Shown piece by piece: positions 1-64,000 of a stretch of DNA of 64,000 nt; within the stretch, counting starts at the first letter, position 1, and each line of letters opens with the position of its first letter. The DNA lies in contig NZ_JAMDLG010000001.1 of assembly GCF_023721715.1 (NCBI RefSeq), forward strand, positions 3,015,784 to 3,079,783. The letters are read 5' to 3'. The notes under the pieces were generated by a model. That model was not told the DNA's origin and did not search any database. It saw only the letters and a program-made list of their open reading frames with translations. A program made the position numbers and the translations under genes. The stretch comes from Parasegetibacter sp. NRK P23 (GTDB taxonomy: Bacteria; Bacteroidota; Bacteroidia; Chitinophagales; Chitinophagaceae).

Positions 1-269
1 ACGGTAGCCTGGAAAATACTCCAGGTGAAACTCAGTTTGTCCGATACCTGGGCCTCGCTGGCCACCAGGCTTCCGTTCAGGAATACTTTCGGCTCAATCC
101 GCAATGTATCGTAACGGTAAACTGCATACGCAGGAAGGATGCCCGCTTCGGCGGTATCTATCCGCACTTCATCCAGCGCGGTGTAATCATAATTTCCTTT
201 ATCCTTGTAACAACCTTGCACCACCAGGAGCAAAGCGATGACACCAGTTAAAAAGCTAAGTTTTTTCAT
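1..269 (-). CDS. PKD-like family lipoprotein of a SUS locus (partial, C-terminus outside window)
   Basis: Only the first 89 codons are present; the gene runs off the left edge. The reading begins MKKLSFLTGVIALLLVVQGC, a lipoprotein signal peptide with a lipobox ending at Cys20, followed by KDKGNYDY, a start typical of Bacteroidota PKD-like lipoproteins. It lies 18 bp after the DUF4843 gene on the same strand and is the last visible member of a SusC-SusD-DUF4843-PKD-like operon. By family knowledge such proteins are surface or periplasmic lipoproteins accompanying SusCD transporters; the substrate cannot be told from this fragment. Seen: signal, lipobox and order. Inferred: family name and surface role. 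Confidence 0.7.
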   Translation of the reverse strand, partial: MKKLSFLTGVIALLLVVQGCYKDKGNYDYTALDEVRIDTAEAGILPAYAVYRYDTLRIEPKVFLNGSLVASEAQVSDKLSFTWSIFQAT

Positions 270-287
270 AATTCAGTCAGATAATAA

Positions 288-1040
288 TCAGGGAAAAACC
301 ACGGGGTTATTGTTTTCATCCATCAGTTGTCCATGCTGGGCCACATAAGCCTGTAGCGCCACTTTGCACTTGTTCTGCAGGTAGGTAGCCTGTGTGGCGG
401 TGATGGTATTTTCTTCCAGCACCGGGTTATTCGACACCGTGTAGTATATCTTAAAATTGGCCATACCCGTGGTTTGAATGATGAAGGAATATTTTCTGTT
501 GCTGTAGGCGCCGAAATACCGCGCCATGGTGAAATACGGCGAAGTAGCCACATCCCAGTTATCGGGTTTGGAAACGAAGTTCCTGAACCGGAGCTTCAGC
601 CCGCTTATTTCCTTTGCCCCTTCCTCCAGCACCGGTGATGGTTTCAGGCGAAAGACAATGCTTCCGGTGGTATTTTCAAACTCCTTGTAACCATCGGGTT
701 TATCAATGTAGATGGGAAATCTGCCTTGGAAGGTACCGGCTTTCAGTACATATTTCCCGAAGGAATATGGCACCAGCGCCGTATCGCCGGAAACGGCTTC
801 CAGTTCAAACTCGGTATCCTGTTGCAGGGGATGGCCCGACATACGGTAGTTGAACATAACGGAATCGCGACCGGCCAGTGTGTAGGCGAAATTATAGGTC
901 ACGCTGTCTTCCCGAATGGTAGCGGATCCCAGCCAGATGTTCAGGCCGTTTTTCTTTTCAGGAAAGAAGAAGTCATTTTTCTGCGAGCAGGAAAACAGGG
1001 CGCAACTGCCTATAAGGAGCAAAAATCTGAGTGCGTTCAT
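288..1040 (-). CDS. DUF4843 domain-containing lipoprotein
   Basis: A 250-residue protein with a signal peptide and lipobox (LLLIGSCALFSC, lipid-modified Cys near residue 18), then a beta-rich domain containing YNFAYTLAGRDSV, the usual pattern of DUF4843 proteins. These are found almost only downstream of SusC/SusD pairs and are thought to be surface lipoproteins helping ligand capture; no reaction is known. The gene starts 9 bp after the SusD stop and ends 18 bp before the PKD-like lipoprotein gene, so it is cotranscribed. Length is normal for the family and no break is seen. Confident in the family, not in any function. Confidence 0.8.
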   Translation of the reverse strand: MNALRFLLLIGSCALFSCSQKNDFFFPEKKNGLNIWLGSATIREDSVTYNFAYTLAGRDSVMFNYRMSGHPLQQDTEFELEAVSGDTALVPYSFGKYVLKAGTFQGRFPIYIDKPDGYKEFENTTGSIVFRLKPSPVLEEGAKEISGLKLRFRNFVSKPDNWDVATSPYFTMARYFGAYSNRKYSFIIQTTGMANFKIYYTVSNNPVLEENTITATQATYLQNKCKVALQAYVAQHGQLMDENNNPVVFP

Positions 1041-1049
1041 AAAACAGTT

Positions 1050-2462
1050 TTATCGGTTATCAACTCTGTTGGCCGCTTCGTATTCGGAGGCGGGCAATGG
1101 AAAAATATAGGCTTTCAGTCCCACCAGGTTTTTATCAGAACCCTGGATGGAAGCCTGGTTCAGGCGCTTGTAGTAAAAGAACAGTTGTCCTTCCCCAATA
1201 AATTCCTTGCGGAACTCATTGGTCATAAACGTTCTGAAATCCGCCGGTGGTGTAGTGAGTTCCTGGAGCCCGCGCGCTTTCCTTACCGGGTTCACATCGT
1301 CCAGGACGTTTTGCCCGTCGTGCTGGTCGCATTCCGCGAGTATGTAGTACATTTCAGCCAGTTTGATGATGGACATTTTGTTCTGGTAATACGTTTCAGT
1401 AGCGGTTGATTCGGCGAACTTCAGCAGATACCTTCTATCCGCATTGGCGCCTGTGCCATTCTGGAAAAGATAGAGATAGCGGTAATCATCGGTATTGTTC
1501 TCATAATAGCTCAGGTGCGCAGCCGCGGTGAGTGAAAATATCTGCGTTCCTTCCTGCGACAGGAAGTTGATGGAATACTGGGTAAGGTTATTGATCTGCA
1601 ACGCGAAAAGGTGTTCTGTCGCGCCACAAAGATCTTCACCGCTGATAAGGTCGGCCTGCGGCGTGAAGGAGAATTTACCGGAAGCCACCACGGCGCTTGC
1701 GCTGGCGCGGGCTTTTTCATAATCGCCCATGTAGAGGTACAACCTGGCGAGCAGCCCTTCCACCGCGTAGTAATTGAGGTGCAATTGCCGGTTCATCAGG
1801 TAGCCGTTGTCGTCGAATTCGGTGACCTGTCTGCCGGTGAAAATGGGATCTGCTTTCAGCAACGCTTTGGCGGCGAGCAGGTCTTCCAGGATTTTCTTCG
1901 CCACCTCTCCCACTGAAACCTGCTGTGTTTGCTGCGAAGTATATTTCGTAACATACGGGATAGCGGGCCGCGCGGGGTTCACCGTGTAAGCGGCGCCAAA
2001 ACACCGCAGCAGGTCGAAGTGCATAAAGGCGCGCAGCGCCAGCGCTTCTCCTTTGATGATGCTGTAGTTTTCGCCTGTGAACACCTTGTAGTTGTCAATG
2101 TTTTCAATGATGTTGTTCGTATTACTCAAGGCTTTATACATAGTAGCCCAAACATTATCGATCCTGCTCTGCGACATGGTGGCCGTGTAATTATAATTAC
2201 CGTCATCATCATACGCCGTGGGCTTCCCGGCCCATTCCTGCGACAATACGCCCATCATGCCGTAGGTAAGTTCCTTTCCATACAGGGATTGTTCAGTAAG
2301 TATGGTGTATACGCCGGAGAGGGCCTCTTTGAAACCGGCTTCTGACCGGAACAATTCCGATTCTTTTATCTGCGCGTTGGGCAATACATCGAGCCACTTT
2401 TTGCAGGAGGATGCACCTAGCAACAGCGCGGCCAACAGGAATACTAAACTTATCTTTTTCAT
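1050..2462 (-). CDS. RagB/SusD family nutrient-binding outer-membrane lipoprotein
   Basis: A 470-residue SusD homologue. The N-terminus MKKISLVFLLAALLLGASSC is a lipoprotein signal with the modified Cys at residue 20, followed by KKWLDVLPNAQI, the characteristic start of mature SusD proteins. TPR-like helical segments follow (EALALRAFMHFDLLRCFGAA is typical), and the C-terminus holds the usual NPVRKARGL and EFIGEGQLFFYYKRL segments. SusD caps the SusC channel and binds the ligand at the cell surface. The gene lies 9 bp after SusC, the normal order. The ligand is not readable: no degradative enzyme is adjacent in the visible part of the locus. Confidence 0.93.
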   Translation of the reverse strand: MKKISLVFLLAALLLGASSCKKWLDVLPNAQIKESELFRSEAGFKEALSGVYTILTEQSLYGKELTYGMMGVLSQEWAGKPTAYDDDGNYNYTATMSQSRIDNVWATMYKALSNTNNIIENIDNYKVFTGENYSIIKGEALALRAFMHFDLLRCFGAAYTVNPARPAIPYVTKYTSQQTQQVSVGEVAKKILEDLLAAKALLKADPIFTGRQVTEFDDNGYLMNRQLHLNYYAVEGLLARLYLYMGDYEKARASASAVVASGKFSFTPQADLISGEDLCGATEHLFALQINNLTQYSINFLSQEGTQIFSLTAAAHLSYYENNTDDYRYLYLFQNGTGANADRRYLLKFAESTATETYYQNKMSIIKLAEMYYILAECDQHDGQNVLDDVNPVRKARGLQELTTPPADFRTFMTNEFRKEFIGEGQLFFYYKRLNQASIQGSDKNLVGLKAYIFPLPASEYEAANRVDNR

Positions 2463-2471
2463 CTGCTGTAA

Positions 2472-5400
2472 TTAAAAAGTGGTTTGAATGGAGAAAGAAA
2501 AAGTGCGGGCGAAAGGATAATCTGTTCCACGCTCCGTTCTTACATTGGAAGCCACGAATACTTCCGACATATAGAACCCCAGTTTCAGGTTCTGGATACC
2601 GTATTTCTTAATGTTCCTCCATTTAAAATCGTAATACGCGTTCAGGGAGGAAAAAGTAAGATCGGATTTGGTTTCGTAGAACCTTGTGGTAGGCCTGGTT
2701 ACCGTAGGAGTGCTGGATATTCTTTTGAAGTAGGTTACATCTCCGGGGTTCTGCCAGGTATTGTTCAGCACCCTGGTGTCAACATTATTGGCCACGTTCA
2801 CATTCTCCACCCTGTTCACCAGGGTACTGTTGTAGAAACCCGCATCCAGGGTATAACGCATGGAAGCCGACAGCCCCCAGCCTTTGTATTCCATACTCAT
2901 GCCGAAGTTGCCCCGCAGTTTCGGATCGGTTACACCGGCCACCACCTGGTCGTCGGCGTTCCACACATAAGTTGTTTTTCCATCTTTGGAAAGGAACATT
3001 TCCGAACCGGTGGCGGGGTCGATGCCGAGGGAAGGAACGGCCCAGATGGAACTGATAGACTGCCCCTCTTCGTACCGCGTTTTTGGCGCGTTCAGGTTGG
3101 TGGTGCTTTCATCCTGTTCCTTGTTCTGCGCCCGGAGCGCATCGGATATTTTCGTGATTTTATTGCTGTTCTTCGCGAATGAAGCATTCACGGTTACGAA
3201 GGACTGCTTCTTGGGGTTGGAGTACACCATATAACTTACCGTGCCTTCAAAACCTTTGGTCTGGAGGGAACCGAGGTTTTCTTTGAAAGAACTGAAACCC
3301 GTGGAAGTAGGCAGTGTAAAATCAACGAGCAGGCTGTTCGTGTTGCTGAGGAAATAATCGAACCGGAGGTTGAGTTTGTTGAACAGTTTCATATCCACCC
3401 CCGCATTGTAATCCATTGTTTCCTGCCATTTCAGGTTATCGTTGGCCAACGCGAACAGGTATGCGCCAGGAATATTATCGTAGGTGCTGCTGGTGAAGAA
3501 ATTGTAGGTGGCCATGGCCTGGTAAGGACTGAAGTTCTGGCTCCCCGTTGAACCTACCGATCCCCTGATTTTGAGGTTATTGATGCTTTTGTAATTGCGG
3601 AACATTTCTTCGTTGTGCAGGTTCCAGCCCAGCCCCACAGACCAGAAATCGCCCCAGCGGCTGTTGGCGCCAAATACAGAGGAGGCGTTCCTGCGTAAGC
3701 TGAAATCGGCCAGGAACCGGTTGTCGTAAGCGTAGTTACCGAAACTGATGATGCCCACTTCGCGTTTATTGGATTCGGCACCGAAGGGAACGCCGTTCTC
3801 TTCGTATTGCTTCGCGAAAGTGATGAAGTCTACGCGGTTGTTGAGGAAGCCCCAGGCCGTCATGCCATGACTTTCATTTTTGAACGCCGCCAGGTTGAAG
3901 CCACCGTTCACGAAGAACACGTGCTTGCCCGCGGTTTTTGTCCAGTTGGCATAAAGATCGGAACTCAGCGAAGTGCTTTCACCATCACTCATGCGATAGG
4001 AACCGCGATTATAAAAGGACTCCCCGGTCCATAACGCAAAACTGGTATGGTCTCCGGGAAGGAACACTTCCGAAGCGTTACCATTGTACGTGAACCCAAC
4101 CCTGGCGGTAAGCCGGAGGTTTTTCACGGGTTGGTATTCCGCGTAGAAATTCTCCGTAATCTCGTTGTATTTGGAGAAATTCTTCGTTTCCAGTTGCGCG
4201 TTGTACAGGGGGTTGAAATAATACAACGGCGTGGCGGAAGCGGATGACTGGAAAGAACCAAGCAGCTTCTGCGTGTTTCCAAATTCGTCTACCGGCCTGA
4301 AATAAGGATTGAGCGCGGTGTATTCCGAGAAATTCCCGTACGGCGAATTGTTCGATTTATTAAAAGTCACATTAAGAATATTCCTGAAATTCACCTTCCC
4401 ATTCCTGTAAGAAAGGTTGATGGTTCCGCCCACGTTTTCCCGGTTCGATTCCTTCATCACGCCCACCACATTGTTGTAAGTAAGGTCGATGCCGTAACGC
4501 ATGGATGAAGAACCCCCTTCCAGAAAAAGCGTATGCTTATTGCCGAGGCCCACACGCAAAGGCTTCGACATCCAATACGTGTTCACGCCCTCTTCCACAT
4601 TTTTCAGAATACCATTGTATTGCTCATTCAGGAATTGTTGCACGAAGGGCTGCGTTGACGTGTAGCGTCCGGCGTTTTTCTCCACCTGTAATTTCTCGCG
4701 TGCATTGGTAAGGTGGTAGGAATTCAGGTCGGGCACTTCCACGTTAAAATTGCCGTTGTAAGAAACGCGCATCTCTCCTTCTTTGGGCCGGAGCGTTTCA
4801 ATTACCACCACGCCATTAGCGGCTTTGGCGCCATAAATAGCTTTGGCTGCGGCATCCTTCAACAACGTGATGGAGGCAACACGGTTCATATCAAGGTCGT
4901 AGATCTTCTGTAAACTGGCCTCGAATCCATCGAGAACAAACAAAGGTTCGTTGGGATTACCCGCGTATTCCCCACGCACATCATCGAGACCGGATTTTCC
5001 ACGCAACTGAATATCGGGCAGCGCATTCGGGTTGGAGCCCAGGCTCAGGTTCTCGGTGATCACGAATGCCGGGTCCAGGTTCTGCAAGCTTTGCAACACG
5101 TTGCGGTTGCCCACGCGTTTCAAGTCTTCGGAAGAATAACTCACGGCAGCGCCGGTAAAACTGCTCTTCGACCTGTTGGCGTAGCCCGTTACCACCACTT
5201 CTTCAATCTCTTCCTCTTTTTTCTCCAACACCACCACCAACGGCAGTTTCATATCAGGCTTCAACTCAATTTCCTTTGTTGTGAACCCGGTATGACTGAA
5301 CAACAACACCCCATCCATCTTATCGGGGGTGAATACAAAATCGCCCTGGTTATTGGTAGCGGCGCCTATGCGCTTGTTTCCTTTCAACAAAACAGACACA

Positions 5401-5585
5401 TTGGCCAACGGGCGTTTTTCCTCATCAAATACTTTACCGATGATTTTTGGCACCACCCTCATGGTAGTGGCCGGCACCTGCGCCAACGCGGCAACAGGTC
5501 CGAGTACAACGGCCAGGAACAGCACAAAACAAAACTTCAGCACTATTCCATGACGGAACGGATGATTCATAGCAGAATGATTCAC
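2472..5585 (-). CDS. SusC/RagA family TonB-linked outer-membrane transporter (no STN domain)
   Basis: A 1037-residue TonB-dependent outer-membrane channel that partners the downstream SusD. After a signal peptide ending around AALAQ comes a carboxypeptidase-regulatory-like domain (about residues 48-125: IIGKVFDEEKRPLANVSVLL), then a TonB box-like region, the plug (about 130-270, with IQLRGKSGLDDV and ATG-type plug repeats) and a long beta-barrel ending in FSFSIQTTF, a proper C-terminal aromatic strand. There is no secretin/TonB N-terminal (STN) domain, although anti-sigma and sigma genes lie just upstream. Two in-frame ATGs sit 15 bp apart (5585 and 5570); either could be used. It imports oligomeric nutrients using TonB energy; the substrate is unknown. 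Confidence 0.93.
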   Translation of the reverse strand: MNHSAMNHPFRHGIVLKFCFVLFLAVVLGPVAALAQVPATTMRVVPKIIGKVFDEEKRPLANVSVLLKGNKRIGAATNNQGDFVFTPDKMDGVLLFSHTGFTTKEIELKPDMKLPLVVVLEKKEEEIEEVVVTGYANRSKSSFTGAAVSYSSEDLKRVGNRNVLQSLQNLDPAFVITENLSLGSNPNALPDIQLRGKSGLDDVRGEYAGNPNEPLFVLDGFEASLQKIYDLDMNRVASITLLKDAAAKAIYGAKAANGVVVIETLRPKEGEMRVSYNGNFNVEVPDLNSYHLTNAREKLQVEKNAGRYTSTQPFVQQFLNEQYNGILKNVEEGVNTYWMSKPLRVGLGNKHTLFLEGGSSSMRYGIDLTYNNVVGVMKESNRENVGGTINLSYRNGKVNFRNILNVTFNKSNNSPYGNFSEYTALNPYFRPVDEFGNTQKLLGSFQSSASATPLYYFNPLYNAQLETKNFSKYNEITENFYAEYQPVKNLRLTARVGFTYNGNASEVFLPGDHTSFALWTGESFYNRGSYRMSDGESTSLSSDLYANWTKTAGKHVFFVNGGFNLAAFKNESHGMTAWGFLNNRVDFITFAKQYEENGVPFGAESNKREVGIISFGNYAYDNRFLADFSLRRNASSVFGANSRWGDFWSVGLGWNLHNEEMFRNYKSINNLKIRGSVGSTGSQNFSPYQAMATYNFFTSSTYDNIPGAYLFALANDNLKWQETMDYNAGVDMKLFNKLNLRFDYFLSNTNSLLVDFTLPTSTGFSSFKENLGSLQTKGFEGTVSYMVYSNPKKQSFVTVNASFAKNSNKITKISDALRAQNKEQDESTTNLNAPKTRYEEGQSISSIWAVPSLGIDPATGSEMFLSKDGKTTYVWNADDQVVAGVTDPKLRGNFGMSMEYKGWGLSASMRYTLDAGFYNSTLVNRVENVNVANNVDTRVLNNTWQNPGDVTYFKRISSTPTVTRPTTRFYETKSDLTFSSLNAYYDFKWRNIKKYGIQNLKLGFYMSEVFVASNVRTERGTDYPFARTFSFSIQTTF

Positions 5586-5922
5586 AGTTTAGAATTGGTT
5601 TACGGAACGGATGGTTACGCTGCGCACGCAGGAACAGCACCGGGAGCAACTACAGGATCAGCGCTCCCGGATTCCGTTTTCACAAAAAGGGGCAAAACAA
5701 GGGAACTCAGGGTAGGCGGCAGGCCGCTTTAACTTCTGCATAAGCGTGGGTTTGGTGTTATTTTTAATTCGTTCTGGTTGTAAAAAATTTTTCCGCATGA
5801 GATGATATTAACGGCAACCTATATACGCACAGTTTATCCGTTCATCAGGACAAAAGCTATCCTAACGGTATATCATACCATTCATCTCAGGCAAAACAAA
5901 CTTGTTGATTATGCTGTTGTGA
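5586..5922 (-). promoter_or_regulatory. 337-bp SusC leader with two GC-rich hairpins
   Basis: This gap between the anti-sigma-like gene and SusC holds no gene. Two inverted repeats are visible: CCGGGAGC (5640-5647) pairing with GCTCCCGG (5663-5670), and GCGGC/GCCGC around 5716-5727. Neither is followed by a clear T tract on the transcribed strand, so they look like leader structures rather than complete terminators. I found no TAnnTTTG element in this gap, so SusC transcription may depend on an ECF-type promoter or on readthrough. The function is inferred. Confidence 0.4.
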
Positions 5923-6828
5923 TCAGTTGAAACACACCTTCACCACGTTGTCGACCATCGTGTAGGTGAACATCATTTGTTTCGACATGTCATTCATCAG
6001 CTCAGGAAAGGTTACATTGGAAAACTGTGCCGTGTACGCATGGGCCTTCGCATCTTTTACCCCATTGGAGGCACAGAGTTCCAGCACAATACCATATTTG
6101 TCGCGGAACACTGCCGCTATATCATTAAAAGACGCATTGTTGAAATCGACCCGCAACGCCATCTGGTGCAACACAGCCATTCGTTCCGTTTCTCCCAGCT
6201 TGCTGAGCAGGCTGTCGTTGATCATGATCCTGTTCATCCTGGTAGGCTTCACTGAATGCTGCGCCATAGCAGAAGAATCGATTTTATTACCGAACCCGAT
6301 GGTGGTAACCATTGCTTTAACCACTGAGGCTTGCTTCGAAGCATTTGTTTTCGAGCGCTTTTCCGAGGGCATAGCTTCCGTCTTAATCTCCTTTACCACA
6401 TCCGACTTCATCAGCAATTCCGCTGTATCGGCAACCGGCGGTGCAATTTTCTCCTGTGTTACCGCTGCCAACGGATTGCGTTGCTCCGTCGTGTTTTCGC
6501 CGGAGTTTACATACACTGCCGTCAACACAATCACAGCTATTACCGCAGCCGCCGCAGCAACACGCGGCAGGAAACGGCGGATAGTGCTGCGCTGCTTCAA
6601 CTCCTTCATCACCGGTTTTTCCTGTGCCTGCACATGCTCGTCCCAATAGGTCTCGAGAAACTGATCGAATGCCGCTTTGTTCGCGGGATCCAGCAACCAA
6701 AACTCCACCGCTGCCGCTTCTTCTCCGGAACAGGTTTTCTCGAAATAACTTCTTAAGACTTCTTTTTTCACGTTGCTGAACGGGTGCTTGGTCAAAAATC
6801 TATATACTATACAATCTGGTGCCTGCAT
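5923..6828 (-). CDS. FecR-like anti-sigma factor lacking the FecR domain, with a DUF4974 C-terminus
   Basis: A single-pass membrane protein of 301 residues (282 if the GTG at 6769-6771, giving VKKEVLRSYFEK, is the start). The first ~75 residues are a cytoplasmic segment like the sigma-binding region of Bacteroidota anti-sigma factors. One transmembrane helix follows at about residues 90-110 (AAAAAVIAVIVLTAVYV). Then comes a low-complexity periplasmic linker of about 110 residues and a C-terminal DUF4974-type domain (VDFNNASFNDIAAVF to the end). The central FecR beta domain expected between helix and DUF4974 is not recognisable. It sits between the ECF sigma gene and SusC, so it probably holds the sigma factor at the membrane. 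How it would sense a signal without a FecR domain is unclear. Confidence 0.7.
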   Translation of the reverse strand: MQAPDCIVYRFLTKHPFSNVKKEVLRSYFEKTCSGEEAAAVEFWLLDPANKAAFDQFLETYWDEHVQAQEKPVMKELKQRSTIRRFLPRVAAAAAVIAVIVLTAVYVNSGENTTEQRNPLAAVTQEKIAPPVADTAELLMKSDVVKEIKTEAMPSEKRSKTNASKQASVVKAMVTTIGFGNKIDSSAMAQHSVKPTRMNRIMINDSLLSKLGETERMAVLHQMALRVDFNNASFNDIAAVFRDKYGIVLELCASNGVKDAKAHAYTAQFSNVTFPELMNDMSKQMMFTYTMVDNVVKVCFN

Positions 6829-6868
6829 GCACCTAAGGGGAGGAAAAAATATTTTCCGGCATGTGGGG

Positions 6869-7339
6869 TCAGCCGGAAAGTCCCAGTTTTTTCAGGAGTC
6901 CTTTCACTTGTTTGGTAGACTGGTTGATGTGGTTCTCCACCGTGCTTTTACTCAAATTGAGTTTTTCCGCGATCTCTTTGTTGGAGTACCCTTCCATCCG
7001 GGAAAGGGCAAAAACGGCTCTCCTTTTTTCGGGCAACTGGTTTAATATATCAAGCAGAACCTGGTAAAGTTCGTTGGTGTTCAACTCAGCTACGCGTTCT
7101 TCCACAGCGGGTAACGCCTCCTGGTATTTCCTGGCCACGATGCGTTTCTTCACCATATTCTGGATATCGTTCTTCGCGATGGTAATGAGGTAAGACTGCA
7201 GCGAAAAACTTTCGTTCAGCGTGGCGCGGTGCTCCCATAATTTGGTGAAAGTCTGCTGGATCACATCCCGGATGTCTTCCCTGTCGCCATTCAGTTTTAC
7301 AAGAAAAGAATACAATACCGCGCTGTACGCGTTGTACAC
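6869..7339 (-). CDS. ECF RNA polymerase sigma-70 factor, N-terminally interrupted
   Basis: The readable frame gives a 156-residue ECF sigma factor of the Bacteroidota sigma-70 family. Region 2 (DIRDVIQQTFTKLWEHRATL, then LQSYLITIAKNDI) binds the -10 element; region 4 (about residues 95-150, NKEIAEKLNLSKSTVENHI) is a helix-turn-helix. The frame as given must start at a GTG (codon 24 of the ancestral gene). Upstream in the same frame is MRLTNERELVAR, then TAA (7370-7372), then KEGDEKAFVD, the normal beginning of region 2. The natural start is therefore the ATG at 7406-7408 and the gene carries a nonsense codon. A GTG-started product would lack part of the first region-2 helix and may be inactive. 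Neighbours are the anti-sigma-like gene downstream and a divergent envelope cassette upstream. Confidence 0.8.
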   Translation of the reverse strand: MYNAYSAVLYSFLVKLNGDREDIRDVIQQTFTKLWEHRATLNESFSLQSYLITIAKNDIQNMVKKRIVARKYQEALPAVEERVAELNTNELYQVLLDILNQLPEKRRAVFALSRMEGYSNKEIAEKLNLSKSTVENHINQSTKQVKGLLKKLGLSG

Positions 7340-7369
7340 ATCAACGAAAGCCTTTTCATCCCCTTCTTT

Positions 7370-7408
7370 TTACCGGGCAACCAGTTCCCGCTCATTGGTT
7401 AATCGCAT
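7370..7408 (-). pseudogene. Severed 5' end of the ECF sigma gene, ending in an in-frame TAA
   Basis: Translating from the ATG at 7406-7408 gives MRLTNERELVAR followed by TAA at 7370-7372, and the same frame continues without shift into KEGDEKAFVDVYNAYS of the sigma factor. ECF sigma factors of this group usually have Leu at this point, so one base change (TTA to TAA) would explain it. A promoter-like TTG-N20-TAAGTTTG lies 5 bp upstream of the ATG, supporting this as the original start. A base-calling error cannot be excluded from the sequence alone. Confidence 0.75.
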
Positions 7409-7413
7409 AGTCA

Positions 7414-7444
7414 CAAACTTAGGAGTGAGCCCATAATTTTACAA
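7414..7444 (-). promoter_or_regulatory. Bacteroidota-type promoter of the sigma gene
   Basis: On the minus strand TTG (7442-7444) is followed after 20 bases by TAAGTTTG (7414-7421), matching the -33/-7 pattern (TTTG / TAnnTTTG) used by the primary sigma factor of Bacteroidota. The -7 element ends only 5 bases before the ATG at 7408, so the transcript would be almost leaderless. This is a motif match, not a mapped start. Confidence 0.6.
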
Positions 7445-7527
7445 GGTACAAAAATATCACGCTAAATTATTTCCGCCCTTACAGGCAAACCGCTGCCGCG
7501 CTTCGGCTCCCGGTTAAAAAAATATAC

Positions 7528-7544
7528 TTACATTTGAAATGTAA
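7528..7544 (+). promoter_or_regulatory. 17-bp palindrome overlapping the -7 element of the envelope cassette
   Basis: TTACATTTGAAATGTAA has perfect 8-base arms around a central G. Its left half contains TACATTTG (7529-7536), a full TAnnTTTG -7 match, 56 bases before the start at 7593. CGGTTA (7511-7516) and TAACCG (7542-7547) form an outer inverted repeat. A protein bound here would block the promoter, so it is a candidate operator for the five-gene cassette or the divergent sigma gene. The binding protein is unknown. Confidence 0.5.
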
Positions 7545-7592
7545 CCGATTTCATTCAGGTTGAAATCAGGACCATTAACCAATTGCCAACCC

Positions 7593-8306
7593 ATGCCAGC
7601 CAGAACGATTGCCTTTTCCTGCCTGCTTCTCGGCATTTATGGAAACGCTGCCGCGCAAATGGCGCACGCAGACAGTATCCGAAACGCCGCGATCCAACAT
7701 GCCACCACCGCCTACCTTCAGTACATTGGTAGCCAGGCGCCCTTGTACAGCGGCCCATTGTACAGGGATCAACGCGCCTCCATCAACAACGGTAGCCCGT
7801 TCTTCAAAACAGCACAACCTGTTGCCGGAACCATTCACTACAATGGTATCCTGTATGAAAATATCCCCCTGCTGTTTGATGTACTGGGAAAAAAAGTATT
7901 GACTCCCATGCCCGGAAATACTGAAACATGGATTGAAATAGACCTGAACAAGGTCAGTTTTTTTTCAATTCACGGAAGCCGGTTTTTGCGCATTCCACAA
8001 AGCAACGATTTCCTGGAAGTACTGCATGAAGGCGAAAAAAGCAGTGTTTACCGCATGTACAGGAAAGAAGTGAAAGAAGATCTTTCAGGACAATTCACGG
8101 AAAGAAATATCACGGAAAGCAAAACGGTATATGTATTGAAAGACGGGCTGCTGCACAAAATAACCAACAGGAACACCTTATTGAAAATTTATACCGACAA
8201 ACGAAAGGAACTGAGCAATTTTCTCCAACAGGAAAAGCCTGATATGAAAAAGGACCTCGCTCCCGCAGCGATACTGGCAGCGCAGTTTTACGACAACCAG
8301 CCTTGA
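7593..8306 (+). CDS. Secreted protein of unknown function, first gene of an envelope cassette
   Basis: A 237-residue protein; the ATG at 7593 is preferred over an upstream TTG at 7560 because it places a signal peptide at the N-terminus (MPARTIAFSCLLLGIYGNAA, cleavage near AAAQ). No enzyme motif or transmembrane segment is recognised in the mature part, which is mixed alpha/beta with many charged residues near the end. It begins 56 bp after a TAnnTTTG promoter element and ends 19 bp before the TonB-dependent receptor gene, so it should be cotranscribed with it. A periplasmic accessory role for the receptor is possible from position only. I do not recognise a named family. Confidence 0.7.
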   Translation: MPARTIAFSCLLLGIYGNAAAQMAHADSIRNAAIQHATTAYLQYIGSQAPLYSGPLYRDQRASINNGSPFFKTAQPVAGTIHYNGILYENIPLLFDVLGKKVLTPMPGNTETWIEIDLNKVSFFSIHGSRFLRIPQSNDFLEVLHEGEKSSVYRMYRKEVKEDLSGQFTERNITESKTVYVLKDGLLHKITNRNTLLKIYTDKRKELSNFLQQEKPDMKKDLAPAAILAAQFYDNQP

Positions 8307-8325
8307 AAACATTAAACCTTACAGC

Positions 8326-11073
8326 GTGAGCAATAAGTTCTTTCTACTTTTACTACTCTCCTTTGCCTGTTGCCGGAACAACGCGGTCATAGCGCAGGCG
8401 CAGCCAGCAAATTTACCGCCGATACAGTACCAATCGATCAGTTACGCAAACCTGCTGGATTCCCTTCAACAAAAATCCGGGCACAGGTTCTATTACAATA
8501 TCGCGCAACTGGATACCGCAAAAATCAGCTTTCATTTTACGGGCGGTTCTCTTCAGCAAGCGCTGGAACAACTGTTCAGGAACAACAATGTGGGTTTCTC
8601 CATAGACCAACAACAAAACGTCTTCATTACGAAAGGCCTGTCCATCACCACCAGGCTACCGGATGATTTCTACAGCGCGGAAACAAAGAAAAAAACGGTA
8701 CCCGTCGTGTATACACAAGCCGCCACACCTGAAAAAAATACAGAACCTTATACGGTGGGCGAGCCTGGAAACAGCACCGCAGACCGCTTTACCGTATCCG
8801 GGTATATCCGTGATATGAAAACGGGCGAACCTATTATAGGCGCGGCGTTGCTGGTGGAAAACGCGCGCATCAATACTGTTTCCGACCAGTCCGGTTATTT
8901 CAGCCTGATGGTACCGAAAGGCACCAACAAACTGAATGTACAAAGTATGGGCATGGAAGACGCGAACATGGAATTGCTGGTGCAGGGGAACGGGCTGCTC
9001 AACATCAACATGCAAACCAGGGTAGCCACTTTGAAGAACGTGGTCATCTCCGCGCAGAAGTCTACCAACCTCCGGAGTACGCAACTGGGCGTACAAAAAA
9101 TAGACATTAAAACCATCAAGCAGGTACCCGTTGTTTTTGGAGAAGCCGATGTATTGCGTGTACTGCTCACCACGCCAGGCGTTAAAACCGTGGGAGAAGC
9201 CAGTACCGGTCTTAACGTGCGCGGCGGTGCCGCCGATCAGAACCTGATCCTTTTCAACGAAAGCAATATTTATAACCCGTCGCATTTCTTTGGCATGTTC
9301 TCCGCATTCAATCCTGAAGTCGTGAAAGATGTGGAGCTCTTCAAAGGCAGCATTCCCGCACGTTATGGCGGAAGACTCTCCTCCGTGGTGCACATCAATG
9401 GCAGGGAAGGCAATAAAAAAGAATTCTCCGGATCTGCGGGCATTGGTCTACTCACCAGCAGAGCGTTAATTGAAGGTCCCGTTGTGAAAGACAAAGCCTC
9501 CTTTATCCTCGCCGGCCGCACTACTTACGCCGGCTGGCTGCTGAAAAGGCTTCCCAGCGAATACAGGAACAGCGAAGCCTCCTTCTATGATGTAAACGCC
9601 ATTTACCACCACGAACTCAACAAGAACAATACGCTCCACCTCAGTGCGTACACGAGTCGTGACCTATTCAACCTCAACAGCGATACGTTTTACCATTATA
9701 AGAACCGGAACATCTCGGTGAAATGGAAACATGTTTTCAACAGCCGTTTCCATACCGCGTTCACGGCCGGACACGACCAGTACGCGTACAATATTTACAG
9801 CGAACAAAACCCTGTTAACGCCTACGACCTTTCCTTCAGCATCACGCAATCTTATTTCAAGGCGCACTTCAATTACCTCCTCAACAACAAGCATACGTTG
9901 GAATTCGGACTGAACACCACCAGACACAGTCTGCACTCGGGCGATTACCAGCCATTGGGCAAACAATCACTAGTAACACCCGTGGTAATGCCCGCGGAAC
10001 AGGCGATGGAATCGGCGCTTTACCTCAGCGATCAATATAAGGTGAGCGCCAACTTCAGTGTGGAAGCGGGTCTGCGTTATTCCCTCTACAACTACCTCGG
10101 ACCGTTCACCGTCAACAATTACGCACCCGGTGTACCGCGTCGCGAAGACAATATTCTGGGTACCACCACTTATGGCAAAGGGAAAAACATTCAAACCTAC
10201 CAGGGTCCGGAGCTACGGATCGGCCTGCGGCAGATCATCACCCCCACGCTTTCCCTGAAAGCGGGATACAACAGCCTCCGGCAATACATTCACATGCTCT
10301 CCAATACAGCGGCCATGGCGCCTACCGACATCTGGAAACTGAGTGATCCCAACATCAAACCGCAGTTCGGAGACCAGGTTTCGTTCGGCATATACAAGAA
10401 CATGAAGAACAATACCATTGAACTTTCAGTGGAAGGCTATTATAAAAGAATCAAAAACTACCTCGATTTCAAAAGCGGCGCGGTACTTGTCCTGAACCCG
10501 CACGTGGAAACCGATGTGATCGGCACGCGTGGAAAAGCTTATGGCGCGGAGTTCCTCCTCAAAAAAACCACGGGTAAATTCAACGGATGGATCAGCTATA
10601 CTTACAGCCGCATCCTCCTGAAAGCCGACGACGCTTCTACGGGAGAATCCATCAACAACGGCAACTATTACCCGGCCAACTACGACAAACCGCACGACGC
10701 CACTTTCATCGGCAACTACCGCATATCGCACCGCTTCAGTGTTTCCTTCAACGCCACCTACAGCACCGGCAGACCCATTACGTTGCCCATCGGAAAATTC
10801 TTTTACGCCGACGGTATGCGCACTTTATATGGCGACAGGAACAGTCACCGCATCCCCGATTATTTCCGGACCGACCTCTCCCTGAACATAGAAGGAAACC
10901 ACAAAGTGAAACAGAAAACCCACAACTCCTGGACGATAGGCGCGTACAACCTCACGGGAAGAAGGAACCCTTATTCCGTTTATTATGTTTCCGACAACGG
11001 CGTAATCAACGGGTACAAACTGTCCATCTTCGGAAGCATTATACCGTTTGTGAATTTCAATATAAAGTTCTAA
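8326..11073 (+). CDS. TonB-dependent outer-membrane receptor with STN domain
   Basis: A 915-residue receptor; the start is a GTG at 8326, giving a signal peptide MSNKFFLLLLLSFACC. Domains in order: STN (about residues 35-105, SISYANLLDSLQQKSGHRFY), carboxypeptidase-regulatory-like (about 160-240, FTVSGYIRDMKTGEPIIGAA), plug (about 245-365, with LNVRGGAADQNLILFN and IPARYGGRLSSVV), then a beta-barrel ending IPFVNFNIKF. STN domains normally pass a signal to a FecR-type anti-sigma, but none is encoded in this cassette; the nearest is the divergent anti-sigma-like gene. No SusD follows; two DUF4249 lipoproteins do, a pairing common in Bacteroidota. The transported ligand is unknown. Confidence 0.9.
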   Translation: MSNKFFLLLLLSFACCRNNAVIAQAQPANLPPIQYQSISYANLLDSLQQKSGHRFYYNIAQLDTAKISFHFTGGSLQQALEQLFRNNNVGFSIDQQQNVFITKGLSITTRLPDDFYSAETKKKTVPVVYTQAATPEKNTEPYTVGEPGNSTADRFTVSGYIRDMKTGEPIIGAALLVENARINTVSDQSGYFSLMVPKGTNKLNVQSMGMEDANMELLVQGNGLLNINMQTRVATLKNVVISAQKSTNLRSTQLGVQKIDIKTIKQVPVVFGEADVLRVLLTTPGVKTVGEASTGLNVRGGAADQNLILFNESNIYNPSHFFGMFSAFNPEVVKDVELFKGSIPARYGGRLSSVVHINGREGNKKEFSGSAGIGLLTSRALIEGPVVKDKASFILAGRTTYAGWLLKRLPSEYRNSEASFYDVNAIYHHELNKNNTLHLSAYTSRDLFNLNSDTFYHYKNRNISVKWKHVFNSRFHTAFTAGHDQYAYNIYSEQNPVNAYDLSFSITQSYFKAHFNYLLNNKHTLEFGLNTTRHSLHSGDYQPLGKQSLVTPVVMPAEQAMESALYLSDQYKVSANFSVEAGLRYSLYNYLGPFTVNNYAPGVPRREDNILGTTTYGKGKNIQTYQGPELRIGLRQIITPTLSLKAGYNSLRQYIHMLSNTAAMAPTDIWKLSDPNIKPQFGDQVSFGIYKNMKNNTIELSVEGYYKRIKNYLDFKSGAVLVLNPHVETDVIGTRGKAYGAEFLLKKTTGKFNGWISYTYSRILLKADDASTGESINNGNYYPANYDKPHDATFIGNYRISHRFSVSFNATYSTGRPITLPIGKFFYADGMRTLYGDRNSHRIPDYFRTDLSLNIEGNHKVKQKTHNSWTIGAYNLTGRRNPYSVYYVSDNGVINGYKLSIFGSIIPFVNFNIKF

Positions 11074-11088
11074 AGCAACATCACACAG

Positions 11089-12279
11089 ATGAAAACATCT
11101 TCTCCACCATCCATGCCACTTCTTCAGGCGATACTGATCGTACTGTTGTGGTGCAGTTGCCGGGAACGTTATGACGAGAACTTCATCACCCCCGACACCG
11201 GCTTCCTGGTGGTGGAAGGCTTCATCAACAATGGCAATACGCCTACGGTAATCCGCCTCTCGCGTACCATAAAATTAACCGATGCCACCGCGGAAGAAAT
11301 GGAGGAAGGCGCCACCGTTTTTATAGAAAGCGACGACAACGCCCGCTTCCCTTTGCGGGAAACCGGTCCCGGCATTTACACCGGCGATCCCATCAACTTA
11401 ACCGCCGGGAAAAAATACCGGTTGCTGATACAGGCAAAAGGAAAAGAATACATTTCAGCTTATTCATCCATACGCACAACGCCGGCAATCGACAGCATCT
11501 CCTGGCAACGCGAAAGCCAGGGTGTCCGACTCTACGTACACACGCAGGATCCTTCCGGTGAAGCGCGGCATTTTCAATGGAAGTACGAGGACACCTGGGA
11601 AACCAATGCCCCCTTTTCCTCCGAACTCAGGTACGTCTATGACAATGCCGGGAAAGTGGAATCGGTTTGGTTCCATCCCAATGGACAAGCTGATGCCCCG
11701 CCACGGCGGTGCTGGCAACAAGCCATTTCGCGCAGCCTGCTCATCGGCACCACCGAGCACCTCGACCAGAGTGTTGTTTTTCTTCCACTGTATGCCATCA
11801 GCAACGGTTCCCCGAAACTCAGCGTAATGTACAGTACGCTTGTTAAGCAATACAGCATCAGTAAAGCCGCTTATAACTTCCTGCTCCGAATGAAAAAAAA
11901 TTCAGAACAACTCGGCTCCATATTCGATGCGCAGCCATCTGAACTCATCGGCAACATCCGTTGTTCAAGCGATCCCTCCGAACCGGTGATCGGCTTTGTG
12001 GAAGTAACACAGGAGCAGACAAAACGCATCTTCCTGACCGCAGCCGACGTGGGAGGCTGGCAGTATGTGTTCCCGGGATGTGAACCAGCTATAGTGGACA
12101 ATATCGGCGACAGCATTCTGAAAAACAGCATCAACATGGGATTGGTTCCAGGCGCACCCTATCAATCCGTTCCTGAACCACCGCCCATTAAGATCATCAC
12201 TTTCACCGCTTACCGGCCAGCTTGTGTAGACTGTACGCTTTCCGGAGGATCAACATTGAAACCGATATTCTGGCCCTAA
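11089..12279 (+). CDS. DUF4249 family lipoprotein (first of two paralogues)
   Basis: A 396-residue protein with a lipoprotein-type N-terminus (LIVLLWCSC, modified Cys near residue 24) followed by RERYDENFITPDTGFLVVEG, the hallmark start of DUF4249 proteins. The rest is a predicted beta-rich domain ending in ACVDCTLSGGSTLKPIFWP. It lies 15 bp after the receptor gene and 11 bp before a close paralogue that shares the start (CRERYD), the middle (KKNSEQLGSIFDAQPSE) and the end (NGGSN/GGSTLKPxFWP). DUF4249 proteins occur next to TonB-dependent receptors and may act as surface partners, as SusD does; that role is inferred. No catalytic motif is seen. Confidence 0.85.
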   Translation: MKTSSPPSMPLLQAILIVLLWCSCRERYDENFITPDTGFLVVEGFINNGNTPTVIRLSRTIKLTDATAEEMEEGATVFIESDDNARFPLRETGPGIYTGDPINLTAGKKYRLLIQAKGKEYISAYSSIRTTPAIDSISWQRESQGVRLYVHTQDPSGEARHFQWKYEDTWETNAPFSSELRYVYDNAGKVESVWFHPNGQADAPPRRCWQQAISRSLLIGTTEHLDQSVVFLPLYAISNGSPKLSVMYSTLVKQYSISKAAYNFLLRMKKNSEQLGSIFDAQPSELIGNIRCSSDPSEPVIGFVEVTQEQTKRIFLTAADVGGWQYVFPGCEPAIVDNIGDSILKNSINMGLVPGAPYQSVPEPPPIKIITFTAYRPACVDCTLSGGSTLKPIFWP

Positions 12280-12290
12280 AAATAAAACGC

Positions 12291-13466
12291 ATGCACCCAT
12301 CTTTTTTTCTCATATACCGCTTGCTCACGCTACTATTCCTGTTCTCCGTAACCAGTTGCCGAGAACGCTACGACGCCATGGTTCTCACCCCTGAAACCGG
12401 TTACCTTGTAGTGGAAGGCTTCATCAACAACGGAACAGAACCCACCGAAATAAGGCTTTCCAGAACCGTACAACTCGATGGCCCCTCATCGCCGCTGCCG
12501 GAAACAGGCGCCACCGTGTTTGTGGAAAGCAATACCGCCAACCGATTTCCATTGCAGGAAACAGCACCCGGCATTTACCGTTCCGCGCACCTGGCACTAA
12601 ACACCAACGAACAATACCGGATCCATATTTACGCGAAAGAAAAAGAATATGTTTCCGCCTACTCCGGTATCCAGACCACTCCCGGCATCGACAGCATTTC
12701 GTGGGTACAAAATGCCGCCGGGGTTCAACTGCATGTACATGCTAACGCTCCTGACAATCAGTCCAGGTACTACCAATGGAAGTTCGATGAAACCTGGGAA
12801 ACCAACCCGCCTTTTGTGAGCAACCTGGTGTACGGTTACGATGCGCAACAAAGAATTACAGGTGTGGAGTACCGTTATCCGAACCGCATGAACGAACCTT
12901 CCTTTGTAAGATGCTGGACGGAAAAGCAATCATCGGGTATACTGATAGGCTCCACCGAAAAACTTGAAAAAGATGTGGTGTACCTGCCCATTCATTTTAT
13001 TGAAGCCAACTCAGTAAAAATAAGCGTACAGTACAGCATTTTACTGAAACAATACAAACTGAGCAAGGCGGCCTATACCTTCTTATTGCAGATGAAAAAA
13101 AACACCGAGCAACTGGGTTCCATCTTCGATGCACAACCTTCTGAAATGCCCGGCAACATGAGCTGCCTTACCCACCCCGGAGAAGCAGTGATCGGTTTCG
13201 TGGAAGTAACCCAGGAAAAAACAAGCCGGCTTTTCATCCACAACAACGAACTCCGGAACTGGAACTATAAAACCGGGTGTGAAGTCACCATCATTCAGAA
13301 CAACCCCGACAGTATTACCAAATATGGATTGCAGGTAATGCCCGCCACCGTATTCATGGATGATCCCAATACCGGCGCCATTACCCACTTTACAGCGGCA
13401 CCCTCATTTTGCATAGACTGCCGGCAGAACGGAGGCTCCAATATTAAACCGGTTTTCTGGCCATAA
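12291..13466 (+). CDS. DUF4249 family lipoprotein (second of two paralogues)
   Basis: A 391-residue paralogue of the preceding gene. The ATG at 12291 is chosen over an upstream GTG at 12222, which would overlap the preceding gene by 58 bp and hide the signal peptide; from 12291 the N-terminus is hydrophobic with lipobox SVTSC and then RERYDAMVLTPETG. Shared blocks with its neighbour (VVEGFINNG, IRLSRT, TEQLGSIFDAQPSE, KPVFWP at the end) show a tandem duplication followed by divergence. It ends 12 bp before the MG2-type gene. Two DUF4249 copies on one receptor may give two ligand specificities; this is inference. Confidence 0.85.
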   Translation: MHPSFFLIYRLLTLLFLFSVTSCRERYDAMVLTPETGYLVVEGFINNGTEPTEIRLSRTVQLDGPSSPLPETGATVFVESNTANRFPLQETAPGIYRSAHLALNTNEQYRIHIYAKEKEYVSAYSGIQTTPGIDSISWVQNAAGVQLHVHANAPDNQSRYYQWKFDETWETNPPFVSNLVYGYDAQQRITGVEYRYPNRMNEPSFVRCWTEKQSSGILIGSTEKLEKDVVYLPIHFIEANSVKISVQYSILLKQYKLSKAAYTFLLQMKKNTEQLGSIFDAQPSEMPGNMSCLTHPGEAVIGFVEVTQEKTSRLFIHNNELRNWNYKTGCEVTIIQNNPDSITKYGLQVMPATVFMDDPNTGAITHFTAAPSFCIDCRQNGGSNIKPVFWP

Positions 13467-13478
13467 AATTCCTTTCAA

Positions 13479-15851
13479 ATGAAATTACCCAACAATATAC
13501 GTTCCTCTTCTTTCCTTCCCTGCTTCGTGTTGTGCCTGGCTGTTTGTGGCCCAAAGCTTCATGCGCAGGATACCGGAATAAACCCCGCGGAAGCGCTTAC
13601 CCGTTTCAGCGCACAATCGATCAGGGAGAAATTGTATGTGCATACCGATAAGGATTATTATATGCCGGGGGAAATCATCTGGTTCAAAATATATTGCGCC
13701 GATGCTTTCCTGCACAAGCCGCTCCCCCTCAGTAAAGTAGCTTACGTTGAAATACTGGACAGCGCCAATAAAGCCGTCCGGCAGGAAAAAATAGCCTTAC
13801 ATAACGCCACGGGCAACGGCTCCATCTACCTTTCCCAACAGGTAGCATCGGGCCACTACAAACTCCGGGCCTATACCCGGTGGATGCAGAATGATGATCC
13901 GCACTGGTTCTTCGAGAAACAGATCGCGGTAATGAACCTGAACCACCTGCCGCCGGTAAAGCCCGTTACGGAAAGCAACAAAACACAGATCACCTTCTTC
14001 CCGGAGGGTGGCGACCTCGTGCAGGGAATGGAGAACAGGATCGCCTTCAAAGCCAGCAATGCTACAGGAAAAGGCGTTGCGTTCAAAGGTTATTTACTGG
14101 ATGGACAAGATACGTTGCTGCATTTTGAACCCGAACACCTGGGCATGGGCACATTCCCGCTTACACCAGAAGCAGGACACCGTTACCGCGCCTTCATTGT
14201 ACCGGAGAACGGCCTTCCTTTTGAAGCAATACTTCCGGAGACGCGCTCCGTTGGAACCTCGCTTGCGGTGCAACCCACGCCGGATGGTTTCAGGATACAT
14301 ATTCATACGAACGAACCAGGCAATGAAGCAATGAGATTACTCGTGCACACGCGGGGCATCACCCGACTTCATACCACACTTCCACTTACAGAAGGGAAAG
14401 CGCAATTCCAACTTCCCGCATCCGTTCCGGGAGAAGGCATCTCCGTAGTAACGATCTTTAACGGGAAAGGACAACCCGTTTGCGAACGGCTGATATTCAG
14501 TTATCCCGAAAAAGAACTGGACATCAACCTTTCAGTTTCAAAACCGGTTTACCATACCCGTGAAGCCGTGGAACTGCAGTTGAGTACCGCATCAACAGAC
14601 AGCGCGGAGTTCTCCTTATCGGTGTACAGTATAGATTCGCTCCAGCAACCGGGATCAGGGAATATCCTTTCTTACCTGTTATTGTCCTCCGATATCAGGG
14701 GGCATATAGAAAATCCGGAGACTTATTTTGCTGAAAGTAATCCAGACAAAGCCCGGCAAATGGACCTGCTGCTGCGTACGCAGGGCTGGAGAAGGTTCAA
14801 CTGGAAAACTATAACCTCGCAAAAAACACCCATTTACCGTTATGCGCCGGAATTGCAGGGACACCTCATTACCGGAACCGTATTTAGCGGAGAAAAGCCC
14901 GCATCCAATACCACCGTATTCCTTTCGGCCCCTTCTTCCCTCACCCTGTTCAGGCCCGCCACCAGTGATGTGAACGGGAACTTCAGGGCCGATGTCCCGA
15001 ACCTGTTTGGCAGCCATCACCTGATCGCACAAACGGAATCCTCTTCTTATACCATCAGCATCCACGATCCGTTCAGCCGGCAATTCTCCACTTCCACGCT
15101 GCCCACCATGTACAGACCGCTGGAAAATCCGGGCACGCTGCTGCAGCAGAACATCGGGATGCAGGTCAGGAACATCTATTCGGGAGACCAACTGAATGTT
15201 CACCATTTGCCCCATTCCGGAGACACCATTCCGTTTTACAACCGCGCCGACCAGCAATACCAACTGGATAAATACACCCGTTTCACTACCATGGAAGAAG
15301 TGCTGCGCGAATATGTGAACCTGGTGGATGTGCGGTTTAAAAACAAAGAAGTAAACCTGTTCGTGATCGATCCATTGAGAAAGGCCTACTTCGAAAACAA
15401 ACCACTGAACCTGCTGGACGGCGTACCCGTATTCAATTTTACAAAGTTCCTGGCGTTCGATCCCATGAAAATATACAGCGTGGATGTGGTGGCAAAACAA
15501 TACGTGCTGGGCAATACCAGTTTTCCGGGCATCCTCAACTGGAGGACCTACGCGCCTTCAGCCGCCTACTATGAGGCAACGCCCAACATGCTCCAGGTCG
15601 ACTATGAGGGACTGCAACTGACCAGGGAATTTTACAGCCCGGCATATGATTCACCAGATAAAAAAGACAGTCGTATACCCGATTTCAGAAACGTGCTGCA
15701 TTGGGCGCCGGCCGTTAAAGCCGGGAAAAACACTGATGCGAAACTCCGTTTTTATACATCTGATCTTCCCGGCAAATATGTGGTGGTGGCGGAGGGACTT
15801 TCCACCGGAGGAACAGCCGGAAGTGGGATGTTGTTCTTTGAGGTGAAGTAA
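13479..15851 (+). CDS. Large secreted protein with macroglobulin MG2-like domain, last gene of the cassette
   Basis: A 790-residue exported protein (signal peptide ending near LHAQ). Residues about 45-140 look like an alpha-2-macroglobulin MG2 domain: KLYVHTDKDYYMPGEIIWFK and GHYKLRAYTRWMQN are typical. A middle region contains a carboxypeptidase-regulatory-like beta domain (around GHLITGTVFSGEKPASNTTV). The C-terminal part (MEEVLREYVNLVDVRF, then LLDGVPVFNFTKF) resembles the plug-like end seen in related Bacteroidota proteins. No thioester or bait motif is visible, so it is not a complete macroglobulin. It closes the five-gene plus-strand cassette, 12 bp after the second DUF4249 gene. Its role is unknown; envelope scaffold or receptor partner are guesses from context. 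Confidence 0.75.
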   Translation: MKLPNNIRSSSFLPCFVLCLAVCGPKLHAQDTGINPAEALTRFSAQSIREKLYVHTDKDYYMPGEIIWFKIYCADAFLHKPLPLSKVAYVEILDSANKAVRQEKIALHNATGNGSIYLSQQVASGHYKLRAYTRWMQNDDPHWFFEKQIAVMNLNHLPPVKPVTESNKTQITFFPEGGDLVQGMENRIAFKASNATGKGVAFKGYLLDGQDTLLHFEPEHLGMGTFPLTPEAGHRYRAFIVPENGLPFEAILPETRSVGTSLAVQPTPDGFRIHIHTNEPGNEAMRLLVHTRGITRLHTTLPLTEGKAQFQLPASVPGEGISVVTIFNGKGQPVCERLIFSYPEKELDINLSVSKPVYHTREAVELQLSTASTDSAEFSLSVYSIDSLQQPGSGNILSYLLLSSDIRGHIENPETYFAESNPDKARQMDLLLRTQGWRRFNWKTITSQKTPIYRYAPELQGHLITGTVFSGEKPASNTTVFLSAPSSLTLFRPATSDVNGNFRADVPNLFGSHHLIAQTESSSYTISIHDPFSRQFSTSTLPTMYRPLENPGTLLQQNIGMQVRNIYSGDQLNVHHLPHSGDTIPFYNRADQQYQLDKYTRFTTMEEVLREYVNLVDVRFKNKEVNLFVIDPLRKAYFENKPLNLLDGVPVFNFTKFLAFDPMKIYSVDVVAKQYVLGNTSFPGILNWRTYAPSAAYYEATPNMLQVDYEGLQLTREFYSPAYDSPDKKDSRIPDFRNVLHWAPAVKAGKNTDAKLRFYTSDLPGKYVVVAEGLSTGGTAGSGMLFFEVK

Positions 15852-15886
15852 TAAAAGCATCAGGAAATCATAAGCAAAAAAATAAG

Positions 15887-15898
15887 GCAACCGATTGC
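15887..15898 (+). promoter_or_regulatory. LacI-type operator upstream of the first lacI gene
   Basis: GCAACCGATTGC is the same 12-base element, in the opposite orientation, as the ones before the GH115 operon (27995) and the GH67 operon (31267). It has GCAA/TTGC arms and the central CG usual for LacI-family operators. It lies 177 bp upstream of the lacI start at 16075, so it may serve autoregulation together with the weaker site at 16062. Confidence 0.6.
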
Positions 15899-15920
15899 GT
15901 AAATTTCACGGAAAAAGTTT

Positions 15921-15930
15921 GCAAATTTGC
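15921..15930. promoter_or_regulatory. 10-bp perfect palindrome in the lacI upstream region
   Basis: GCAAATTTGC is self-complementary and keeps the GCAA/TTGC half-sites of the xylan operator but with an AT centre and 10 rather than 12 bases. It lies 22 bp after the operator at 15887. It could be a degenerate second site or chance; the context is AT-rich. Confidence 0.3.
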
Positions 15931-16054
15931 TTTTAAAACATTTCTTTTAGGAAAATAAACGATGCGGGCCAGCACCTTCCCTTCTTAGGAAATACTGATA
16001 GTTAAAGGATTTCATGACCTCAGCGATACTCAGCCGGAAATGAATGGCCGTGAA

Positions 16055-16073
16055 CATGTTTGCAATTGATTAC
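16055..16073 (+). promoter_or_regulatory. Putative -7 element merged with a degenerate LacI operator before lacI
   Basis: CATGTTTG (16055-16062) is close to TAnnTTTG and runs straight into GCAATTGATTAC (16062-16073), which matches 9 of 12 bases of GCAATCGGTTGC and abuts the start codon at 16075. The same order, -7 element then operator, is seen before GH115 and GH67. It suggests weak autorepression. Confidence 0.4.
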
Positions 16074-16074
16074 A

Positions 16075-17139
16075 ATGAATATCAAGAAAGACATCACCAT
16101 TTATGACCTGGCGCAGAAACTGAACCTCTCGACCTCCACGATCAGCCGTGCGCTGAACGACAACCCGATCATCAACAAAAGAACACGAAAAACCGTACAG
16201 GAAACCGCCCGTGAACTGGGTTACCGGCACAACACCTTCGCCAGCAACCTGCGCAAGCAGAAAACGAATACCATCGGCGTAATCGTCCATGAGCTGAACA
16301 GCAATTTCATCACCTCCGTGCTCGCAGGTATTGAAAAAGTGACCACCGCCGCCGGTTACGACCTTATCATCGCGCACTCTTCTGAAAACCATGAAAAAGA
16401 AGTGGCGAACGCCCTCAATTTCTTCCACAAAAGAGTAGATGGCGTACTCGCATCCCTCTCCTTCACCACACACAACCTGGACCATTTCACCCCTTTCGGG
16501 GAAAGAGGCGTTCCGGTAGTATTCTTCGACCGCGTAGAGGAGAACCACGACAGTACTCATGTGATCATCGACAACCATAAGTGTGGCTACCAGGCCACCA
16601 AACACCTGATAGAACAGGGCTGCAAAAGAATTGTACTGGTAACCGCCAGCCTGCAGCGCAACGTATATGAACAGCGACACAGCGGGTACATGGACGCCTT
16701 GCGAGACAACGGCATTCCCTACAACAAACACCTCGTACTGATCAAGGACCTCAGTGAACAATGCGGCATAGACGCCGCCATGGAGATCATGCATATGGAC
16801 CCGATGCCCGACGGCGCTTTCATCACGAACGACTTCACCGCAGCCGTTTGTATGCACACGCTGAAAGAGAACGGGTTAAACATCCCGGGCGACATTGCCG
16901 TGGTTGGCTTCAACAACGACGCCATCGGCAAGATCGTTCACCCCAAACTGAGTACGATCAACTACCCCGGAACGGATATGGGAGAAGTGGCGGCCAGGAA
17001 CCTGATCGGGTACCTGAATGGCGCATCGGAACTGCATCAGACGAAAACAATCATTGTACGGTCCGAACTGATCGTACGGGAATCTTCTCTTCGGGCAGAA
17101 AGCCCTGTGGCCGTACCGGCAACAACAGGCGTACTTTAA
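16075..17139 (+). CDS. LacI-family transcriptional regulator (xylan cluster)
   Basis: A 354-residue repressor-type regulator. Residues about 5-60 are the LacI helix-turn-helix and hinge (TIYDLAQKLNLSTSTISRAL), followed by a periplasmic-binding-protein-like ligand domain with NTIGVIVHELNSNF, DGVLASLSF, GVPVVFFDR, TNDFTA and VVGFNNDAIG. The ATG at 16075 is used because an earlier TTG adds only four residues. It faces the esterase end of the xylan operon convergently (13-bp gap) and resembles the second LacI regulator at 31305. The shared operator GCAAYCGRTTGC lies upstream. It probably senses a xylan-derived sugar or uronate and controls both enzyme operons; which of the two LacI proteins binds is not decided by the sequence. 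Confidence 0.9.
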   Translation: MNIKKDITIYDLAQKLNLSTSTISRALNDNPIINKRTRKTVQETARELGYRHNTFASNLRKQKTNTIGVIVHELNSNFITSVLAGIEKVTTAAGYDLIIAHSSENHEKEVANALNFFHKRVDGVLASLSFTTHNLDHFTPFGERGVPVVFFDRVEENHDSTHVIIDNHKCGYQATKHLIEQGCKRIVLVTASLQRNVYEQRHSGYMDALRDNGIPYNKHLVLIKDLSEQCGIDAAMEIMHMDPMPDGAFITNDFTAAVCMHTLKENGLNIPGDIAVVGFNNDAIGKIVHPKLSTINYPGTDMGEVAARNLIGYLNGASELHQTKTIIVRSELIVRESSLRAESPVAVPATTGVL

Positions 17140-17152
17140 AAACTTTGCTTTT

Positions 17153-19087
17153 CTACTTATCGGTCCGGAACGGAGCTGCGGGCAGGCCTTCTTTATTTAT
17201 GAGCGAAGGGTTTACGGGATTATCGGCCCAGGCGTAACGCACATACTTCGGTTCTTTTATCTCAGGACTCCAAACCACTACTTCTTCACCTTCAATCCGG
17301 GCTTTGGCCCAAACGAATTTTTTATCTGCCCCCGCGATCGCGAATTCAGCGGGCGCTTCTCCATCGCTGGTGGTTAACCCACTACCGGTATGGTTAAAAC
17401 CAATCCTGATTTTATCTCCTTCTATACGGGCCGAACGGAACATGGGACCGGAATACACCAGTTCTTTTCCGTAGGCGATTTTTTCGGCGGCAAGCGCGAG
17501 TCTTTCACCTACATCCTTTTTATTATCGGGATGAATATCGTTCCATTCACCCAGGTCGATGGCCACGGCCATGCCCGTATTGGGCAATTCCAACGCATTG
17601 GTCTGCGCTTCGCGCATCGATGCCCAGTTGCTCTCCGAAGGCAGGTAATTGTACTCCATGTACCCGGGCAACTGCACATAGAGGAACGGCAATGTGGTAT
17701 CGTTCCTTTGTACGCGCCAGTCTTTTATAATGGCTTTCTGCCACTTTGCATACATGGCGGGCTGACCACTGTCGCTCTCGCCCTGGTACCAGCAAATCCC
17801 CTTGATGGTATAAGGAACGGTGGGCGCCACCATGGCATTGTACAAGGCCGAAGGCTGGTTCTGCGCATTCACGCCTCCGCCGCCGAATCCGCCTTGTGAG
17901 GGTCTGAAAACCGCGCCTACCTTATATTGCCAATAACCATACAATGGAATGGTATCGGTGCCTGAAAAAATACAGTAAGGCTTATCCGGCACAAATCCGC
18001 CTTTCCCGCCATTATTGGTCACACGTACCACAAACAGGTTCCTGCCTTCCTTTAAAACACCAGCGGGCACCGAATACCTTCGCTGCGGATATTGGTAACC
18101 GGTACTTCCTACACGGGTCCCGTTAATGTACAATTCGTCGGCATCCACAATTCTTCCCAGGAACACTTTCGCGGCCTTGCCCGTCATTGACGCGGGTATA
18201 TCAATTTCCTTCCTGTACCATACGATCCCATTGAGGTCGCGCACCCCCTGGTCTTCCCAATAACCCGGCACGGCAATGTTGCGCCAGCCTTTTGGTGCAT
18301 ACGCGGGCTCGAACCATTTCAGGCTTCCTGTCATACCCGCATCTTCGGGTGGCAGCGTATTATTTCTGTTTTCAGGTACACGACGGCGTGACCTGTTCAA
18401 TGCGGCCGTATCCCTGTTTCGGGCGATTGCCTCCACTGCGGAAGGAAATTCTTTTAATCCTTCTTCACTTATCCATGCCTGTATCGGCGTTCCGCCTACG
18501 CTGGCATTAATAATACCTACTGGTATCTGATGTGCTTCATGTAATTTTTTCGCGAAGAAAAAAGCCACTGCTGAAAATGGCCGTACCGCCTCTCCCACAG
18601 CAGGCACCCAATATCCTTCGGGTAAATCTTTTTCTGGTTGTCGCATATTCGTCAGCGTGGGTATCCAGAACTGCCGGATCATGGGATAATTGGCTGTAGC
18701 GATGTCCTGCGCATAAGTTACATCGTGGATGTTGAGTTGATGTACCATATTGGATTGTCCGCTGCACAACCATACATCACCGAAAAGAATTTCCTTCAAC
18801 CGGATGGTATTCTTTCCACGGATCTCCATATTATAAGGACCACCGGCTTTTACGGGCGGCAATGTAACGGACCAGTTTCCACCCTTGTCCGCACGGGCGC
18901 GGTATTGCTTTCCATTAAAACGAACGGTTACGTTTTCATTCGCGGCGGCCCAGCCCCAGATGTTTACGGGCTTATCGCGCTGAAGGATCATGCTATCCCG
19001 TACAAGGGCTGGTAATTTCACCTGCGCATACGCTATACCCTGGAGCAAACAAAGCGCCGTTATATAGGCAAACAATCTTTTCATCAC
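17153..19087 (-). CDS. Sialate O-acetylesterase-type SGNH esterase, probable acetylxylan esterase
   Basis: A 644-residue exported esterase (signal peptide MMKRLFAYITALCLLQGIAYA). The nucleophile Ser lies in WLCSGQSNM (about residue 116) and a second conserved block is ICWYQGESDSG, both diagnostic of the sialate O-acetylesterase (SASA) family. An inserted galactose-binding-like beta domain lies around residues 260-370 (GYWEDQGVRDLNGIVWYRKE). Database names refer to sialic acid, but in this operon, with xylanase and glucuronidases, removal of acetyl groups from xylan is the more likely task. It starts 3 bp after the GH3 stop and is the last gene of the operon. The SGNH family is certain; substrate is inferred. 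Confidence 0.85.
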   Translation of the reverse strand: MMKRLFAYITALCLLQGIAYAQVKLPALVRDSMILQRDKPVNIWGWAAANENVTVRFNGKQYRARADKGGNWSVTLPPVKAGGPYNMEIRGKNTIRLKEILFGDVWLCSGQSNMVHQLNIHDVTYAQDIATANYPMIRQFWIPTLTNMRQPEKDLPEGYWVPAVGEAVRPFSAVAFFFAKKLHEAHQIPVGIINASVGGTPIQAWISEEGLKEFPSAVEAIARNRDTAALNRSRRRVPENRNNTLPPEDAGMTGSLKWFEPAYAPKGWRNIAVPGYWEDQGVRDLNGIVWYRKEIDIPASMTGKAAKVFLGRIVDADELYINGTRVGSTGYQYPQRRYSVPAGVLKEGRNLFVVRVTNNGGKGGFVPDKPYCIFSGTDTIPLYGYWQYKVGAVFRPSQGGFGGGGVNAQNQPSALYNAMVAPTVPYTIKGICWYQGESDSGQPAMYAKWQKAIIKDWRVQRNDTTLPFLYVQLPGYMEYNYLPSESNWASMREAQTNALELPNTGMAVAIDLGEWNDIHPDNKKDVGERLALAAEKIAYGKELVYSGPMFRSARIEGDKIRIGFNHTGSGLTTSDGEAPAEFAIAGADKKFVWAKARIEGEEVVVWSPEIKEPKYVRYAWADNPVNPSLINKEGLPAAPFRTDK

Positions 19088-19090
19088 CTT

Positions 19091-21706
19091 TTATTGAATG
19101 GATACGATGCCTGACACCACATTCCCCGAACCGGCTCTTTCTCCCGGCTGGCCACCGCCAACGCTCACCTGTACTTTTCCGGAAGGAATATAACGGGAAC
19201 CATCAGCTTCTTTTACGAGCGATAGGTCATCCGCCTTCAGTGTAAAATCAAATGTGGCCGTTTCCCCGGCTTTCAGGAACACCCGTTTGAAGCCTTTCAA
19301 CGCGCGGATCGGGGCTTTCCCTTTCACGCCCTGGTGTGCTACATACAGTTGAATTACTTCTTCGCCATCCCTGCTCCCCGTATTGGTGAGGGTAACGGTA
19401 ACGGGCAACTCTTTTCCGGAAGAAATTCCTGAAGGAAGTTTAAGATCAGCATATTTAAAATTAGTATAGCTCAACCCGTATCCGAAAGGATAAAGCGCTT
19501 TGCCTTTGAAGTAGCGGTAGGTTCTGCCGTTCATGGTATAATCGCTGAAACCGGGAATATCTTTATCACTGGCATAGAAAGTAACGGGTAATCTTCCCGC
19601 GGGGTTATAGTCGCCGAAGAGCACGTCAGCAATCGCCGTTCCGGCGCTTTGTCCGCCGTACCAGGCATTTACGATAGCGGGAACATTCTTGTCTTCCCAT
19701 GGAATAGCGATCGCGCTGCCCGTCATCATCACGAATACCAGGGGCTTTCCTGTTGCTTTCAGGGCTTTCAGCAATTCCGTTTGCACAACCGGCAATTGAA
19801 TGGTGGTTCTGTCTCCGCCATCAAAACCGGGATCATTCACGGGCATTTCCTCTCCTTCCAGTTGGGGAGAAATACCTCCGGCGAAGATAATCACATCTGC
19901 CTGTGCCAGTCTTGCGGCCAACGCTTTGTGATCGGTCTTTTTAAAGTTACCCGTACGCAGCGAAACATTCGCCTGATCGTCTCCCTGCCAGTATTCCAAA
20001 GTAATTTTATAAGAAGAATCTTTTTTCGCATCCAAAGCATAGGTGCGGGCGCCCCAGCGGTTTCTCGTCCAGGCATCGATTACTTTTTTACCGTTCACGA
20101 AAAGCCGGTAACCATCGTCCGCATTCACTTCCAGATTAATCTTACCCGTTTGTGCAGGTTTGAAAACAGCATTGAAACGGGCGGAAAAATTGGTGGCCGT
20201 GAGTCCATTGCCAATAATATCGCCTCTTTGCCAGGTGAGGTCCAGCGTTGGTTCCACCCTGGTGAAAACAGGATTACCTTCCAGTTCACGTCCGGCGAAG
20301 TACTCAGCCTGGAAACCGGATGCGTTGTTGTACGTGAATTGTTTGGAAAGATCGCTGTAGGCCAATAAGGTATCATTGGTGAAGTTCACGCCCTTTTCAT
20401 AGATCACTTCCACACCAGGACCCAGTTTTTCCTTTATCCCATCCAGCACCGTCACGATGCGCGAAGGAACACCATTGTAGTTGCCGAGCACGGAGATGCG
20501 GTTGTCGGCATTGGGACCAACAACAGCCACTTTTTTAATGTTCTTTTGGAGGGGAAGGGTTTGTTTATCGTTCTTCAGCAATACGACGGACTGCTGCGCC
20601 ATCTTGAGCGCGTGTGCCTGGTGCGGCGCGCTTTCCAGCACGGAAGAAGGCGTTTGCGCGTATTTCACCATAGACACCGGATCGAACATACCCAGCTTAT
20701 ACCTTACAGTGAATAGTCTTTTCAGAGAAACATCCAGTTGCGCTTCAGTAATCAGTCCTTTCTGAACGGCATCTTTCAAGGTATAATACACGGTTTGCCC
20801 GCATTCGATATCAGTCCCGTGCAGTACAGCGTCTACCGCGGCAGAGGTAGCATCTGGATGAGTTTTATGGTATTTGAAAAAATCATCAATCGCCCAGCAG
20901 TCGGAGGTTACATAACCATTGAACTTCCACTGGTTGCGGAGAATATCGTTCATCAGCAGGTCGTTGCCGCAGCAGGGCTGTTTGTTCACCGCGTTGTAGG
21001 CGCACATCACGCCCACCACATTCGCATCCACGATCAGTTCTTTGAACGCGGGCAGGTAGGTATCCCAGAGGTCGTAGGTGGTGGGGTTAAAATTATCGGA
21101 GTGGCGGGAAGGCTCCGGTCCGCTGTGCACGGCAAAATGTTTGGCGCAGGCGGCGGCTTTCAGGTATTTATCATCTTCCCCCTGCAGGCCCCGTACAAAT
21201 GCGCGGCCAAGCATCGCCGTTAGAAACGGATCTTCACCGTAGGTTTCCTGTCCTCTTCCCCAGCGGGGATCACGGAATATATTGATGTTCGGGGTCCAGT
21301 AGGTGAGTCCCAGGTACCTTTCTTTTGTTCTCCCGGATTCAATCGCTTTGTTGTGAATGGCCCTTCCTTCCAGCGCGGAGTAATCGGCCATGCGGTAAAG
21401 CGAATTGGTATCCCAGGTAGCAGCCATCGCGATGGCTTGCGGAAACACCGTGGTACGGTAAGGCGTTCTGGCCACCCCGTGCAACACTTCGTTCCACCAG
21501 TCGTAAGCAGGTATCCCTAACCGTGGTACAGCCGGTGTGGCGTTCAGCATCTGGGCCACTTTTTCTTCCAGCGTTAACCTGCTCACCACATCGTTCACCC
21601 GTTGCTCAATGGGCAGGGATGGGTTCCACATGGGATATTGTTTCCACTCCTGAGCCAATAGCCGGGCGGAAACGAACAGCAGGAAAAGAAAGCATAGCTT
21701 TTTCAT
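19091..21706 (-). CDS. GH3 beta-glucosidase/beta-xylosidase with PA14 insert
   Basis: An 871-residue exported glycoside hydrolase (signal peptide ending LLAQ). The GH3 N-terminal TIM barrel carries KHFAVHSGPEPSRH and the nucleophile region GYVTSDCWAIDDF with Asp269. The C-terminal GH3 domain is interrupted by a PA14 carbohydrate-binding domain (about residues 455-600, VNADDGYRLFVNGKKVIDAW), and a fibronectin-III-like domain closes the protein. This layout is usual for plant-polysaccharide GH3 enzymes including xylan 1,4-beta-xylosidases. It removes non-reducing-end xylose (or glucose) from oligosaccharides; the operon favours xylose. It lies 24 bp after GH43 and 3 bp before the esterase gene. 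Confidence 0.9.
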   Translation of the reverse strand: MKKLCFLFLLFVSARLLAQEWKQYPMWNPSLPIEQRVNDVVSRLTLEEKVAQMLNATPAVPRLGIPAYDWWNEVLHGVARTPYRTTVFPQAIAMAATWDTNSLYRMADYSALEGRAIHNKAIESGRTKERYLGLTYWTPNINIFRDPRWGRGQETYGEDPFLTAMLGRAFVRGLQGEDDKYLKAAACAKHFAVHSGPEPSRHSDNFNPTTYDLWDTYLPAFKELIVDANVVGVMCAYNAVNKQPCCGNDLLMNDILRNQWKFNGYVTSDCWAIDDFFKYHKTHPDATSAAVDAVLHGTDIECGQTVYYTLKDAVQKGLITEAQLDVSLKRLFTVRYKLGMFDPVSMVKYAQTPSSVLESAPHQAHALKMAQQSVVLLKNDKQTLPLQKNIKKVAVVGPNADNRISVLGNYNGVPSRIVTVLDGIKEKLGPGVEVIYEKGVNFTNDTLLAYSDLSKQFTYNNASGFQAEYFAGRELEGNPVFTRVEPTLDLTWQRGDIIGNGLTATNFSARFNAVFKPAQTGKINLEVNADDGYRLFVNGKKVIDAWTRNRWGARTYALDAKKDSSYKITLEYWQGDDQANVSLRTGNFKKTDHKALAARLAQADVIIFAGGISPQLEGEEMPVNDPGFDGGDRTTIQLPVVQTELLKALKATGKPLVFVMMTGSAIAIPWEDKNVPAIVNAWYGGQSAGTAIADVLFGDYNPAGRLPVTFYASDKDIPGFSDYTMNGRTYRYFKGKALYPFGYGLSYTNFKYADLKLPSGISSGKELPVTVTLTNTGSRDGEEVIQLYVAHQGVKGKAPIRALKGFKRVFLKAGETATFDFTLKADDLSLVKEADGSRYIPSGKVQVSVGGGQPGERAGSGNVVSGIVSIQ

Positions 21707-21730
21707 GATGGCAAAATTTTAGCAACACCT

Positions 21731-22750
21731 TTACCAGATGTATGGATCGATGGTTTTAATGTGTCCGTCTTCCAGGTGCACCAGCTCCGTCATTTTGATG
21801 GAACGCAGGTGGGTTATCCCTTTCGACAAACTGGAATCGTGGTAGAAAAGATACCATTTATCGTTGAATTGACAGATGGAATGGTGGCTGGTCCAGCCCA
21901 CCACCGGGTTCAGTATTCTACCTCCGTAAGTAAACGGTCCGTAGGGATTATCGCCGATGGCATAACAGAGAAAATGCGTATCCCCTGTTGAATAGGAGAA
22001 ATAATATTTACCGTTGTGCTTGTGCAACCAGCTTGCTTCGAAGAAGCGGCGTTCGTTGTCGCCCGCCAGCAGCGGATTGCCGTTCTCATCCAATATCTTT
22101 ATTTCCCGCACTTCTTCCGCAAACTGAAGCATATCTTCTGAAAGCTTTGCCACCAGCGGACCTAAAGCCGGTTCGTCAGCAGAAGGCTCTTCGTGCTTTA
22201 CATCATATTGGTTGTTCCTATAGGATTGTAACTGCCCGCCCCATAGTCCGCCAAAATACATGTACGCCTCCCCGTTATCTTCCACAAAAACCGCGGGGTC
22301 TATCGAATAACTGTTTTGGATGGGTTCCGGTTCTGCGACGAATGGCCCGGCGGGATCCGTTCCAACCGCCACTCCGATCTGGAAAATACCATCCGCTTTT
22401 TTGGCGGGGAAATAGAGGTAATACTTACCGTTTTTGTACGCCGCGTCGGGCGCCCACATTTGCTTTTCAGCCCAGGGCACATCTTTTACATGCAGGGCCA
22501 CGCCATGGTCCTTCACTTCGCCACCGGGCGCATCCATCGAAAACACATGGTAATCTTCCATGGCGAAATGACTACCCAGGTCGTCAAATGGAATACCTGC
22601 TTCCACATCGTGCGAAGGATAGATGTAAATTTTTCCGTTGAACACATGCGCGGAGGGATCCGCGGTGTACAAATGCGTTACAAGGGGTTTTGAAATCGCT
22701 TTTTTATCCAGTTCATCAAAATCAATATGGTCTATCGGATCCTCAGGCAT
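21731..22750 (-). CDS. GH43 family glycosidase (beta-xylosidase / alpha-L-arabinofuranosidase type), no signal peptide
   Basis: A 339-residue five-bladed beta-propeller enzyme. The GH43 catalytic triad is visible: general base Asp31 (TADPSAHVF), pKa-modulating Asp151 (SIDPAVF) and general acid Glu238 (FFEASWLHK). There is no export signal, so it should act in the cytoplasm on short oligosaccharides brought in by the neighbouring GPH transporter, whose gene ends 26 bp upstream. Members of the family cleave beta-1,4-xylosides or alpha-L-arabinofuranosides; the choice cannot be made from sequence alone. It is in the middle of the xylan operon, 24 bp before GH3. Confidence 0.9.
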   Translation of the reverse strand: MPEDPIDHIDFDELDKKAISKPLVTHLYTADPSAHVFNGKIYIYPSHDVEAGIPFDDLGSHFAMEDYHVFSMDAPGGEVKDHGVALHVKDVPWAEKQMWAPDAAYKNGKYYLYFPAKKADGIFQIGVAVGTDPAGPFVAEPEPIQNSYSIDPAVFVEDNGEAYMYFGGLWGGQLQSYRNNQYDVKHEEPSADEPALGPLVAKLSEDMLQFAEEVREIKILDENGNPLLAGDNERRFFEASWLHKHNGKYYFSYSTGDTHFLCYAIGDNPYGPFTYGGRILNPVVGWTSHHSICQFNDKWYLFYHDSSLSKGITHLRSIKMTELVHLEDGHIKTIDPYIW

Positions 22751-22776
22751 GGTAAATTCGTTTAAAGTTATAGCGA

Positions 22777-24243
22777 TCAGGCGCGACGCAGTTTCAGTTC
22801 GGCCTCTATCTGTATTTCAGTTTTCTTATCGATCTTATAGAAAAAGAGCAGGCAGGCTCCCGCGATGAATACAGCGCCGGGAATAACACTCACCAGCATT
22901 TTGATACCGTTCAACGCCTCGGGCGTTTGCTGCACGGCATCGGCGTTGTAACCAAAGATGCTGAGCAACCACGCGGAGATGGCACCGCCCAGGCTAAGTC
23001 CCACTTTCAACCCGAAGATCATCGCGGAGAAGATAATGGCCGTGGCGCGCCTGTTGTTCTTCCACTCACTGAAATCGGCCACATCCGCGATCATCGCCCA
23101 CAACAGGGGAATGGTAATGCCGTAAATGAACCCGTGGATGGCGAGCAGTACCACCATACCCCATACACTGGCGGTAGAAAGCGTTACAATCGCCATCAGG
23201 CAGAGTGCCGAAAGTGTGAGGAACCAGCCAAACACATTGCGTTTGCCATATTTATCCGCCAGCGGTTTGGAAAGAAATATCCCCAGGATCATCGCGATGG
23301 TACTGGCCGCGTTGGCGATGCTGGACGTGGCATACGGCGCACTGTCCGCCTTGCGGAACTCCATGAAAGCGGCTTCTCCGAAGGTGTTCGACAAACTATC
23401 CAGGAATCCGCCGAAACCAATCTGTTGCAGGAAAGCAGTCTGACTGGCCTCGGAGAGGTAATATTTGAAGAAATAGATGTTCATGCCACCTTTCAGCGCC
23501 AACGTGATGAACACCAGCACGGTGAGCGTGAGCATAATGAGCCAGGGACGGTTCTTCACCAGATCCGTCAGGTCCTGCCGCAAAGGCGTTTTCTGCTCCT
23601 TCGGCGGCGTGATGCGTTCCTTTGTGGTGAAGAAGGTGATCAGGAAACAGATCACCCCAACTATGGAGAAAACGAGCATTACTTTTTCGAAGCCGGCGGC
23701 CTTATCGCCTTTCCCGATGGAAATGGCCAGGGGCAACAACAATACCTGGATGATGAACTGCGCCACCATTACAGACACGAACCGGTAAGAAGAAAGACTG
23801 TTCCTTTCTTTCATATCGCCCGTCATTACGCCACTGAGTGCGGAGTAAGGAAGGTTGTTCGCGGAATAGATCACCACGAGCAGCAAGTAAGTGATGAATG
23901 CGTAGATCACTTTTCCGCTTTCGCTGAAATCCGGTGTGGAGAAAGCGAGCAGGGCGATCACCCCGAACGGGACGGATGTCCACAGAATCCAGGGACGGAA
24001 CTTACCCCAGCGGGTATTGGTACGGTCGGCGATGGCGCCCATTACCAGGTTGAACACGGCGCCAACGATACCGCCTACCAGCATCACCAAACTGGCGCTG
24101 GAAGCGGGTATTTTATAGATATCCGTGTAAAAGAAAGCCAGGAAGGCCATCAGGGTCTGAAAGATCAGGTTGGCGGCAAGATCGCCGAGGCTGTAGCCTA
24201 TTTTCTCTCCAACGGTCAGTTTGTGCGGGGCGGTAGTACTCAT
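22777..24243 (-). CDS. GPH-type MFS sugar:cation symporter (xyloside/oligosaccharide transporter)
   Basis: A 488-residue inner-membrane transporter of the glycoside-pentoside-hexuronide family. From the ATG at 24243 it starts MSTTAPHKLTVGEKIGYSLG, with the family's N-terminal KIGYSLGDLAANL; RTNTRWGKFRPWIL is the conserved loop between helices 2 and 3. About 12 transmembrane segments follow. An upstream in-frame start at 24369 would overlap GH10 and add a hydrophilic tail, so it is rejected. Related proteins (XynP, XynB types) take up xylobiose or xylosides with Na+ or H+. It lies 22 bp after GH10 and 26 bp before cytoplasmic GH43, which fits uptake then intracellular hydrolysis. Confidence 0.9.
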   Translation of the reverse strand: MSTTAPHKLTVGEKIGYSLGDLAANLIFQTLMAFLAFFYTDIYKIPASSASLVMLVGGIVGAVFNLVMGAIADRTNTRWGKFRPWILWTSVPFGVIALLAFSTPDFSESGKVIYAFITYLLLVVIYSANNLPYSALSGVMTGDMKERNSLSSYRFVSVMVAQFIIQVLLLPLAISIGKGDKAAGFEKVMLVFSIVGVICFLITFFTTKERITPPKEQKTPLRQDLTDLVKNRPWLIMLTLTVLVFITLALKGGMNIYFFKYYLSEASQTAFLQQIGFGGFLDSLSNTFGEAAFMEFRKADSAPYATSSIANAASTIAMILGIFLSKPLADKYGKRNVFGWFLTLSALCLMAIVTLSTASVWGMVVLLAIHGFIYGITIPLLWAMIADVADFSEWKNNRRATAIIFSAMIFGLKVGLSLGGAISAWLLSIFGYNADAVQQTPEALNGIKMLVSVIPGAVFIAGACLLFFYKIDKKTEIQIEAELKLRRA

Positions 24244-24265
24244 AAATAGCGTATATCGGTATGTC

Positions 24266-25390
24266 TTATTTGCGCTTGGTGGCCACCACTTTGTAGAAAG
24301 CGGGTTTGGGTTCATAGTTCCTGTCGAACAACAGGGGGTAATTCGTACGTCCCCTAACCGGCCAGCCATTCAGCCAGCTATCGCCATCCGTAACGCCCCA
24401 GAAAGTTACGCGGGAAATTTTATCCTTGTGCTTTAAAAACAATTCGAACAGTTGTTGGTAATCTTTGGCCAGTTGTTGTTGCACACTATCGGGCAGGCCA
24501 TCTTTATAAGGATTCAACCCGGGATTGTCCTGCATGCGCTGGTTCACATCCGCGCCCTGGAAATTACGGGGCAGTACTTCGATATCAAGTTCCGTGAACG
24601 CTACTTTGATGCCGAGCGCGGCATATTGTTCAATACTTTCTTCGATGTGCTGAAAGGGTACCCTGCCTACGTGCCAATGCCCCTGGATCCCCACACCGTC
24701 TATCTTCACACCGGCATCCTGCACTTTTTTGATGAGGGCGATACATCCCGCTCTTTTGGCAGGCTGCTCGTTGTTGTAATCGTTGTAGTACAGCTGCGCC
24801 TGCGGATCCGCGGCGGCTGCCAGCCTGAAGGCTTCGGTCACGAAGTCAGGGCCAAGTTTTTGGAGAAAGGGCGATCTTCTCATGGTGCCGTCTTCGTTCA
24901 ATGCTTCGTTCACCACATCCCATGACTGCACTTTTCCCTTATACCTTCCGGCCACCGTTTTGATGTGTTCATTGAAGAAGGTACGGAACGAATCCACCGA
25001 CTGCATCCTTCTTGCAAAAGCGGGCATCTGGCTGTGCCAGATCAATGTATGCGCATTGATGCTGATGTTGTTCTTTTTTCCATATTCCACCAACTTGTCG
25101 GGCATATCAAAATCGTACCTGCCCCATTCCGGGTGAATGTGTTCCGCCTTCATGATATTTTCCGGCGTAGCGGCGTTGAACTGCTTAGGGATCAGCACGG
25201 CGGCTTTCTGATCACGCTCCTGTATATGCGCCACATTGAGGGCGGTACCGATCAGGAAGTCGTTTTTAAACGCGTCCTTCAGCGAGGGTATCTGCTGCGC
25301 GGGCACCTGCTTTGAGGGAGCCACGCAGCCCGTCACCAGCAGCAGGGCTGCCGCAAGTGTTTTGGGAGAGCAAAATAATTTGTAGCGCAT
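24266..25390 (-). CDS. GH10 endo-1,4-beta-xylanase, lipoprotein
   Basis: A 374-residue GH10 enzyme. From the ATG at 25390 the N-terminus is a lipoprotein signal with lipobox LLVTGC (Cys22). The general acid/base is Glu162 (WDVVNEALNEDG) and the nucleophile Glu267 (FTELDIEVLP); substrate-binding blocks HTLIWHSQMP and WGVTDGDSW are also present. Length is that of a single catalytic domain without binding modules. Being a lipoprotein it is probably outer-membrane or periplasm anchored, cutting xylan or glucuronoxylan oligosaccharides. It lies only 4 bp after GH115. An upstream start at 25495 would overlap GH115 and hide the signal, so it is rejected. Confidence 0.95.
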   Translation of the reverse strand: MRYKLFCSPKTLAAALLLVTGCVAPSKQVPAQQIPSLKDAFKNDFLIGTALNVAHIQERDQKAAVLIPKQFNAATPENIMKAEHIHPEWGRYDFDMPDKLVEYGKKNNISINAHTLIWHSQMPAFARRMQSVDSFRTFFNEHIKTVAGRYKGKVQSWDVVNEALNEDGTMRRSPFLQKLGPDFVTEAFRLAAAADPQAQLYYNDYNNEQPAKRAGCIALIKKVQDAGVKIDGVGIQGHWHVGRVPFQHIEESIEQYAALGIKVAFTELDIEVLPRNFQGADVNQRMQDNPGLNPYKDGLPDSVQQQLAKDYQQLFELFLKHKDKISRVTFWGVTDGDSWLNGWPVRGRTNYPLLFDRNYEPKPAFYKVVATKRK

Positions 25391-25394
25391 CTGA

Positions 25395-27941
25395 TTATTT
25401 GTTTTGAGGGTTATACAATGTTTCCGGCGGTCCCAGGTAAGTTTTGGCGACGTTGCCGAAATCGAGCACCAGTTTTTGCAGTACCACGCCCGCATCCACC
25501 ATGGAGATGCGTACTTTGTGTTTGCCCGGTGCAGTGATGGTATGATTACTTGTTTTGACGATAATGTTGTCGCCCGCCCAGCGGTTCCAGATGCCTGAAC
25601 CCGTGGCGCGGTCCTCCTTGTTCAGGCTGAGCACCTGCGGCGCTTCCCCGTCAACGGAGACGGCATATTGCAAACCTTCAGGCGTATTGTAAAAATTCAG
25701 GGAGGGCGAAAAATAAGCGTTCACCGCAAAATTTCCCTTGCTGTACGTATAAAACTCATATTCCACATAAGGCGCGTTACTGGCAGGTTCCCATCTTCCG
25801 GCAGTAACCGGAAAAATGGTGATGGCCGAACCCGTTCTTCCGTGATCGGGCAACACTTCCCAACGGGTATTTTTTACGGTATGCGACGCAGTAAAATGAT
25901 CCGCATTTATAGACACTCCCTTCCCCTCTTCTTCATAAAAAACATACCCCTTTGCCCCATCAGGCACTATCACTGCCTGCATATCTTTCACCCCGAAATC
26001 CTGCTTCTTAACGGCCTCATGCGCCGCCACCAGTTTCAGTTCCGGGATTTGCTGGCGGCGGGGCTCCTGCCATGACCTGTAGCCAATATGCGTCTGACTC
26101 ATCATCCTGTTCCACTTTCCATTGTTGAGCTGGTGGTATTCCAATGTGATGAGTGAATCTCTGAGGTACAGTTGTGTTGCTTTTTCCGCGAATCCGTTCG
26201 CTTCGATCCATTTATTGGAAGCGGCTTCCCGGTTGCGGGCCACATTAAGGTACATTTCGTTGAGGTTGGCACTGGCCTTGATCGGATGCAACACCAACTG
26301 GAAATAAGCATCGTAGCAGTTTGCCGGTAATTTTTTAGCGATGGTTTCCGCCTGTTGCAGGAGCCGGTTGTAAGCATTGGCCACGGAATCCCATTCACCG
26401 GTTGCCAGGCTATATGTGTTCGCATCCAGCATTTCAGGCTTTCTGCGGGCATTAAATTTTGAGTAAGAAGAAATCAGTTCACCGATCGCTTCCCCGTACG
26501 CTTTTCCGAACTGATGCTCCGCCCAGTTTCCGGCGTATTGCCGAAGATCCTTATGCGAGATATTTTCCGGGTTCCAGGCATAATCCAGGAAGAAAGAAAT
26601 CGGGTATTCCATGGGTTTAATGTCGCCCACATTCACGATCCAGATATCCCTTACCTGGTGCTCCCATGCGAGGTGCATCTGCTCCCATACACGCGGGATC
26701 GCGTTCGTGTTGATCCATTTATAATTCCTGGGACCACCCACATAATCGAAATGGTAATAGATGCCGTACCCGCCTTTCCTGGGCTTTTCACCGGGCTTGG
26801 GCAGTTTCCTGATGTTGCCCCAGTTGTCGTCGCAAAGCAACAAAGTAACGTCGTCGGGTACCCGCATTCCCTTATCGTAGTAGTCCTGTACTTCTTTGTA
26901 CAGCGCCCAGAGCTGGGGCGTTTCCGATGCGGGTTTTCCGGTCACTTCAGTAATGATCTTTCTTTGATCCGCAACGATTTTTTCCAGCAAATCCGTAGCG
27001 GTTTCCCTCGACATCGGCTCATCGCCATCCCCTCTCATACCCACTGTTACAATCTTTTCATTGGTAGAACGCGCGAGCCCTGTTTTCCAGAACTCCTGCA
27101 GGCGCACGGCGTTGCTGTCGTAGTTCCATTTCCCCACGCCATACCTGCGCCATTCATCGTGTGCGCGCATCAGCGGTTCGTGGTGTGAAGTGCCTATCAC
27201 GATACCATATTGATCTGCTATTTTTATGTTCAGGGAATCGTCGTCGTAAAAAGCATTGCCCCACATGGCGGGCCAGATGTAGTTTCCTTTCAACCGAAGG
27301 ATCAACTCAAACACCTTCTCATAGAAGAGGTGGTTGAAGCCCCCGAATTTTTCTTTGGACCAACCTGAAAGCGCAGGGGCCTCATCGTTGATGAAGATGC
27401 CCCTGTATTTCACTTTAGGCTCATCGCTTGCATGCTGATGTTTCTTTAAGAAGATCGAAGTCTTTTTCTGTGCAGGTACATCCGCCCACCAATACCAGGG
27501 TGAAACCCCGATCTGCCGGGAAAGTTCAAATACGCCAAAAGCCGTGCCGCGCCGGTCACTCCCTACAATGAACAACTGGTTGTCCGAGGATTTCAATACA
27601 TATTTTTCCCATTTTCCGTTCAATGAATCTATTCCGGGAAGCACCTTGCGTTGCAACTCCTTCACAATCGATGACCGGTCTAAGGATCCGATTAGTATGG
27701 CCGGAGTGGTTGTTTTTTGAGCAGCATGAATGATCCGTGGCTTTTGCCCGGTTACCATTTCTATATCCTGCTGCAGCAGTTCAGCGGACCGTTTCACCAA
27801 CTCGTGATCGTTAGCATCCACCACTATTACCGCATTCGCCAGGGAGAACGCGCCTGATCCATTTTCAGCAACGAGTTGCCGTTGTCCGAAACTTTGAGAA
27901 GAAAAAAGCCATAAACCAAGAAAGATCAATAGTCTGTTCAT
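25395..27941 (-). CDS. GH115 xylan alpha-1,2-glucuronidase
   Basis: An 848-residue exported enzyme (MNRLLIFLGLWLFSSQSFG signal; the ATG at 27941 is preferred over 27956, which adds five residues before the signal). GH115 signatures are present: YRGIFINDEAPALSGWSKEK, GTSHHEPLMRAHDEWRR, MRGDGDEPM, LLCDDNWGN and WIVNVGDIKPMEYPISFF, which frame the active site of characterised members. A beta-sandwich C-terminal domain follows. GH115 removes 4-O-methylglucuronic acid from internal as well as terminal xylose units, complementing GH67. It is the first gene of the six-gene xylan operon, directly behind a promoter/operator. Confidence 0.93.
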   Translation of the reverse strand: MNRLLIFLGLWLFSSQSFGQRQLVAENGSGAFSLANAVIVVDANDHELVKRSAELLQQDIEMVTGQKPRIIHAAQKTTTPAILIGSLDRSSIVKELQRKVLPGIDSLNGKWEKYVLKSSDNQLFIVGSDRRGTAFGVFELSRQIGVSPWYWWADVPAQKKTSIFLKKHQHASDEPKVKYRGIFINDEAPALSGWSKEKFGGFNHLFYEKVFELILRLKGNYIWPAMWGNAFYDDDSLNIKIADQYGIVIGTSHHEPLMRAHDEWRRYGVGKWNYDSNAVRLQEFWKTGLARSTNEKIVTVGMRGDGDEPMSRETATDLLEKIVADQRKIITEVTGKPASETPQLWALYKEVQDYYDKGMRVPDDVTLLLCDDNWGNIRKLPKPGEKPRKGGYGIYYHFDYVGGPRNYKWINTNAIPRVWEQMHLAWEHQVRDIWIVNVGDIKPMEYPISFFLDYAWNPENISHKDLRQYAGNWAEHQFGKAYGEAIGELISSYSKFNARRKPEMLDANTYSLATGEWDSVANAYNRLLQQAETIAKKLPANCYDAYFQLVLHPIKASANLNEMYLNVARNREAASNKWIEANGFAEKATQLYLRDSLITLEYHQLNNGKWNRMMSQTHIGYRSWQEPRRQQIPELKLVAAHEAVKKQDFGVKDMQAVIVPDGAKGYVFYEEEGKGVSINADHFTASHTVKNTRWEVLPDHGRTGSAITIFPVTAGRWEPASNAPYVEYEFYTYSKGNFAVNAYFSPSLNFYNTPEGLQYAVSVDGEAPQVLSLNKEDRATGSGIWNRWAGDNIIVKTSNHTITAPGKHKVRISMVDAGVVLQKLVLDFGNVAKTYLGPPETLYNPQNK

Positions 27942-27994
27942 CTGCAAGCAATGCAAGGTTATTTTAAAATGGATCGAAACTTAAATACAAATTT

Positions 27995-28006
27995 GCAATC
28001 GGTTGC
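27995..28006 (-). promoter_or_regulatory. LacI-type operator of the GH115 xylan operon
   Basis: GCAATCGGTTGC (plus strand) is identical to the site before GH67 and lies 53 bases upstream of the GH115 ATG. On the transcribed strand it follows CTTTA directly, within the sequence GAACTTTAGCAACCGATTGC, so a bound repressor would cover the start of transcription. A weaker match (8 of 12, with intact CAATCGG) lies at 28038-28049, 43 bp away centre to centre, about four helical turns, and could be an auxiliary site. Confidence 0.65.
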
Positions 28007-28223
28007 TAAAGTTCGTAAAAAAAGGCTTCCTACAAAATCAATCGGCTAAATTATTCTGTAAAAAGCCATACTAAATTTAACAAATTCAGACAACTAGTTG
28101 ATTTTCAATTATTTAAAAAACAGAGCAATCCTATTGTCCTGCATAAATCCATTTCCAACCACCCTTTGTTGTTGAGGTATTAAAATTGCTTCATCCTGTT
28201 ATAAAAATGAAACCGCTTACATT

Positions 28224-28958
28224 TTAAAAACCGATTGAGTTCCCGCCATCTACAGGCAATATCACACCGGTAATATATTGCGCCGCGTCGGAAGCCAGGA
28301 AATACACGGCTTCCGCAACATCTTCAGGCTTACCGAGGAAGCCCATCGGGGTCCGTCCCATTACTTTCGCCTTACGCTCCGGATCGTTGTTTAGTGCTTT
28401 GGCGCTCATTTCCGTAGCGATGAAACCCGGTGCCACGCAATTCACCCTGATCCCTTTGGGAGAAAGTTCGGTGGCCATGGCCCGCGTCATCCCCTCAATG
28501 GCGCTCTTTGAAGCCGTGTACGCGATCACTTTCGGAATACCATATTGCGAGGCCATGGAACTGATGTTCACGATACTGCCTTTGCCTTCCCGCAACATAC
28601 TTTTCACGATTTCCCGGGAGAAAGCGAATACGCTTTGCACATTCACCTGCTGGATGCGGGCGAAATCCTCATCGGTCACCTCTTCAAAATTCTTTTTGAG
28701 GTTGATGCCCGCATTGTTCACGAGTATATCGGGGAAGCCGAATGTCTTTTCGATCCTTTCCGCCAGGGCGGGCAGTTCATCCAGTTTATTCAGGTCGAAG
28801 GACAGCGTATGGCAATTGCCGCCAATGCGTTCGCGTGCCGCATTCAGTTTCTGCTCATCTCTTCCTATGATAATTACAGTATGTCCCTGTGCCGCGAATT
28901 TCTCCGCTATCGCAAGACCAATTCCGGAGCCACCTCCTGTAACGATTACATTTTTCAT
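28224..28958 (-). CDS. SDR family NAD(P)-dependent oxidoreductase, possible uronate-pathway reductase
   Basis: A 244-residue classical short-chain dehydrogenase from the ATG at 28958. The cofactor motif is TGGGSGIG, the structural motif NNAG, the catalytic Ser in NISSMAS and the YxxxK motif in YTASK; the C-terminus holds the usual LASDAAQYITG and DGG. It lies 19 bp after GH67 in the same operon. Because GH67 releases (methyl)glucuronate, a reductase for a uronate-derived sugar (such as a fructuronate/mannonate step) is plausible; a FabG-type or general ketoreductase cannot be excluded. The dehydrogenase class is certain, the substrate is inferred. Confidence 0.88.
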   Translation of the reverse strand: MKNVIVTGGGSGIGLAIAEKFAAQGHTVIIIGRDEQKLNAARERIGGNCHTLSFDLNKLDELPALAERIEKTFGFPDILVNNAGINLKKNFEEVTDEDFARIQQVNVQSVFAFSREIVKSMLREGKGSIVNISSMASQYGIPKVIAYTASKSAIEGMTRAMATELSPKGIRVNCVAPGFIATEMSAKALNNDPERKAKVMGRTPMGFLGKPEDVAEAVYFLASDAAQYITGVILPVDGGNSIGF

Positions 28959-28977
28959 ACACTTAGCTGGTTTAGGG

Positions 28978-31131
28978 TTATCCGTTCCCCGGGGCATAGG
29001 GGAACCGCATCTTTTTATATTCTTCTAGTGTTTTACCGGCTTTTTCGACGCCCTGCGGGAAAGGCTTTTTGGAGAAAGTCTGGAAGTAAAGCAGGCAGGC
29101 ATTTTTCCACCAAACCGCTTCCTGCTCCTGCACATTGAGCAATTGCGCCACCTGTTTGAAAAGCATTGGATCCACGGCTTGTTCCACCTGCTTCCATTCT
29201 TCCCGCATGGTTCTTACTTCATTTACGCCCCATTGGTATTTCAGGCAGAGGTTGTTCCAAAGCGTATTACCGTTCTTCATTTTAAAATCCCAGGGTAGGC
29301 GGTGGAACCAGAGCAAGAGGTTTTCGTCGCATGTTTTGGGATCGTTCCACTGTGCGGCCACCTGCGGACTGTACTGCGCGATGGCGTTGCTTCCGGATGC
29401 GGTGCGGTTGAACCCGATGCCTGTACTATCGGCGCGGTGGTAATAAACAGGGTTCCAGTCTGGACGGGGCAGGTTGTCGCTCCAGGGCGCCGGGCCGTAA
29501 TGGTGTCCATTGCCCATGATGTGGGTAAGTCCGAGTGGTGTCATATAATTGGCGACCGCTTCGCGGGAACGGAGCATCATACGGAGGATGATTGGCGCGG
29601 AAGCCTGATTTTTCAGCGCAAAAGTTTGTGCGATCCATTCCTGTGCAATAACCTTCGCATCCGCGTCCGGGTTCCAGGCCAGTCTTCCGAAGGCGTACCA
29701 GTTCGCTTGCGCGAAAGGATGCCCGCACCAGTTAAGGTCGCTGCCGATGTTGGCAACACCAGCTATACCGGAAACAGCGCTATCGCTCACTTTGGTGGTG
29801 AGCACCTGCTTCACGGGATTGGGTTTGTTTCCTGTAAACGTATTGGCCTCCAGCACTTCTTTTTGCAGAAGGGGGAGGTATACAAGATGGGTAGCGAAGC
29901 CGAGGTATTCCTGGGTCAACTGGAACTCCATCATCAACTGCGTTTTTGGCATGGCGCCAAACAGGGGATGAAAAGGTTCGCGGGGTTGAAAATCGAGCGG
30001 TCCGTTCTTTACCTGTACCAACACGTTGCTTCGAAATTGCCCGTCGAAAGGTTGAAATTCATTGTATGCCTGTTTGATACGGTCTTCCGGCACTTCGTTG
30101 CTGTACACGAAAGCGCGCCACATCACGATTCCCTTGTAAGGTTTTACGGCATCGGCCAGCATGTTGGCGCCATCCACATGCGTGCGGTTATAATTCTGCG
30201 GGCCCGGTTGCCCCTCACTGTTGGCTTTTACCAGGAATCCGCCGAAATCAGGAATGGCGCGGTAAATTTCCGCCGCCTTGTTCTTCCACCATTGCTGCAC
30301 TTCCGGATCGAGGGGATCGGCGGTTTTCAGTTTTCCTAATTCAATGGGTGCGCTGAAACGTGCCGTGAGGTACACTTTTATGCCATAAGGACGAAATACG
30401 TCGGCAAGCGCTTTTACTTTGCTGATGTATTCTTCAGATAACACGAGCGCGTTGGCGTTCACGTTAGTGAGCACCGTTCCGTTGATGCCCACGGAAGCGT
30501 TGGCGCGGGCGTAATCGATGTAACGCTGGTCGATGTAGCCAGGTAAGGTGTGCCAGTTCCAGATGGATTGCCCCGCATAGCCACGTTCCACGTGCCGGTC
30601 AAGGTTGTCCCAATGGTTGAGCACGCGCACATCAAGTTTCGGAGCCTCCACAATGTTCAGCGCCTGGATACTTTTCCCGGACTGCAATAACCGCAACAGG
30701 TGAAAGGTTCCGTATAGAAGACCTTCATCGGTATTGGCTGTAACGATCAGCCTTGAAGCGCCATTCATCGAAGTGGTGAATATGCTGTAACCTTCTTTGT
30801 GAGAAGGTGGTGGCTGAAGTTTGGCCCGTACATCTATTTTCTTTAACGCATCAAAACGCAGGATCAGCAACCTCGAGTTGGATGAAGCAGAGTTCCATAC
30901 CGGCGCGTTACCTGTAAGTTTTGGAATAGCCAGCGACAATTCCTTCCGGATCGCTTCAACAGTAGCGGAACTTCCTGGAACGAAAGCAGCTTTAAACGTG
31001 TTCGTATATTGTTGGGCAAGTACAGTATTGTTTACCTTATGGTATGGCAACCACAGTTCATAACCGTTCGCGGCAAAGGCAGGAAGAGCGATACAACAAA
31101 AAATCAGCAGGGCGGCAGCAATCCTTTTCAT
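28978..31131 (-). CDS. GH67 alpha-glucuronidase
   Basis: A 717-residue exported enzyme (MKRIAAALLIFCCIALPAFA signal). Conserved GH67 blocks include YAGQSIWNWHTLPGY, the acid Glu in LVKANSEGQPGP, the water-activating Asp in VKNGPLDFQPREP and Glu in MMEFQLTQEYLG. GH67 enzymes release 4-O-methylglucuronic acid from the non-reducing terminal xylose of aldouronic acids, the products of GH10 digestion. It begins a separate two-gene operon with the SDR, with a shared LacI operator 136 bp upstream of its start codon. The signal peptide places it in the periplasm. Family assignment is firm. Confidence 0.95.
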   Translation of the reverse strand: MKRIAAALLIFCCIALPAFAANGYELWLPYHKVNNTVLAQQYTNTFKAAFVPGSSATVEAIRKELSLAIPKLTGNAPVWNSASSNSRLLILRFDALKKIDVRAKLQPPPSHKEGYSIFTTSMNGASRLIVTANTDEGLLYGTFHLLRLLQSGKSIQALNIVEAPKLDVRVLNHWDNLDRHVERGYAGQSIWNWHTLPGYIDQRYIDYARANASVGINGTVLTNVNANALVLSEEYISKVKALADVFRPYGIKVYLTARFSAPIELGKLKTADPLDPEVQQWWKNKAAEIYRAIPDFGGFLVKANSEGQPGPQNYNRTHVDGANMLADAVKPYKGIVMWRAFVYSNEVPEDRIKQAYNEFQPFDGQFRSNVLVQVKNGPLDFQPREPFHPLFGAMPKTQLMMEFQLTQEYLGFATHLVYLPLLQKEVLEANTFTGNKPNPVKQVLTTKVSDSAVSGIAGVANIGSDLNWCGHPFAQANWYAFGRLAWNPDADAKVIAQEWIAQTFALKNQASAPIILRMMLRSREAVANYMTPLGLTHIMGNGHHYGPAPWSDNLPRPDWNPVYYHRADSTGIGFNRTASGSNAIAQYSPQVAAQWNDPKTCDENLLLWFHRLPWDFKMKNGNTLWNNLCLKYQWGVNEVRTMREEWKQVEQAVDPMLFKQVAQLLNVQEQEAVWWKNACLLYFQTFSKKPFPQGVEKAGKTLEEYKKMRFPYAPGNG

Positions 31132-31266
31132 GGTATAAATCGTTGGACATTAAAATCGGTTCTGAATAACATTTACGCCATCCGTTGCATAACTTATCAG
31201 CATCTTCAATCCTTATTTTCAGAAGCTTTCAGCTTAACAAGCTATATTCAAAAACCAAATAGTTTT

Positions 31267-31278
31267 GCAATCGGTTGC
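31267..31278 (-). promoter_or_regulatory. LacI-type operator of the GH67-SDR operon
   Basis: GCAATCGGTTGC, identical to the site at 27995, lies between the second lacI gene and GH67. On the transcribed strand it follows CATCTTTA (a near match to TAnnTTTG) after two bases, and TTGTAGGA lies about 20 bases further upstream, as it also does before GH115. The predicted transcript would have a leader of roughly 130 bases. Confidence 0.65.
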
Positions 31279-31304
31279 GTAAAGATGCGAAAAAACAGGA
31301 CATC

Positions 31305-32339
31305 CTACAAGTTTTTATTCCGTAGCGAAGAAGCCCTTATAATGAGTTCATCGCGCAGCACGATGGAACTGGTATTTTCGAGGGTTGCCAGTCCGTTGAT
31401 GTGGTTGAGCATGGTTTGAATGGCGGTAACACCTAAAGTAAGTCCGGGATAATTAATACTGGAAAGGTTGGGAGAAATTACCCTCGTAATGGGGTCGTTG
31501 TTGAACCCCACAAAGGCGATATCTTCGGGAATCTTCATGCCGGCCTGTTGCAAGCGCAGCATACAATGCACGGCGGAGTTGTCGTTGGCCACAAAAACGC
31601 CGTCGGGCCGGTCTTTCAGACTCAGGATATAATCTGCCGCAGCAAGGCCGGCATCTTCACTGAGGTCGCTCTCGAAGAGCAGTTTGTCGGAGAAGCGGAT
31701 ATGATGATCCTTCAGCGCCTGCTTAAACCCCGCGAGCCTTTCGGCGTATAAGTTACTGGTGGTGTTTCCTGCCAGGTGCATCAGCTTCTTACAACCTTGT
31801 TCCAGTAAATGTGTGGTAGCTTTATAGGCCGCCCTGAAATTATCGACCAGGATACTCGTGTGCAGGTTAACGCCAGGCGCACGGTCAAAAAATACGACCG
31901 GTATCTTCCGGCTGAAAAAAGGCTCGAGGTGTTCGATAGAGGGCGTATCTGCGGCCAGAGAGATCAGTAGTCCATCCACCTGTTTGTTGTACATGGTAAG
32001 TACGGCCTGTTGTTCCTTTTCAAAACGCTCCAGCGACTGGCTGATGATGAGGTTATAGCCTTCTTTGTTGGCTGTACTTTCCATTCCGGCCAGTACGGTT
32101 GAAATGAAGTAGCTGTTCAGCCGGTGCACAATCACGCCGATAGTATTCGTTTTCCGGGTTCTTAAACTTTTCGCGAAAGTGTTGGTACGGTAGCCGAGTT
32201 TTTTAGCTGCGGCCAGGATGCGTTTTTTGGTTTCCCGGCTGATGGCGGGATGATCCTGCAAGCCCCGGCTCACGGTAGCGGCGGAAATATTCAGGTGGCT
32301 CGCGATATCGTAGATGGTAACGGCTTTTTCGGGCTTCAT
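31305..32339 (-). CDS. LacI-family transcriptional regulator (second, upstream of GH67)
   Basis: A 344-residue LacI protein. Residues about 6-60 form the DNA-binding domain (TIYDIASHLNISAATVSRGL), followed by the ligand domain with KTNTIGVIVHRLNSYF, IPVVFFDRAPG, GVFVANDNSAVH and FVGFNNDPI. It is clearly related to the LacI protein at 16075 (same hinge and NTIGVIVH region). Its gene ends 173 bp before GH67 and has its own TACATTTG element three bases before the ATG. Two closely related regulators flanking one regulon could respond to different inducers (xylo-oligosaccharide versus uronate), but this is inference. Confidence 0.9.
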   Translation of the reverse strand: MKPEKAVTIYDIASHLNISAATVSRGLQDHPAISRETKKRILAAAKKLGYRTNTFAKSLRTRKTNTIGVIVHRLNSYFISTVLAGMESTANKEGYNLIISQSLERFEKEQQAVLTMYNKQVDGLLISLAADTPSIEHLEPFFSRKIPVVFFDRAPGVNLHTSILVDNFRAAYKATTHLLEQGCKKLMHLAGNTTSNLYAERLAGFKQALKDHHIRFSDKLLFESDLSEDAGLAAADYILSLKDRPDGVFVANDNSAVHCMLRLQQAGMKIPEDIAFVGFNNDPITRVISPNLSSINYPGLTLGVTAIQTMLNHINGLATLENTSSIVLRDELIIRASSLRNKNL

Positions 32340-32343
32340 GCGT

Positions 32344-32351
32344 CAAATGTA
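32344..32351 (-). promoter_or_regulatory. TAnnTTTG -7 element of the second lacI gene
   Basis: TACATTTG on the minus strand matches the Bacteroidota -7 consensus and ends only four bases before the ATG at 32339, predicting a leaderless or nearly leaderless mRNA. No convincing -33 element is seen at the usual spacing. Confidence 0.5.
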
Positions 32352-32367
32352 ATACATTCATCAGTTC

Positions 32368-32379
32368 TGTACCAGTACA
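32368..32379. promoter_or_regulatory. Inverted repeat between lacI and the ECF sigma gene
   Basis: TGTACCAGTACA has perfect five-base arms around CA and sits midway between the divergent lacI (32339) and sigma (32426) starts. It differs from the GCAAYCGRTTGC operator. It could be a control site for either gene or chance. Confidence 0.3.
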
Positions 32380-32411
32380 TAGTTACGGCCTTCTTGTTGC
32401 GGGAATATTAT

Positions 32412-32419
32412 TATTTTTG
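32412..32419 (+). promoter_or_regulatory. TAnnTTTG -7 element of the ECF sigma gene
   Basis: TATTTTTG is a full match to the Bacteroidota -7 consensus and ends six bases before the ATG at 32426, so the mRNA leader would be very short. No good -33 match is seen. Confidence 0.5.
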
Positions 32420-32425
32420 AAAGGA

Positions 32426-33040
32426 ATGTCAGTCCAACCCAACAACAGATGGAACGAAACCGAAGAGCGCGATCTTTTCACGCGGATAGCTTCCGGAGAC
32501 CAGGAGGCTTTTGCCCGTGTTTTCCATCATTTCAATAAACGCATATTCCCTTTTGTGTTGAACATGATTAAGTCTGAAATACTGGCGGAAGAAATCGTGC
32601 AGGACATCTTCACCCAGCTCTGGGTAAAACGGGAAGAAGCAACACATTGGGAACATCCACAGGCCTATCTTTTTAAGATGGCCGCCAACCGCACACTGGA
32701 CCAGTTACGTAAAATATCAAGGGAAACACAACTGGTGCAGGCGCTCACGGAAACCATGCGCAACACGCCCCTCAACGATATTGAGGCATGGCTGGACGGG
32801 AAAGAAACGAGTCAGCTGATTCATGAAGCTGTGGCCACGCTGCCGCCACAGCGGTTGAAAGTGTATAAGCTGTGCAGGGAACAGGGATTATCTTATAAAG
32901 ACGCCGCGGAGCAACTGGGGATTTCGGTAAAAACCGTGCAGGCGCATTTGCAGGAGGCGACGCGGCAGATCAGGGCGTTTATCAGTTCGCAGCCAGGCGG
33001 GGCTTTGACGTTGTTGTTGCTGGGGTGCTTTGGGAAGTAG
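32426..33040 (+). CDS. ECF RNA polymerase sigma-70 factor (Bacteroidota family)
   Basis: A 204-residue ECF sigma factor, complete. The ATG at 32426 is taken, since the upstream TTG adds only three residues. Region 2 spans about residues 18-90 (ASGDQEAFARVFHHFNKRI, EEIVQDIFTQLWVKR, PQAYLFKMAANRTLDQLRK) and region 4 about 130-185 (LSYKDAAEQLGISVKTVQAH). No anti-sigma gene follows; it is convergent with the zinc metalloprotease gene. The FecR at 45349, which heads the neighbouring SUS operon without a sigma gene beside it, is the nearest possible partner, about 12 kb away. That pairing is inferred. Confidence 0.9.
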   Translation: MSVQPNNRWNETEERDLFTRIASGDQEAFARVFHHFNKRIFPFVLNMIKSEILAEEIVQDIFTQLWVKREEATHWEHPQAYLFKMAANRTLDQLRKISRETQLVQALTETMRNTPLNDIEAWLDGKETSQLIHEAVATLPPQRLKVYKLCREQGLSYKDAAEQLGISVKTVQAHLQEATRQIRAFISSQPGGALTLLLLGCFGK

Positions 33041-33067
33041 TTTTTTCTTGTAGGGTAGTTGTTTTTC

Positions 33068-33285
33068 ACGAAATTGCCTCGTTCTTCGCGAAGGCAGACT
33101 GCTTCGTTCCTCGCAGAGCAGAGACGCAAAGGGCGGTTGTATTTCGGGCAGGATTGGTTTTGCAGTTTCTTGTTTAAGTTTTTTTCTCGCGATTGCTTCG
33201 TTACCTCGCAACACGGCGCTACGGGCTGTTGAAGGTGGGATAGCTTATGCAGGGATAGCTTATTTCACGATTGCTTCCTGCCTCT
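33068..33285 (+). repeat. Degenerate copies of a short dispersed repeat (core ATTGCTTCGTtcCTCGC)
   Basis: The 375-bp gap 33041-33415 contains no gene. Imperfect copies of one core occur at about 33068-33090, 33098-33118, 33189-33211 and 33267-33283, often followed by CAACACGGCG- or CAGAGACGC-like sequence. A related copy with the same flanks (TTGCTTCATTCCTCGCAAC) lies at 57801-57819. A separate 12-base direct repeat GGGATAGCTTAT occurs at 33237-33248 and 33252-33263. Function unknown; the pattern looks like an intergenic repeat family. Confidence 0.6.
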
Positions 33286-33357
33286 TGATTGCTTCGTAAC
33301 TCGTGATTGCTTCGTAACTCGTGATTACTTCGTAACTCGTGATTGCTTCGTAACTCG
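33286..33357 (+). repeat. Tandem array, 4 x 18 bp, unit TGATTGCTTCGTAACTCG
   Basis: Four head-to-tail copies: 33286-33303, 33304-33321, 33322-33339 (one change, G to A) and 33340-33357. There are no spacers, so this is not a CRISPR array. The unit contains the same ATTGCTTCGT core as the degenerate repeats just upstream, so the array seems to be a local expansion of that family. Confidence 0.9.
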
Positions 33358-33361
33358 CAAT

Positions 33362-33389
33362 GGGGGCGCATCAGCTAAGATACGCCCCC
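33362..33389. terminator. GC-rich hairpin between convergent sigma and metalloprotease genes
   Basis: GGGGGCG (33362-33368) pairs with CGCCCCC (33383-33389) around a 14-base loop, 26 bp beyond the metalloprotease stop. There is no T tract on either strand, so it is at best a transcript-end stabiliser or a weak bidirectional terminator. Confidence 0.4.
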
Positions 33390-33415
33390 TTGATATACAG
33401 CGACACATTAACACG

Positions 33416-35884
33416 TTATTTCAAAGCATCTTTTATTCTTTTGAGCGCAAGGGTGTAGTGCGTTTTTACCAGGTTGTCCGTTTCGGTTGAAATATTCTTT
33501 TGTAGGGCGACTACCAGTTCGGATAACTGCATGCGGACTGTTGCCAGGCCATCGGGACCGTAAACCGTAGTTTTTAAAGGAGCGGCTCCGGCGGGAGCGA
33601 GTAGTACAAGCATACGATCCAGGTATTGCAACTGGAGGTTTCTGCTGAAGGGATCTGAAGCTACCCCTGCATACAGATCACCCCAAATGGCGATCCGGAC
33701 GGAACGCATGTATTCCTGCAGTGAATAACTTCCGGGGTAGAGGGCCGCGGCTTCCTGGAGTTGGTTAAACACTGTGGTATTGATGAGTTTGCTGAGTACC
33801 TCGTCCTGCAATCCTCCAATGATGTCAAGGGCTGAAACACCTGTTTTATTGAGTACGCCTGGTTCGGCCAGCCACCTGGGCGCGATAAATATGTTCCTGG
33901 CTATGAACGCAAGCGCCTCGCGCTGGATAGCCGCGGGTACGGGGACATATACAGCACCGGGCTGATCGGCCGTTTTCAACGTAATGTATCTTCCGCCTAT
34001 GTTACGAAGTACATGCGTAACGTATTGAGAGAACTGGTTGAGGATGGCGCTGTGCATTTCCTTTACATCAGCGTAATTTTCGCCCGGCACACCGAACCAT
34101 TTTACGAGGGACGGTACCATTCTTTTTAAATTCTTTATGCCATATTCCCCGGCTTTCATCGCATTATCACCAAGGTCCTCGTTCTGCACACGCGGATCGG
34201 AAGAGACTGTTTCGCCACCGAACCACAATCTTTTGTTGCCGGCATTTGCCAGGACCATTTTCTTCAGCAACGCAGTTTCTTCCTCCGCATTCCCGGCTGA
34301 AGGAAAATAACGGTAGCCCCATTCAATCGCCCACTTATCATAATCGCCGATTCGGGGGAAGATGTGCTGCCGCCTGAGGTGATCCTCTGGCTGGGCCACA
34401 TAGTTGAAACGGGCGTAGTCCATTATTGATGCGGTATGGCCATATTTTGTGAGCCATGCGGTATCCCGGAGTTTCTCCACCGGCGTGGCGGAACTGGCGC
34501 TGAAATTGTGCAATAGTCCGAGGGTATGTCCTACTTCGTGAGAAGAAACGAACCTGATCAGTTGCCCCATCAGTTCATCGCTGAACACCATTTTTCTGGC
34601 ACCCGTATCAATAGCGCCGGCCTGCACAAAATACCAGTCGTGCACCAGTTTCATCACATTGTGGTACCAGTTGATATGTGTTTCAATGATTTCGCCGCTG
34701 CGCGGATCGGATACCTGCGGACCGCTGGCATTGGGCAGATCAGAAGGTTTGTATACCAGTGCCGAATGCCGCGCATCTTCCAGCGACCATGACGGATCTT
34801 CTTCAGGTGTGGGCGCTCTTCGTCCAATGATGGCATTTTTGAAACCCGCTTTTTCAAAAGCGGTGTTCCAGTCGTTGATGCCTTGTACCAGGTAGGGAAT
34901 CCATTGCTCGGGGGTGAGTGGGTCCACATAGATGACGATAGGTTTCAAGGGTTCTACCAACTCCCCTCTTTTGTACCGCTCCATGTCTTCAGGCCGAGGT
35001 TCCAGCCGCCAACGCTGGATGATGGAACGCTTAGTTACACGCTGGCCATTCCTGTCGAAATCGACATAATTTGTACTGAAGTAGCCCAGCCTTTCATCGG
35101 CGAAACGCGGACGCATCGGTTCTTTGGGCAACAACACCATTGAAGTATTAATCTCAATTGTTGCGTTGCCACCACCGGCGGCAACAGGCGCACCGTTCAC
35201 CAGGGAGTTTCCCGCCGGGGCACGGGAATAAGTTTTCATGGTCCTGATCTCGGTATTGGCAGGAAAACTTTTTACATCCAGCAGGAAAGATTTATCCTGC
35301 TGGTAAGACTGTAACCGAAAAGCCGATTTTGATCCGCCGAAAAACAACATATCGTTATCGCTGTTCAACAAATCCGTCATATCAATTAGCGAATATCCCA
35401 TACCGGTAGTACTGTCAGTTTTTGTGGCCTTCACCTCAAAGATCATGGTAATGGGCAGGATGCCGTTCTTTACCACGGCACGGTAGAGTGGCATGGAGGA
35501 ATCGGCTGAACGTTCCCGGTAGGAAACGGAACGGACGAATATTTTTCCGTTCGGCGCCTTTTCGAAGCGAATCAGGTTCTCATTGATCTGATCGCCCACA
35601 AATCCCCTAATACTGCCCTCCCCCCTCATTTCAGCGGACGTGCCGGCGAGCCTGGAAACGATGAGCACATCTCTTCCAAAAACGGAGTCGGCAAGTTCGA
35701 AGTAACATTTCGTATCGTTCCGGTAAACGGTGAAAAGTCCTTTCGAAATTTTCATTTGCGCGTTAACGATCGCATCATATCCCGTTGTGGTTCGCTTGGG
35801 GGGAATCGAATCTTTTTTCTGACCGATAGCAGAAAAAGAAAGCACCTGCGCCAATAGAATGGCGGCAACAAATCGTATCATCAT
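33416..35884 (-). CDS. Secreted zinc-dependent metalloprotease (DUF5117/DUF4953 type)
   Basis: An 822-residue exported metzincin-like protease (signal peptide ending FSAIGQ). The zinc site HEVGHTLGLLH (about residues 443-453, HExxHxxGxxH) is intact, followed by NFSASSATPVE and a plausible Met-turn ASIMDYARF. N-terminal domains of the DUF5118/DUF5117 kind precede it (YDAIVNAQMKISKGLFTVYR). It is the last gene of the minus-strand SUS-type operon, 24 bp after the S9 peptidase gene, which suggests protein digestion linked to peptide uptake. Start: two adjacent ATGs at 35884 and 35881. Family is firm; substrate is unknown. Confidence 0.9.
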   Translation of the reverse strand: MMIRFVAAILLAQVLSFSAIGQKKDSIPPKRTTTGYDAIVNAQMKISKGLFTVYRNDTKCYFELADSVFGRDVLIVSRLAGTSAEMRGEGSIRGFVGDQINENLIRFEKAPNGKIFVRSVSYRERSADSSMPLYRAVVKNGILPITMIFEVKATKTDSTTGMGYSLIDMTDLLNSDNDMLFFGGSKSAFRLQSYQQDKSFLLDVKSFPANTEIRTMKTYSRAPAGNSLVNGAPVAAGGGNATIEINTSMVLLPKEPMRPRFADERLGYFSTNYVDFDRNGQRVTKRSIIQRWRLEPRPEDMERYKRGELVEPLKPIVIYVDPLTPEQWIPYLVQGINDWNTAFEKAGFKNAIIGRRAPTPEEDPSWSLEDARHSALVYKPSDLPNASGPQVSDPRSGEIIETHINWYHNVMKLVHDWYFVQAGAIDTGARKMVFSDELMGQLIRFVSSHEVGHTLGLLHNFSASSATPVEKLRDTAWLTKYGHTASIMDYARFNYVAQPEDHLRRQHIFPRIGDYDKWAIEWGYRYFPSAGNAEEETALLKKMVLANAGNKRLWFGGETVSSDPRVQNEDLGDNAMKAGEYGIKNLKRMVPSLVKWFGVPGENYADVKEMHSAILNQFSQYVTHVLRNIGGRYITLKTADQPGAVYVPVPAAIQREALAFIARNIFIAPRWLAEPGVLNKTGVSALDIIGGLQDEVLSKLINTTVFNQLQEAAALYPGSYSLQEYMRSVRIAIWGDLYAGVASDPFSRNLQLQYLDRMLVLLAPAGAAPLKTTVYGPDGLATVRMQLSELVVALQKNISTETDNLVKTHYTLALKRIKDALK

Positions 35885-35908
35885 ACAGTAAAATGGCCGG
35901 AGCCGGGT

Positions 35909-37999
35909 TTATAAATATTGAAGGAAGAATGCCCTTACTTTGTTTTCATAATAGGTTTTGTATGGCCCTTCGTAGTGATGCGACTGGTTGGGGAGCACGA
36001 GCAGTTCAAAGTTCTTGCCCGCTTTCACCAGCGCGTCTACGAGGCGGAAGGTGTTCCCGGGATGCACGTTGTTGTCCGTTTCGCCGGTCACCAGCAATAA
36101 CCTGCCCGCCAAACGGGAAGCCAGTTCCATATTGTTTTTCACCTTGTAATTGAAAGGCTTTGTTTTGGTGGAATCATAAGCGATGCCCTGGTAGGTTTCG
36201 CCCCAGCTTTTATGGTAGAAAGCGTTGTCGTGGTTACCTGCGGAAGCCACCGCCGCTTTATAAAAGTCCGGGTAGGTGCATATCGCCGCGGCGGCCATGG
36301 CCCCGCCACCTGAATGCCCGATGATCCCAATGCGTGTGCTGTCCATGTAAGTATTGCCGCGGATCAACTGGCGCAGGCCATGCCGGTCATCTTCCAGCGC
36401 ATAATCACGGAGATTGCCGTATCCATAAGTGGCATAGGCCTTTCCCCGGAATGGACTGCTCCCTCTGTGGCCCATGACCACTACGATAAACCCGGCTTCA
36501 GCAAGGGCCGCGTTGTTGTATTTGTCGAACACAGTAAAATCGGGCCACACGGTCTCCGTAAATGGTCCGGGATATACCTGGGAAATCACCGGATATTTTT
36601 TGGTGGAATCGAAGCCGGAAGGCTTCCATATCAGGCCGTACAGCAAGGTGGAATCATCCGCGGCTTTTACGGTGAAAGGCTCGGGATGACGCCACCCATA
36701 ACCATACAGGCGCGAAACATCCGGTTTTTCAAGTTCCATCAATAATTTCCCGGCAAGCGACCTGACATTGATCTGTGGCGATTGGTCTATCCTGGAAAAT
36801 ACATCGATATAATATTTTCCATCTGGATGAAACCATACTTTATGGTGCGCGTTTTCTTTCGTGTGCAACGTTACTGTTCCGCCCTCAAGCGATACTTCAT
36901 ACAAATGCTGCAGGTTTGGGTTTCTGCCCCGTTCTTTTCCATAGCCATAGAAGTAGAGTTTCCTGGCACGTTCGTCCAGCCTTACTTTTCTTGCTGCCGT
37001 CCACGCCCCGTTGGTGAGGGTTCTTTTCAAATGCCCGTTCCGGTCGTACAGGTAGAAGTGCCCCCATCCGGAGCGGTCGCTCCACCAGAGCCATTCGTTT
37101 CCATTGTTTACGGGGATCACCTGGAAAAGATCTGGACTGAAATAACGATCCGTTGTTTCGGCAATGATCACCCGTATTTTCCCGGAAACCAGGTGCGCGG
37201 CGCACAGTTCAATCTGCTGGCCGGTTCTGCTTTTTCGGGTAAAGAACACTTCATTGAAAACGGGGTTGGCACCGATGATCTTCAGTTCCTGGTCCTTCCA
37301 TTTTTCGATCGCCACTTTATTGATCCTGCCGGAAGTATCGCCAATGAAAAGTTCATACTGTGTAACCGCGGTATCGCCGGCCAGTTGGTATTTCCATTTT
37401 TCCAACCAGGGAAGAGATGGCATGCTGTGCACCAACGGCATTTCAAATACCTTCCGGTTATCTTCACGCAGCGCATAAAAGAAAGTGGAGCTGTCTACCC
37501 AACGGGCAACAGTAGCCGCAGGACGGTCGGCACGCTCATCCGCCTCGTATTCACCGAAGGAATAATAACGTGCGCCATCGGCGCTGAGCCGCTTTGTTTC
37601 CACACTATCGCGTTGCAGGTACAACTCGTGTCCCTTGCTGTATAATATATACCTGTCATTGGCAGCATGCTCTCCTACGCCGCGGTATTTTACAGGGCGC
37701 TTCGGACCGGGATCAGGACCGGGAATCGGGGTTTTTGTTTTCGTTACGGGATCGGCCAGCCAGTATTTTCTTACCCCGGGCGTATCTTCCCAAACATACC
37801 AGAACGCATTGGAAGCGGGCAGGAAGAATGGAACAATGTCCAGACTTCCCACCAGTTTCCGGAGCGCGGGAATATCAAATGAATCGACGGCTGCCGTTCT
37901 TTTGAGGTCCACGGGATAGGACAAGGGAGGTTGCGCTTTCAATAAACTTTGCAGTTGGATACAGAGACACAACAGCAGCAACTTCTTCACTGTTATCAT
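35909..37999 (-). CDS. S9 family prolyl oligopeptidase / dipeptidyl-peptidase IV-like
   Basis: A 696-residue exported serine peptidase. The start is the ATG at 37999, which shares its A with the TGA stop of the thioredoxin-like gene (TGATG), implying translational coupling. An N-terminal beta-propeller (DPP IV N-type, about residues 80-450) precedes the alpha/beta-hydrolase domain. The catalytic Ser is in IGHSGGG (about residue 562), Asp in ETDNNVHPG and His in NQSHHYEG near the C-terminus. Such enzymes release dipeptides or cut after Pro in peptides. Place in the operon, with a metalloprotease after it and SusCD before it, supports periplasmic peptide processing. Confidence 0.92.
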   Translation of the reverse strand: MITVKKLLLLCLCIQLQSLLKAQPPLSYPVDLKRTAAVDSFDIPALRKLVGSLDIVPFFLPASNAFWYVWEDTPGVRKYWLADPVTKTKTPIPGPDPGPKRPVKYRGVGEHAANDRYILYSKGHELYLQRDSVETKRLSADGARYYSFGEYEADERADRPAATVARWVDSSTFFYALREDNRKVFEMPLVHSMPSLPWLEKWKYQLAGDTAVTQYELFIGDTSGRINKVAIEKWKDQELKIIGANPVFNEVFFTRKSRTGQQIELCAAHLVSGKIRVIIAETTDRYFSPDLFQVIPVNNGNEWLWWSDRSGWGHFYLYDRNGHLKRTLTNGAWTAARKVRLDERARKLYFYGYGKERGRNPNLQHLYEVSLEGGTVTLHTKENAHHKVWFHPDGKYYIDVFSRIDQSPQINVRSLAGKLLMELEKPDVSRLYGYGWRHPEPFTVKAADDSTLLYGLIWKPSGFDSTKKYPVISQVYPGPFTETVWPDFTVFDKYNNAALAEAGFIVVVMGHRGSSPFRGKAYATYGYGNLRDYALEDDRHGLRQLIRGNTYMDSTRIGIIGHSGGGAMAAAAICTYPDFYKAAVASAGNHDNAFYHKSWGETYQGIAYDSTKTKPFNYKVKNNMELASRLAGRLLLVTGETDNNVHPGNTFRLVDALVKAGKNFELLVLPNQSHHYEGPYKTYYENKVRAFFLQYL

Positions 38000-39120
38000 C
38001 AATTAACGTTTTCATTCAGCCTTTTCAGTTGGGAATTGGCCATTGATACAAGGTGCGGATTCGTGGATGTATTGACCAGGTCGCTGAACATGCGCTTCAG
38101 GATACCGTCAAATTCATGTTTTGGAAGATGAGACATGTAGCCCCCGATGAACGGAAAGAAAACACGCTTGTGTTGCTCGGAGAACTTCGTGGTATTCGCT
38201 GCCAGTAATTCCAGCAATTCCTCATCATCCTTGCGTCCCGCGGCATCCGCGATTCTGATCAGTGCCACCAATTGTTTTTTATCTTTCATACCAGAAGCTT
38301 CGGCATACGCCACGAGGTCGTTAAACATGCCCGGCGTATAGGGTTCTTTCTTAAAGTACCAGTCGCGCAACGCATGTTCCGCCAAAGCGCCATACAGCGC
38401 CCTAATCCTGGCATCTACTGTATCCGCGGGTATCCTTTTGAGGAAGGCCTTCCTGTTCTGGACAAGGTAACGGAACGAAGCCGAATGCACATTGGAAAGG
38501 TACATGGCATATCGGTTCTCTCCAAAAAGGAACCAGTTCTCCGGGGCAGTCCTTTCTTTGGGCGAAAGCGAAGCCAGGTATTCCTTAGCGGCTTCCTGGG
38601 CAGCCGGAATTTCCTGCACCTCCACTTTCATTTTAATATAGCTTCTGCAAACTTCCGGGGACCTATCACCGGCAGCATAGGCCTGTTGTAGTGCGAATAC
38701 TTTGTTGTCCGCAGCCATACCCGAACGTACAGTAGATACGAATTGAGAATCGCTCATTCCCCCGACAAATTTGAAATGAAGGGAGCCATCCGGCTTAAGA
38801 AGGAGGAAGGTTGGGAAAGCGCCCACGGCGTATTTTTTCAGCAAGGCCGGCCCCTCTCCTTTCTCCATATCCATTTTCAGGTTCACGAAATGCGCGTTCA
38901 TAAACGCACCTACGTTTTCTTTAGGAAACACCTGCTTATCCATGCCTTTACAGGGTCCGCACCATTCGGTGTAACAATCTATGAAAACCAGGCGGTCTTC
39001 TTTACCGGCTTTGTTCAGCGCCTCCTGGAAGGTGATTTTCTCGAATTTCACCCCCTGCGCAAGCACGTTAATGCCTGCGAAAAAAAGTATCCCGGTTACT
39101 ATCAAAAGCCATTTTTTCAT
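37999..39120 (-). CDS. Exported thioredoxin-domain protein
   Basis: A 373-residue protein with a signal peptide (MKKWLLIVTGILFFAGINVL) and an N-terminal thioredoxin-like fold with active site WCGPC (Cys54, Cys57) in the context FIDCYTEWCGPCKGM. The remaining ~220 residues are a helical region of unknown role found in Bacteroidota DUF255/thioredoxin fusions. It overlaps the following S9 gene by one base and lies 12 bp after the metallopeptidase-like lipoprotein gene. A periplasmic disulfide reductase or isomerase acting on protein substrates before proteolysis is plausible but not shown. Confidence 0.88.
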   Translation of the reverse strand: MKKWLLIVTGILFFAGINVLAQGVKFEKITFQEALNKAGKEDRLVFIDCYTEWCGPCKGMDKQVFPKENVGAFMNAHFVNLKMDMEKGEGPALLKKYAVGAFPTFLLLKPDGSLHFKFVGGMSDSQFVSTVRSGMAADNKVFALQQAYAAGDRSPEVCRSYIKMKVEVQEIPAAQEAAKEYLASLSPKERTAPENWFLFGENRYAMYLSNVHSASFRYLVQNRKAFLKRIPADTVDARIRALYGALAEHALRDWYFKKEPYTPGMFNDLVAYAEASGMKDKKQLVALIRIADAAGRKDDEELLELLAANTTKFSEQHKRVFFPFIGGYMSHLPKHEFDGILKRMFSDLVNTSTNPHLVSMANSQLKRLNENVN

Positions 39121-39132
39121 ACGTCGGATTTA

Positions 39133-40062
39133 TCAGTTAAACGCGTTGCCCACGGCCTGGAGGTCAACATTGTAATTTTCTTTGTAGTAATCGCGCACGA
39201 TGTTGTACCGCTGGCGGATCCTGCCATTGCTGTCTTTTGTTGTATTCAGGATTCCTTTGAAAGAAGCATCGGTATTTGGCGTACTTGTGTTCAGCGTCTG
39301 TTCGCTGGTGGTCATCATGGCGAGCATGTAGAATCCCCAATCCAGGTCGGCGTTAGGAGCGTTGTAGTAGGTGTATATGATACCTTGTCCATAAGCGACG
39401 GCCTGTGTGGTGATCGTTGCGTTGTAATTGGCCACTGCTGCGAATCGGGGTGTGGCCGTAACCATTCTTCTCAGGCCGATGCTTTGTCCGAAGATGAGGT
39501 TCAGCTTCGCTCCCGCCACTTTTACTTCCGCGGGCGTGAGGGAAGCGCCAGCCTGATTGCCATGGTTCACGCAAATGTTATCGTAATTGAACCATGCCGC
39601 CACGGGCTTAACCCCCTTTTCTGTTGTAATCGGATTAAACGATACGAACCTCGTGAATACGGAATCCACTGAACGGCACAACATGATCTTCACCGGCAGG
39701 AACTCTTTAAGGAAAGCATCAGAATAATACTTAAACCAGATGGTATCCAGCAGTTGGAGTTGGGAAGCCACATAAGCGGGATCAGCCTTTGCAGCCTCAT
39801 ACCCGTTGCTCCAGACGCCGGAGGCGTTCGGCGTACTGTTTTTCCAGCCTCCGGGTGTCCAATAGGTATCCTTATCGGTAAACTCATACAACAGGTATTT
39901 GCCGTATTTCTCATAAAAGTTAAGTATGGTTTGGTCGTAGGCATTGTTTCCTTGTGGTACTATGTATCCTTCTTTTCCTTCGGAAGGCAGGAGCGCATCC
40001 TCTTTTTTGTAACAGGCAACCAGGAAGAACAGTGGTAGTATATAAAGAATAATCTTTTTCAT
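39133..40062 (-). CDS. Degenerate putative zinc-binding metallopeptidase-like lipoprotein (SusD-linked)
   Basis: A 309-residue lipoprotein (LFFLVAC, then YKKEDAL). Its layout and position directly after SusD match the 'putative zinc-binding metallopeptidase' (Peptidase_Mx1) lipoproteins of SUS loci: similar ends are GQGIIYTYY near residue 215 and a C-terminal YNIVRDYYKENYNVDLQAV. The HExxH motif those proteins carry is not present; the corresponding stretch reads LNLIFGQSIGLRR. It therefore looks like a non-catalytic relative, perhaps a ligand-binding partner of SusCD. The family link is by pattern recognition only. It lies 18 bp after SusD and 12 bp before the thioredoxin gene. Confidence 0.6.
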   Translation of the reverse strand: MKKIILYILPLFFLVACYKKEDALLPSEGKEGYIVPQGNNAYDQTILNFYEKYGKYLLYEFTDKDTYWTPGGWKNSTPNASGVWSNGYEAAKADPAYVASQLQLLDTIWFKYYSDAFLKEFLPVKIMLCRSVDSVFTRFVSFNPITTEKGVKPVAAWFNYDNICVNHGNQAGASLTPAEVKVAGAKLNLIFGQSIGLRRMVTATPRFAAVANYNATITTQAVAYGQGIIYTYYNAPNADLDWGFYMLAMMTTSEQTLNTSTPNTDASFKGILNTTKDSNGRIRQRYNIVRDYYKENYNVDLQAVGNAFN

Positions 40063-40080
40063 TTTAACTGAATTTGAACA

Positions 40081-41619
40081 TTAACGGGGATTGGGTTGCA
40101 GCGCGTTGTTCGCTTCGATGGCCTGGTAAGGAACCGGCAAAGCGTAGAGCAAACTTCCGGCAGGCAGTTCGTGTTCAGAGGACTGGTTGTTCGCATCAAT
40201 GAAAGTATGCTTCACCGGAACACGCCAGCGGCGGATATCGAACCAGCGGTGCCCATCTTCGAGACAGAGTTCTTTTCTCCTTTCATCCTGGCAGAACGCC
40301 CAGAGTTCATCGCCATCGGTGATGGTTACGGGTTGGTAAGGCGTATTCCGGGTATCATAGCGTGCAATGCGTAAGGTGTTCAGGTCTTCCAATGCTTTCG
40401 TGAGCGCACCCGCAGACTGATCGCCAAGCGCGTTCAGCCTGATGATGGCTTCCGCCCTGTTGAGGTACATTTCAGCCACACGAATGCCGCGGTCACCGAT
40501 CGCTGTCGCATTCACCCCAATCTTTAAAGATTTCAGCGGATATTGTACGCCCGAAACGGTATACTTCACGAAATAAGAAAGATAGCGCAGGTCGCCCTGG
40601 TTACTGGTACCGGTACCTCTGTCGTACATGCCCGCCAGTTGGTTGGAAACCGTGAAAGGCGGGTGTAGATTGGCTACATTGGCAACAGCCGGAAAATAAG
40701 CGTTGGCGCCAGTGGGGTTCACCCCATAGCTCCAGATTACTTCCTGGCTCGCTGCCGGATCGTATATACCTGCCACTGAAAATACATTTGATGCATTGAA
40801 GTACGAGGAGAGCAGGGTGAGGGAAGGCTTCAGCTCAATTACCGCGGATGCGTAGGCCGCAGCTTTTTTCAGGTCTTCAGCAGTTCCTTTGTAAAGGTAG
40901 AATCGGCTCAGTACCGCTTTCGCCGTAACGTGCCCCACCCTGAAGCTGTTTGTTGGCGCGTAATATGCTTCCAGCAATTGTTCCGACTGCAAAAGGTCCT
41001 TCTCCACCTGTGCATACACTTCCTGTACGGTATTGCGCGTCTTTCTTTCATCCGATACTTTGGAAGAAAGTATCAATGGTACAGCCAGGTTGGCGGCAGG
41101 GTTCCCACCCGGTTCATCATAGGGCCTTCCATAAATATTTGCCAGCTTAAAGTAATAGTACCCGCGCAGAAAAAGCGCCTGCCCCTCCAATGCTTTTTTT
41201 TCTGTTTCCGGACCGTTCACCTTGTCTATATAGTCGAGGATCAGGTTGCAACCGTTGATCAGTTTGTAATAATTAAGCCATGAGTTCTGATCTGCTGACA
41301 TGGCCGTTTCTGTTCTTTCAAACATATTAGGGTCAAACCGGAAAAGGTAATATCCGTTGTTCAGGAAACCGGTGAAGGTTCCGTTGATGTCCCCATTGGG
41401 CAGTCGGGGCACGCCATTGCACTGAATATCATCCGTAAGAAGATCAAGGTAATTATCAAAAACGTTCTGGTAAGGATACGCGGTACCAATAAGCAGCGCA
41501 TACAGATCCGAGGTAGTTGTTGGTCTGATCTCATCCTGGCTGGATTCCTCCAGGAACTTACTGCAAGATGCCAGGAAGCAGGTGCAGGCGAGTAAGAGTA
41601 TGGAACAATATTTTTTCAT
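40081..41619 (-). CDS. RagB/SusD family nutrient-binding lipoprotein (peptide-type locus)
   Basis: A 512-residue SusD homologue with lipobox CTCFLASC and mature start SKFLEESSQDEI. TPR-like segments (GQALFLRGYYYFKLANIYGR is strongly diagnostic) and the C-terminal block ERRKELCLEDGHRWFDIRRW are present, and the protein ends with ALQPNPR, the usual SusD finish. It pairs with SusC 18 bp upstream. With peptidases following in the operon its ligand is probably a peptide or protein fragment; this is inferred from neighbours. Confidence 0.95.
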   Translation of the reverse strand: MKKYCSILLLACTCFLASCSKFLEESSQDEIRPTTTSDLYALLIGTAYPYQNVFDNYLDLLTDDIQCNGVPRLPNGDINGTFTGFLNNGYYLFRFDPNMFERTETAMSADQNSWLNYYKLINGCNLILDYIDKVNGPETEKKALEGQALFLRGYYYFKLANIYGRPYDEPGGNPAANLAVPLILSSKVSDERKTRNTVQEVYAQVEKDLLQSEQLLEAYYAPTNSFRVGHVTAKAVLSRFYLYKGTAEDLKKAAAYASAVIELKPSLTLLSSYFNASNVFSVAGIYDPAASQEVIWSYGVNPTGANAYFPAVANVANLHPPFTVSNQLAGMYDRGTGTSNQGDLRYLSYFVKYTVSGVQYPLKSLKIGVNATAIGDRGIRVAEMYLNRAEAIIRLNALGDQSAGALTKALEDLNTLRIARYDTRNTPYQPVTITDGDELWAFCQDERRKELCLEDGHRWFDIRRWRVPVKHTFIDANNQSSEHELPAGSLLYALPVPYQAIEANNALQPNPR

Positions 41620-41637
41620 AACGTTGGTATAATGTTT

Positions 41638-44600
41638 TTAGAAACTTGCGTTGATCCTGAAAGAGAAGCTTCTTGTCCTGGGCTGCGCACCCGTGGCCAC
41701 TTCCGCGTCGCGCCCTTTAAAATCTTTGCTCACCCAGGCGAACACGTTAGAGGCGCTAACTCCTGCTGAAAGGTTCTTCGCGCGAAGCGCCGATGCGATT
41801 TTGGCGGGCAGGTTGTAAGAAAGAGAAATACTGTTCATTCTTAAAGTGGAAGCGTCTACCACCCTTGCCGTACTGAAGTTGTACATCTGGTAAACATTGG
41901 AGTAGGTCTTCCCATCGGGCAAAAGGAAATTTCCGGAACCTGTGGGTAGCCCCGGGAAAGTGGCGGTTGTATTGGTGGGTGTCCAGCGGTTCACCAGTTC
42001 GGCGGAAAGGTTTTCGTACTCTGTTGGTAATCCGGCTGCCTGGTTATCGCCCACCACATACACTGGCGTCAGGAATTTATACCCGCCCAGTTGCAGGTAC
42101 AATGAAGTGGCCACGCTGAACATCTTGTACCTGAAGCTGACCGAACTTCCTGCCGTGAGATCAGGATTCAAGGTGCCCATGTATTGCATATAGGCAGAGG
42201 GGTCAGTCAGGGGATTTCTCTTACTATCAACGGTGAGGTCAATCTTAGGAGTACCGTTGGTTTGATCGATACCATCGAAGCGGAAAGCCCAGAATCCGGA
42301 AACCGGGTATCCGTCAAGGTAGTAACTGCCGTTGGAGGCTGTTCTGAAATTAGGATTCTGCGCGCCTGCCCTTTCAAGCTTGTTGAAGACTTTCGATGTA
42401 TTGAAAGAAACGGTAAGCGTGTAATCTTTCTTTTGAACCGGGATAAAAGCCATCGACACTTCAAGTCCCTTGTTGGAAAGTTCCCCTCCATTTACCGGCA
42501 TGGTGGTAACGCCGTATTCGATGGGAACGTCGAGGCTGGTAATGATGTCCCTTCCTTTCTTCGTATAATACTCTACGGTACCGCTCACCCGGTTGTTCAG
42601 GAAACCGAAATCAAGTCCAAAGTTGGTGGTAGCCGTTTTTTCCCAGCGCAGGTCGCCATAAGGCAAAGAACTCACCACCAGCCTTGGTTCTCCCGTCATG
42701 AGATCGGTAGCCTGTGCGCCAACAGATGAATTAACCCTGGCAATGAGTTCCGGGCTCACATTGCTTACTATGTTCCGCTGGAAACCATAAGTTGCACGCA
42801 GACTGAATGCGGACAACCACGCCAGGTTTTTCACGAAAGGTTCGTACATCAGGTTATACCGAAGTCCCAACGCGTAAACGGGATTGAATTTTTCCCCGGT
42901 AAATTGTCCGAAACGGTTAGAGGCGTCGGAGCGCACGCTGGCGTTCAATACATAACGGTTATCGAAACTGTAATTCAGTGTTCCATATAGCCCCATGGTA
43001 TTGGTAACCCTGTCGGTATATACTTTTTTAGTGAGCAGCAAAGAGTTTGGTGTAACGATGGAGCCAATTGTAGTAGAAACAGGGAGGTCTACAAAACTTT
43101 TGCCGCGTTCAGGAAGGTATCCGTAATTGGTAGTGGCGAACCCGGTATAACGTACACTGTTCGCCTCCTGGCCCAGCATGGCGGAAAAAGTATGTTTTAA
43201 TGCAAAAACTTTGGAATAGCTGATGTTGTTGCGCCAGTTCCAGGACACTTTCTGGTTGTCATCGGCATTGTATTCTCCTCCGATAGGCAGCTTACTGGCA
43301 CGGAAAGCGGCATCTGTCGGTTTCACTGTGCCATAGTCATACATCCTGATTTTAGCGATGTATTCCGTACGTTCCGACGCATAGGTGTACCCGTTGGTAT
43401 TTGAGCTGCTGATGCTGAACATGGTATTGAACCTGATGTTCGGGCTGATATCGTAGTTCAGGTTCAGGTTGGCGTTCACGTTCACCGATTTGTTGGCGGA
43501 GCCGCTGTTCTCCAGTTCGTTGATCGCGTTAAAGAGGAATCCGCTCCGCAATTTATAATAAGACAGGCTACCAGTAGAGTCGTAAGCGGGAATAGCGCGG
43601 TTCACTTCAGAAGCATACTTGTAAGGTTCCATTTTGAAGAAACCATTCGTCTGTGCCTGGTTGCCGGAAACGCGGATCGACGCATTGAACTTGCGGCCCA
43701 GTCTTGTATTCACACCAACATTCGCCGTGAAAGTACGTTGATCGTTGCCTTTTGCCGTACCGTTATTGGTGGAATAGCCGAAAGAGGAATAATACCTGGT
43801 ACTGGCGTTCCCACCTGAAAGATTCAGGTTATGATTCACACTTACGGGTGTTCTGAACAGGATATCAAACCAGTCTACATTGTTCACTTCAAGTTGTTTC
43901 ACCCTTGCATTGAACTGGTCAAAAGTGGCCCTTCCGAAAAGATAATCATCAAGTGCACCAGCGTAACCGATATTGTTGGCGCTGGTCGTAGAGGTAAGTC
44001 CCCTTTCAAAAACCTCTCTGGAAACGGCGACCCGTTGTTTCGAATTCATTTTTTCCAACCGGTCGTAAGTCACCCTTTCCCCGATGTTCACCGTATTGGA
44101 ATAACTCACTACCGGGGGACCTTCTTTTCCCTTCTTGGTATTGATAACGATCACCCCGTTGCCCGCACGCACCCCATAAATTGCGGTAGCCGAAGCGTCT
44201 TTCAACACAGTAATGTCTTCGATATCGTTCGGGTTGAGCCAGGCGATGGCGTTGCCCACGAAATTGCGTACAAAGTCGAAGTTATCGGGACTGATGTTCC
44301 CCAACCCGTCGAGTGTACTGGCTTTAAAAGGAAGCGGATCTTCCTGGATCATGCCGTCCACCACCCATATGGGGTCCTGCGATCCTGTAAGGGTTGACAC
44401 GCCCCGCACGATGGTACGCTGGCGGGTACCTACCATACCATTATTGTTCAGCACCACCACACCGGGCAGACGCCCCTGTAAAGCCTGTTCTATGGTATTC
44501 ACGCCGTTGAATGCCAGTTCGGAAGCCTTGATGGTGCTTACCGAACCCGCGACGTTCGTTTTTTTAATTTGCTGGTAACCGGTACTTACGGTTACGGTGG

Positions 44601-45225
44601 CCTCCATTTCGTTCACCTTCACCTTTAATACGATGGAAAGATAGGTGCCGTTTTTAACGGTCACTTCTTTGGATTCGTGCCCCACGGCGGATACCACCAA
44701 TATGGTTCCGGGTTCAATATCTTTAAATTCAAACTCACCATTCTTGTCAGTGGTCCTTCCTTTTGAAGAGCCTTTAATGAGCAGGGTAACGCCTTCCAGT
44801 GGTTCTCCCTTGTCGTTACGGACGATCCCTTTCACTTCCACAGGAGGAAGTACTTCAGGTAATCCCGTGCCGGTCTTCCTTTTCACCACTACTGTTTTAC
44901 CGATCACCGAATACGTAAGCGGTTGTTCGCGGAAACATATTTTCAGCGCTTCCTCCAATGGCACACCGTTCAGGTCAGCAAACACGGGTTCCGCCGATTG
45001 CAACAATGCCTCGTCGTAAAAGAATACATAGCCCGTCTGTTTCTGGATGGTTTTGAACACCGTTCCCATAGATGTTCCGTTCGCCTTAAGCGATACTTTC
45101 TGGCTGAAGCCGCGGGCGCTTACCGAGAGGCAGCAGGCGAGCAGCAGGAAACAGGTCAGTCTCATAATCAGCAGTAGTTTAGACACCCTTCTTCCTGAAA
45201 GAAGGGATAAATCTTTGAAAAGCAT
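41638..45225 (-). CDS. SusC/RagA family TonB-linked transporter with N-terminal STN domain
   Basis: A 1195-residue receptor from the ATG at 45225 (an upstream start at 45309 would add a non-signal tail). It has the long n-region signal peptide of FecR-linked SusC proteins (LLIMRLTCFLLLACCLSVSA), then an STN domain (about residues 45-110, TVFKTIQKQTGYVFFYDEAL), a carboxypeptidase-regulatory-like domain (about 125-200, VKGIVRNDKGEPLEGVTLLI), the plug with TNVAGSVSTIKASEL and ATAIYGVRAGNGVIVINTKK, and a barrel ending RSFSFRINASF. The STN domain fits signalling to the FecR encoded 123 bp upstream. It would import the ligand captured by SusD. Confidence 0.95.
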   Translation of the reverse strand: MLFKDLSLLSGRRVSKLLLIMRLTCFLLLACCLSVSARGFSQKVSLKANGTSMGTVFKTIQKQTGYVFFYDEALLQSAEPVFADLNGVPLEEALKICFREQPLTYSVIGKTVVVKRKTGTGLPEVLPPVEVKGIVRNDKGEPLEGVTLLIKGSSKGRTTDKNGEFEFKDIEPGTILVVSAVGHESKEVTVKNGTYLSIVLKVKVNEMEATVTVSTGYQQIKKTNVAGSVSTIKASELAFNGVNTIEQALQGRLPGVVVLNNNGMVGTRQRTIVRGVSTLTGSQDPIWVVDGMIQEDPLPFKASTLDGLGNISPDNFDFVRNFVGNAIAWLNPNDIEDITVLKDASATAIYGVRAGNGVIVINTKKGKEGPPVVSYSNTVNIGERVTYDRLEKMNSKQRVAVSREVFERGLTSTTSANNIGYAGALDDYLFGRATFDQFNARVKQLEVNNVDWFDILFRTPVSVNHNLNLSGGNASTRYYSSFGYSTNNGTAKGNDQRTFTANVGVNTRLGRKFNASIRVSGNQAQTNGFFKMEPYKYASEVNRAIPAYDSTGSLSYYKLRSGFLFNAINELENSGSANKSVNVNANLNLNYDISPNIRFNTMFSISSSNTNGYTYASERTEYIAKIRMYDYGTVKPTDAAFRASKLPIGGEYNADDNQKVSWNWRNNISYSKVFALKHTFSAMLGQEANSVRYTGFATTNYGYLPERGKSFVDLPVSTTIGSIVTPNSLLLTKKVYTDRVTNTMGLYGTLNYSFDNRYVLNASVRSDASNRFGQFTGEKFNPVYALGLRYNLMYEPFVKNLAWLSAFSLRATYGFQRNIVSNVSPELIARVNSSVGAQATDLMTGEPRLVVSSLPYGDLRWEKTATTNFGLDFGFLNNRVSGTVEYYTKKGRDIITSLDVPIEYGVTTMPVNGGELSNKGLEVSMAFIPVQKKDYTLTVSFNTSKVFNKLERAGAQNPNFRTASNGSYYLDGYPVSGFWAFRFDGIDQTNGTPKIDLTVDSKRNPLTDPSAYMQYMGTLNPDLTAGSSVSFRYKMFSVATSLYLQLGGYKFLTPVYVVGDNQAAGLPTEYENLSAELVNRWTPTNTTATFPGLPTGSGNFLLPDGKTYSNVYQMYNFSTARVVDASTLRMNSISLSYNLPAKIASALRAKNLSAGVSASNVFAWVSKDFKGRDAEVATGAQPRTRSFSFRINASF

Positions 45226-45348
45226 AAATTTGTTCTGGTTTTGGTTGAAAAAGCAGTGACAGGTCATTGCGCACGATGCCAGACCATACTCCGGGGTGTG
45301 TGTCCGCACATCCCGGTTCTGTTTCGTGCCGCGGGTGTTGTTGGTTTT

Positions 45349-46515
45349 TTATTTACTGAGGTACAATGTCCGCCCCTCCAAGCGGCATTTTATTTTAGTT
45401 TCTTCCAGTATCCGCATCACCTGCTGCAGGTCGGCATCCCTGGCTATACCGCCACCGAAGCGCCTTCCAGCGAGTGCAGGATCAAAATGTATGGTGATAT
45501 CATACCATCTCGCAAGTTCATTCGCCAATTCACCGATACTTTGGTGGGTGAAGGCGAAGTAACCATTCTTCCAGGCCACCACATCTTCCACGTCTACCGG
45601 TATCTTCACCAGTTTGTTGCCCGCAATACCCTGTTCTCCCGGCTCCAGCAATACCGATGATTCACCGGCACTGAAACGCACGCTTCCTTCCAGCAAAGTC
45701 ACTTTTACGGGTCCATTGTCGGTATAACTGTTTACATTGAAATGTGTACCCAACACCGTTGTAATGGTGTTACCGGCCACAACGGAGAAAGGCCTGGAAA
45801 CATCTTTCGCTACTTCGAGGTAAGCTTCCCCGTTTACTTCCACCTGGCGACCGCCCGCACCAAAGAAGGCGGGGTAACGTACACTGCTTCCGGCGTTCAG
45901 CCATACCTGCGTACCATCACTCAACCGCAGTTGTATGGCCTTGCTGCCACGGGGGTTGGTCAAGGTATGTATCGCCGCAGTTACTTCCTTTTCTTCATAT
46001 ACGAGAGTGCCGTCGTCCGCTATGGAAACCGGAATACTTTTCTTAGCGGCGGCAACATGAAGACTATCCAAAGAGATACTTGTACCGTCTTCCAATGTTA
46101 CAACTGCCTTCGAAATGATCGGCGCCACGATGGGCTTCGTTTGCTGAGCGATAGCTTTGGGCGTCTCATTTTTGGTAGTTGAAGGCTGCAAGAACTGGTA
46201 TGCCGCCAATGCGATCAGCCCGGTAACCGCAGCAGCAACGGCCAGTTTCCGCAGGAAAATAAGTTTTGAAGGTACCTGCGACGGCGTTTTCCGGATCGCT
46301 TCGGCCCGTTCTATCGCACGCTGTAAGGTGGGTGCCCAACGCTGTTCATCGTACACCAACACCGGTTGGGTATGCTTCAGCAAAAGCGTAAGTTCTTCCC
46401 GTACAGCGGCATCGGGTGTTTCCGCGATCAAATGGAACATTTCTTCTGTTTCCGCCGCGGAAAGATTATTGTCAGCGTATTTTGAAAGCAGTATAGTAAG
46501 TCGGTTACTGGTCAT
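45349..46515 (-). CDS. FecR family anti-sigma factor
   Basis: A 388-residue complete FecR protein from the ATG at 46515. Cytoplasmic anti-sigma segment at about residues 1-80, one transmembrane helix at about 85-105 (LAVAAAVTGLIALAAYQFL), the FecR domain with LSDGTQVWLNAGSSVRYP and VEVNGEAYLEVA, and a C-terminal DUF4974 domain (about 310-388, FAFTHQSIGELANELARWY). It would bind the STN domain of the following SusC and control an ECF sigma factor. No sigma gene lies beside it; the upstream gene is a divergent helicase. The ECF sigma gene at the far side of the operon (32426) is the only intact candidate in the window. Confidence 0.93.
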   Translation of the reverse strand: MTSNRLTILLSKYADNNLSAAETEEMFHLIAETPDAAVREELTLLLKHTQPVLVYDEQRWAPTLQRAIERAEAIRKTPSQVPSKLIFLRKLAVAAAVTGLIALAAYQFLQPSTTKNETPKAIAQQTKPIVAPIISKAVVTLEDGTSISLDSLHVAAAKKSIPVSIADDGTLVYEEKEVTAAIHTLTNPRGSKAIQLRLSDGTQVWLNAGSSVRYPAFFGAGGRQVEVNGEAYLEVAKDVSRPFSVVAGNTITTVLGTHFNVNSYTDNGPVKVTLLEGSVRFSAGESSVLLEPGEQGIAGNKLVKIPVDVEDVVAWKNGYFAFTHQSIGELANELARWYDITIHFDPALAGRRFGGGIARDADLQQVMRILEETKIKCRLEGRTLYLSK

Positions 46516-46640
46516 ATTGTAAAGGAATGTTGGCATCCCCTTTTATGAAACGATGGGAAAAAACAAAATGCCTAGTGCCGCCAAAAGTTTTTTTTCCTGG
46601 CGTGTTCACCCGGAAAGCCGTCATTAATACCCGCAATACC

Positions 46641-46648
46641 TATTTTTG
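46641..46648 (+). promoter_or_regulatory. TAnnTTTG -7 element of the SNF2 helicase gene
   Basis: TATTTTTG is followed by CCGC and the ATG at 46653, so the predicted mRNA start would fall at or beside the start codon. No -33 match is clear at the usual spacing. Confidence 0.5.
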
Positions 46649-46652
46649 CCGC

Positions 46653-49565
46653 ATGGCTACTTCCAGAAAAACCATTGTGATCACCACCGGTGCAGGCGAC
46701 GCGAAAAAACAAAAAGGAGAACCGGGCTTACTGATCGATCTCACCGCTGAAGGAAATCTACCCTTTGTATTGGACGGCATCCTGCTCGTGGAAGATAAAC
46801 AGGGTAAAAGACTGACCCGTTTTCCATTGCTGAACGAATCTTCTTTGCTGAAATTGAATATGGTTCCGAAGGAGATCAGGACCATTCTCTTCCGGTGCAC
46901 CAAACAGGCTTTACAGGAACAAACAGCCTGGTTCCGTGAAAAAAACAATGAAACGCACAGTGAATCCACGGATGCGCTCACCGCTAAAAACCTGCTCACT
47001 TTTTTCTATAACCAGTTCCAGCAACTCAAACCCTTCGCAGGCATGCTGCACTGGTTTTATACGTATATTGATCCTTTATTGAGTACCACAGCCGAAATAA
47101 AAAAAGCTGCCATCAGCGCCTATACACCCAAACTCCATTTTCACCTGCTGCGGACGCCCTCGGGAAAGCTCAGGCTGCTGGCTTATATTGATATCAATGG
47201 ACAAAGTCAGCTTTGCAGCGATTTCAAACAATACGGCTTCCTGCTGCGCCACCGGAACGAATTCTTCCTGCTAAACCTACCCGATGTGGAAGCGCTCCGC
47301 CCCTTTGAACATGGTGGTTATATCGACCAGGGCGCAGTGCCGGAGGAAAAATTCATCCGTGAAAATATCCTTCCCTTAAAAGAAAAATACCCGGTGAACC
47401 TGGAAGTGCTGCTGGTAAAAAAAGAACTTACCACACCACCCGAATGCCTGGTAAGATTGAGTGAACTGAATGGTAGTTTCCTGATGATCAGACTCCAATG
47501 GCAGTACGAAGAACACCTGATTGATGATGATTTTAATACGGAGACGGTAATTGATACCGCACTTGAACGCATCACCATTAAAAGGCACCAGGAAACAGAA
47601 AAACAGGTGCGTGACATGATCCGCTCCACCAGTCCGCGTTTCAGGACGCAACCTGCCGACTATTGCTACCTGCCCTTCGCGGAAGCGGAGAAAAGCCAGT
47701 GGTTCATCAAATTCTACCGGAAACTTTCTGAACAGAACATCCCGGTAATGGGCATGGAAACACTGAAGCATTTCAGGTACAATCAACATTTTCCGACACT
47801 CTCCGTCAAAAGGACCACGAAAGACCAGGGGTATATCGACCTGCAATTCGAAGTGATGTACGGCCCCGAAAAAGCGCAGCTGCCCGATATCAAAAAAGCC
47901 ATGCAGTTCCACCAGCCGTTTATCCTCCTGAAAGATGGCTCCCTGGGCATTATACCGGAAGAATGGAACAAACAATATGAAACCCTGCTCCGGCTGGGAA
48001 CCGTCGATAAAAACACGCTTCGGCTCTCCGATAAACACTGGAACCTGATCGATCATTACCTCGGAACAGAAGCGGGGGAAAAACCCATTCTGAAAAAAGA
48101 TTTCACGGTAAAATGGCAGCAACACCAACAGCAACCGGGCACCGTATTCCAGGTTCCCGGCGAGGTAAAAGCCAACCTGCGCGACTACCAGAAGGCCGGC
48201 TTCGAATGGTTCTGTCTGCTCGACGAAGCCCAATGGGGCGGCTGTCTTGCCGATGATATGGGATTGGGTAAAACATTGCAGACCATCAGCTTTCTCCGTT
48301 TCTTATTGAAAAAATACCCGGGAGAAAAACACCTGGTAGTTTGTCCAACCTCACTGATGTACAACTGGGAGGCCGAACTTAAAAAGTTTACGCCGGATGT
48401 TGCTTACGCCATTTATCACGGTGCAGACAGGCGTTTTTCCACGGTGGAATCGGAAGAACACAGCATCGTGATTACGAGTTACGGCACCATCAGGTCAGAC
48501 ATCGCGAAGTTCATGCAGCACAGTTTCGGGTATGTATTCCTGGATGAAAGTCATGTCATCAAAAACCCCGACTCCCTCACCGCAAGAGCCGTATTACAAT
48601 TGAATGCGCGGAACCGCATCATCCTGAGTGGCACACCGATCCAGAACAATACGATGGATCTCTACACCCAAATGCAGTTCATCAACCCGGGACTACTCGG
48701 CAACAAAGCGGCGTTCCGCGACCTGTTCGTTCAACCGATCGATAAGTTCGGGGATGCGTCGCGCACCGCTGAACTCCGCAAACTGATTCATCCATTCCTG
48801 CTGCGCAGGACAAAAGAGCAGGTAGCTACCGACCTTCCGGCCAAAACAGAGATCATCCAATGGTGCGAAATGACGGAAGCTCAAAAACGCATATATGATA
48901 CCGTTAAAGAACAATACAGGGAGACTTTGTTGGGAAAAGTAAAAGAAGAAGGTATCGGTTCCAGCACTGTATATATCCTCGAAGGGCTTACACGGCTGCG
49001 CCAGGTATGTAATGCGCCGCAATTGGTGCCGGGCTACGAAGACATTACCGATATGCCGGTAAAAATGGAAGAGTTGCTCCGCTCCCTCAACGAGATCGGC
49101 GAAGGACATAAGGCCCTCGTATTCTCCCAGTTCACGGGAATGCTGAAGCTGATTGCACAAAAACTGGAAGAGCAGGGCATTCCGTTCCTCTACCTCGATG
49201 GGCAAACGAAGGCGGAACACCGGCAACTGCTGGTGAAACAGTTCCAGGAAACCAATGACCACCCGGTATTCCTGATCTCTTTAAAAGCAGGTGGCGTGGG
49301 GCTTACACTTACCGCGGCCGACTACGTGTACCTCGTGGATCCCTGGTGGAATCCCGCCGCAGAGCAACAGGCCATCGACCGGACGCACCGCATCGGGCAA
49401 CAACAAAAAGTATTCGCCTACAAAATGATCTGCCGCGATTCCGTGGAAGAAAAAATACTGCACCTCCAGGAAAGGAAGAAATCACTTTCTGAAGAACTGA
49501 TCAGTGAAGATTCCGGCTTCATCAAAAAACTCACGGAAGAAGATATCGCTTACCTATTTGGCTGA
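46653..49565 (+). CDS. SNF2/RapA-type DEAD-box-related helicase
   Basis: A 970-residue ATPase from the ATG at 46653 (an upstream start at 46527 overlaps the FecR start and lacks family support). The N-terminal ~490 residues are poorly conserved. The helicase core has motif I DDMGLGKTLQT (about residue 537), motif II FLDESHVIKN (DESH, about residue 630), motif III LSGTPIQNN, and the C-terminal motifs ISLKAGGVGLTLTAADYV and DRTHRIGQQQKV. SNF2 proteins move along double-stranded DNA and remodel DNA-protein complexes; the exact role in bacteria is uncertain. Its end overlaps the proline dehydrogenase stop by 12 bp, tail to tail. Confidence 0.92.
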   Translation: MATSRKTIVITTGAGDAKKQKGEPGLLIDLTAEGNLPFVLDGILLVEDKQGKRLTRFPLLNESSLLKLNMVPKEIRTILFRCTKQALQEQTAWFREKNNETHSESTDALTAKNLLTFFYNQFQQLKPFAGMLHWFYTYIDPLLSTTAEIKKAAISAYTPKLHFHLLRTPSGKLRLLAYIDINGQSQLCSDFKQYGFLLRHRNEFFLLNLPDVEALRPFEHGGYIDQGAVPEEKFIRENILPLKEKYPVNLEVLLVKKELTTPPECLVRLSELNGSFLMIRLQWQYEEHLIDDDFNTETVIDTALERITIKRHQETEKQVRDMIRSTSPRFRTQPADYCYLPFAEAEKSQWFIKFYRKLSEQNIPVMGMETLKHFRYNQHFPTLSVKRTTKDQGYIDLQFEVMYGPEKAQLPDIKKAMQFHQPFILLKDGSLGIIPEEWNKQYETLLRLGTVDKNTLRLSDKHWNLIDHYLGTEAGEKPILKKDFTVKWQQHQQQPGTVFQVPGEVKANLRDYQKAGFEWFCLLDEAQWGGCLADDMGLGKTLQTISFLRFLLKKYPGEKHLVVCPTSLMYNWEAELKKFTPDVAYAIYHGADRRFSTVESEEHSIVITSYGTIRSDIAKFMQHSFGYVFLDESHVIKNPDSLTARAVLQLNARNRIILSGTPIQNNTMDLYTQMQFINPGLLGNKAAFRDLFVQPIDKFGDASRTAELRKLIHPFLLRRTKEQVATDLPAKTEIIQWCEMTEAQKRIYDTVKEQYRETLLGKVKEEGIGSSTVYILEGLTRLRQVCNAPQLVPGYEDITDMPVKMEELLRSLNEIGEGHKALVFSQFTGMLKLIAQKLEEQGIPFLYLDGQTKAEHRQLLVKQFQETNDHPVFLISLKAGGVGLTLTAADYVYLVDPWWNPAAEQQAIDRTHRIGQQQKVFAYKMICRDSVEEKILHLQERKKSLSEELISEDSGFIKKLTEEDIAYLFG

Positions 49566-50780
49566 TTTTCTCCTTTGCAGTTCTTTTTTGATCAGGCCCA
49601 GTTCCCGACCGGTTTGCCCGGATACGGAACTGTTTTCCTGCGCCCTGCGCATCAGGTAAGGAATCACATCTTCGATGGGCCCGAACGGCAGGTATTTACT
49701 CACCGGGCAACCCGCCTCAGCGAGGTTAAACGTAATGTTATCGCTCATCCCATACAACTGTGAAAAATGGATGTGGGGATAATCCATTGGCAATCCACGC
49801 TGCGCCAGGAGCTTAGTGGCGTATAAGTTGCTGTATTCGTTGTGTGAGGCCACGATGAGTCCGATCTCCTCGAGGTGCGCGATGGCATATTCCAGCGCCA
49901 GGTTATAATCTCTGTCGCTGGCCTCCTTACTAGGTTGAATGGGTGAAGCATAGCCCATTTCAGCGGCGCGTTTCCGTTCCTTTTCCATGTAAGCGCCGCG
50001 TACGATTTTCGCGCCCAGCAGGAAGTTCCTGCTTTTCGTTGTTTGGTGACTGTCTTTGAGGAATTGCAGCCTGTCGTGGCGGTACAATTGAATCGTATTG
50101 TACACCACCACTTTTTCCTTGTTGAACAATGCCATCATCTGCATGGTGAGCGCATCCACCGGGTCCTGTATCCAGGATTCCTCGGCATCCACGAGTACAC
50201 CTATTCCTTTTTCAGCCGCGGCGGTGCATATCCTTTGCATACGCGCCACCACCTTGTTCCATTCTTCTTTTTCTTCAGGCGTAAGCGCCTCTGTATGCAC
50301 CGTTCCTTCAAAACCGCTTTTATCGCCGGAGGCGGCATCCAGTTTTTCGAGCAGGGCGAACCTGGCAAAACCGGTCACCTTGATGCTCATGAAGGGTATA
50401 TTCTTTTGCGTGGCGGCGTATTCAATCACCCGGATGAACTCGTCGGTAGCATGGTCAAATCCATGTTCTCCGTCTTCTCCTCCTTCTACTCCGTAATCCA
50501 GGATCACCTGCACGTGGTAGGCGCCGAGTTTATCCGCGACTTTTGCAGTCTGTTCCAGTGTTTCACCACCTACGAATTGTTCGAAGATGGTATTCCTGAT
50601 GATTCCTTTTACGGGAAGCCCGGATTTTATGGCCCAGGGCGTAAGACGTGTACCGATCTTCACCAGTGGCGCGATGCCCATACAGGAAAAGAGAAAATGC
50701 GCTTTTTTAAGATCCTTGTCAGATTTATATGCAAATGCATTGGCTGTATTATCGAATGATAATGCAGGGTGTTGATTCAT
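49554..50780 (-). CDS. Proline dehydrogenase (monofunctional)
   Basis: A 408-residue FAD enzyme from the ATG at 50780 (the frame extends eight codons further up, without support). Conserved TIM-barrel segments include VQVILDYGVEGGED, FMSIKVTGFA, IGVLVDAEESW, LLGAKIVRGAYMEKER and VASHNEYS near the C-terminus; the YMEKER stretch contacts substrate in PutA-type enzymes. It oxidises L-proline to 1-pyrroline-5-carboxylate, passing electrons to the respiratory chain. No P5C dehydrogenase is next to it. TACTTTTG 21 bases upstream is a good -7 element. Confidence 0.92.
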   Translation of the reverse strand: MNQHPALSFDNTANAFAYKSDKDLKKAHFLFSCMGIAPLVKIGTRLTPWAIKSGLPVKGIIRNTIFEQFVGGETLEQTAKVADKLGAYHVQVILDYGVEGGEDGEHGFDHATDEFIRVIEYAATQKNIPFMSIKVTGFARFALLEKLDAASGDKSGFEGTVHTEALTPEEKEEWNKVVARMQRICTAAAEKGIGVLVDAEESWIQDPVDALTMQMMALFNKEKVVVYNTIQLYRHDRLQFLKDSHQTTKSRNFLLGAKIVRGAYMEKERKRAAEMGYASPIQPSKEASDRDYNLALEYAIAHLEEIGLIVASHNEYSNLYATKLLAQRGLPMDYPHIHFSQLYGMSDNITFNLAEAGCPVSKYLPFGPIEDVIPYLMRRAQENSSVSGQTGRELGLIKKELQRRKSAK

Positions 50781-50801
50781 ACAGGCTGATTTAACAGAGC
50801 G

Positions 50802-50809
50802 CAAAAGTA
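50802..50809 (-). promoter_or_regulatory. TAnnTTTG -7 element of the proline dehydrogenase gene
   Basis: TACTTTTG on the minus strand fully matches the -7 consensus and lies 21 bases before the ATG at 50780, giving an ordinary short leader. No -33 match is clear. Confidence 0.5.
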
Positions 50810-51022
50810 CAGCATCTGGGCCTGACTGCGCACCGTTTTTTAACGTACAACGCCGAAAAACTTACCGCAATCGATTGTATGCAGTTGGCGACGTTTTGAA
50901 GCAGAAAAAGCACAGCTTCCGGACGTATGAACACGGTGGTTTGAAACAGAAAAACACCATGCGCCCATTTACCTGCACCCGCTGGCGGAAAAGGCACTAT
51001 CTTCGCAAAAATTTTAAGCGGA

Positions 51023-51547
51023 ATGGAGATCAAAGCGAAAAAAGTCAGCGATTCGGCTATTATCATGACGGAACTCGTGCTTCCGAACGACACCAATGTT
51101 TTTGGTAACCTGATGGGTGGCAGGTTGATGTATTGGATGGACATTGCTGCCGCACTGGCTGCGGGTAAACATTGCAATGCACCGGTGGTAACTGCGTCCG
51201 TTGACAATATTTCCTTTGAGGCACCCATTAAACTCGGTAATGTGGTGCACATTGAAGCGAAAGTTACCCGTGCTTTCAATTCTTCCATGGAAGTACACCT
51301 GAATGTATGGGGTGAGGACCACACGCACCAGTACAAATACAAGAGCAACGAGGCCTATTATACTTTCGTGGCGCTGGACCCCAACCGCAAGCCGCGTCCT
51401 GTTCCCCAACTCGTGGTGGAAACAGACGAAGAAAGGAAGTTGTTTGAAGGCGCGCTCCGCCGCCGTCAGATCCGCCTGATACTCGGGGGCAAAATGAAAC
51501 CCGATGATGCCACTGAACTGAAAGCGCTGTTCGGCATCACGAAATAA
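51023..51547 (+). CDS. Acyl-CoA thioesterase, hotdog fold
   Basis: A 174-residue single hotdog-domain thioesterase of the YciA/BFIT type. The conserved segment TELVLPNDTNVFGNLMGGRL with Asn and GG, followed by MDIAAALAAGKHC, VVTASVDNISFEAPI and a C-terminal charged tail, is typical. It hydrolyses acyl-CoA to free acid and CoA in the cytoplasm. It is followed 35 bp later by a HAD phosphatase gene on the same strand, a likely cotranscript. TATCTTCG at 50998-51005 resembles a -7 element with one mismatch. Confidence 0.92.
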   Translation: MEIKAKKVSDSAIIMTELVLPNDTNVFGNLMGGRLMYWMDIAAALAAGKHCNAPVVTASVDNISFEAPIKLGNVVHIEAKVTRAFNSSMEVHLNVWGEDHTHQYKYKSNEAYYTFVALDPNRKPRPVPQLVVETDEERKLFEGALRRRQIRLILGGKMKPDDATELKALFGITK

Positions 51548-51582
51548 CCATTCCTTTTTAAGCTTTTCTGAAACTGTCCCTT

Positions 51583-52236
51583 ATGCAAGCTGCGGTGATT
51601 TTCGATATGGATGGATTGCTGGTAGATTCCGAACCACTCTGGAAAGAAGCGGCCGATGTACTACTGGGTAAATACGGGATTAAACTCTCGCTGGAAGAAT
51701 ACGAAAAAACGACGGGGTTGCGTACCCGCGAATTCCTGGACTGGTGGTTCAGGACCTATAATCTTCCCCTGGAAAATATTCCATCCGCTGAAAAAGAGAT
51801 CGTGGAACTCGTGATCGAAAAAGTGCACGAAAAAGGGAAAGCCATGCCGGGCGTGGAATACATCCTGCGCTTCTTCAAGGAACGAAACTTCCGTATCGGA
51901 CTTGCTTCTTCCTCCCCCATGTACATGATCGAAAACGTGATCCGTTTCCTGGGGATTGAAAACGCTTTTGATGCCATCACTTCCGCGGGCGATCTTGCTT
52001 ATGGCAAACCGCACCCCGAAGTGTACCTGAACTGCGCGAACGCTTTAGGCGTGGTCCCCACACAATGTTTGTGTTTTGAGGATTCCTTCAATGGCATGAT
52101 CGCCGCCAAAGCAGCCAAGATGAAGTGCGTGGTAGTACCCGCGCAACACCAACAGCAGATGGCCAGGTGGGCGGCAGCGGACCTTAAAATAGCCGCGCTC
52201 TCCAACTTCAACCAACTGCTGCTGAATACGATCTGA
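51583..52236 (+). CDS. hxpB: HAD-family sugar-phosphate phosphatase (HxpB/beta-phosphoglucomutase-like)
   Basis: A 217-residue haloacid-dehalogenase hydrolase of the beta-PGM subgroup. The nucleophile motif is FDMDGLLVDSEPLW (Asp8, acid Asp10), motif II is LASSSP, motif III the Lys of YGKPHPEVY and motif IV FEDSFNG. The FDMDGLLVDSEPLW and TGLRTREFLDWW segments resemble E. coli HxpB (YniC), a hexitol and 2-deoxyglucose 6-phosphatase; the symbol is given on that resemblance only. It ends 3 bp before the convergent T9SS cargo gene. Confidence 0.85.
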   Translation: MQAAVIFDMDGLLVDSEPLWKEAADVLLGKYGIKLSLEEYEKTTGLRTREFLDWWFRTYNLPLENIPSAEKEIVELVIEKVHEKGKAMPGVEYILRFFKERNFRIGLASSSPMYMIENVIRFLGIENAFDAITSAGDLAYGKPHPEVYLNCANALGVVPTQCLCFEDSFNGMIAAKAAKMKCVVVPAQHQQQMARWAAADLKIAALSNFNQLLLNTI

Positions 52237-52239
52237 CCA

Positions 52240-54084
52240 TTATTTACCGATCACCAGTTTGGAAGTGCGCATTGTTACGCCATCCCAGGCTTTTAGCAAG
52301 TAAATACCTGGCGGATATTGGTCCAAAGCGATAATCCATGTATTGTTTCCCGCAATCGCACGTTCATTCCATTGCTTCAGCATTCGGCCCGAAAGGTCCA
52401 CAAGGCTCAGTTGCACTGATCCGGGCTTTTCTGTTTTAAGCATGACCGCCGTGAAACCCACAGCTGGATTGGGTTGAAGCACCATCTCGTTGGCATTGGC
52501 GTTGCCCATCCGCAACAAAACAGTATTGGTATAATACGGCTGAACGCCGGGTGCAGCTACTCTGATCCTATAGAATGTTTTTTCAAATAAAGCCTGCTCA
52601 GACCATTGGTAATTTGCTGTTCCTTTACCATTCAGTTTTGCCACCAATTTAAAGTTGGTTCCGTCTTCAGCTTTTTCTACCTGGTATTCCGTACCGGGCG
52701 TTTCATCCGCCACCATCCAGTGGAGCGTGTGTTGCGATCCGGTATTCCTTCCACCGAAATAAAGTACTCGTGTGGGCAGGATAGCATTGATCAATACCTG
52801 GACGCCTGTATTTGAAGTACCTGCACCCGAAGCTGCCGCTACGCCATCGGTTTCATTTAATCCCCCATTACCTGGCAGTGTTTGTAAAGTAGCATTGGTG
52901 GGTGGGGCAGAACTGAGCATTACAGCGCCTTGTCCGCCGCCGCCGCCACCGCCATGCTGACCCGTATAATTCACATTCCCACCATTCCCGCCATTGGCCC
53001 GAATGGTAAGGGGCGCGGTAGCTGCGATGCTCCAGGAAGAGCAGTCTATATATACCGTGCCGCCTGCACCTGCCCCTCCGGCACCGTCGTTTCCAACGTT
53101 AGCGGACGTTGCGCCATCTGATCGGATTCCTAAGCCGGTTGCGGTACCGGTTGTGCGGATACTACCAGCGGATATCAAAACAATTCCACCTCCATTTCCA
53201 CCTGCGGTATTGTTGTTATCATTGCCCTCTCCTGCTCCTCCACCGCCGCCCATAAAAATACGGTTGGCCAGCGAATAGGTGCCTAATGCAATGCCGCCCA
53301 TTCCCCCTGCACCGGTGGAGCATCCCCACCCTGGTCCGCCTTCTCCTCCCGCGGTGATGTGTCCGCCGCCACCACCTCCGGCATTATGGCTATTGCCGCC
53401 GCCGCCGCCAGAGAGGATGCGCGCGCGCCCGGCTGCATGGTTGTTGGACGTGGATTTGTAAATACCTTCCCCTTTGTTGCCATGTTCATCGTCTGCGCTT
53501 ACACGGTAACTGGAAGTCGCTTCGCATGAACCCGCGTTCCCATTGTTCGTGGCGCCTCCCCGGAACCCAAGTCCCGAAGCGGATATATTGTGCGCGATGG
53601 TCAGGGTACCCTGCACCTGGAAAGCAAGTATACCGCCAATATTGCCGTTCCAGGCCAAAGGGGCCATTGTTCCGGTAGTAGTATAATTGGGCGACCCCAG
53701 CCGTGGGAAACTCACGACCTGCACGCTTGAATTGCCATTGATATTATACGTGTATTGAAGATCAGCGGAAAGGGTAAGTTGTGTGGGTAGTCCCGCGGCT
53801 TCCGTGTGCGATTGAATATACGCCAACTCGAAGCGGCCCGCCTGCCTGATGTCACTTAAAAGACCAAAATTGACATTGTTCCCACTGTAGCTTCCGATCA
53901 CATTATCCTGCATCTGAATGATGATCACCTGCTCACCGTCTTCAAAGGTGTCGAAAGATTCATTGACCAGTGTAAGGTTAAGCCTGTTGGTTCCGGTAAG
54001 TGAAGCAACTTTAGCATAGGCATTCACCTGCGCCTTCGTTTGCAGGCATAGGAAAAGGCATAAAAGGGTGTAAAGGTTTTTCAT
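52240..54084 (-). CDS. Glycine-rich secreted protein with C-terminal T9SS sorting domain
   Basis: A 614-residue exported protein. Signal peptide MKNLYTLLCLFLCLQTKAQ; an N-terminal beta-rich part to about residue 170; a strongly glycine-rich middle at about 175-430 with many GGGG runs (GGGGGNSHNAG, GGGGAGEG); a fibronectin-like stretch about 445-525 (HTLHWMVADETPGTEYQVEK); and a C-terminal type A sorting domain (LQPNPAVGFTAVML, then SLVDLSGRMLKQW to KLVIGK). The last domain directs transport by the type IX secretion system and surface attachment or release. The glycine-rich part may be an extended or sheet-forming stalk. No enzyme motif is seen. Confidence 0.88.
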   Translation of the reverse strand: MKNLYTLLCLFLCLQTKAQVNAYAKVASLTGTNRLNLTLVNESFDTFEDGEQVIIIQMQDNVIGSYSGNNVNFGLLSDIRQAGRFELAYIQSHTEAAGLPTQLTLSADLQYTYNINGNSSVQVVSFPRLGSPNYTTTGTMAPLAWNGNIGGILAFQVQGTLTIAHNISASGLGFRGGATNNGNAGSCEATSSYRVSADDEHGNKGEGIYKSTSNNHAAGRARILSGGGGGNSHNAGGGGGGHITAGGEGGPGWGCSTGAGGMGGIALGTYSLANRIFMGGGGGAGEGNDNNNTAGGNGGGIVLISAGSIRTTGTATGLGIRSDGATSANVGNDGAGGAGAGGTVYIDCSSWSIAATAPLTIRANGGNGGNVNYTGQHGGGGGGGQGAVMLSSAPPTNATLQTLPGNGGLNETDGVAAASGAGTSNTGVQVLINAILPTRVLYFGGRNTGSQHTLHWMVADETPGTEYQVEKAEDGTNFKLVAKLNGKGTANYQWSEQALFEKTFYRIRVAAPGVQPYYTNTVLLRMGNANANEMVLQPNPAVGFTAVMLKTEKPGSVQLSLVDLSGRMLKQWNERAIAGNNTWIIALDQYPPGIYLLKAWDGVTMRTSKLVIGK

Positions 54085-54238
54085 AACCTGGAATTAAATT
54101 GGATAATGGATGCTAACAGGCTTGAAAACGATAAGTGTTTTTACTTATTGTACTAAGTGTATTATTTATATTTAGTAAGCGTTTATTTTGATAATAATCA
54201 ATATTTATACTAGTAACCGATCGCTGAATGGCATAAAA

Positions 54239-54271
54239 AAACGGGAACATCTGAAAAAGATGTTCCCGTTT
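54239..54271 (-). terminator. Intrinsic terminator of rpsA
   Basis: AAACGGGAACATCT (54239-54252) pairs with AGATGTTCCCGTTT (54258-54271), a perfect 14-bp stem with a five-base loop. On the minus strand it is followed by TTTT, extending the T run of the stem. It begins 20 bp beyond the rpsA stop codon. This is a strong rho-independent terminator by structure. Confidence 0.9.
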
Positions 54272-54291
54272 ACTATTGAAAACAGGTTAAA

Positions 54292-56187
54292 CTATCCGTT
54301 GTTTTCGTCTCCGCCTTCCAGCTTCTTCTTCAGTTCAGCCAGTACGCCGAGGTCACCAAGCGTGGTTTTTTCAACCTTGCTTTGCAGGTTTTTCACCGCT
54401 TTTTTGGTTTTTTCAGCATCCGCTTTGGCTTCTTTACGGGCAGCGTCTTTTTCGCTGGCCTGTACTTGTTCCCAGATGCGGGTATGGCTTACTACGATGC
54501 GCTTTTCGTTGCGGTCGAATTCAATTACCATGAAAGGCAATGTTTCGTCGGCCACTACGGTTTTACCATCTTCCTTGTTGAGGTGACGGTTAGGCGCGAA
54601 TCCTTCGAGACCATAAGGCAGGGATACTACCGCGCCTTTGTCGTCTTTCTTGATCACTGTAGCTTCGTGCACGGATCCAACAGGGAAAGATTCTTCCAGG
54701 GCGTTCCATGGATCTTCTTCCAGTTGTTTGTGACCCAGTTGCAGTTTGCGGTTTTCTTTATCGATACCCAGGATGATCACTTCGATTTCAGCGCCAACTT
54801 TAGTATAGTCGGTTGGGTGGTTGAAGCGTTTCAGCCAGCTCAGGTCGCTGATGTGGATCATGCCGCCGATGCCGGGTTCCAGTTCAACGAATACGCCATA
54901 GGGAGTGATGTTTTTAACCACACCTTTGTGACGGCTGTCGAGCGGGAATTTGTTTTCGATGGTATTCCAGGGATCTTCTGTCATTTGTTTGATAGACAGC
55001 GACATTTTGCGGGCGTCTTTGTCGAGGGTTACGATCTTCGCCTGGTATTCATCACCCAGTTTGAAGAATTCCTTCGCATTGATCGGAGAGTTGGCCCATG
55101 TAATTTCTGATACGTGTACCAGACCTTCCACACCTGGCATGATTTCCAGGAATGCGCCGTAGTCTTCGATGTTTACCACTTTACCTTTCACCACCTGTCC
55201 TTCGCCAACACCTTCAGGCAGCACGTCCCATGGGTGTGGGGTCAGTTGTTTCAGGCCGAGAGAGATACGTTTTTTGTCGTCGTCGAAATCCAGTACAACC
55301 ACGTTCAGTTTCTGATCGAGTTTCAGTACTTCTGAAGGGTGGTTGATACGTCCCCAACTGATATCGGTGATATACAGGAGGCCGTCGAGTCCGCCCAGGT
55401 CCATGAACGCACCGAAGTCGGTGATGTTCTTGATGGTACCTTCGAGTACCTGACCTTTTTCGAGCTTGCTCATGATCTCCGCACGTTGTGCTTCGATATC
55501 GCTTTCGATCAGCGCTTTGTGGGAAACTACGGCATTCTTGATGGCTTCGTTTACTTTCACCACTTTGAATTCCATTGTTTTTCCTACGAACTGATCGTAA
55601 TCTGTAACGGGCTTCACGTCGATCTGAGAACCCGGCAGGAAGGTTTCCATACCGAATACGTCTACGATCAGGCCGCCTTTGGTTTTGCTGGTAACGGTAC
55701 CTGTAACCACTTCACCTGTTTTATGAACCTCAACGATTCTTTCCCAGGCGCGGGTGATACGGGCTTGTTTGCGGCTCAGGTGAAGGTGCCCTTGCCTGTC
55801 TTCTTTCTCTACCACCATCACTTCCACTTCATCACCTGTTTTCAGGCCCTGAAGGTCACGGAATTCGTTGAGAGAAACCAGACCATCGGATTTGAAGCCG
55901 ATGTTGATCACAACGTCAGTTTTGGTAAGACCAACTACGATACCGGTCACCATTTCGTTGTCGTTGATCACTTTGAAAGTGTCGTCGTAAACCTTGTCGT
56001 ATTTTTCTTTCTCGTCTTTAGAGTAAGAAGATACGTTGCGTTTGTCGATGCTCCAGTCGAAATCATCGTGCGCAGTATCAAACTGCGTAGGAGCGGCAGG
56101 TGCATTTGTTGTCGCTGTAGAGGTAGCTTCGGCCGCTACGTTCTCCTGCTGATCAGCGTTTTCGTTAATAATTTGATTTTCTGACAT
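54292..56187 (-). CDS. rpsA: 30S ribosomal protein S1
   Basis: A 631-residue protein from the ATG at 56187 (MSENQIINEN); an upstream frame to 56256 lies in the leader hairpin and is rejected. Six S1 RNA-binding domains can be counted: starting near MVTGIVVGLTKTDVVINIGF, VTGTVTSKTKGGLIVDVFG, LEGTIKNITDFGAFMDLGG, VKGKVVNIEDYGAFLEIMPG, HKGVVKNITPYGVFVELEPG and VHEATVIKKDDKGAVVSLPY. The C-terminus is Lys-rich (ADAEKTKKAVKN). S1 brings mRNA to the 30S subunit. It stands alone, with its own promoter and a strong terminator behind it. Confidence 0.97.
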   Translation of the reverse strand: MSENQIINENADQQENVAAEATSTATTNAPAAPTQFDTAHDDFDWSIDKRNVSSYSKDEKEKYDKVYDDTFKVINDNEMVTGIVVGLTKTDVVINIGFKSDGLVSLNEFRDLQGLKTGDEVEVMVVEKEDRQGHLHLSRKQARITRAWERIVEVHKTGEVVTGTVTSKTKGGLIVDVFGMETFLPGSQIDVKPVTDYDQFVGKTMEFKVVKVNEAIKNAVVSHKALIESDIEAQRAEIMSKLEKGQVLEGTIKNITDFGAFMDLGGLDGLLYITDISWGRINHPSEVLKLDQKLNVVVLDFDDDKKRISLGLKQLTPHPWDVLPEGVGEGQVVKGKVVNIEDYGAFLEIMPGVEGLVHVSEITWANSPINAKEFFKLGDEYQAKIVTLDKDARKMSLSIKQMTEDPWNTIENKFPLDSRHKGVVKNITPYGVFVELEPGIGGMIHISDLSWLKRFNHPTDYTKVGAEIEVIILGIDKENRKLQLGHKQLEEDPWNALEESFPVGSVHEATVIKKDDKGAVVSLPYGLEGFAPNRHLNKEDGKTVVADETLPFMVIEFDRNEKRIVVSHTRIWEQVQASEKDAARKEAKADAEKTKKAVKNLQSKVEKTTLGDLGVLAELKKKLEGGDENNG

Positions 56188-56195
56188 AAAAAAGC

Positions 56196-56228
56196 CCCGA
56201 TTGTTTTTTATTCGGGACGGCAAAGTTA
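56196..56228 (-). promoter_or_regulatory. rpsA promoter element and leader hairpin beside the start codon
   Basis: TAACTTTG on the minus strand (56221-56228) is a full -7 match, 33 bases before the ATG. The short leader folds as CCCGA...TCGGG (minus-strand arms at 56212-56216 and 56196-56200) followed by GGC and TTTTTT running into the ATG, so it resembles a small terminator placed right at the start codon. It could mediate autoregulation by S1; that is inferred. Confidence 0.5.
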
Positions 56229-56382
56229 CGTTTTTTTTCCGTACTAGCGGTGGCACCGGTTACAAAAAAACGGGGTTAGGAGCAGTGAAAATACAGGGTT
56301 GGGATGCGTGATTTTACAGGGGGACCACCCGTTTTATTCAATAGTTGCCAGGCAAGAAAAACACCATCGCGAATATTTTAAC

Positions 56383-57630
56383 TTATTCACTGCTTTTCAA
56401 TGCATTAAAAGAAGTTGCTACCGCTTTCGCGGCGATGAAACCGCTGGTCCAGGCGTGCTGGAAGTTAAATCCTCCGGTGATGCCATCCACATCCATGATT
56501 TCTCCGGCAAAGTAAAGATCAGGTACGATCCGGCTCATCATGGTGTTCGGATCAATCTCCGCAAGATCAATCCCTCCGGCCGTAACGAATTCTTCCTTAA
56601 AAGTTGTTTTTCCTTTTACGGCATGTTCCTGTGCCGTACAGTTTTTAATGAGCAGGTTCTGCGCTTTTGCCGGGAGATCGGCCCATCTTGTATCGGGATG
56701 AATATCGGATTGAAGGAGCAGGTATTCCCAGAAGCGCTGGGGCAGGCCCAGCGGATTGCGGTTGACGATCTTCTGCGCAGCAAGCGCGAAGCGCCACTCC
56801 CGGAACTTCTCCTTTAAAGAGTGTTCATTGTAATCCGGTACCCAGTTGATGAGTACGGCAAACTGGTACTGCTTCTCCTCCAGTTCCCGGGCGCCCCAGG
56901 CCGATAGTTTCAATACGGCGGGTCCGCTCAGTCCCCAGTGGGTAATCAGTACAGCGCCTTTCTCCACTAATTTTGTGCCCGCGATTTTCACCTGCGCATC
57001 CGGAATGCTGATGCCCATCAGGTCCCGGATCGAATTTCCCGGCATATTGAAGGTGAACAAGGAAGGAACCGGGGAACTGAAGCTGTGCCCCAAAGCGCTT
57101 ATCCAGTTGAACTGCTCCGCTTTCGCGAAGCCGCCGCAGGCGATCACCACATGTTTCGCATATACTTTACCGGTGCTTGTTTCCAGTTCAAATAAATCCG
57201 CTTGTTTCACGATGGATTGCACGGCACAACTAAGGCGGAAATGCACACTGTATTTGTTCACCTCCCGCATCAGCGCTTCTATTACCGATTGTGAATCATC
57301 CGATACCGGGAACATTCTTCCGTCCGCTTCTGCTTTGATGGGTACGCCTCTGCTTTCGAACCAGGCGATGGTATCTTTGGTAAAGAACTGGTGGAAGGTT
57401 TTTTTGAGGAATTTTTCTCCGCGCGGGTAGCGTTTCACCATCTCGGAGATGCTGGTGAGGTTGTGGGTGAGGTTGCATCGCCCGCCGCCGGAAACTTTTA
57501 CTTTGGAGAGGAGACGGTGGGATTTTTCCAACACGAGGATGCGTATACCCGGGGCCATCGAGGCGGCGTTGGCAGCGGTGAAGCAGCCGGCGGCGCCGCC
57601 GCCTATGATGATGAGATCGGGATGTTGCAT
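56383..57630 (-). CDS. HI0933-family NAD(P)/FAD-dependent flavoprotein (BaiN-like)
   Basis: A 415-residue flavoprotein. The N-terminal dinucleotide-binding motif is GGGAAGCFTAANAA; KSHRLLSKVKVSGGGRCNLT is the hallmark of the HI0933 family, and the C-terminal FAD contact region is GGIDLAEIDPNTM and GEIMDVDGITGGFNFQ. Members are called aminoacetone oxidase or BaiN-like reductases, but most are uncharacterised, so no substrate is assigned. It stands alone, reading away from a repeat-containing spacer after map. Confidence 0.92.
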   Translation of the reverse strand: MQHPDLIIIGGGAAGCFTAANAASMAPGIRILVLEKSHRLLSKVKVSGGGRCNLTHNLTSISEMVKRYPRGEKFLKKTFHQFFTKDTIAWFESRGVPIKAEADGRMFPVSDDSQSVIEALMREVNKYSVHFRLSCAVQSIVKQADLFELETSTGKVYAKHVVIACGGFAKAEQFNWISALGHSFSSPVPSLFTFNMPGNSIRDLMGISIPDAQVKIAGTKLVEKGAVLITHWGLSGPAVLKLSAWGARELEEKQYQFAVLINWVPDYNEHSLKEKFREWRFALAAQKIVNRNPLGLPQRFWEYLLLQSDIHPDTRWADLPAKAQNLLIKNCTAQEHAVKGKTTFKEEFVTAGGIDLAEIDPNTMMSRIVPDLYFAGEIMDVDGITGGFNFQHAWTSGFIAAKAVATSFNALKSSE

Positions 57631-57651
57631 GGTGTTGTTTTTTTCACGCCA

Positions 57652-57707
57652 TTGTTTCTAAGCACGCATTGTTTCGTATCGTATCACGCAAAGACGCTAA
57701 GAAACAA
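57652..57707. repeat. Large imperfect hairpin upstream of the flavoprotein gene
   Basis: TTGTTTCTAAGC (57652-57663) pairs with GCTAAGAAACAA (57696-57707) with one internal mismatch, and ACGCC/GGCGT extends the arms beyond a bulge. The loop contains ACGCAAAGACGC-like sequence. The whole lies in the 333-bp gene-free gap 57631-57963. It is probably a mobile-type intergenic repeat; function unknown. Confidence 0.5.
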
Positions 57708-57795
57708 GGACGCAAGGCGTTGTTTGTGTTTGGGGACGTTTATTTAGAAGAGATTTCTTTCTCGCGACGACGCAACGGGTGATGGCTGATTTTTC

Positions 57796-57830
57796 ACGCG
57801 GTTGCTTCATTCCTCGCAACGCAGCGACGC
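57796..57830 (+). repeat. Copy of the dispersed ATTGCTTCGT-type repeat
   Basis: CGCGGTTGCTTCATTCCTCG, followed by CAACGCAGCGACGC, matches the copies in the gap at 33041-33415, including the flanking CGGGCT-type end. A CTCGCGACGACGCAACGGG stretch just before it (57762-57780) is related. The rest of the gap 57631-57963 shows no gene. Confidence 0.6.
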
Positions 57831-57930
57831 GGCGGGCTTGTTTTTTTAATTAAGGCGAACAATTGTAAAGTATGTTGATTAATGTGTTCCTGCAAATGAA
57901 TTCTACACAAATCGAATACTGTGAACTTTG

Positions 57931-57952
57931 CCCCTCTCCCCGGGGAGAGGGG
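57931..57952. repeat. 22-bp perfect palindrome directly after map
   Basis: A self-complementary CCCCTCTCC...GGAGAGGGG element, 11 bp beyond the map stop codon, followed by GTGGGGTGAGG. Sequences of this general form recur in many bacterial genomes as intergenic palindromic repeats. A transcript would form a very stable hairpin at the end of the spc operon, but without a T tract. It may act as a transcript end or be a mobile repeat. Confidence 0.7.
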
Positions 57953-57963
57953 GTGGGGTGAGG

Positions 57964-58758
57964 CTACTTCGTCAACTCCGGATTCGCCCTTTCAGCCGCT
58001 TCAATCACCGAGTAATCAGAAAGAATGAGTGCTTTGCCTTTCTTTACGCATACATTGTGTTCGAAGTGTACGCTGGGTTTGCCATCTTTGGTGCGGATGG
58101 TCCAGCCGTCGTCTTCGGTATAGACATCTTTTTTACCAAGGTTGATCATGGGTTCAATGGCGAGGGTGATGTTTTCTTTCAACATGGTGCCCGTTCCGCG
58201 TTTGCCGTAGTTGGGGACCTGCGGGTCTTCGTGCATCGTTTTGCCCAGGCCGTGCCCAACCAATTCGCGGACCACGCCATAACCGTGTTTCTTCTCAGTA
58301 TGTTCCTGGATGGCCCAGGCCACATCTCCTATCCTGTTCCCGGCGATCGCCTTTTCGATTCCTTTGTACAGTGACTCTTTGGTTACTTTCACCAGTTCAA
58401 TCACTTCAGGCGCTGCATTGCCCAGGATGAATGTATAGGCGTGTTCTCCCACATATCCATCCTTCGTGATCCCCAGATCGATGCTGACGATATCACCATC
58501 TTTCAACGGGGTATCGTTGGGAAATCCGTGTACCACCACGTCATTCACCGAGGCGCAGATGCTGAAGGGGTAACCATGAAAGTTCAGGAATGTGGCGATG
58601 CCCCCCTGTTTCTTCACATAATCCGCACAGAACTTATCAATTTCAAGTGTGGTAAGACCGGGTTTAAGCATAGCGGCCACTTCGGCCAACCCCTGGCTCA
58701 CGAGGCGCGCATTGCGCTGCATGATCGCGATCTCCGCTTCCGTTTTATAAAAAATCAT
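57964..58758 (-). CDS. map: Type I methionyl aminopeptidase
   Basis: A 264-residue enzyme from the ATG at 58758 (MIFYKTEAEI). It removes the initiator Met from new proteins, using two metal ions. Ligands: Asp94 (VSIDLGITKDG), the next expected Asp is replaced by Glu105 (YVGEHAYTF), His in VGHGLGKTMHE, Glu in LAIEPMI and Glu in VHFEHNV. All other family features are intact. It is the last gene of the spc operon here, 80 bp after secY with a small hairpin between. The canonical neighbour infA does not follow. Confidence 0.95.
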   Translation of the reverse strand: MIFYKTEAEIAIMQRNARLVSQGLAEVAAMLKPGLTTLEIDKFCADYVKKQGGIATFLNFHGYPFSICASVNDVVVHGFPNDTPLKDGDIVSIDLGITKDGYVGEHAYTFILGNAAPEVIELVKVTKESLYKGIEKAIAGNRIGDVAWAIQEHTEKKHGYGVVRELVGHGLGKTMHEDPQVPNYGKRGTGTMLKENITLAIEPMINLGKKDVYTEDDGWTIRTKDGKPSVHFEHNVCVKKGKALILSDYSVIEAAERANPELTK

Positions 58759-58791
58759 ATTCTTTGAACGCATACTGTTATTAAAAGAAAA

Positions 58792-58815
58792 CCTGTTGAG
58801 ATTGCTCCCAACAGG
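58792..58815 (-). other. Hairpin in the secY-map gap
   Basis: CCTGTTG (58792-58798) pairs with CAACAGG (58809-58815) around a ten-base loop. No T tract follows on the transcribed strand. It may be a processing or stability structure between the two cistrons. Confidence 0.4.
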
Positions 58816-58838
58816 CTACTATGACATCTAAAAATGAA

Positions 58839-60173
58839 TTACATAGATACCGGGGAAGCCGTTTGGCGACCCTGGATACGACCGGTCTTCATCAGGCCAT
58901 CGTACTGACGCATCAGCAACTGGGTCTCAATCTGCTGTAATGTATCCAGTACAACCCCCACCATGATGAGCAAAGAAGTACCTCCGAAGAAGGAAGCGAA
59001 TCCCTGCGTTACACCAAGGCGTTGCGCGAAGCCGGGCAGGATACCTACCAATGCCAGCAATACGGCGCCGGGAAGGGTGATCTTATCCATTACCGCACCG
59101 ATATAATCGGCGGTGGGCTGTCCGGGCTTGATACCAGGAATAAAACCGTTGTTCCTTTTCAGGTCGTCGGCAATTTGTTTCGGGTTGAAGATCAAAGCTG
59201 TGTAGAGGAAGGTGAAACCAATTACCACAACAGCGTAAATGATCATATACACCGCATCTTTGGGGTCAGAGAAAATCCTCGCGATACCTTGTCCGGTTTC
59301 AAATTTGGTGAAAGAGAACAAAGTAGGCAGGAACATGATGGCCTGGGCGAAGATGATCGGCATTACACCGGCACCGTTCACTTTCAGCGGCAGGAACTGG
59401 CGCGCACCACCGAACTGGCGGTTGCCTACAATCTGCTTCGCATACTGAATAGGAATACGACGTACACCTTGTACCAGCACGATCAGTCCCATGATGATGG
59501 CGATCAGTACGGCCATCTCAATGAGGAAGATCAGGATTCCACCGCCACCGCCGGTACCTTTAGCCTGCAATTCCTGCACAAATGATTGCGGGAGACGAGC
59601 GAGGATACCTACCATGATGATGATGGAAGTACCGTTTCCAAGACCTTTATCAGTAATCTTTTCACCGAGCCACATCACGAACAGGGTACCTGCCGTAAGG
59701 GTGAACACGGTGGACAACCAGAAGTATTGGGAGAAACTCTCGATCAAAGCGCCCTGGCTGGACTGTTTCAGATAAGCCACGTAAGCCGCGCCCTGCACGA
59801 GGGTAACACCCACGGTGAGGTAACGGGTCCATTGGTTGATCTTTTTCCGTCCGCTTTCTCCTTCTTTCTGAATCTTTTGCATGCTGGGAACGAGTATCGT
59901 CATCAGCTGCATAAAGATGGAAGCGGAGATATAGGGCATGATACCGAGTGCGAAAATAGAGGCCATGGAGAAGGCGCCACCTGCGAAAGTATCGATCAGT
60001 CCCAGCGCACCTTCTTTGGCGCGGCTGAGGTCCAGTTTATTGGGATCGATACCCGGCAGAACGATGTGTGCACCGGCTCTGTAAACAGCAACAAGAAGAA
60101 GTGTAGTAATGATCTTACTGCGCAGTTCGTCTATGCTCCAAATGTTCTTCAGTGTTTGAAATAATTTCTTCAC
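58839..60173 (-). CDS. secY: Protein translocase subunit SecY
   Basis: A 444-residue inner-membrane channel subunit with ten predicted helices. Typical segments are the N-terminal KNIWSIDELRSKIITTLLLV, GGAFSMASIFALGIMPYISA (plug region), NGTSIIIMVGI, QGVRRIPIQYAKQ and the C-terminal VGVVLDTLQQIETQLLMRQY. It forms the SecYEG channel for export and membrane insertion. An intrinsic terminator lies between rplO and secY, so its expression may be partly uncoupled from the upstream ribosomal genes. Confidence 0.98.
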   Translation of the reverse strand: MKKLFQTLKNIWSIDELRSKIITTLLLVAVYRAGAHIVLPGIDPNKLDLSRAKEGALGLIDTFAGGAFSMASIFALGIMPYISASIFMQLMTILVPSMQKIQKEGESGRKKINQWTRYLTVGVTLVQGAAYVAYLKQSSQGALIESFSQYFWLSTVFTLTAGTLFVMWLGEKITDKGLGNGTSIIIMVGILARLPQSFVQELQAKGTGGGGGILIFLIEMAVLIAIIMGLIVLVQGVRRIPIQYAKQIVGNRQFGGARQFLPLKVNGAGVMPIIFAQAIMFLPTLFSFTKFETGQGIARIFSDPKDAVYMIIYAVVVIGFTFLYTALIFNPKQIADDLKRNNGFIPGIKPGQPTADYIGAVMDKITLPGAVLLALVGILPGFAQRLGVTQGFASFFGGTSLLIMVGVVLDTLQQIETQLLMRQYDGLMKTGRIQGRQTASPVSM

Positions 60174-60202
60174 GGGTGTTAGTAATTAGTTGTGAATACC
60201 CC

Positions 60203-60235
60203 AAAATAAAAAAAGACGCATTCCTAAATGCGTCT
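60203..60235 (-). terminator. Intrinsic terminator between rplO and secY
   Basis: On the minus strand AGACGCATT (60227-60235) pairs with AATGCGTCT (60214-60222) around a four-base loop TAGG, and the stem is followed by seven T, one A and four T. That is a textbook rho-independent terminator inside the spc operon, 18 bp after the rplO stop and 30-40 bp before secY. Confidence 0.8.
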
Positions 60236-60252
60236 GGCAAGTTACGGAAAAA

Positions 60253-60702
60253 TTATTTCACAATTTCAACTGTTCCGCCTGCCGCTTCAATTGCCGCCTT
60301 CGCTTTTTCGCTGATGGCGTTTACTTTGAAGGTCAGTTTAGATTTCAGTTCACCGTTTCCTAAGATTTTCACGGAGTCCGTCTGGCTGATCAACCCGTTC
60401 ATGTACAGGTTTTCCAGTGTGAACTCAGTGATACCGTATTTCTCAACCACCTGATCGATCTGACCGAGGTTGAATACTTTGAATTCGATACGGTTGTTGT
60501 TTTTGAATCCACGTTTTGGAACGCGACGCTGAATGGGCATCTGACCACCTTCGTGCGCGAATTTACGTTGGTAACCGGCACGGCTTTGCTGACCTTTGTT
60601 ACCTTTTGTGGAAGTACCACCTTTACCGGAGGCTTCACCACGACCAATACGTTTCTCTTTATGAACTGCACCTTCTGCAGGCTGTAACTGATGTAATTTC
60701 AT
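60253..60702 (-). CDS. rplO: 50S ribosomal protein L15
   Basis: A 149-residue ribosomal protein from the ATG at 60702 (MKLHQLQPAEGAVHKEKRIG). The glycine/basic block KGGTSTKGNKGQQSR and FAHEGGQMPIQRR are characteristic. L15 is a late-assembly 50S protein. The 48-bp gap to rpmD carries a short GGGG/CCCC hairpin (60725-60738). Confidence 0.97.
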   Translation of the reverse strand: MKLHQLQPAEGAVHKEKRIGRGEASGKGGTSTKGNKGQQSRAGYQRKFAHEGGQMPIQRRVPKRGFKNNNRIEFKVFNLGQIDQVVEKYGITEFTLENLYMNGLISQTDSVKILGNGELKSKLTFKVNAISEKAKAAIEAAGGTVEIVK

Positions 60703-60750
60703 GATTGTTTGTTTTTTACTCAACGGGGCAACAACCCCTCGCAATTAAAA

Positions 60751-60930
60751 TTAGGCTTCTTCTACTTTCACGAGATGGCTAACCTTACGCACCATACCAC
60801 GGATGGAGTCGGTAGCTTCCACTTCTTTCGTAGAGTTCAGCTTGTTCAAACCCAAAGCCTGGAGCGTCAGCTTCTGGCGCTCTGGTCTGTCGATGGGACT
60901 TTTTACTAAGGTGATCTTTATCTTGCTCAT
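60751..60930 (-). CDS. rpmD: 50S ribosomal protein L30
   Basis: A 59-residue protein, too short for a length-limited scan, read from the ATG at 60928-60930 to the TAA at 60751-60753. It begins MSKIKITLVKSPIDRPERQK and continues TLQALGLNKLNSTKEVEATD, the typical L30 fold and length. It occupies the expected place between rpsE and rplO. Confidence 0.97.
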   Translation of the reverse strand: MSKIKITLVKSPIDRPERQKLTLQALGLNKLNSTKEVEATDSIRGMVRKVSHLVKVEEA

Positions 60931-60996
60931 ACAACTACCCTTTCGGGCCAGTTTATTATGGGTGAAAAATACTTTTCAATCAATATTCTGAACAGT

Positions 60997-61012
60997 TGTT
61001 CCCGGAGGAACA
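60997..61012 (-). other. Hairpin between rpsE and rpmD
   Basis: TGTTCC (60997-61002) pairs with GGAACA (61007-61012) around CGGA, only 2 bp beyond the rpsE stop. No T tract follows. It is one of a series of small hairpins in the gaps of this operon. Confidence 0.4.
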
Positions 61013-61014
61013 GT

Positions 61015-61533
61015 TTATCCGTTGAATACTTTTTTCAGGGCAACGGTACGTGTTTTTGCTACGGAGATGGGCTCGCGCAGCATAGCCAGGGCCTTGAAAG
61101 TTGCTTTCACCACGTTGTGCGGATTAGCGCTTCCCAGGGATTTGGCGAGTACGTCGGTAACACCTGCGCTTTCCAGCACGGCGCGCATGCTGCCTCCGGC
61201 GATTACACCGGTACCGTGTGCTGCTGGCTTGATGAGCACTTTTGCAGCGCCTTCTTTAGCCAGTTGGTCGTGAGGAATAGTGCCGTGCATTACGGGAACT
61301 TTGATGAGATTTTTCTTCGCATCTTCAATTCCTTTGGTGATGGCTTCCTGAACTTCTTTGGCTTTACCTAAACCGTGACCTACCACGCCGCTTTCATTCC
61401 CTACTACCACCAGCGCGGAGAAACTGAAGGCACGACCGCCTTTTGTAGTTTTCACCACCCTGTTAATAGCAACCACCTTCTCCTTCAGTTCGAGGTCGCC
61501 GGCTTTAACCTTGTTTAAGTTTACTTTTGCCAT
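61015..61533 (-). CDS. rpsE: 30S ribosomal protein S5
   Basis: A 172-residue protein with the S5 double-stranded-RNA-binding N-terminal domain ([40 protein letters not shown]) and C-terminal S5 domain ([36 protein letters not shown]). It helps decoding fidelity on the 30S subunit. Standard position between rplR and rpmD; the 75-bp gap to rplR has a small ACCGG/CCGGT hairpin (61551-61566). Confidence 0.98.
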
Positions 61534-61608
61534 TGTAGTTATTCTGTTGTACCGGACAAAGCCGGTTGATGTTTACTTTTTTGATTTGGTTCGTTCCCAA
61601 AGGGATAA

Positions 61609-61962
61609 TTAGAACTGAAGACCTCCTTCACGGGCGCCGTCAGCGATAGACTTTACACGGCCGTGGTAGAGATATCCGCCACGATCGAATACGCAGGTGG
61701 TGATACCCAGTTCAGCGGCTTTACGGGCGATTGCCTGTCCTGCCAGCTTAGACTTTTCGGATTTGGTACCTTTCTGCGCAGCGATATCTTTATCCCTGGT
61801 GGAAGCGGAAGCCAAAGTCTGACCATTTTCATCATTGATCAGTTGTACATAAGTATCAGCATTGCTTCTGAAAACACTGAGGCGTGGTTTCGCAGTTGTA
61901 CCTGCTACTTTCCTGCGGATCCTGTAGCGGATCTTCTGCCTTCTTATTACTTTGTTGTTCAT
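61609..61962 (-). CDS. rplR: 50S ribosomal protein L18
   Basis: A 117-residue protein of normal length. RRQKIRYRIRRKVAGTTAKP and RLSVFRSNADTYVQLINDEN at the start and DRGGYLYHGRVKSIADGARE GGLQF-type end are diagnostic. L18 binds 5S rRNA with L5. It follows rplF after 47 bp. Confidence 0.97.
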   Translation of the reverse strand: MNNKVIRRQKIRYRIRRKVAGTTAKPRLSVFRSNADTYVQLINDENGQTLASASTRDKDIAAQKGTKSEKSKLAGQAIARKAAELGITTCVFDRGGYLYHGRVKSIADGAREGGLQF

Positions 61963-61976
61963 TTCTCTTATTTTAT

Positions 61977-61997
61977 ATTCCCGATACTGCCGGGAAT
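61977..61997 (-). other. Hairpin between rplF and rplR
   Basis: ATTCCCG (61977-61983) pairs perfectly with CGGGAAT (61991-61997) around seven bases. The following bases on the transcribed strand are AT-rich but not a T tract. Possible processing or control structure. Confidence 0.4.
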
Positions 61998-62009
61998 TAT
62001 TGCTTAAAA

Positions 62010-62564
62010 TTATTTACCAGCAGATTTACCAGCTTTTCTGCGAAGCACTTCACCAGCGAATTTAACACCTTTACCTTTGTATGGTTCTGGTTTACGCAGG
62101 CTGCGGAGCTTTGCTGCCACCTGGCCAATCAGTTGCTTGTCCATTCCTTCCAGGGTGATGGTGGGGTTCTGCCCTTTTTCCTGGGCGGTCACCACTTTCA
62201 GTTCCTTGGGAATTTCGAAAATAATATTGTGAGAATAACCCAGTGCGAGGTCGAGGATATTGCCCTGGTTGGCGGCTTTATAACCTACACCCACCAGTTC
62301 AAGTTTGCGAACAAACCCATCAGTTACACCTTTCACCATGTTGGCGATCAGGGAACGGTACAAACCGTGCAATGCGCGGTGGCGGATCTGGTCGGTAGGA
62401 CGGGTTACAGTTGCTTCACCATCTTTCACTTCGATCTTGATGTCTCTGTCGATGGCTTGTTTCAGTTCGCCTTTAGGCCCTTTTACAGTGATCACATTGT
62501 CGGCGGCTACGGTAATGGTAACGCCTGCAGGCACACTGATGATTTTTTTTCCGATACGTGACAT
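62010..62564 (-). CDS. rplF: 50S ribosomal protein L6
   Basis: A 184-residue protein with the two L6 domains. MSRIGKKIISVPAGVTITV at the start and PEPYKGKGVKFAGEVLRRK near the C-terminus are standard. It sits in the 50S near the factor-binding site. The 113-bp gap to rpsH upstream is the largest in this part of the operon and contains a 9-bp hairpin. Confidence 0.98.
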   Translation of the reverse strand: MSRIGKKIISVPAGVTITVAADNVITVKGPKGELKQAIDRDIKIEVKDGEATVTRPTDQIRHRALHGLYRSLIANMVKGVTDGFVRKLELVGVGYKAANQGNILDLALGYSHNIIFEIPKELKVVTAQEKGQNPTITLEGMDKQLIGQVAAKLRSLRKPEPYKGKGVKFAGEVLRRKAGKSAGK

Positions 62565-62641
62565 AGTCGTAAACTTTTAAGTTGATAGTTATCCCGTGTT
62601 CAGCCCCGACTAAAAGGCTTGTGCGCCGGGTATATGATGAA

Positions 62642-62664
62642 CCGGATCCGAAAAACGGACCCGG
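62642..62664 (-). other. Stable hairpin between rpsH and rplF
   Basis: On the transcribed strand CCGGGTCCG pairs with CGGATCCGG (62656-62664 and 62642-62650) with one G-U wobble and a five-U loop. It lies 13 bp beyond the rpsH stop. No T tract follows, so it is not a classic terminator. A regulatory or mRNA-processing role is possible. Confidence 0.45.
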
Positions 62665-62677
62665 CTAACATTTCAGT

Positions 62678-63076
62678 TTAGTAGATGTAGCAAAGCACTT
62701 CTCCGCCTACATTCTGCGCTTTGGCTTCTTTATCGGTCATTACTCCTTTGGAAGTACTTACGATAGCGATACCAAGACCATTCTTCACACGTTTGAAGTC
62801 TTCAGGCTTTGCATACTGGCGCAAACCGGGGCGGCTGATTCTTTCCAGCGCCTTGATTGCGGGTTGTTTGCTGGTAGGATCGTATTTCAACGCGATCTTG
62901 ATCAGCCCTTGCTTATTGTCTTCTTCGAATTTGTACTTCAGGATATAACCCTGGTTGTACAGAATTTCAGTGATACGCTTCTTCAGGTTTGAGGCAGGAA
63001 TCTCCACGATGCGGTGGTTGGCCATCTGCGCATTACGTACTCTCGTCAGAAAATCTGCTATTGGATCAGTAACCAT
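62678..63076 (-). CDS. rpsH: 30S ribosomal protein S8
   Basis: A 132-residue protein with [20 protein letters not shown] at the start and [19 protein letters not shown] near the end, both typical. S8 binds the central domain of 16S rRNA and in enterobacteria represses the spc operon by binding its mRNA; whether that holds here is not shown. The 84-bp gap to rpsN contains GATATC inverted repeats at 63117-63122 and 63136-63141. Confidence 0.98.
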
Positions 63077-63160
63077 TGTTTGATTGAGGTTAAATGATAA
63101 AAATGATTTACAATGCGATATCCAATTAATAATTTGATATCAGTAACCAAGCGGTTGTTC

Positions 63161-63430
63161 TTACCAGCTTGCTTTTTTCACGCCAGGGATTTTTCCTGCA
63201 AGCGCCATGTCACGGAACATCACCCTTCCGAGACCGAAGTAACGCATGTATCCTTTGGGACGACCGGTGAGCTGACAACGGTTTTTCAGTCTTACAGGAG
63301 AAGCGTTGCGGGGCAGTTGAGACAATGCTGCGTAATCACCTGCTTCTTTCAGAGCGGCTCTTTTTTCAGCAAACTTAGCAACTGTGGCTTCGCGCTTTTT
63401 TTGTCTGGCTATTACTGACTTTTTTGCCAT
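63161..63430 (-). CDS. rpsN: 30S ribosomal protein S14 (zinc-free form)
   Basis: An 89-residue S14 starting [20 protein letters not shown] and ending [11 protein letters not shown]. It lacks the CxxC pairs of the short zinc-binding form and has the longer zinc-independent length. It lies 3 bp after rplE. Confidence 0.97.
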
Positions 63431-63433
63431 GGT

Positions 63434-64000
63434 TTATTGAGCGTTTTCTTTTTTAATGTTTTTGAACGGCATGCCGAGTTCTTTCAGCAGTTCGTAAGCT
63501 TCTTCGTTCGTGTTGGCGGTAGTAACGAAAGTGATGTCGAGACCAGTGATCTTGTTCACCTTATCGATATCGATTTCGGGGAAGATGATCTGTTCAGTAA
63601 CACCAAGTGTATAGTTACCGCGGCCATCGAAAGCTTTGTCGTTCACTCCTTTGAAGTCGCGTACGCGGGGGAGGGACACAGCGATCAGACGATCGAGGAA
63701 TTCGTACATTTTTACACCTCTCAGCGTAACACGTGCACCGATGGGCATGTTCTTACGCAGTTTGAAGTTAGAGATGTCCTTTTTAGACATGGTGGGAACA
63801 GCTTTCTGACCGGTAACGGTAGAGAGTTCATCCACGGCGATGTCCACCAGTTTCTTATCGGCTACCGCGCCATTCACGCCGCGGTTCAGACAGATCTTGG
63901 TAAGTTTGGGTGCCTGCATGATGCTTTTGTAACCAAACTTTTTCATCAAGGCAGGTAATACCTCTTTGGAGTATTTTTCTGCCAGTCTCGGAGAATAGTT
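63434..64000 (-). CDS. rplE: 50S ribosomal protein L5 (5' end outside window)
   Basis: The visible part reads [25 protein letters not shown] at its 5' side, so the gene continues beyond 64000 by only a few codons; a start at the ATG near 63946 would remove the conserved N-terminus and is rejected. The rest ([74 protein letters not shown]) is standard L5, which binds 5S rRNA. First visible gene of the spc operon here. Confidence 0.96.

What the first reader, a model, noticed from the sequence alone, without database searches (positions are those of the whole stretch)
7593..15851. Five-gene envelope cassette: secreted unknown, STN receptor, two DUF4249 lipoproteins, MG2-type protein
All five genes are on one strand with gaps of 11-19 bp and one promoter, and every product is exported. 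There is no SusD and no enzyme. The set looks like a self-contained outer-membrane uptake or surface system in which DUF4249 proteins take the SusD place and an incomplete macroglobulin-like protein ends the unit. The substrate and the roles of three of the five proteins are unknown.
Basis: partly seen in the sequence, partly recalled or inferred. Interest (0 to 1): 0.55.

Follow-up and report, generated by a model that had tools for sequence, protein, structure and literature searches.

The report
Conserved four-part outer-membrane transport cassette
A block of genes for an outer-membrane gate, its surface lid and two secreted helper proteins travels together through many environmental Bacteroidota, which points to an undescribed uptake machine, one helper of which joins a macroglobulin-type fold to a leftover gate plug.

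Summary
In detail: five exported proteins, one strand, gaps of 19, 15, 11 and 12 bp. The gene set is kept in relatives. All 38 loci first fetched around gene 1 carry receptor, DUF4249 lipoprotein(s) and MG-type protein, 37 in this order; of 19 more distant loci 12 do and 7 are lone gene-1 relatives. A scan from the MG protein (best 80 of 572 candidates) found the set in Chitinophagales, Sphingobacteriales and Cytophagales. Flanking genes are not conserved. The core is four families; the two DUF4249 genes are a tandem pair (1 to 6 copies at other loci).

New here: (1) cassette lids end in a CxxC...F/Y-W tail, found in 1 of 22 other DUF4249 proteins in part only. (2) The MG protein is a macroglobulin fold without thioester motif, with a CarboxypepD-like domain and a degenerate TonB-receptor plug at about the bait/anaphylatoxin position; stand-alone relatives have a clear plug. 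(3) Gene 1 is a confident model without a Pfam, NCBIfam or clear PDB match.

Best reading: a lid-assisted TonB-dependent importer with two soluble periplasmic partners. Direction, substrate and the roles of gene 1 and MG are inferred. A conserved ECF/FecR link and a single promoter are not supported.

The parts
7593..8306 (+). Gene 1: secreted protein of unknown family (237 aa), signal-peptidase-I type signal peptide; AlphaFold2 model of ten strands followed by helices
   Evidence: no Pfam or NCBIfam match; model mean pLDDT 92.3; no PDB match with Foldseek E<=0.001
8326..11073 (+). TonB-dependent receptor with N-terminal STN-like, CarbopepD_reg_2 and plug domains
   Evidence: most conserved member, mean pairwise identity 0.561 over 69 distinct loci
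8521..8631 (+). STN-like domain of the receptor (residues 66-102)
   Evidence: 21.5 bits, below cut-off 28.4; 18 of 33 receptors match at E<=0.01
8794..9048 (+). CarbopepD_reg_2 domain of the receptor (residues 157-241)
   Evidence: 53.9 bits; 33 of 33 receptors at E<=0.01
9094..9375 (+). Plug domain of the receptor (residues 257-350)
   Evidence: 34.5 bits; 33 of 33 receptors at E<=0.01
11089..12279 (+). DUF4249 lipoprotein a, proposed surface lid
   Evidence: 161 bits; sister of lipoprotein b in a tree of lids from 114 loci
12223..12234 (+). CxxC of the cassette-type C-terminal tail, lipoprotein a (Cys 379 and 382)
12291..13466 (+). DUF4249 lipoprotein b, proposed surface lid
   Evidence: 164 bits; 51% identical to a; start codon
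13410..13421 (+). CxxC of the cassette-type C-terminal tail, lipoprotein b
13479..15851 (+). MG protein: macroglobulin-fold soluble protein with CarboxypepD-like and degenerate plug-like inserts, no thioester motif (790 aa)
13629..13895 (+). MG2 domain (residues 51-139)
   Evidence: 29.0 bits, cut-off 32.8; 33 of 36 cassette members at E<=0.01
14868..15035 (+). CarboxypepD_reg-like domain of the MG protein (residues 464-519), weak
   Evidence: E 0.005, below cut-off; 3 of 36 members at E<=0.01
15252..15548 (+). Degenerate TonB plug-like domain (about residues 592-690)
   Evidence: No Plug match in the window protein; 5 of 36 members at E<=0.01, best 0.003; aligned through stand-alone relatives with clear plugs
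15675..15848 (+). C-terminal half macroglobulin domain (residues 733-790), proposed counterpart of the first half of PF00207
   Evidence: model aligned up to residue 790; PF00207 positions 1-52 after the plug in relative L233, E 0.028

Best explanation
A lid-assisted, TonB-dependent outer-membrane importer with two dedicated soluble periplasmic partners. SHOWN by sequence: a receptor with plug; one or more DUF4249 lipoproteins; two soluble-type signal-peptidase-I proteins (gene 1, MG protein); the four families kept together as one unit across several orders. INFERRED: the DUF4249 lipoproteins sit on the cell surface over the barrel like SusD and trap the substrate; TonB energy opens the receptor plug; tandem lids widen or tune what one receptor accepts. 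INFERRED and least certain: in the periplasm the MG protein, a string of macroglobulin domains with a CarboxypepD-plug module resembling the receptor's own N-terminal part, docks under the receptor as gate, handover partner or assembly chaperone, with gene 1 as adaptor. Because the receptor varies least and no conserved enzyme or carrier gene flanks the set, the substrate is probably one widely shared small polymer or chelate rather than a species-specific glycan (inference).
For: Gene 1 loci: 38 of 38 relatives' loci have receptor, DUF4249 and MG, 37 in the window's order; 12 of 19 more distant loci do too. MG-first scan: receptor in 76, DUF4249 in 75, gene 1 in 70 of 80 named loci. Median gaps 1, 3.5 and 17 bp; flanks unconserved. 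In 395 phylum genomes the 12 with gene 1 above 180 bits are the same 12 with MG above 900 bits, cut-offs set after seeing the gap in scores. Tandem duplicated cassettes: L238, L241. DUF4249-receptor pairing is general and genetically linked in BT2172/BT2173. Lid tail: CxxC in 159 of 160 (155 distinct tails) plus 12 of 12 from short-MG loci, against 1 of 22 outside the cassette. Plug module. Divergences of the four families correlate, r 0.60-0.77, which shared descent alone could give.
Against: No transport, binding or expression data. Two Hymenobacter loci (L117, L131) have receptor and MG but no DUF4249 in the upstream run; in L146 and L150 the only labelled one lies on the other strand, at contig edges. 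The STN-like domain suggests signalling, yet no sigma/anti-sigma gene travels with the set. The plug-like domain has decayed: 0 of 75 cassette MG proteins are hit by my SusC and receptor profiles, and Pfam Plug finds 5 of 36. Stand-alone MG relatives without a modelled receptor beside them exist, as do lone distant gene-1 relatives (7 of 19 loci), so neither family needs this receptor in all cases. Foldseek TM-scores of the MG model are low (0.12-0.31 by query length in the rows shown). Receptor conservation is a weak pointer to one substrate.
Confidence: 0.55

Rival explanations
1. Sensing or envelope-signalling system: the receptor's STN-like domain and the MG protein relay surface binding to the cell; transport is secondary.
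For: STN-like domain in the receptor (18 of 33 at E<=0.01; FecR_C, a related match, in 10 of 33); in the window an ECF sigma factor (6869-7339) and a short FecR_C-type protein (5923-6828) are transcribed away from the cassette. PMC7782687 (passages) says SusC STN domains act in anti-sigma signalling.
Against: A gene of my ECF profile is the immediate upstream neighbour in 0 of 38 relatives. The window's ECF/FecR pair is followed by a SusC gene and a SusD-like gene, its more likely target.
Confidence: 0.17
2. Biogenesis or export rather than import: the receptor-lid-MG set assembles or processes a surface protein, the MG protein acting as a periplasmic holder of unfolded or translocating protein.
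For: Macroglobulin folds bind proteins (general knowledge); the MG model aligns to bacterial and animal macroglobulins (Z up to 20.0); no conserved enzyme or carrier gene flanks the set; the receptor is strongly conserved.
Against: No thioester motif (0 of 75). Receptor and DUF4249 alone are a widespread pair, genetically tied in a gut species, which reads as transport.
Confidence: 0.15
3. Ordinary DUF4249-receptor pair whose two extra genes are unrelated passengers.
For: DUF4249 occurs in 250 of 395 phylum genomes, far more than gene 1 (70 of 395); this genome also holds a receptor-DUF4249 pair without the other genes (L054).
Against: 38 of 38 and 70 of 80 co-occurrence, very short gaps and unconserved flanks, matching genome sets, cassette-type lid tail.
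Confidence: 0.03
4. Anti-protease or defence role: the MG protein traps foreign proteases like other alpha-2-macroglobulins.
For: Fold match to alpha-2-macroglobulins and complement; 2 of 36 members touch the bait-region model, best E 0.0014.
Against: Thioester motif in 0 of 75 and no thioester-domain match among the families listed for 36 members; two conventional long macroglobulins are already present in this genome.
Confidence: 0.04

Closest known systems
DUF4249-TonB-dependent transporter pairs (BT2172/BT2173; 'lid' preprint of Price and colleagues, cited in PMC11003636)
   Same: Receptor next to a DUF4249 protein; disrupting either has similar consequences in Bacteroides thetaiotaomicron according to PMC11003636 (passages, outline and part of the reference list seen).
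   Different: This cassette adds gene 1, the MG protein and a CxxC...F/Y-W tail on the lid; of 22 DUF4249 loci outside the cassette 0 have gene 1 and 1 an MG relative within 5.5 kb. The lid preprint itself was not held; its title is all I saw of it.
SusC/SusD uptake systems
   Same: TonB-dependent barrel with CarboxypepD N-terminal extension and plug plus a lipoprotein partner; passages of PMC7782687 describe the pedal-bin lid.
   Different: No SusD; receptor scores 49.6 bits against a cut-off of 368.25 for the SusC/RagA subfamily. Here STN precedes the CarboxypepD domain, whereas PMC7782687 states the reverse order for SusCs; another receptor in this window (41638-45309) has the same order as here.
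Alpha-2-macroglobulin / complement family
   Same: MG2 domain and overall fold; model aligned within residues 32-790 to Salmonella A2M (Z 20.0, 315 residues, rmsd 5.4) and C3 (Z 18.9, 427 residues, rmsd 5.8).
   Different: No thioester motif; the matched part of C3 ends near residue 826; CarboxypepD-like and plug-like insert in the middle.
Stand-alone MG-plug proteins of Bacteroidota (L233, L234, L235, L237; L171 in this genome)
   Same: Alignment of the cassette MG with six such proteins runs over 745 columns (hhalign E 1e-132).
   Different: Four of five scanned have a Pfam Plug above cut-off, 43-61 bits. In the six stretches fetched no receptor of the kinds I modelled adjoins the MG gene; a 15-bit partial hit lies at the far edge of L237.

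Membership tests
DUF4249 lid-receptor pair | PF14054 protein | tested here: met
   161 and 164 bits, cut-off 28.5
DUF4249 lid-receptor pair | Adjacent TonB-dependent receptor | tested here: met
   Receptor 15 bp upstream; Plug and CarbopepD_reg_2 over cut-off
DUF4249 lid-receptor pair | Lipoprotein physically covers the barrel | not testable with these tools
   No complex prediction available
SusC/SusD system | SusD-family partner | tested here: not met
   No SusD match among the five proteins
SusC/SusD system | Receptor in the SusC/RagA subfamily TIGR04056 | tested here: not met
   49.6 bits against cut-off 368.25
SusC/SusD system | CarboxypepD N-terminal extension before the plug | tested here: met
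Alpha-2-macroglobulin family | MG2 domain | tested here: inconclusive
   29.0 bits, cut-off 32.8 in the window protein; 33 of 36 members at E<=0.01
Alpha-2-macroglobulin family | Macroglobulin fold | tested here: met
   Foldseek best E 1.1e-16 (TM-scores low) and Z up to 20.0 on a model of mean pLDDT 90.2
Alpha-2-macroglobulin family | Thioester motif | tested here: not met
   C[GLA]EQ in 0 of 75; some bacterial family members also lack it (recalled)
Alpha-2-macroglobulin family | Bait-region and A2M domains over cut-off | tested here: not met
   Neither is listed for the window protein at E<=0.1; bait-region model in 2 of 36 at E<=0.01
Fec-type trans-envelope signalling | STN domain on the receptor | tested here: inconclusive
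   21.5 bits, cut-off 28.4; 18 of 33 at E<=0.01
Fec-type trans-envelope signalling | Conserved linked sigma/anti-sigma pair | tested here: not met
   ECF as immediate upstream neighbour in the window but in 0 of 38 relatives
TonB-receptor plug (MG protein) | Pfam Plug match | tested here: inconclusive
   Window protein none; 5 of 36 members at E<=0.01; four of five stand-alone relatives over cut-off

The most novel reading that the evidence does not exclude
The MG protein is a detached second plug: a macroglobulin arm in the periplasm that carries a CarboxypepD-plug module derived from a TonB-dependent receptor and inserts it into, or swaps it with, the plug of its partner receptor, so that opening of the barrel, lid closure and substrate handover are coupled. 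This would be a new way of gating an outer-membrane transporter, with gene 1 as its adaptor and tandem lids as exchangeable substrate readers.
Probability: 0.13. Interest if true: 0.85.

Novelty: new variant of a known kind. Interest (0 to 1): 0.58.

Why it matters
Bacteroidota live largely by pulling large molecules through TonB-dependent gates, and most mechanism is known from SusC/SusD (general knowledge). This cassette is a separate, widely shared design with a different lid, two unexplored soluble partners and a macroglobulin joined to a plug. It gives clear handles (gene 1, lid tail, MG-plug) to find it in any genome, and makes a question testable: what do periplasmic partners of such gates do? 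The literature searches run here listed no paper that, from what I saw, describes the cassette; they cover an open-licence PubMed Central library without bioRxiv.

Tried and rejected
Promoter: 14 consensus sites in 6500-17500 against 11.2 +/- 3.3 in shuffles, 17 terminator-like sites against 14.4 +/- 4.6. TAnnTTTG (recalled motif) lies 64 bp before gene 1 in the window, but 9 of 102 upstream regions have it against 14.2 (maximum 27) in mononucleotide shuffles and 18 on the reverse strand. No regulatory motif is claimed; start codons were guessed by length there.

Gene 1 fold: Foldseek against PDB gave no match with E<=0.001; the second look gave at most Z 3.8, on 46 residues of the N-terminal helix. 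This does not show that the fold is new. Enzyme role: columns at 85% or more hold Gly, Tyr, Phe, Leu, plus Asn53, Asp96, Lys158, Met1 and the signal-site Gln; no Ser, His or Cys.

Direct profile comparison of the MG protein with the two full macroglobulin types of this clade found the MG2 domain (E 1.3e-5 and 1.1e-4) and little else. Direct comparison of its plug-like part with the receptor plug: E 9e-4 over 35 columns, probability 23%. I therefore used the stand-alone relatives as a bridge. That the insert stands where others have the bait or anaphylatoxin part rests on matched ranges (three C3 beta-chain rows stop at model residue 452-453, whole-chain rows reach 790) and on two weak hits in two different relatives: end of the bait model at 349-395 in L234 (E 0.036) and start of PF00207 at 771-821 in L233 (E 0.028). 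Residue-level superposition was not available.

Rows dropped or counted with care: for I took 38 gene-1 matches (36 genomes), mainly the best ones, and left out several at contig ends. In one search, 8 of the 10 loci without gene 1 end at a contig edge and 2 (L104, L113) exceed my six-gene look-back; one search lists a gene-1 ORF at the start of L104. The five loci without DUF4249 upstream are L117, L131, L139 (it follows MG), L146 and L150. The two locus sets overlap: 74 single-copy loci gave 69 distinct ones, so 106 cassettes include repeats. In some searches only the best few candidates per genome were scored (6 and 2). My ORF caller is mechanical and can split or mis-start genes. Of the 22 non-cassette DUF4249 loci, 20 were picked by hand from the listed part and two come from this genome; one search chose a wrong-strand ORF in L247 and counted 16 of 22 with an adjoining receptor, and read the matched frame instead and counted 19 of 22 within 450 bp; the tail counts stayed 1 and 0.

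DUF4249 was not modelled. In some searches lipoprotein b was given from 12294, one codon after its start.
Full report
WHAT IS THERE. The genome is probably of the Chitinophagaceae: genomes that the search calls its family include contigs of the same length as named ones of that group (G069:C67 and Limnovirga soli, 370351 bases; G238:C25 and Terrimonas, 73349 bases; inference). Five genes on the + strand, 7593-15851, are separated by 19, 15, 11 and 12 bp. Pfam names DUF4249 for two, a TonB-dependent receptor with CarboxypepD and plug domains and a sub-threshold STN for one, a sub-threshold MG2 for one, and nothing for the first. NCBIfam has no family over cut-off for any of the five. Divergently transcribed upstream lie an ECF sigma factor and a short FecR_C-type protein (match below cut-off), followed by a SusC and a SusD-like gene. 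Downstream, 208 bp after the last gene, a LacI/CcpA-like regulator (NCBIfam matches below their cut-offs) stands at the edge of a xylan-type locus (GH3, GH115, GH67).

IS IT A UNIT? A family-level search found gene 1 in 96 of 294 genomes and 47 of 101 genera. I fetched surroundings of 38 such matches. All 38 carry receptor, DUF4249 and MG protein on the same strand; 37 have the window's order and L070 swaps the last two. Starting from the MG protein instead, a scan of named genomes confirmed 572 stretches and kept the best 80; upstream on the same strand the receptor was found in 76, DUF4249 in 75, gene 1 in 70. Eight of the ten without gene 1 are cut by a contig edge and two exceed my look-back. 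Two Hymenobacter loci (L117, L131) lack DUF4249 in the run, L139 has it after MG, and L146 and L150 have a hit only on the other strand. Genera include Niabella, Mucilaginibacter, Pedobacter, Hymenobacter, Pontibacter and Dyadobacter; taxonomy places Niabella, Mucilaginibacter and Hymenobacter in Chitinophagales, Sphingobacteriales and Cytophagales. Over both sets, 106 complete cassettes (some loci occur in both sets) have median gaps of 1 (gene 1 to receptor), 3.5 (receptor to lid), 4 (lid to lid) and 17 bp (lid to MG). The neighbours look random: the upstream gene is on the same strand in 55 of 102, the downstream in 53 of 103; the commonest protein family at the four flanking positions reaches 7 of 102, 6 of 94, 5 of 103 and 4 of 103, and the largest family over all four positions touches 13 loci. 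In a sample of 395 phylum genomes (gene 1 in 70 at E<=0.001), the 12 genomes with gene 1 above 180 bits are the 12 with MG above 900 bits; these cut-offs were set after seeing the gap in scores. Of 19 further, more distant loci chosen by gene 1, 12 are full cassettes (gene 1 at 104-301 bits; L186 with MG before the lid) and 7 (42-86 bits) lack the cassette; L181 and L190 among these have SusC-type genes in the stretch. Cassettes are duplicated in tandem (L238; L241 with one gene 1 for two copies). The unit therefore has clear borders and four conserved families.

THE LIDS. Across 114 loci, 85 have one DUF4249 gene, 19 two, 6 three, 2 four, 1 five and 1 six; in 12 of 29 multi-copy loci the copies are each other's closest relatives, the window's pair among them (51% identical). 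Duplication has thus happened repeatedly. Five cysteines are invariant in 28 of 28 aligned lids: the lipid-type Cys plus four more. The last two form a CxxC in a C-terminal tail beyond the end of the Pfam match. CxxC is in 159 of 160 cassette lids (155 distinct tails; the exception is L094) and in 12 of 12 lids of the short-MG loci, against 1 of 22 DUF4249 proteins outside the cassette; an ending with FW (133) or YW (24) is in 157 of 160 against 0 of 22. The one exception outside, L250, ends in a similar CxxC...WW tail but has no gene 1 or MG nearby. Of these 22, 19 have a receptor on the same strand within 450 bp, 0 have gene 1 near and 1 (L260) an MG relative. DUF4249-receptor pairing is thus general, and the cassette is a marked branch of it. 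[quoted passage not shown] its source, a preprint on lids, was not held.

THE MG PROTEIN. An AlphaFold2 model from 75 sequences has mean pLDDT 90.2. Foldseek's best PDB matches are insect TEP1 and bacterial and human macroglobulins and complement (best E 1.1e-16; 238 matches at E<=0.001; TM-scores by query length 0.12-0.31 in the rows shown, as whole-chain superposition of a multi-domain protein is poor). The second aligner gives Z 20.0 to Salmonella A2M (315 residues, rmsd 5.4) and Z 18.9 to C3 (427 residues, rmsd 5.8), spanning model residues 32-790; three chains that hold only the C3 beta part match up to 452-453. So both ends of the protein match macroglobulin on either side of a middle insert of roughly 453-700 (inference from ranges). 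That insert contains a weak CarboxypepD-like domain and a plug-like domain. Evidence for the plug: Pfam Plug in 5 of 36 members, not in the window's own; E 9e-4 against the partner receptor's plug over 35 columns; and, best, stand-alone relatives: an alignment of six of them matches the cassette MG over 745 columns (E 1e-132), five of the six are hit by my SusC profile over its plug stretch (E 9e-6 to 4e-27), and Pfam Plug scores 43-61 bits, cut-off 23.9, in four of five scanned. Against: 0 of 75 cassette MG proteins are hit by the SusC or receptor profile. I conclude that the cassette MG carries a degenerate plug. In the short MG proteins of L184-L188 the middle Ig-like part (about profile 175-345) is missing, while the MG2 domain and the part from CarboxypepD to the C-terminus are matched in all five, so the insert and the C-terminal half belong to the conserved core. 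The thioester motif is in 0 of 75. The genome also has two conventional long macroglobulins.

GENE 1. Model mean pLDDT 92.3, ten strands and C-terminal helices, no convincing PDB relative. It is the least conserved member (mean pairwise identity 0.296), with no conserved Ser, His or Cys.

THE RECEPTOR. The most conserved member: mean pairwise identity 0.561 over 69 distinct loci, against 0.418 for MG and 0.392 for the lid. STN is matched in 18 of 33, CarbopepD_reg_2 and Plug in 33 of 33 at E<=0.01. No PDB chain matches its profile at E<=1e-10.

WHERE THE PARTS SIT. Gene 1, receptor and MG show the Gln that follows the cut in most Bacteroidetes signal-peptidase-I substrates (rule: PMC5837995 and PMC10653852, start of abstracts in the listing): invariant or at 90% or more in the alignments, and 107 of 109, 106 of 107 and 119 of 119 by a loose pattern without control. 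The lids have the lipoprotein-type Cys (28 of 28 aligned; 157 of 160 by pattern). I infer two soluble periplasmic proteins, one barrel and surface lipoproteins; surface exposure of the lids and periplasmic residence of the other two were not tested.

HOW IT MAY WORK. The best-supported model is import: lid over the barrel, TonB-driven plug opening, and a periplasmic pair (MG, gene 1) under the receptor. The first half follows from the families; the second is inference from co-conservation, location and the shared CarboxypepD-plug module. Signalling and export or assembly remain open rivals. The window's ECF/FecR pair is unlikely to belong, since 0 of 38 relatives have an ECF gene as upstream neighbour.

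NOVELTY. The kind, a TonB-dependent receptor with a lipoprotein lid, is known. The four-family unit, the lid tail and the macroglobulin-plug combination were not found in the searches made (open-licence PubMed Central, no bioRxiv). I rate it a new variant of a known kind, with a low-probability but striking reading that the MG protein supplies a second, detached plug.

Noticed in passing
window 5923-6828 (-): Anti-sigma-like protein with only a weak FecR_C match (17.8 bits, cut-off 24.4) and no FecR middle domain listed, beside an ECF sigma factor (6869-7339).
   Followed up: no
window 16060-31131: LacI/CcpA-like regulator followed by a xylan/glucuronoxylan-type locus: sialate-esterase/GH2-like protein, GH3, MFS, GH115, GH67.
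   Followed up: no
window 52240-54084 (-): Protein with a type IX secretion C-terminal sorting domain (Por_Secre_tail, 28.2 bits, cut-off 27).
   Followed up: no
L171:6389-8776 (-), this genome: Stand-alone MG-plug relative (795 aa) with no receptor of the kinds modelled in the 15 kb fetched.
   Followed up: partly
L260 and L250: Possible intermediates: receptor, DUF4249 and a 489-aa MG relative without gene 1 (L260); DUF4249 with a CxxC...WW tail and a receptor about 1.1 kb away but no gene 1 or MG (L250).
   Followed up: no
L113, L104, L099, L106: Tandem arrays of four to six DUF4249 genes behind one receptor.
   Followed up: partly
L175, L179-L181, L183, L189, L190: Distant relatives of gene 1 without the cassette's lid or MG in the stretch; L181 and L190 have SusC-type genes there.
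   Followed up: no
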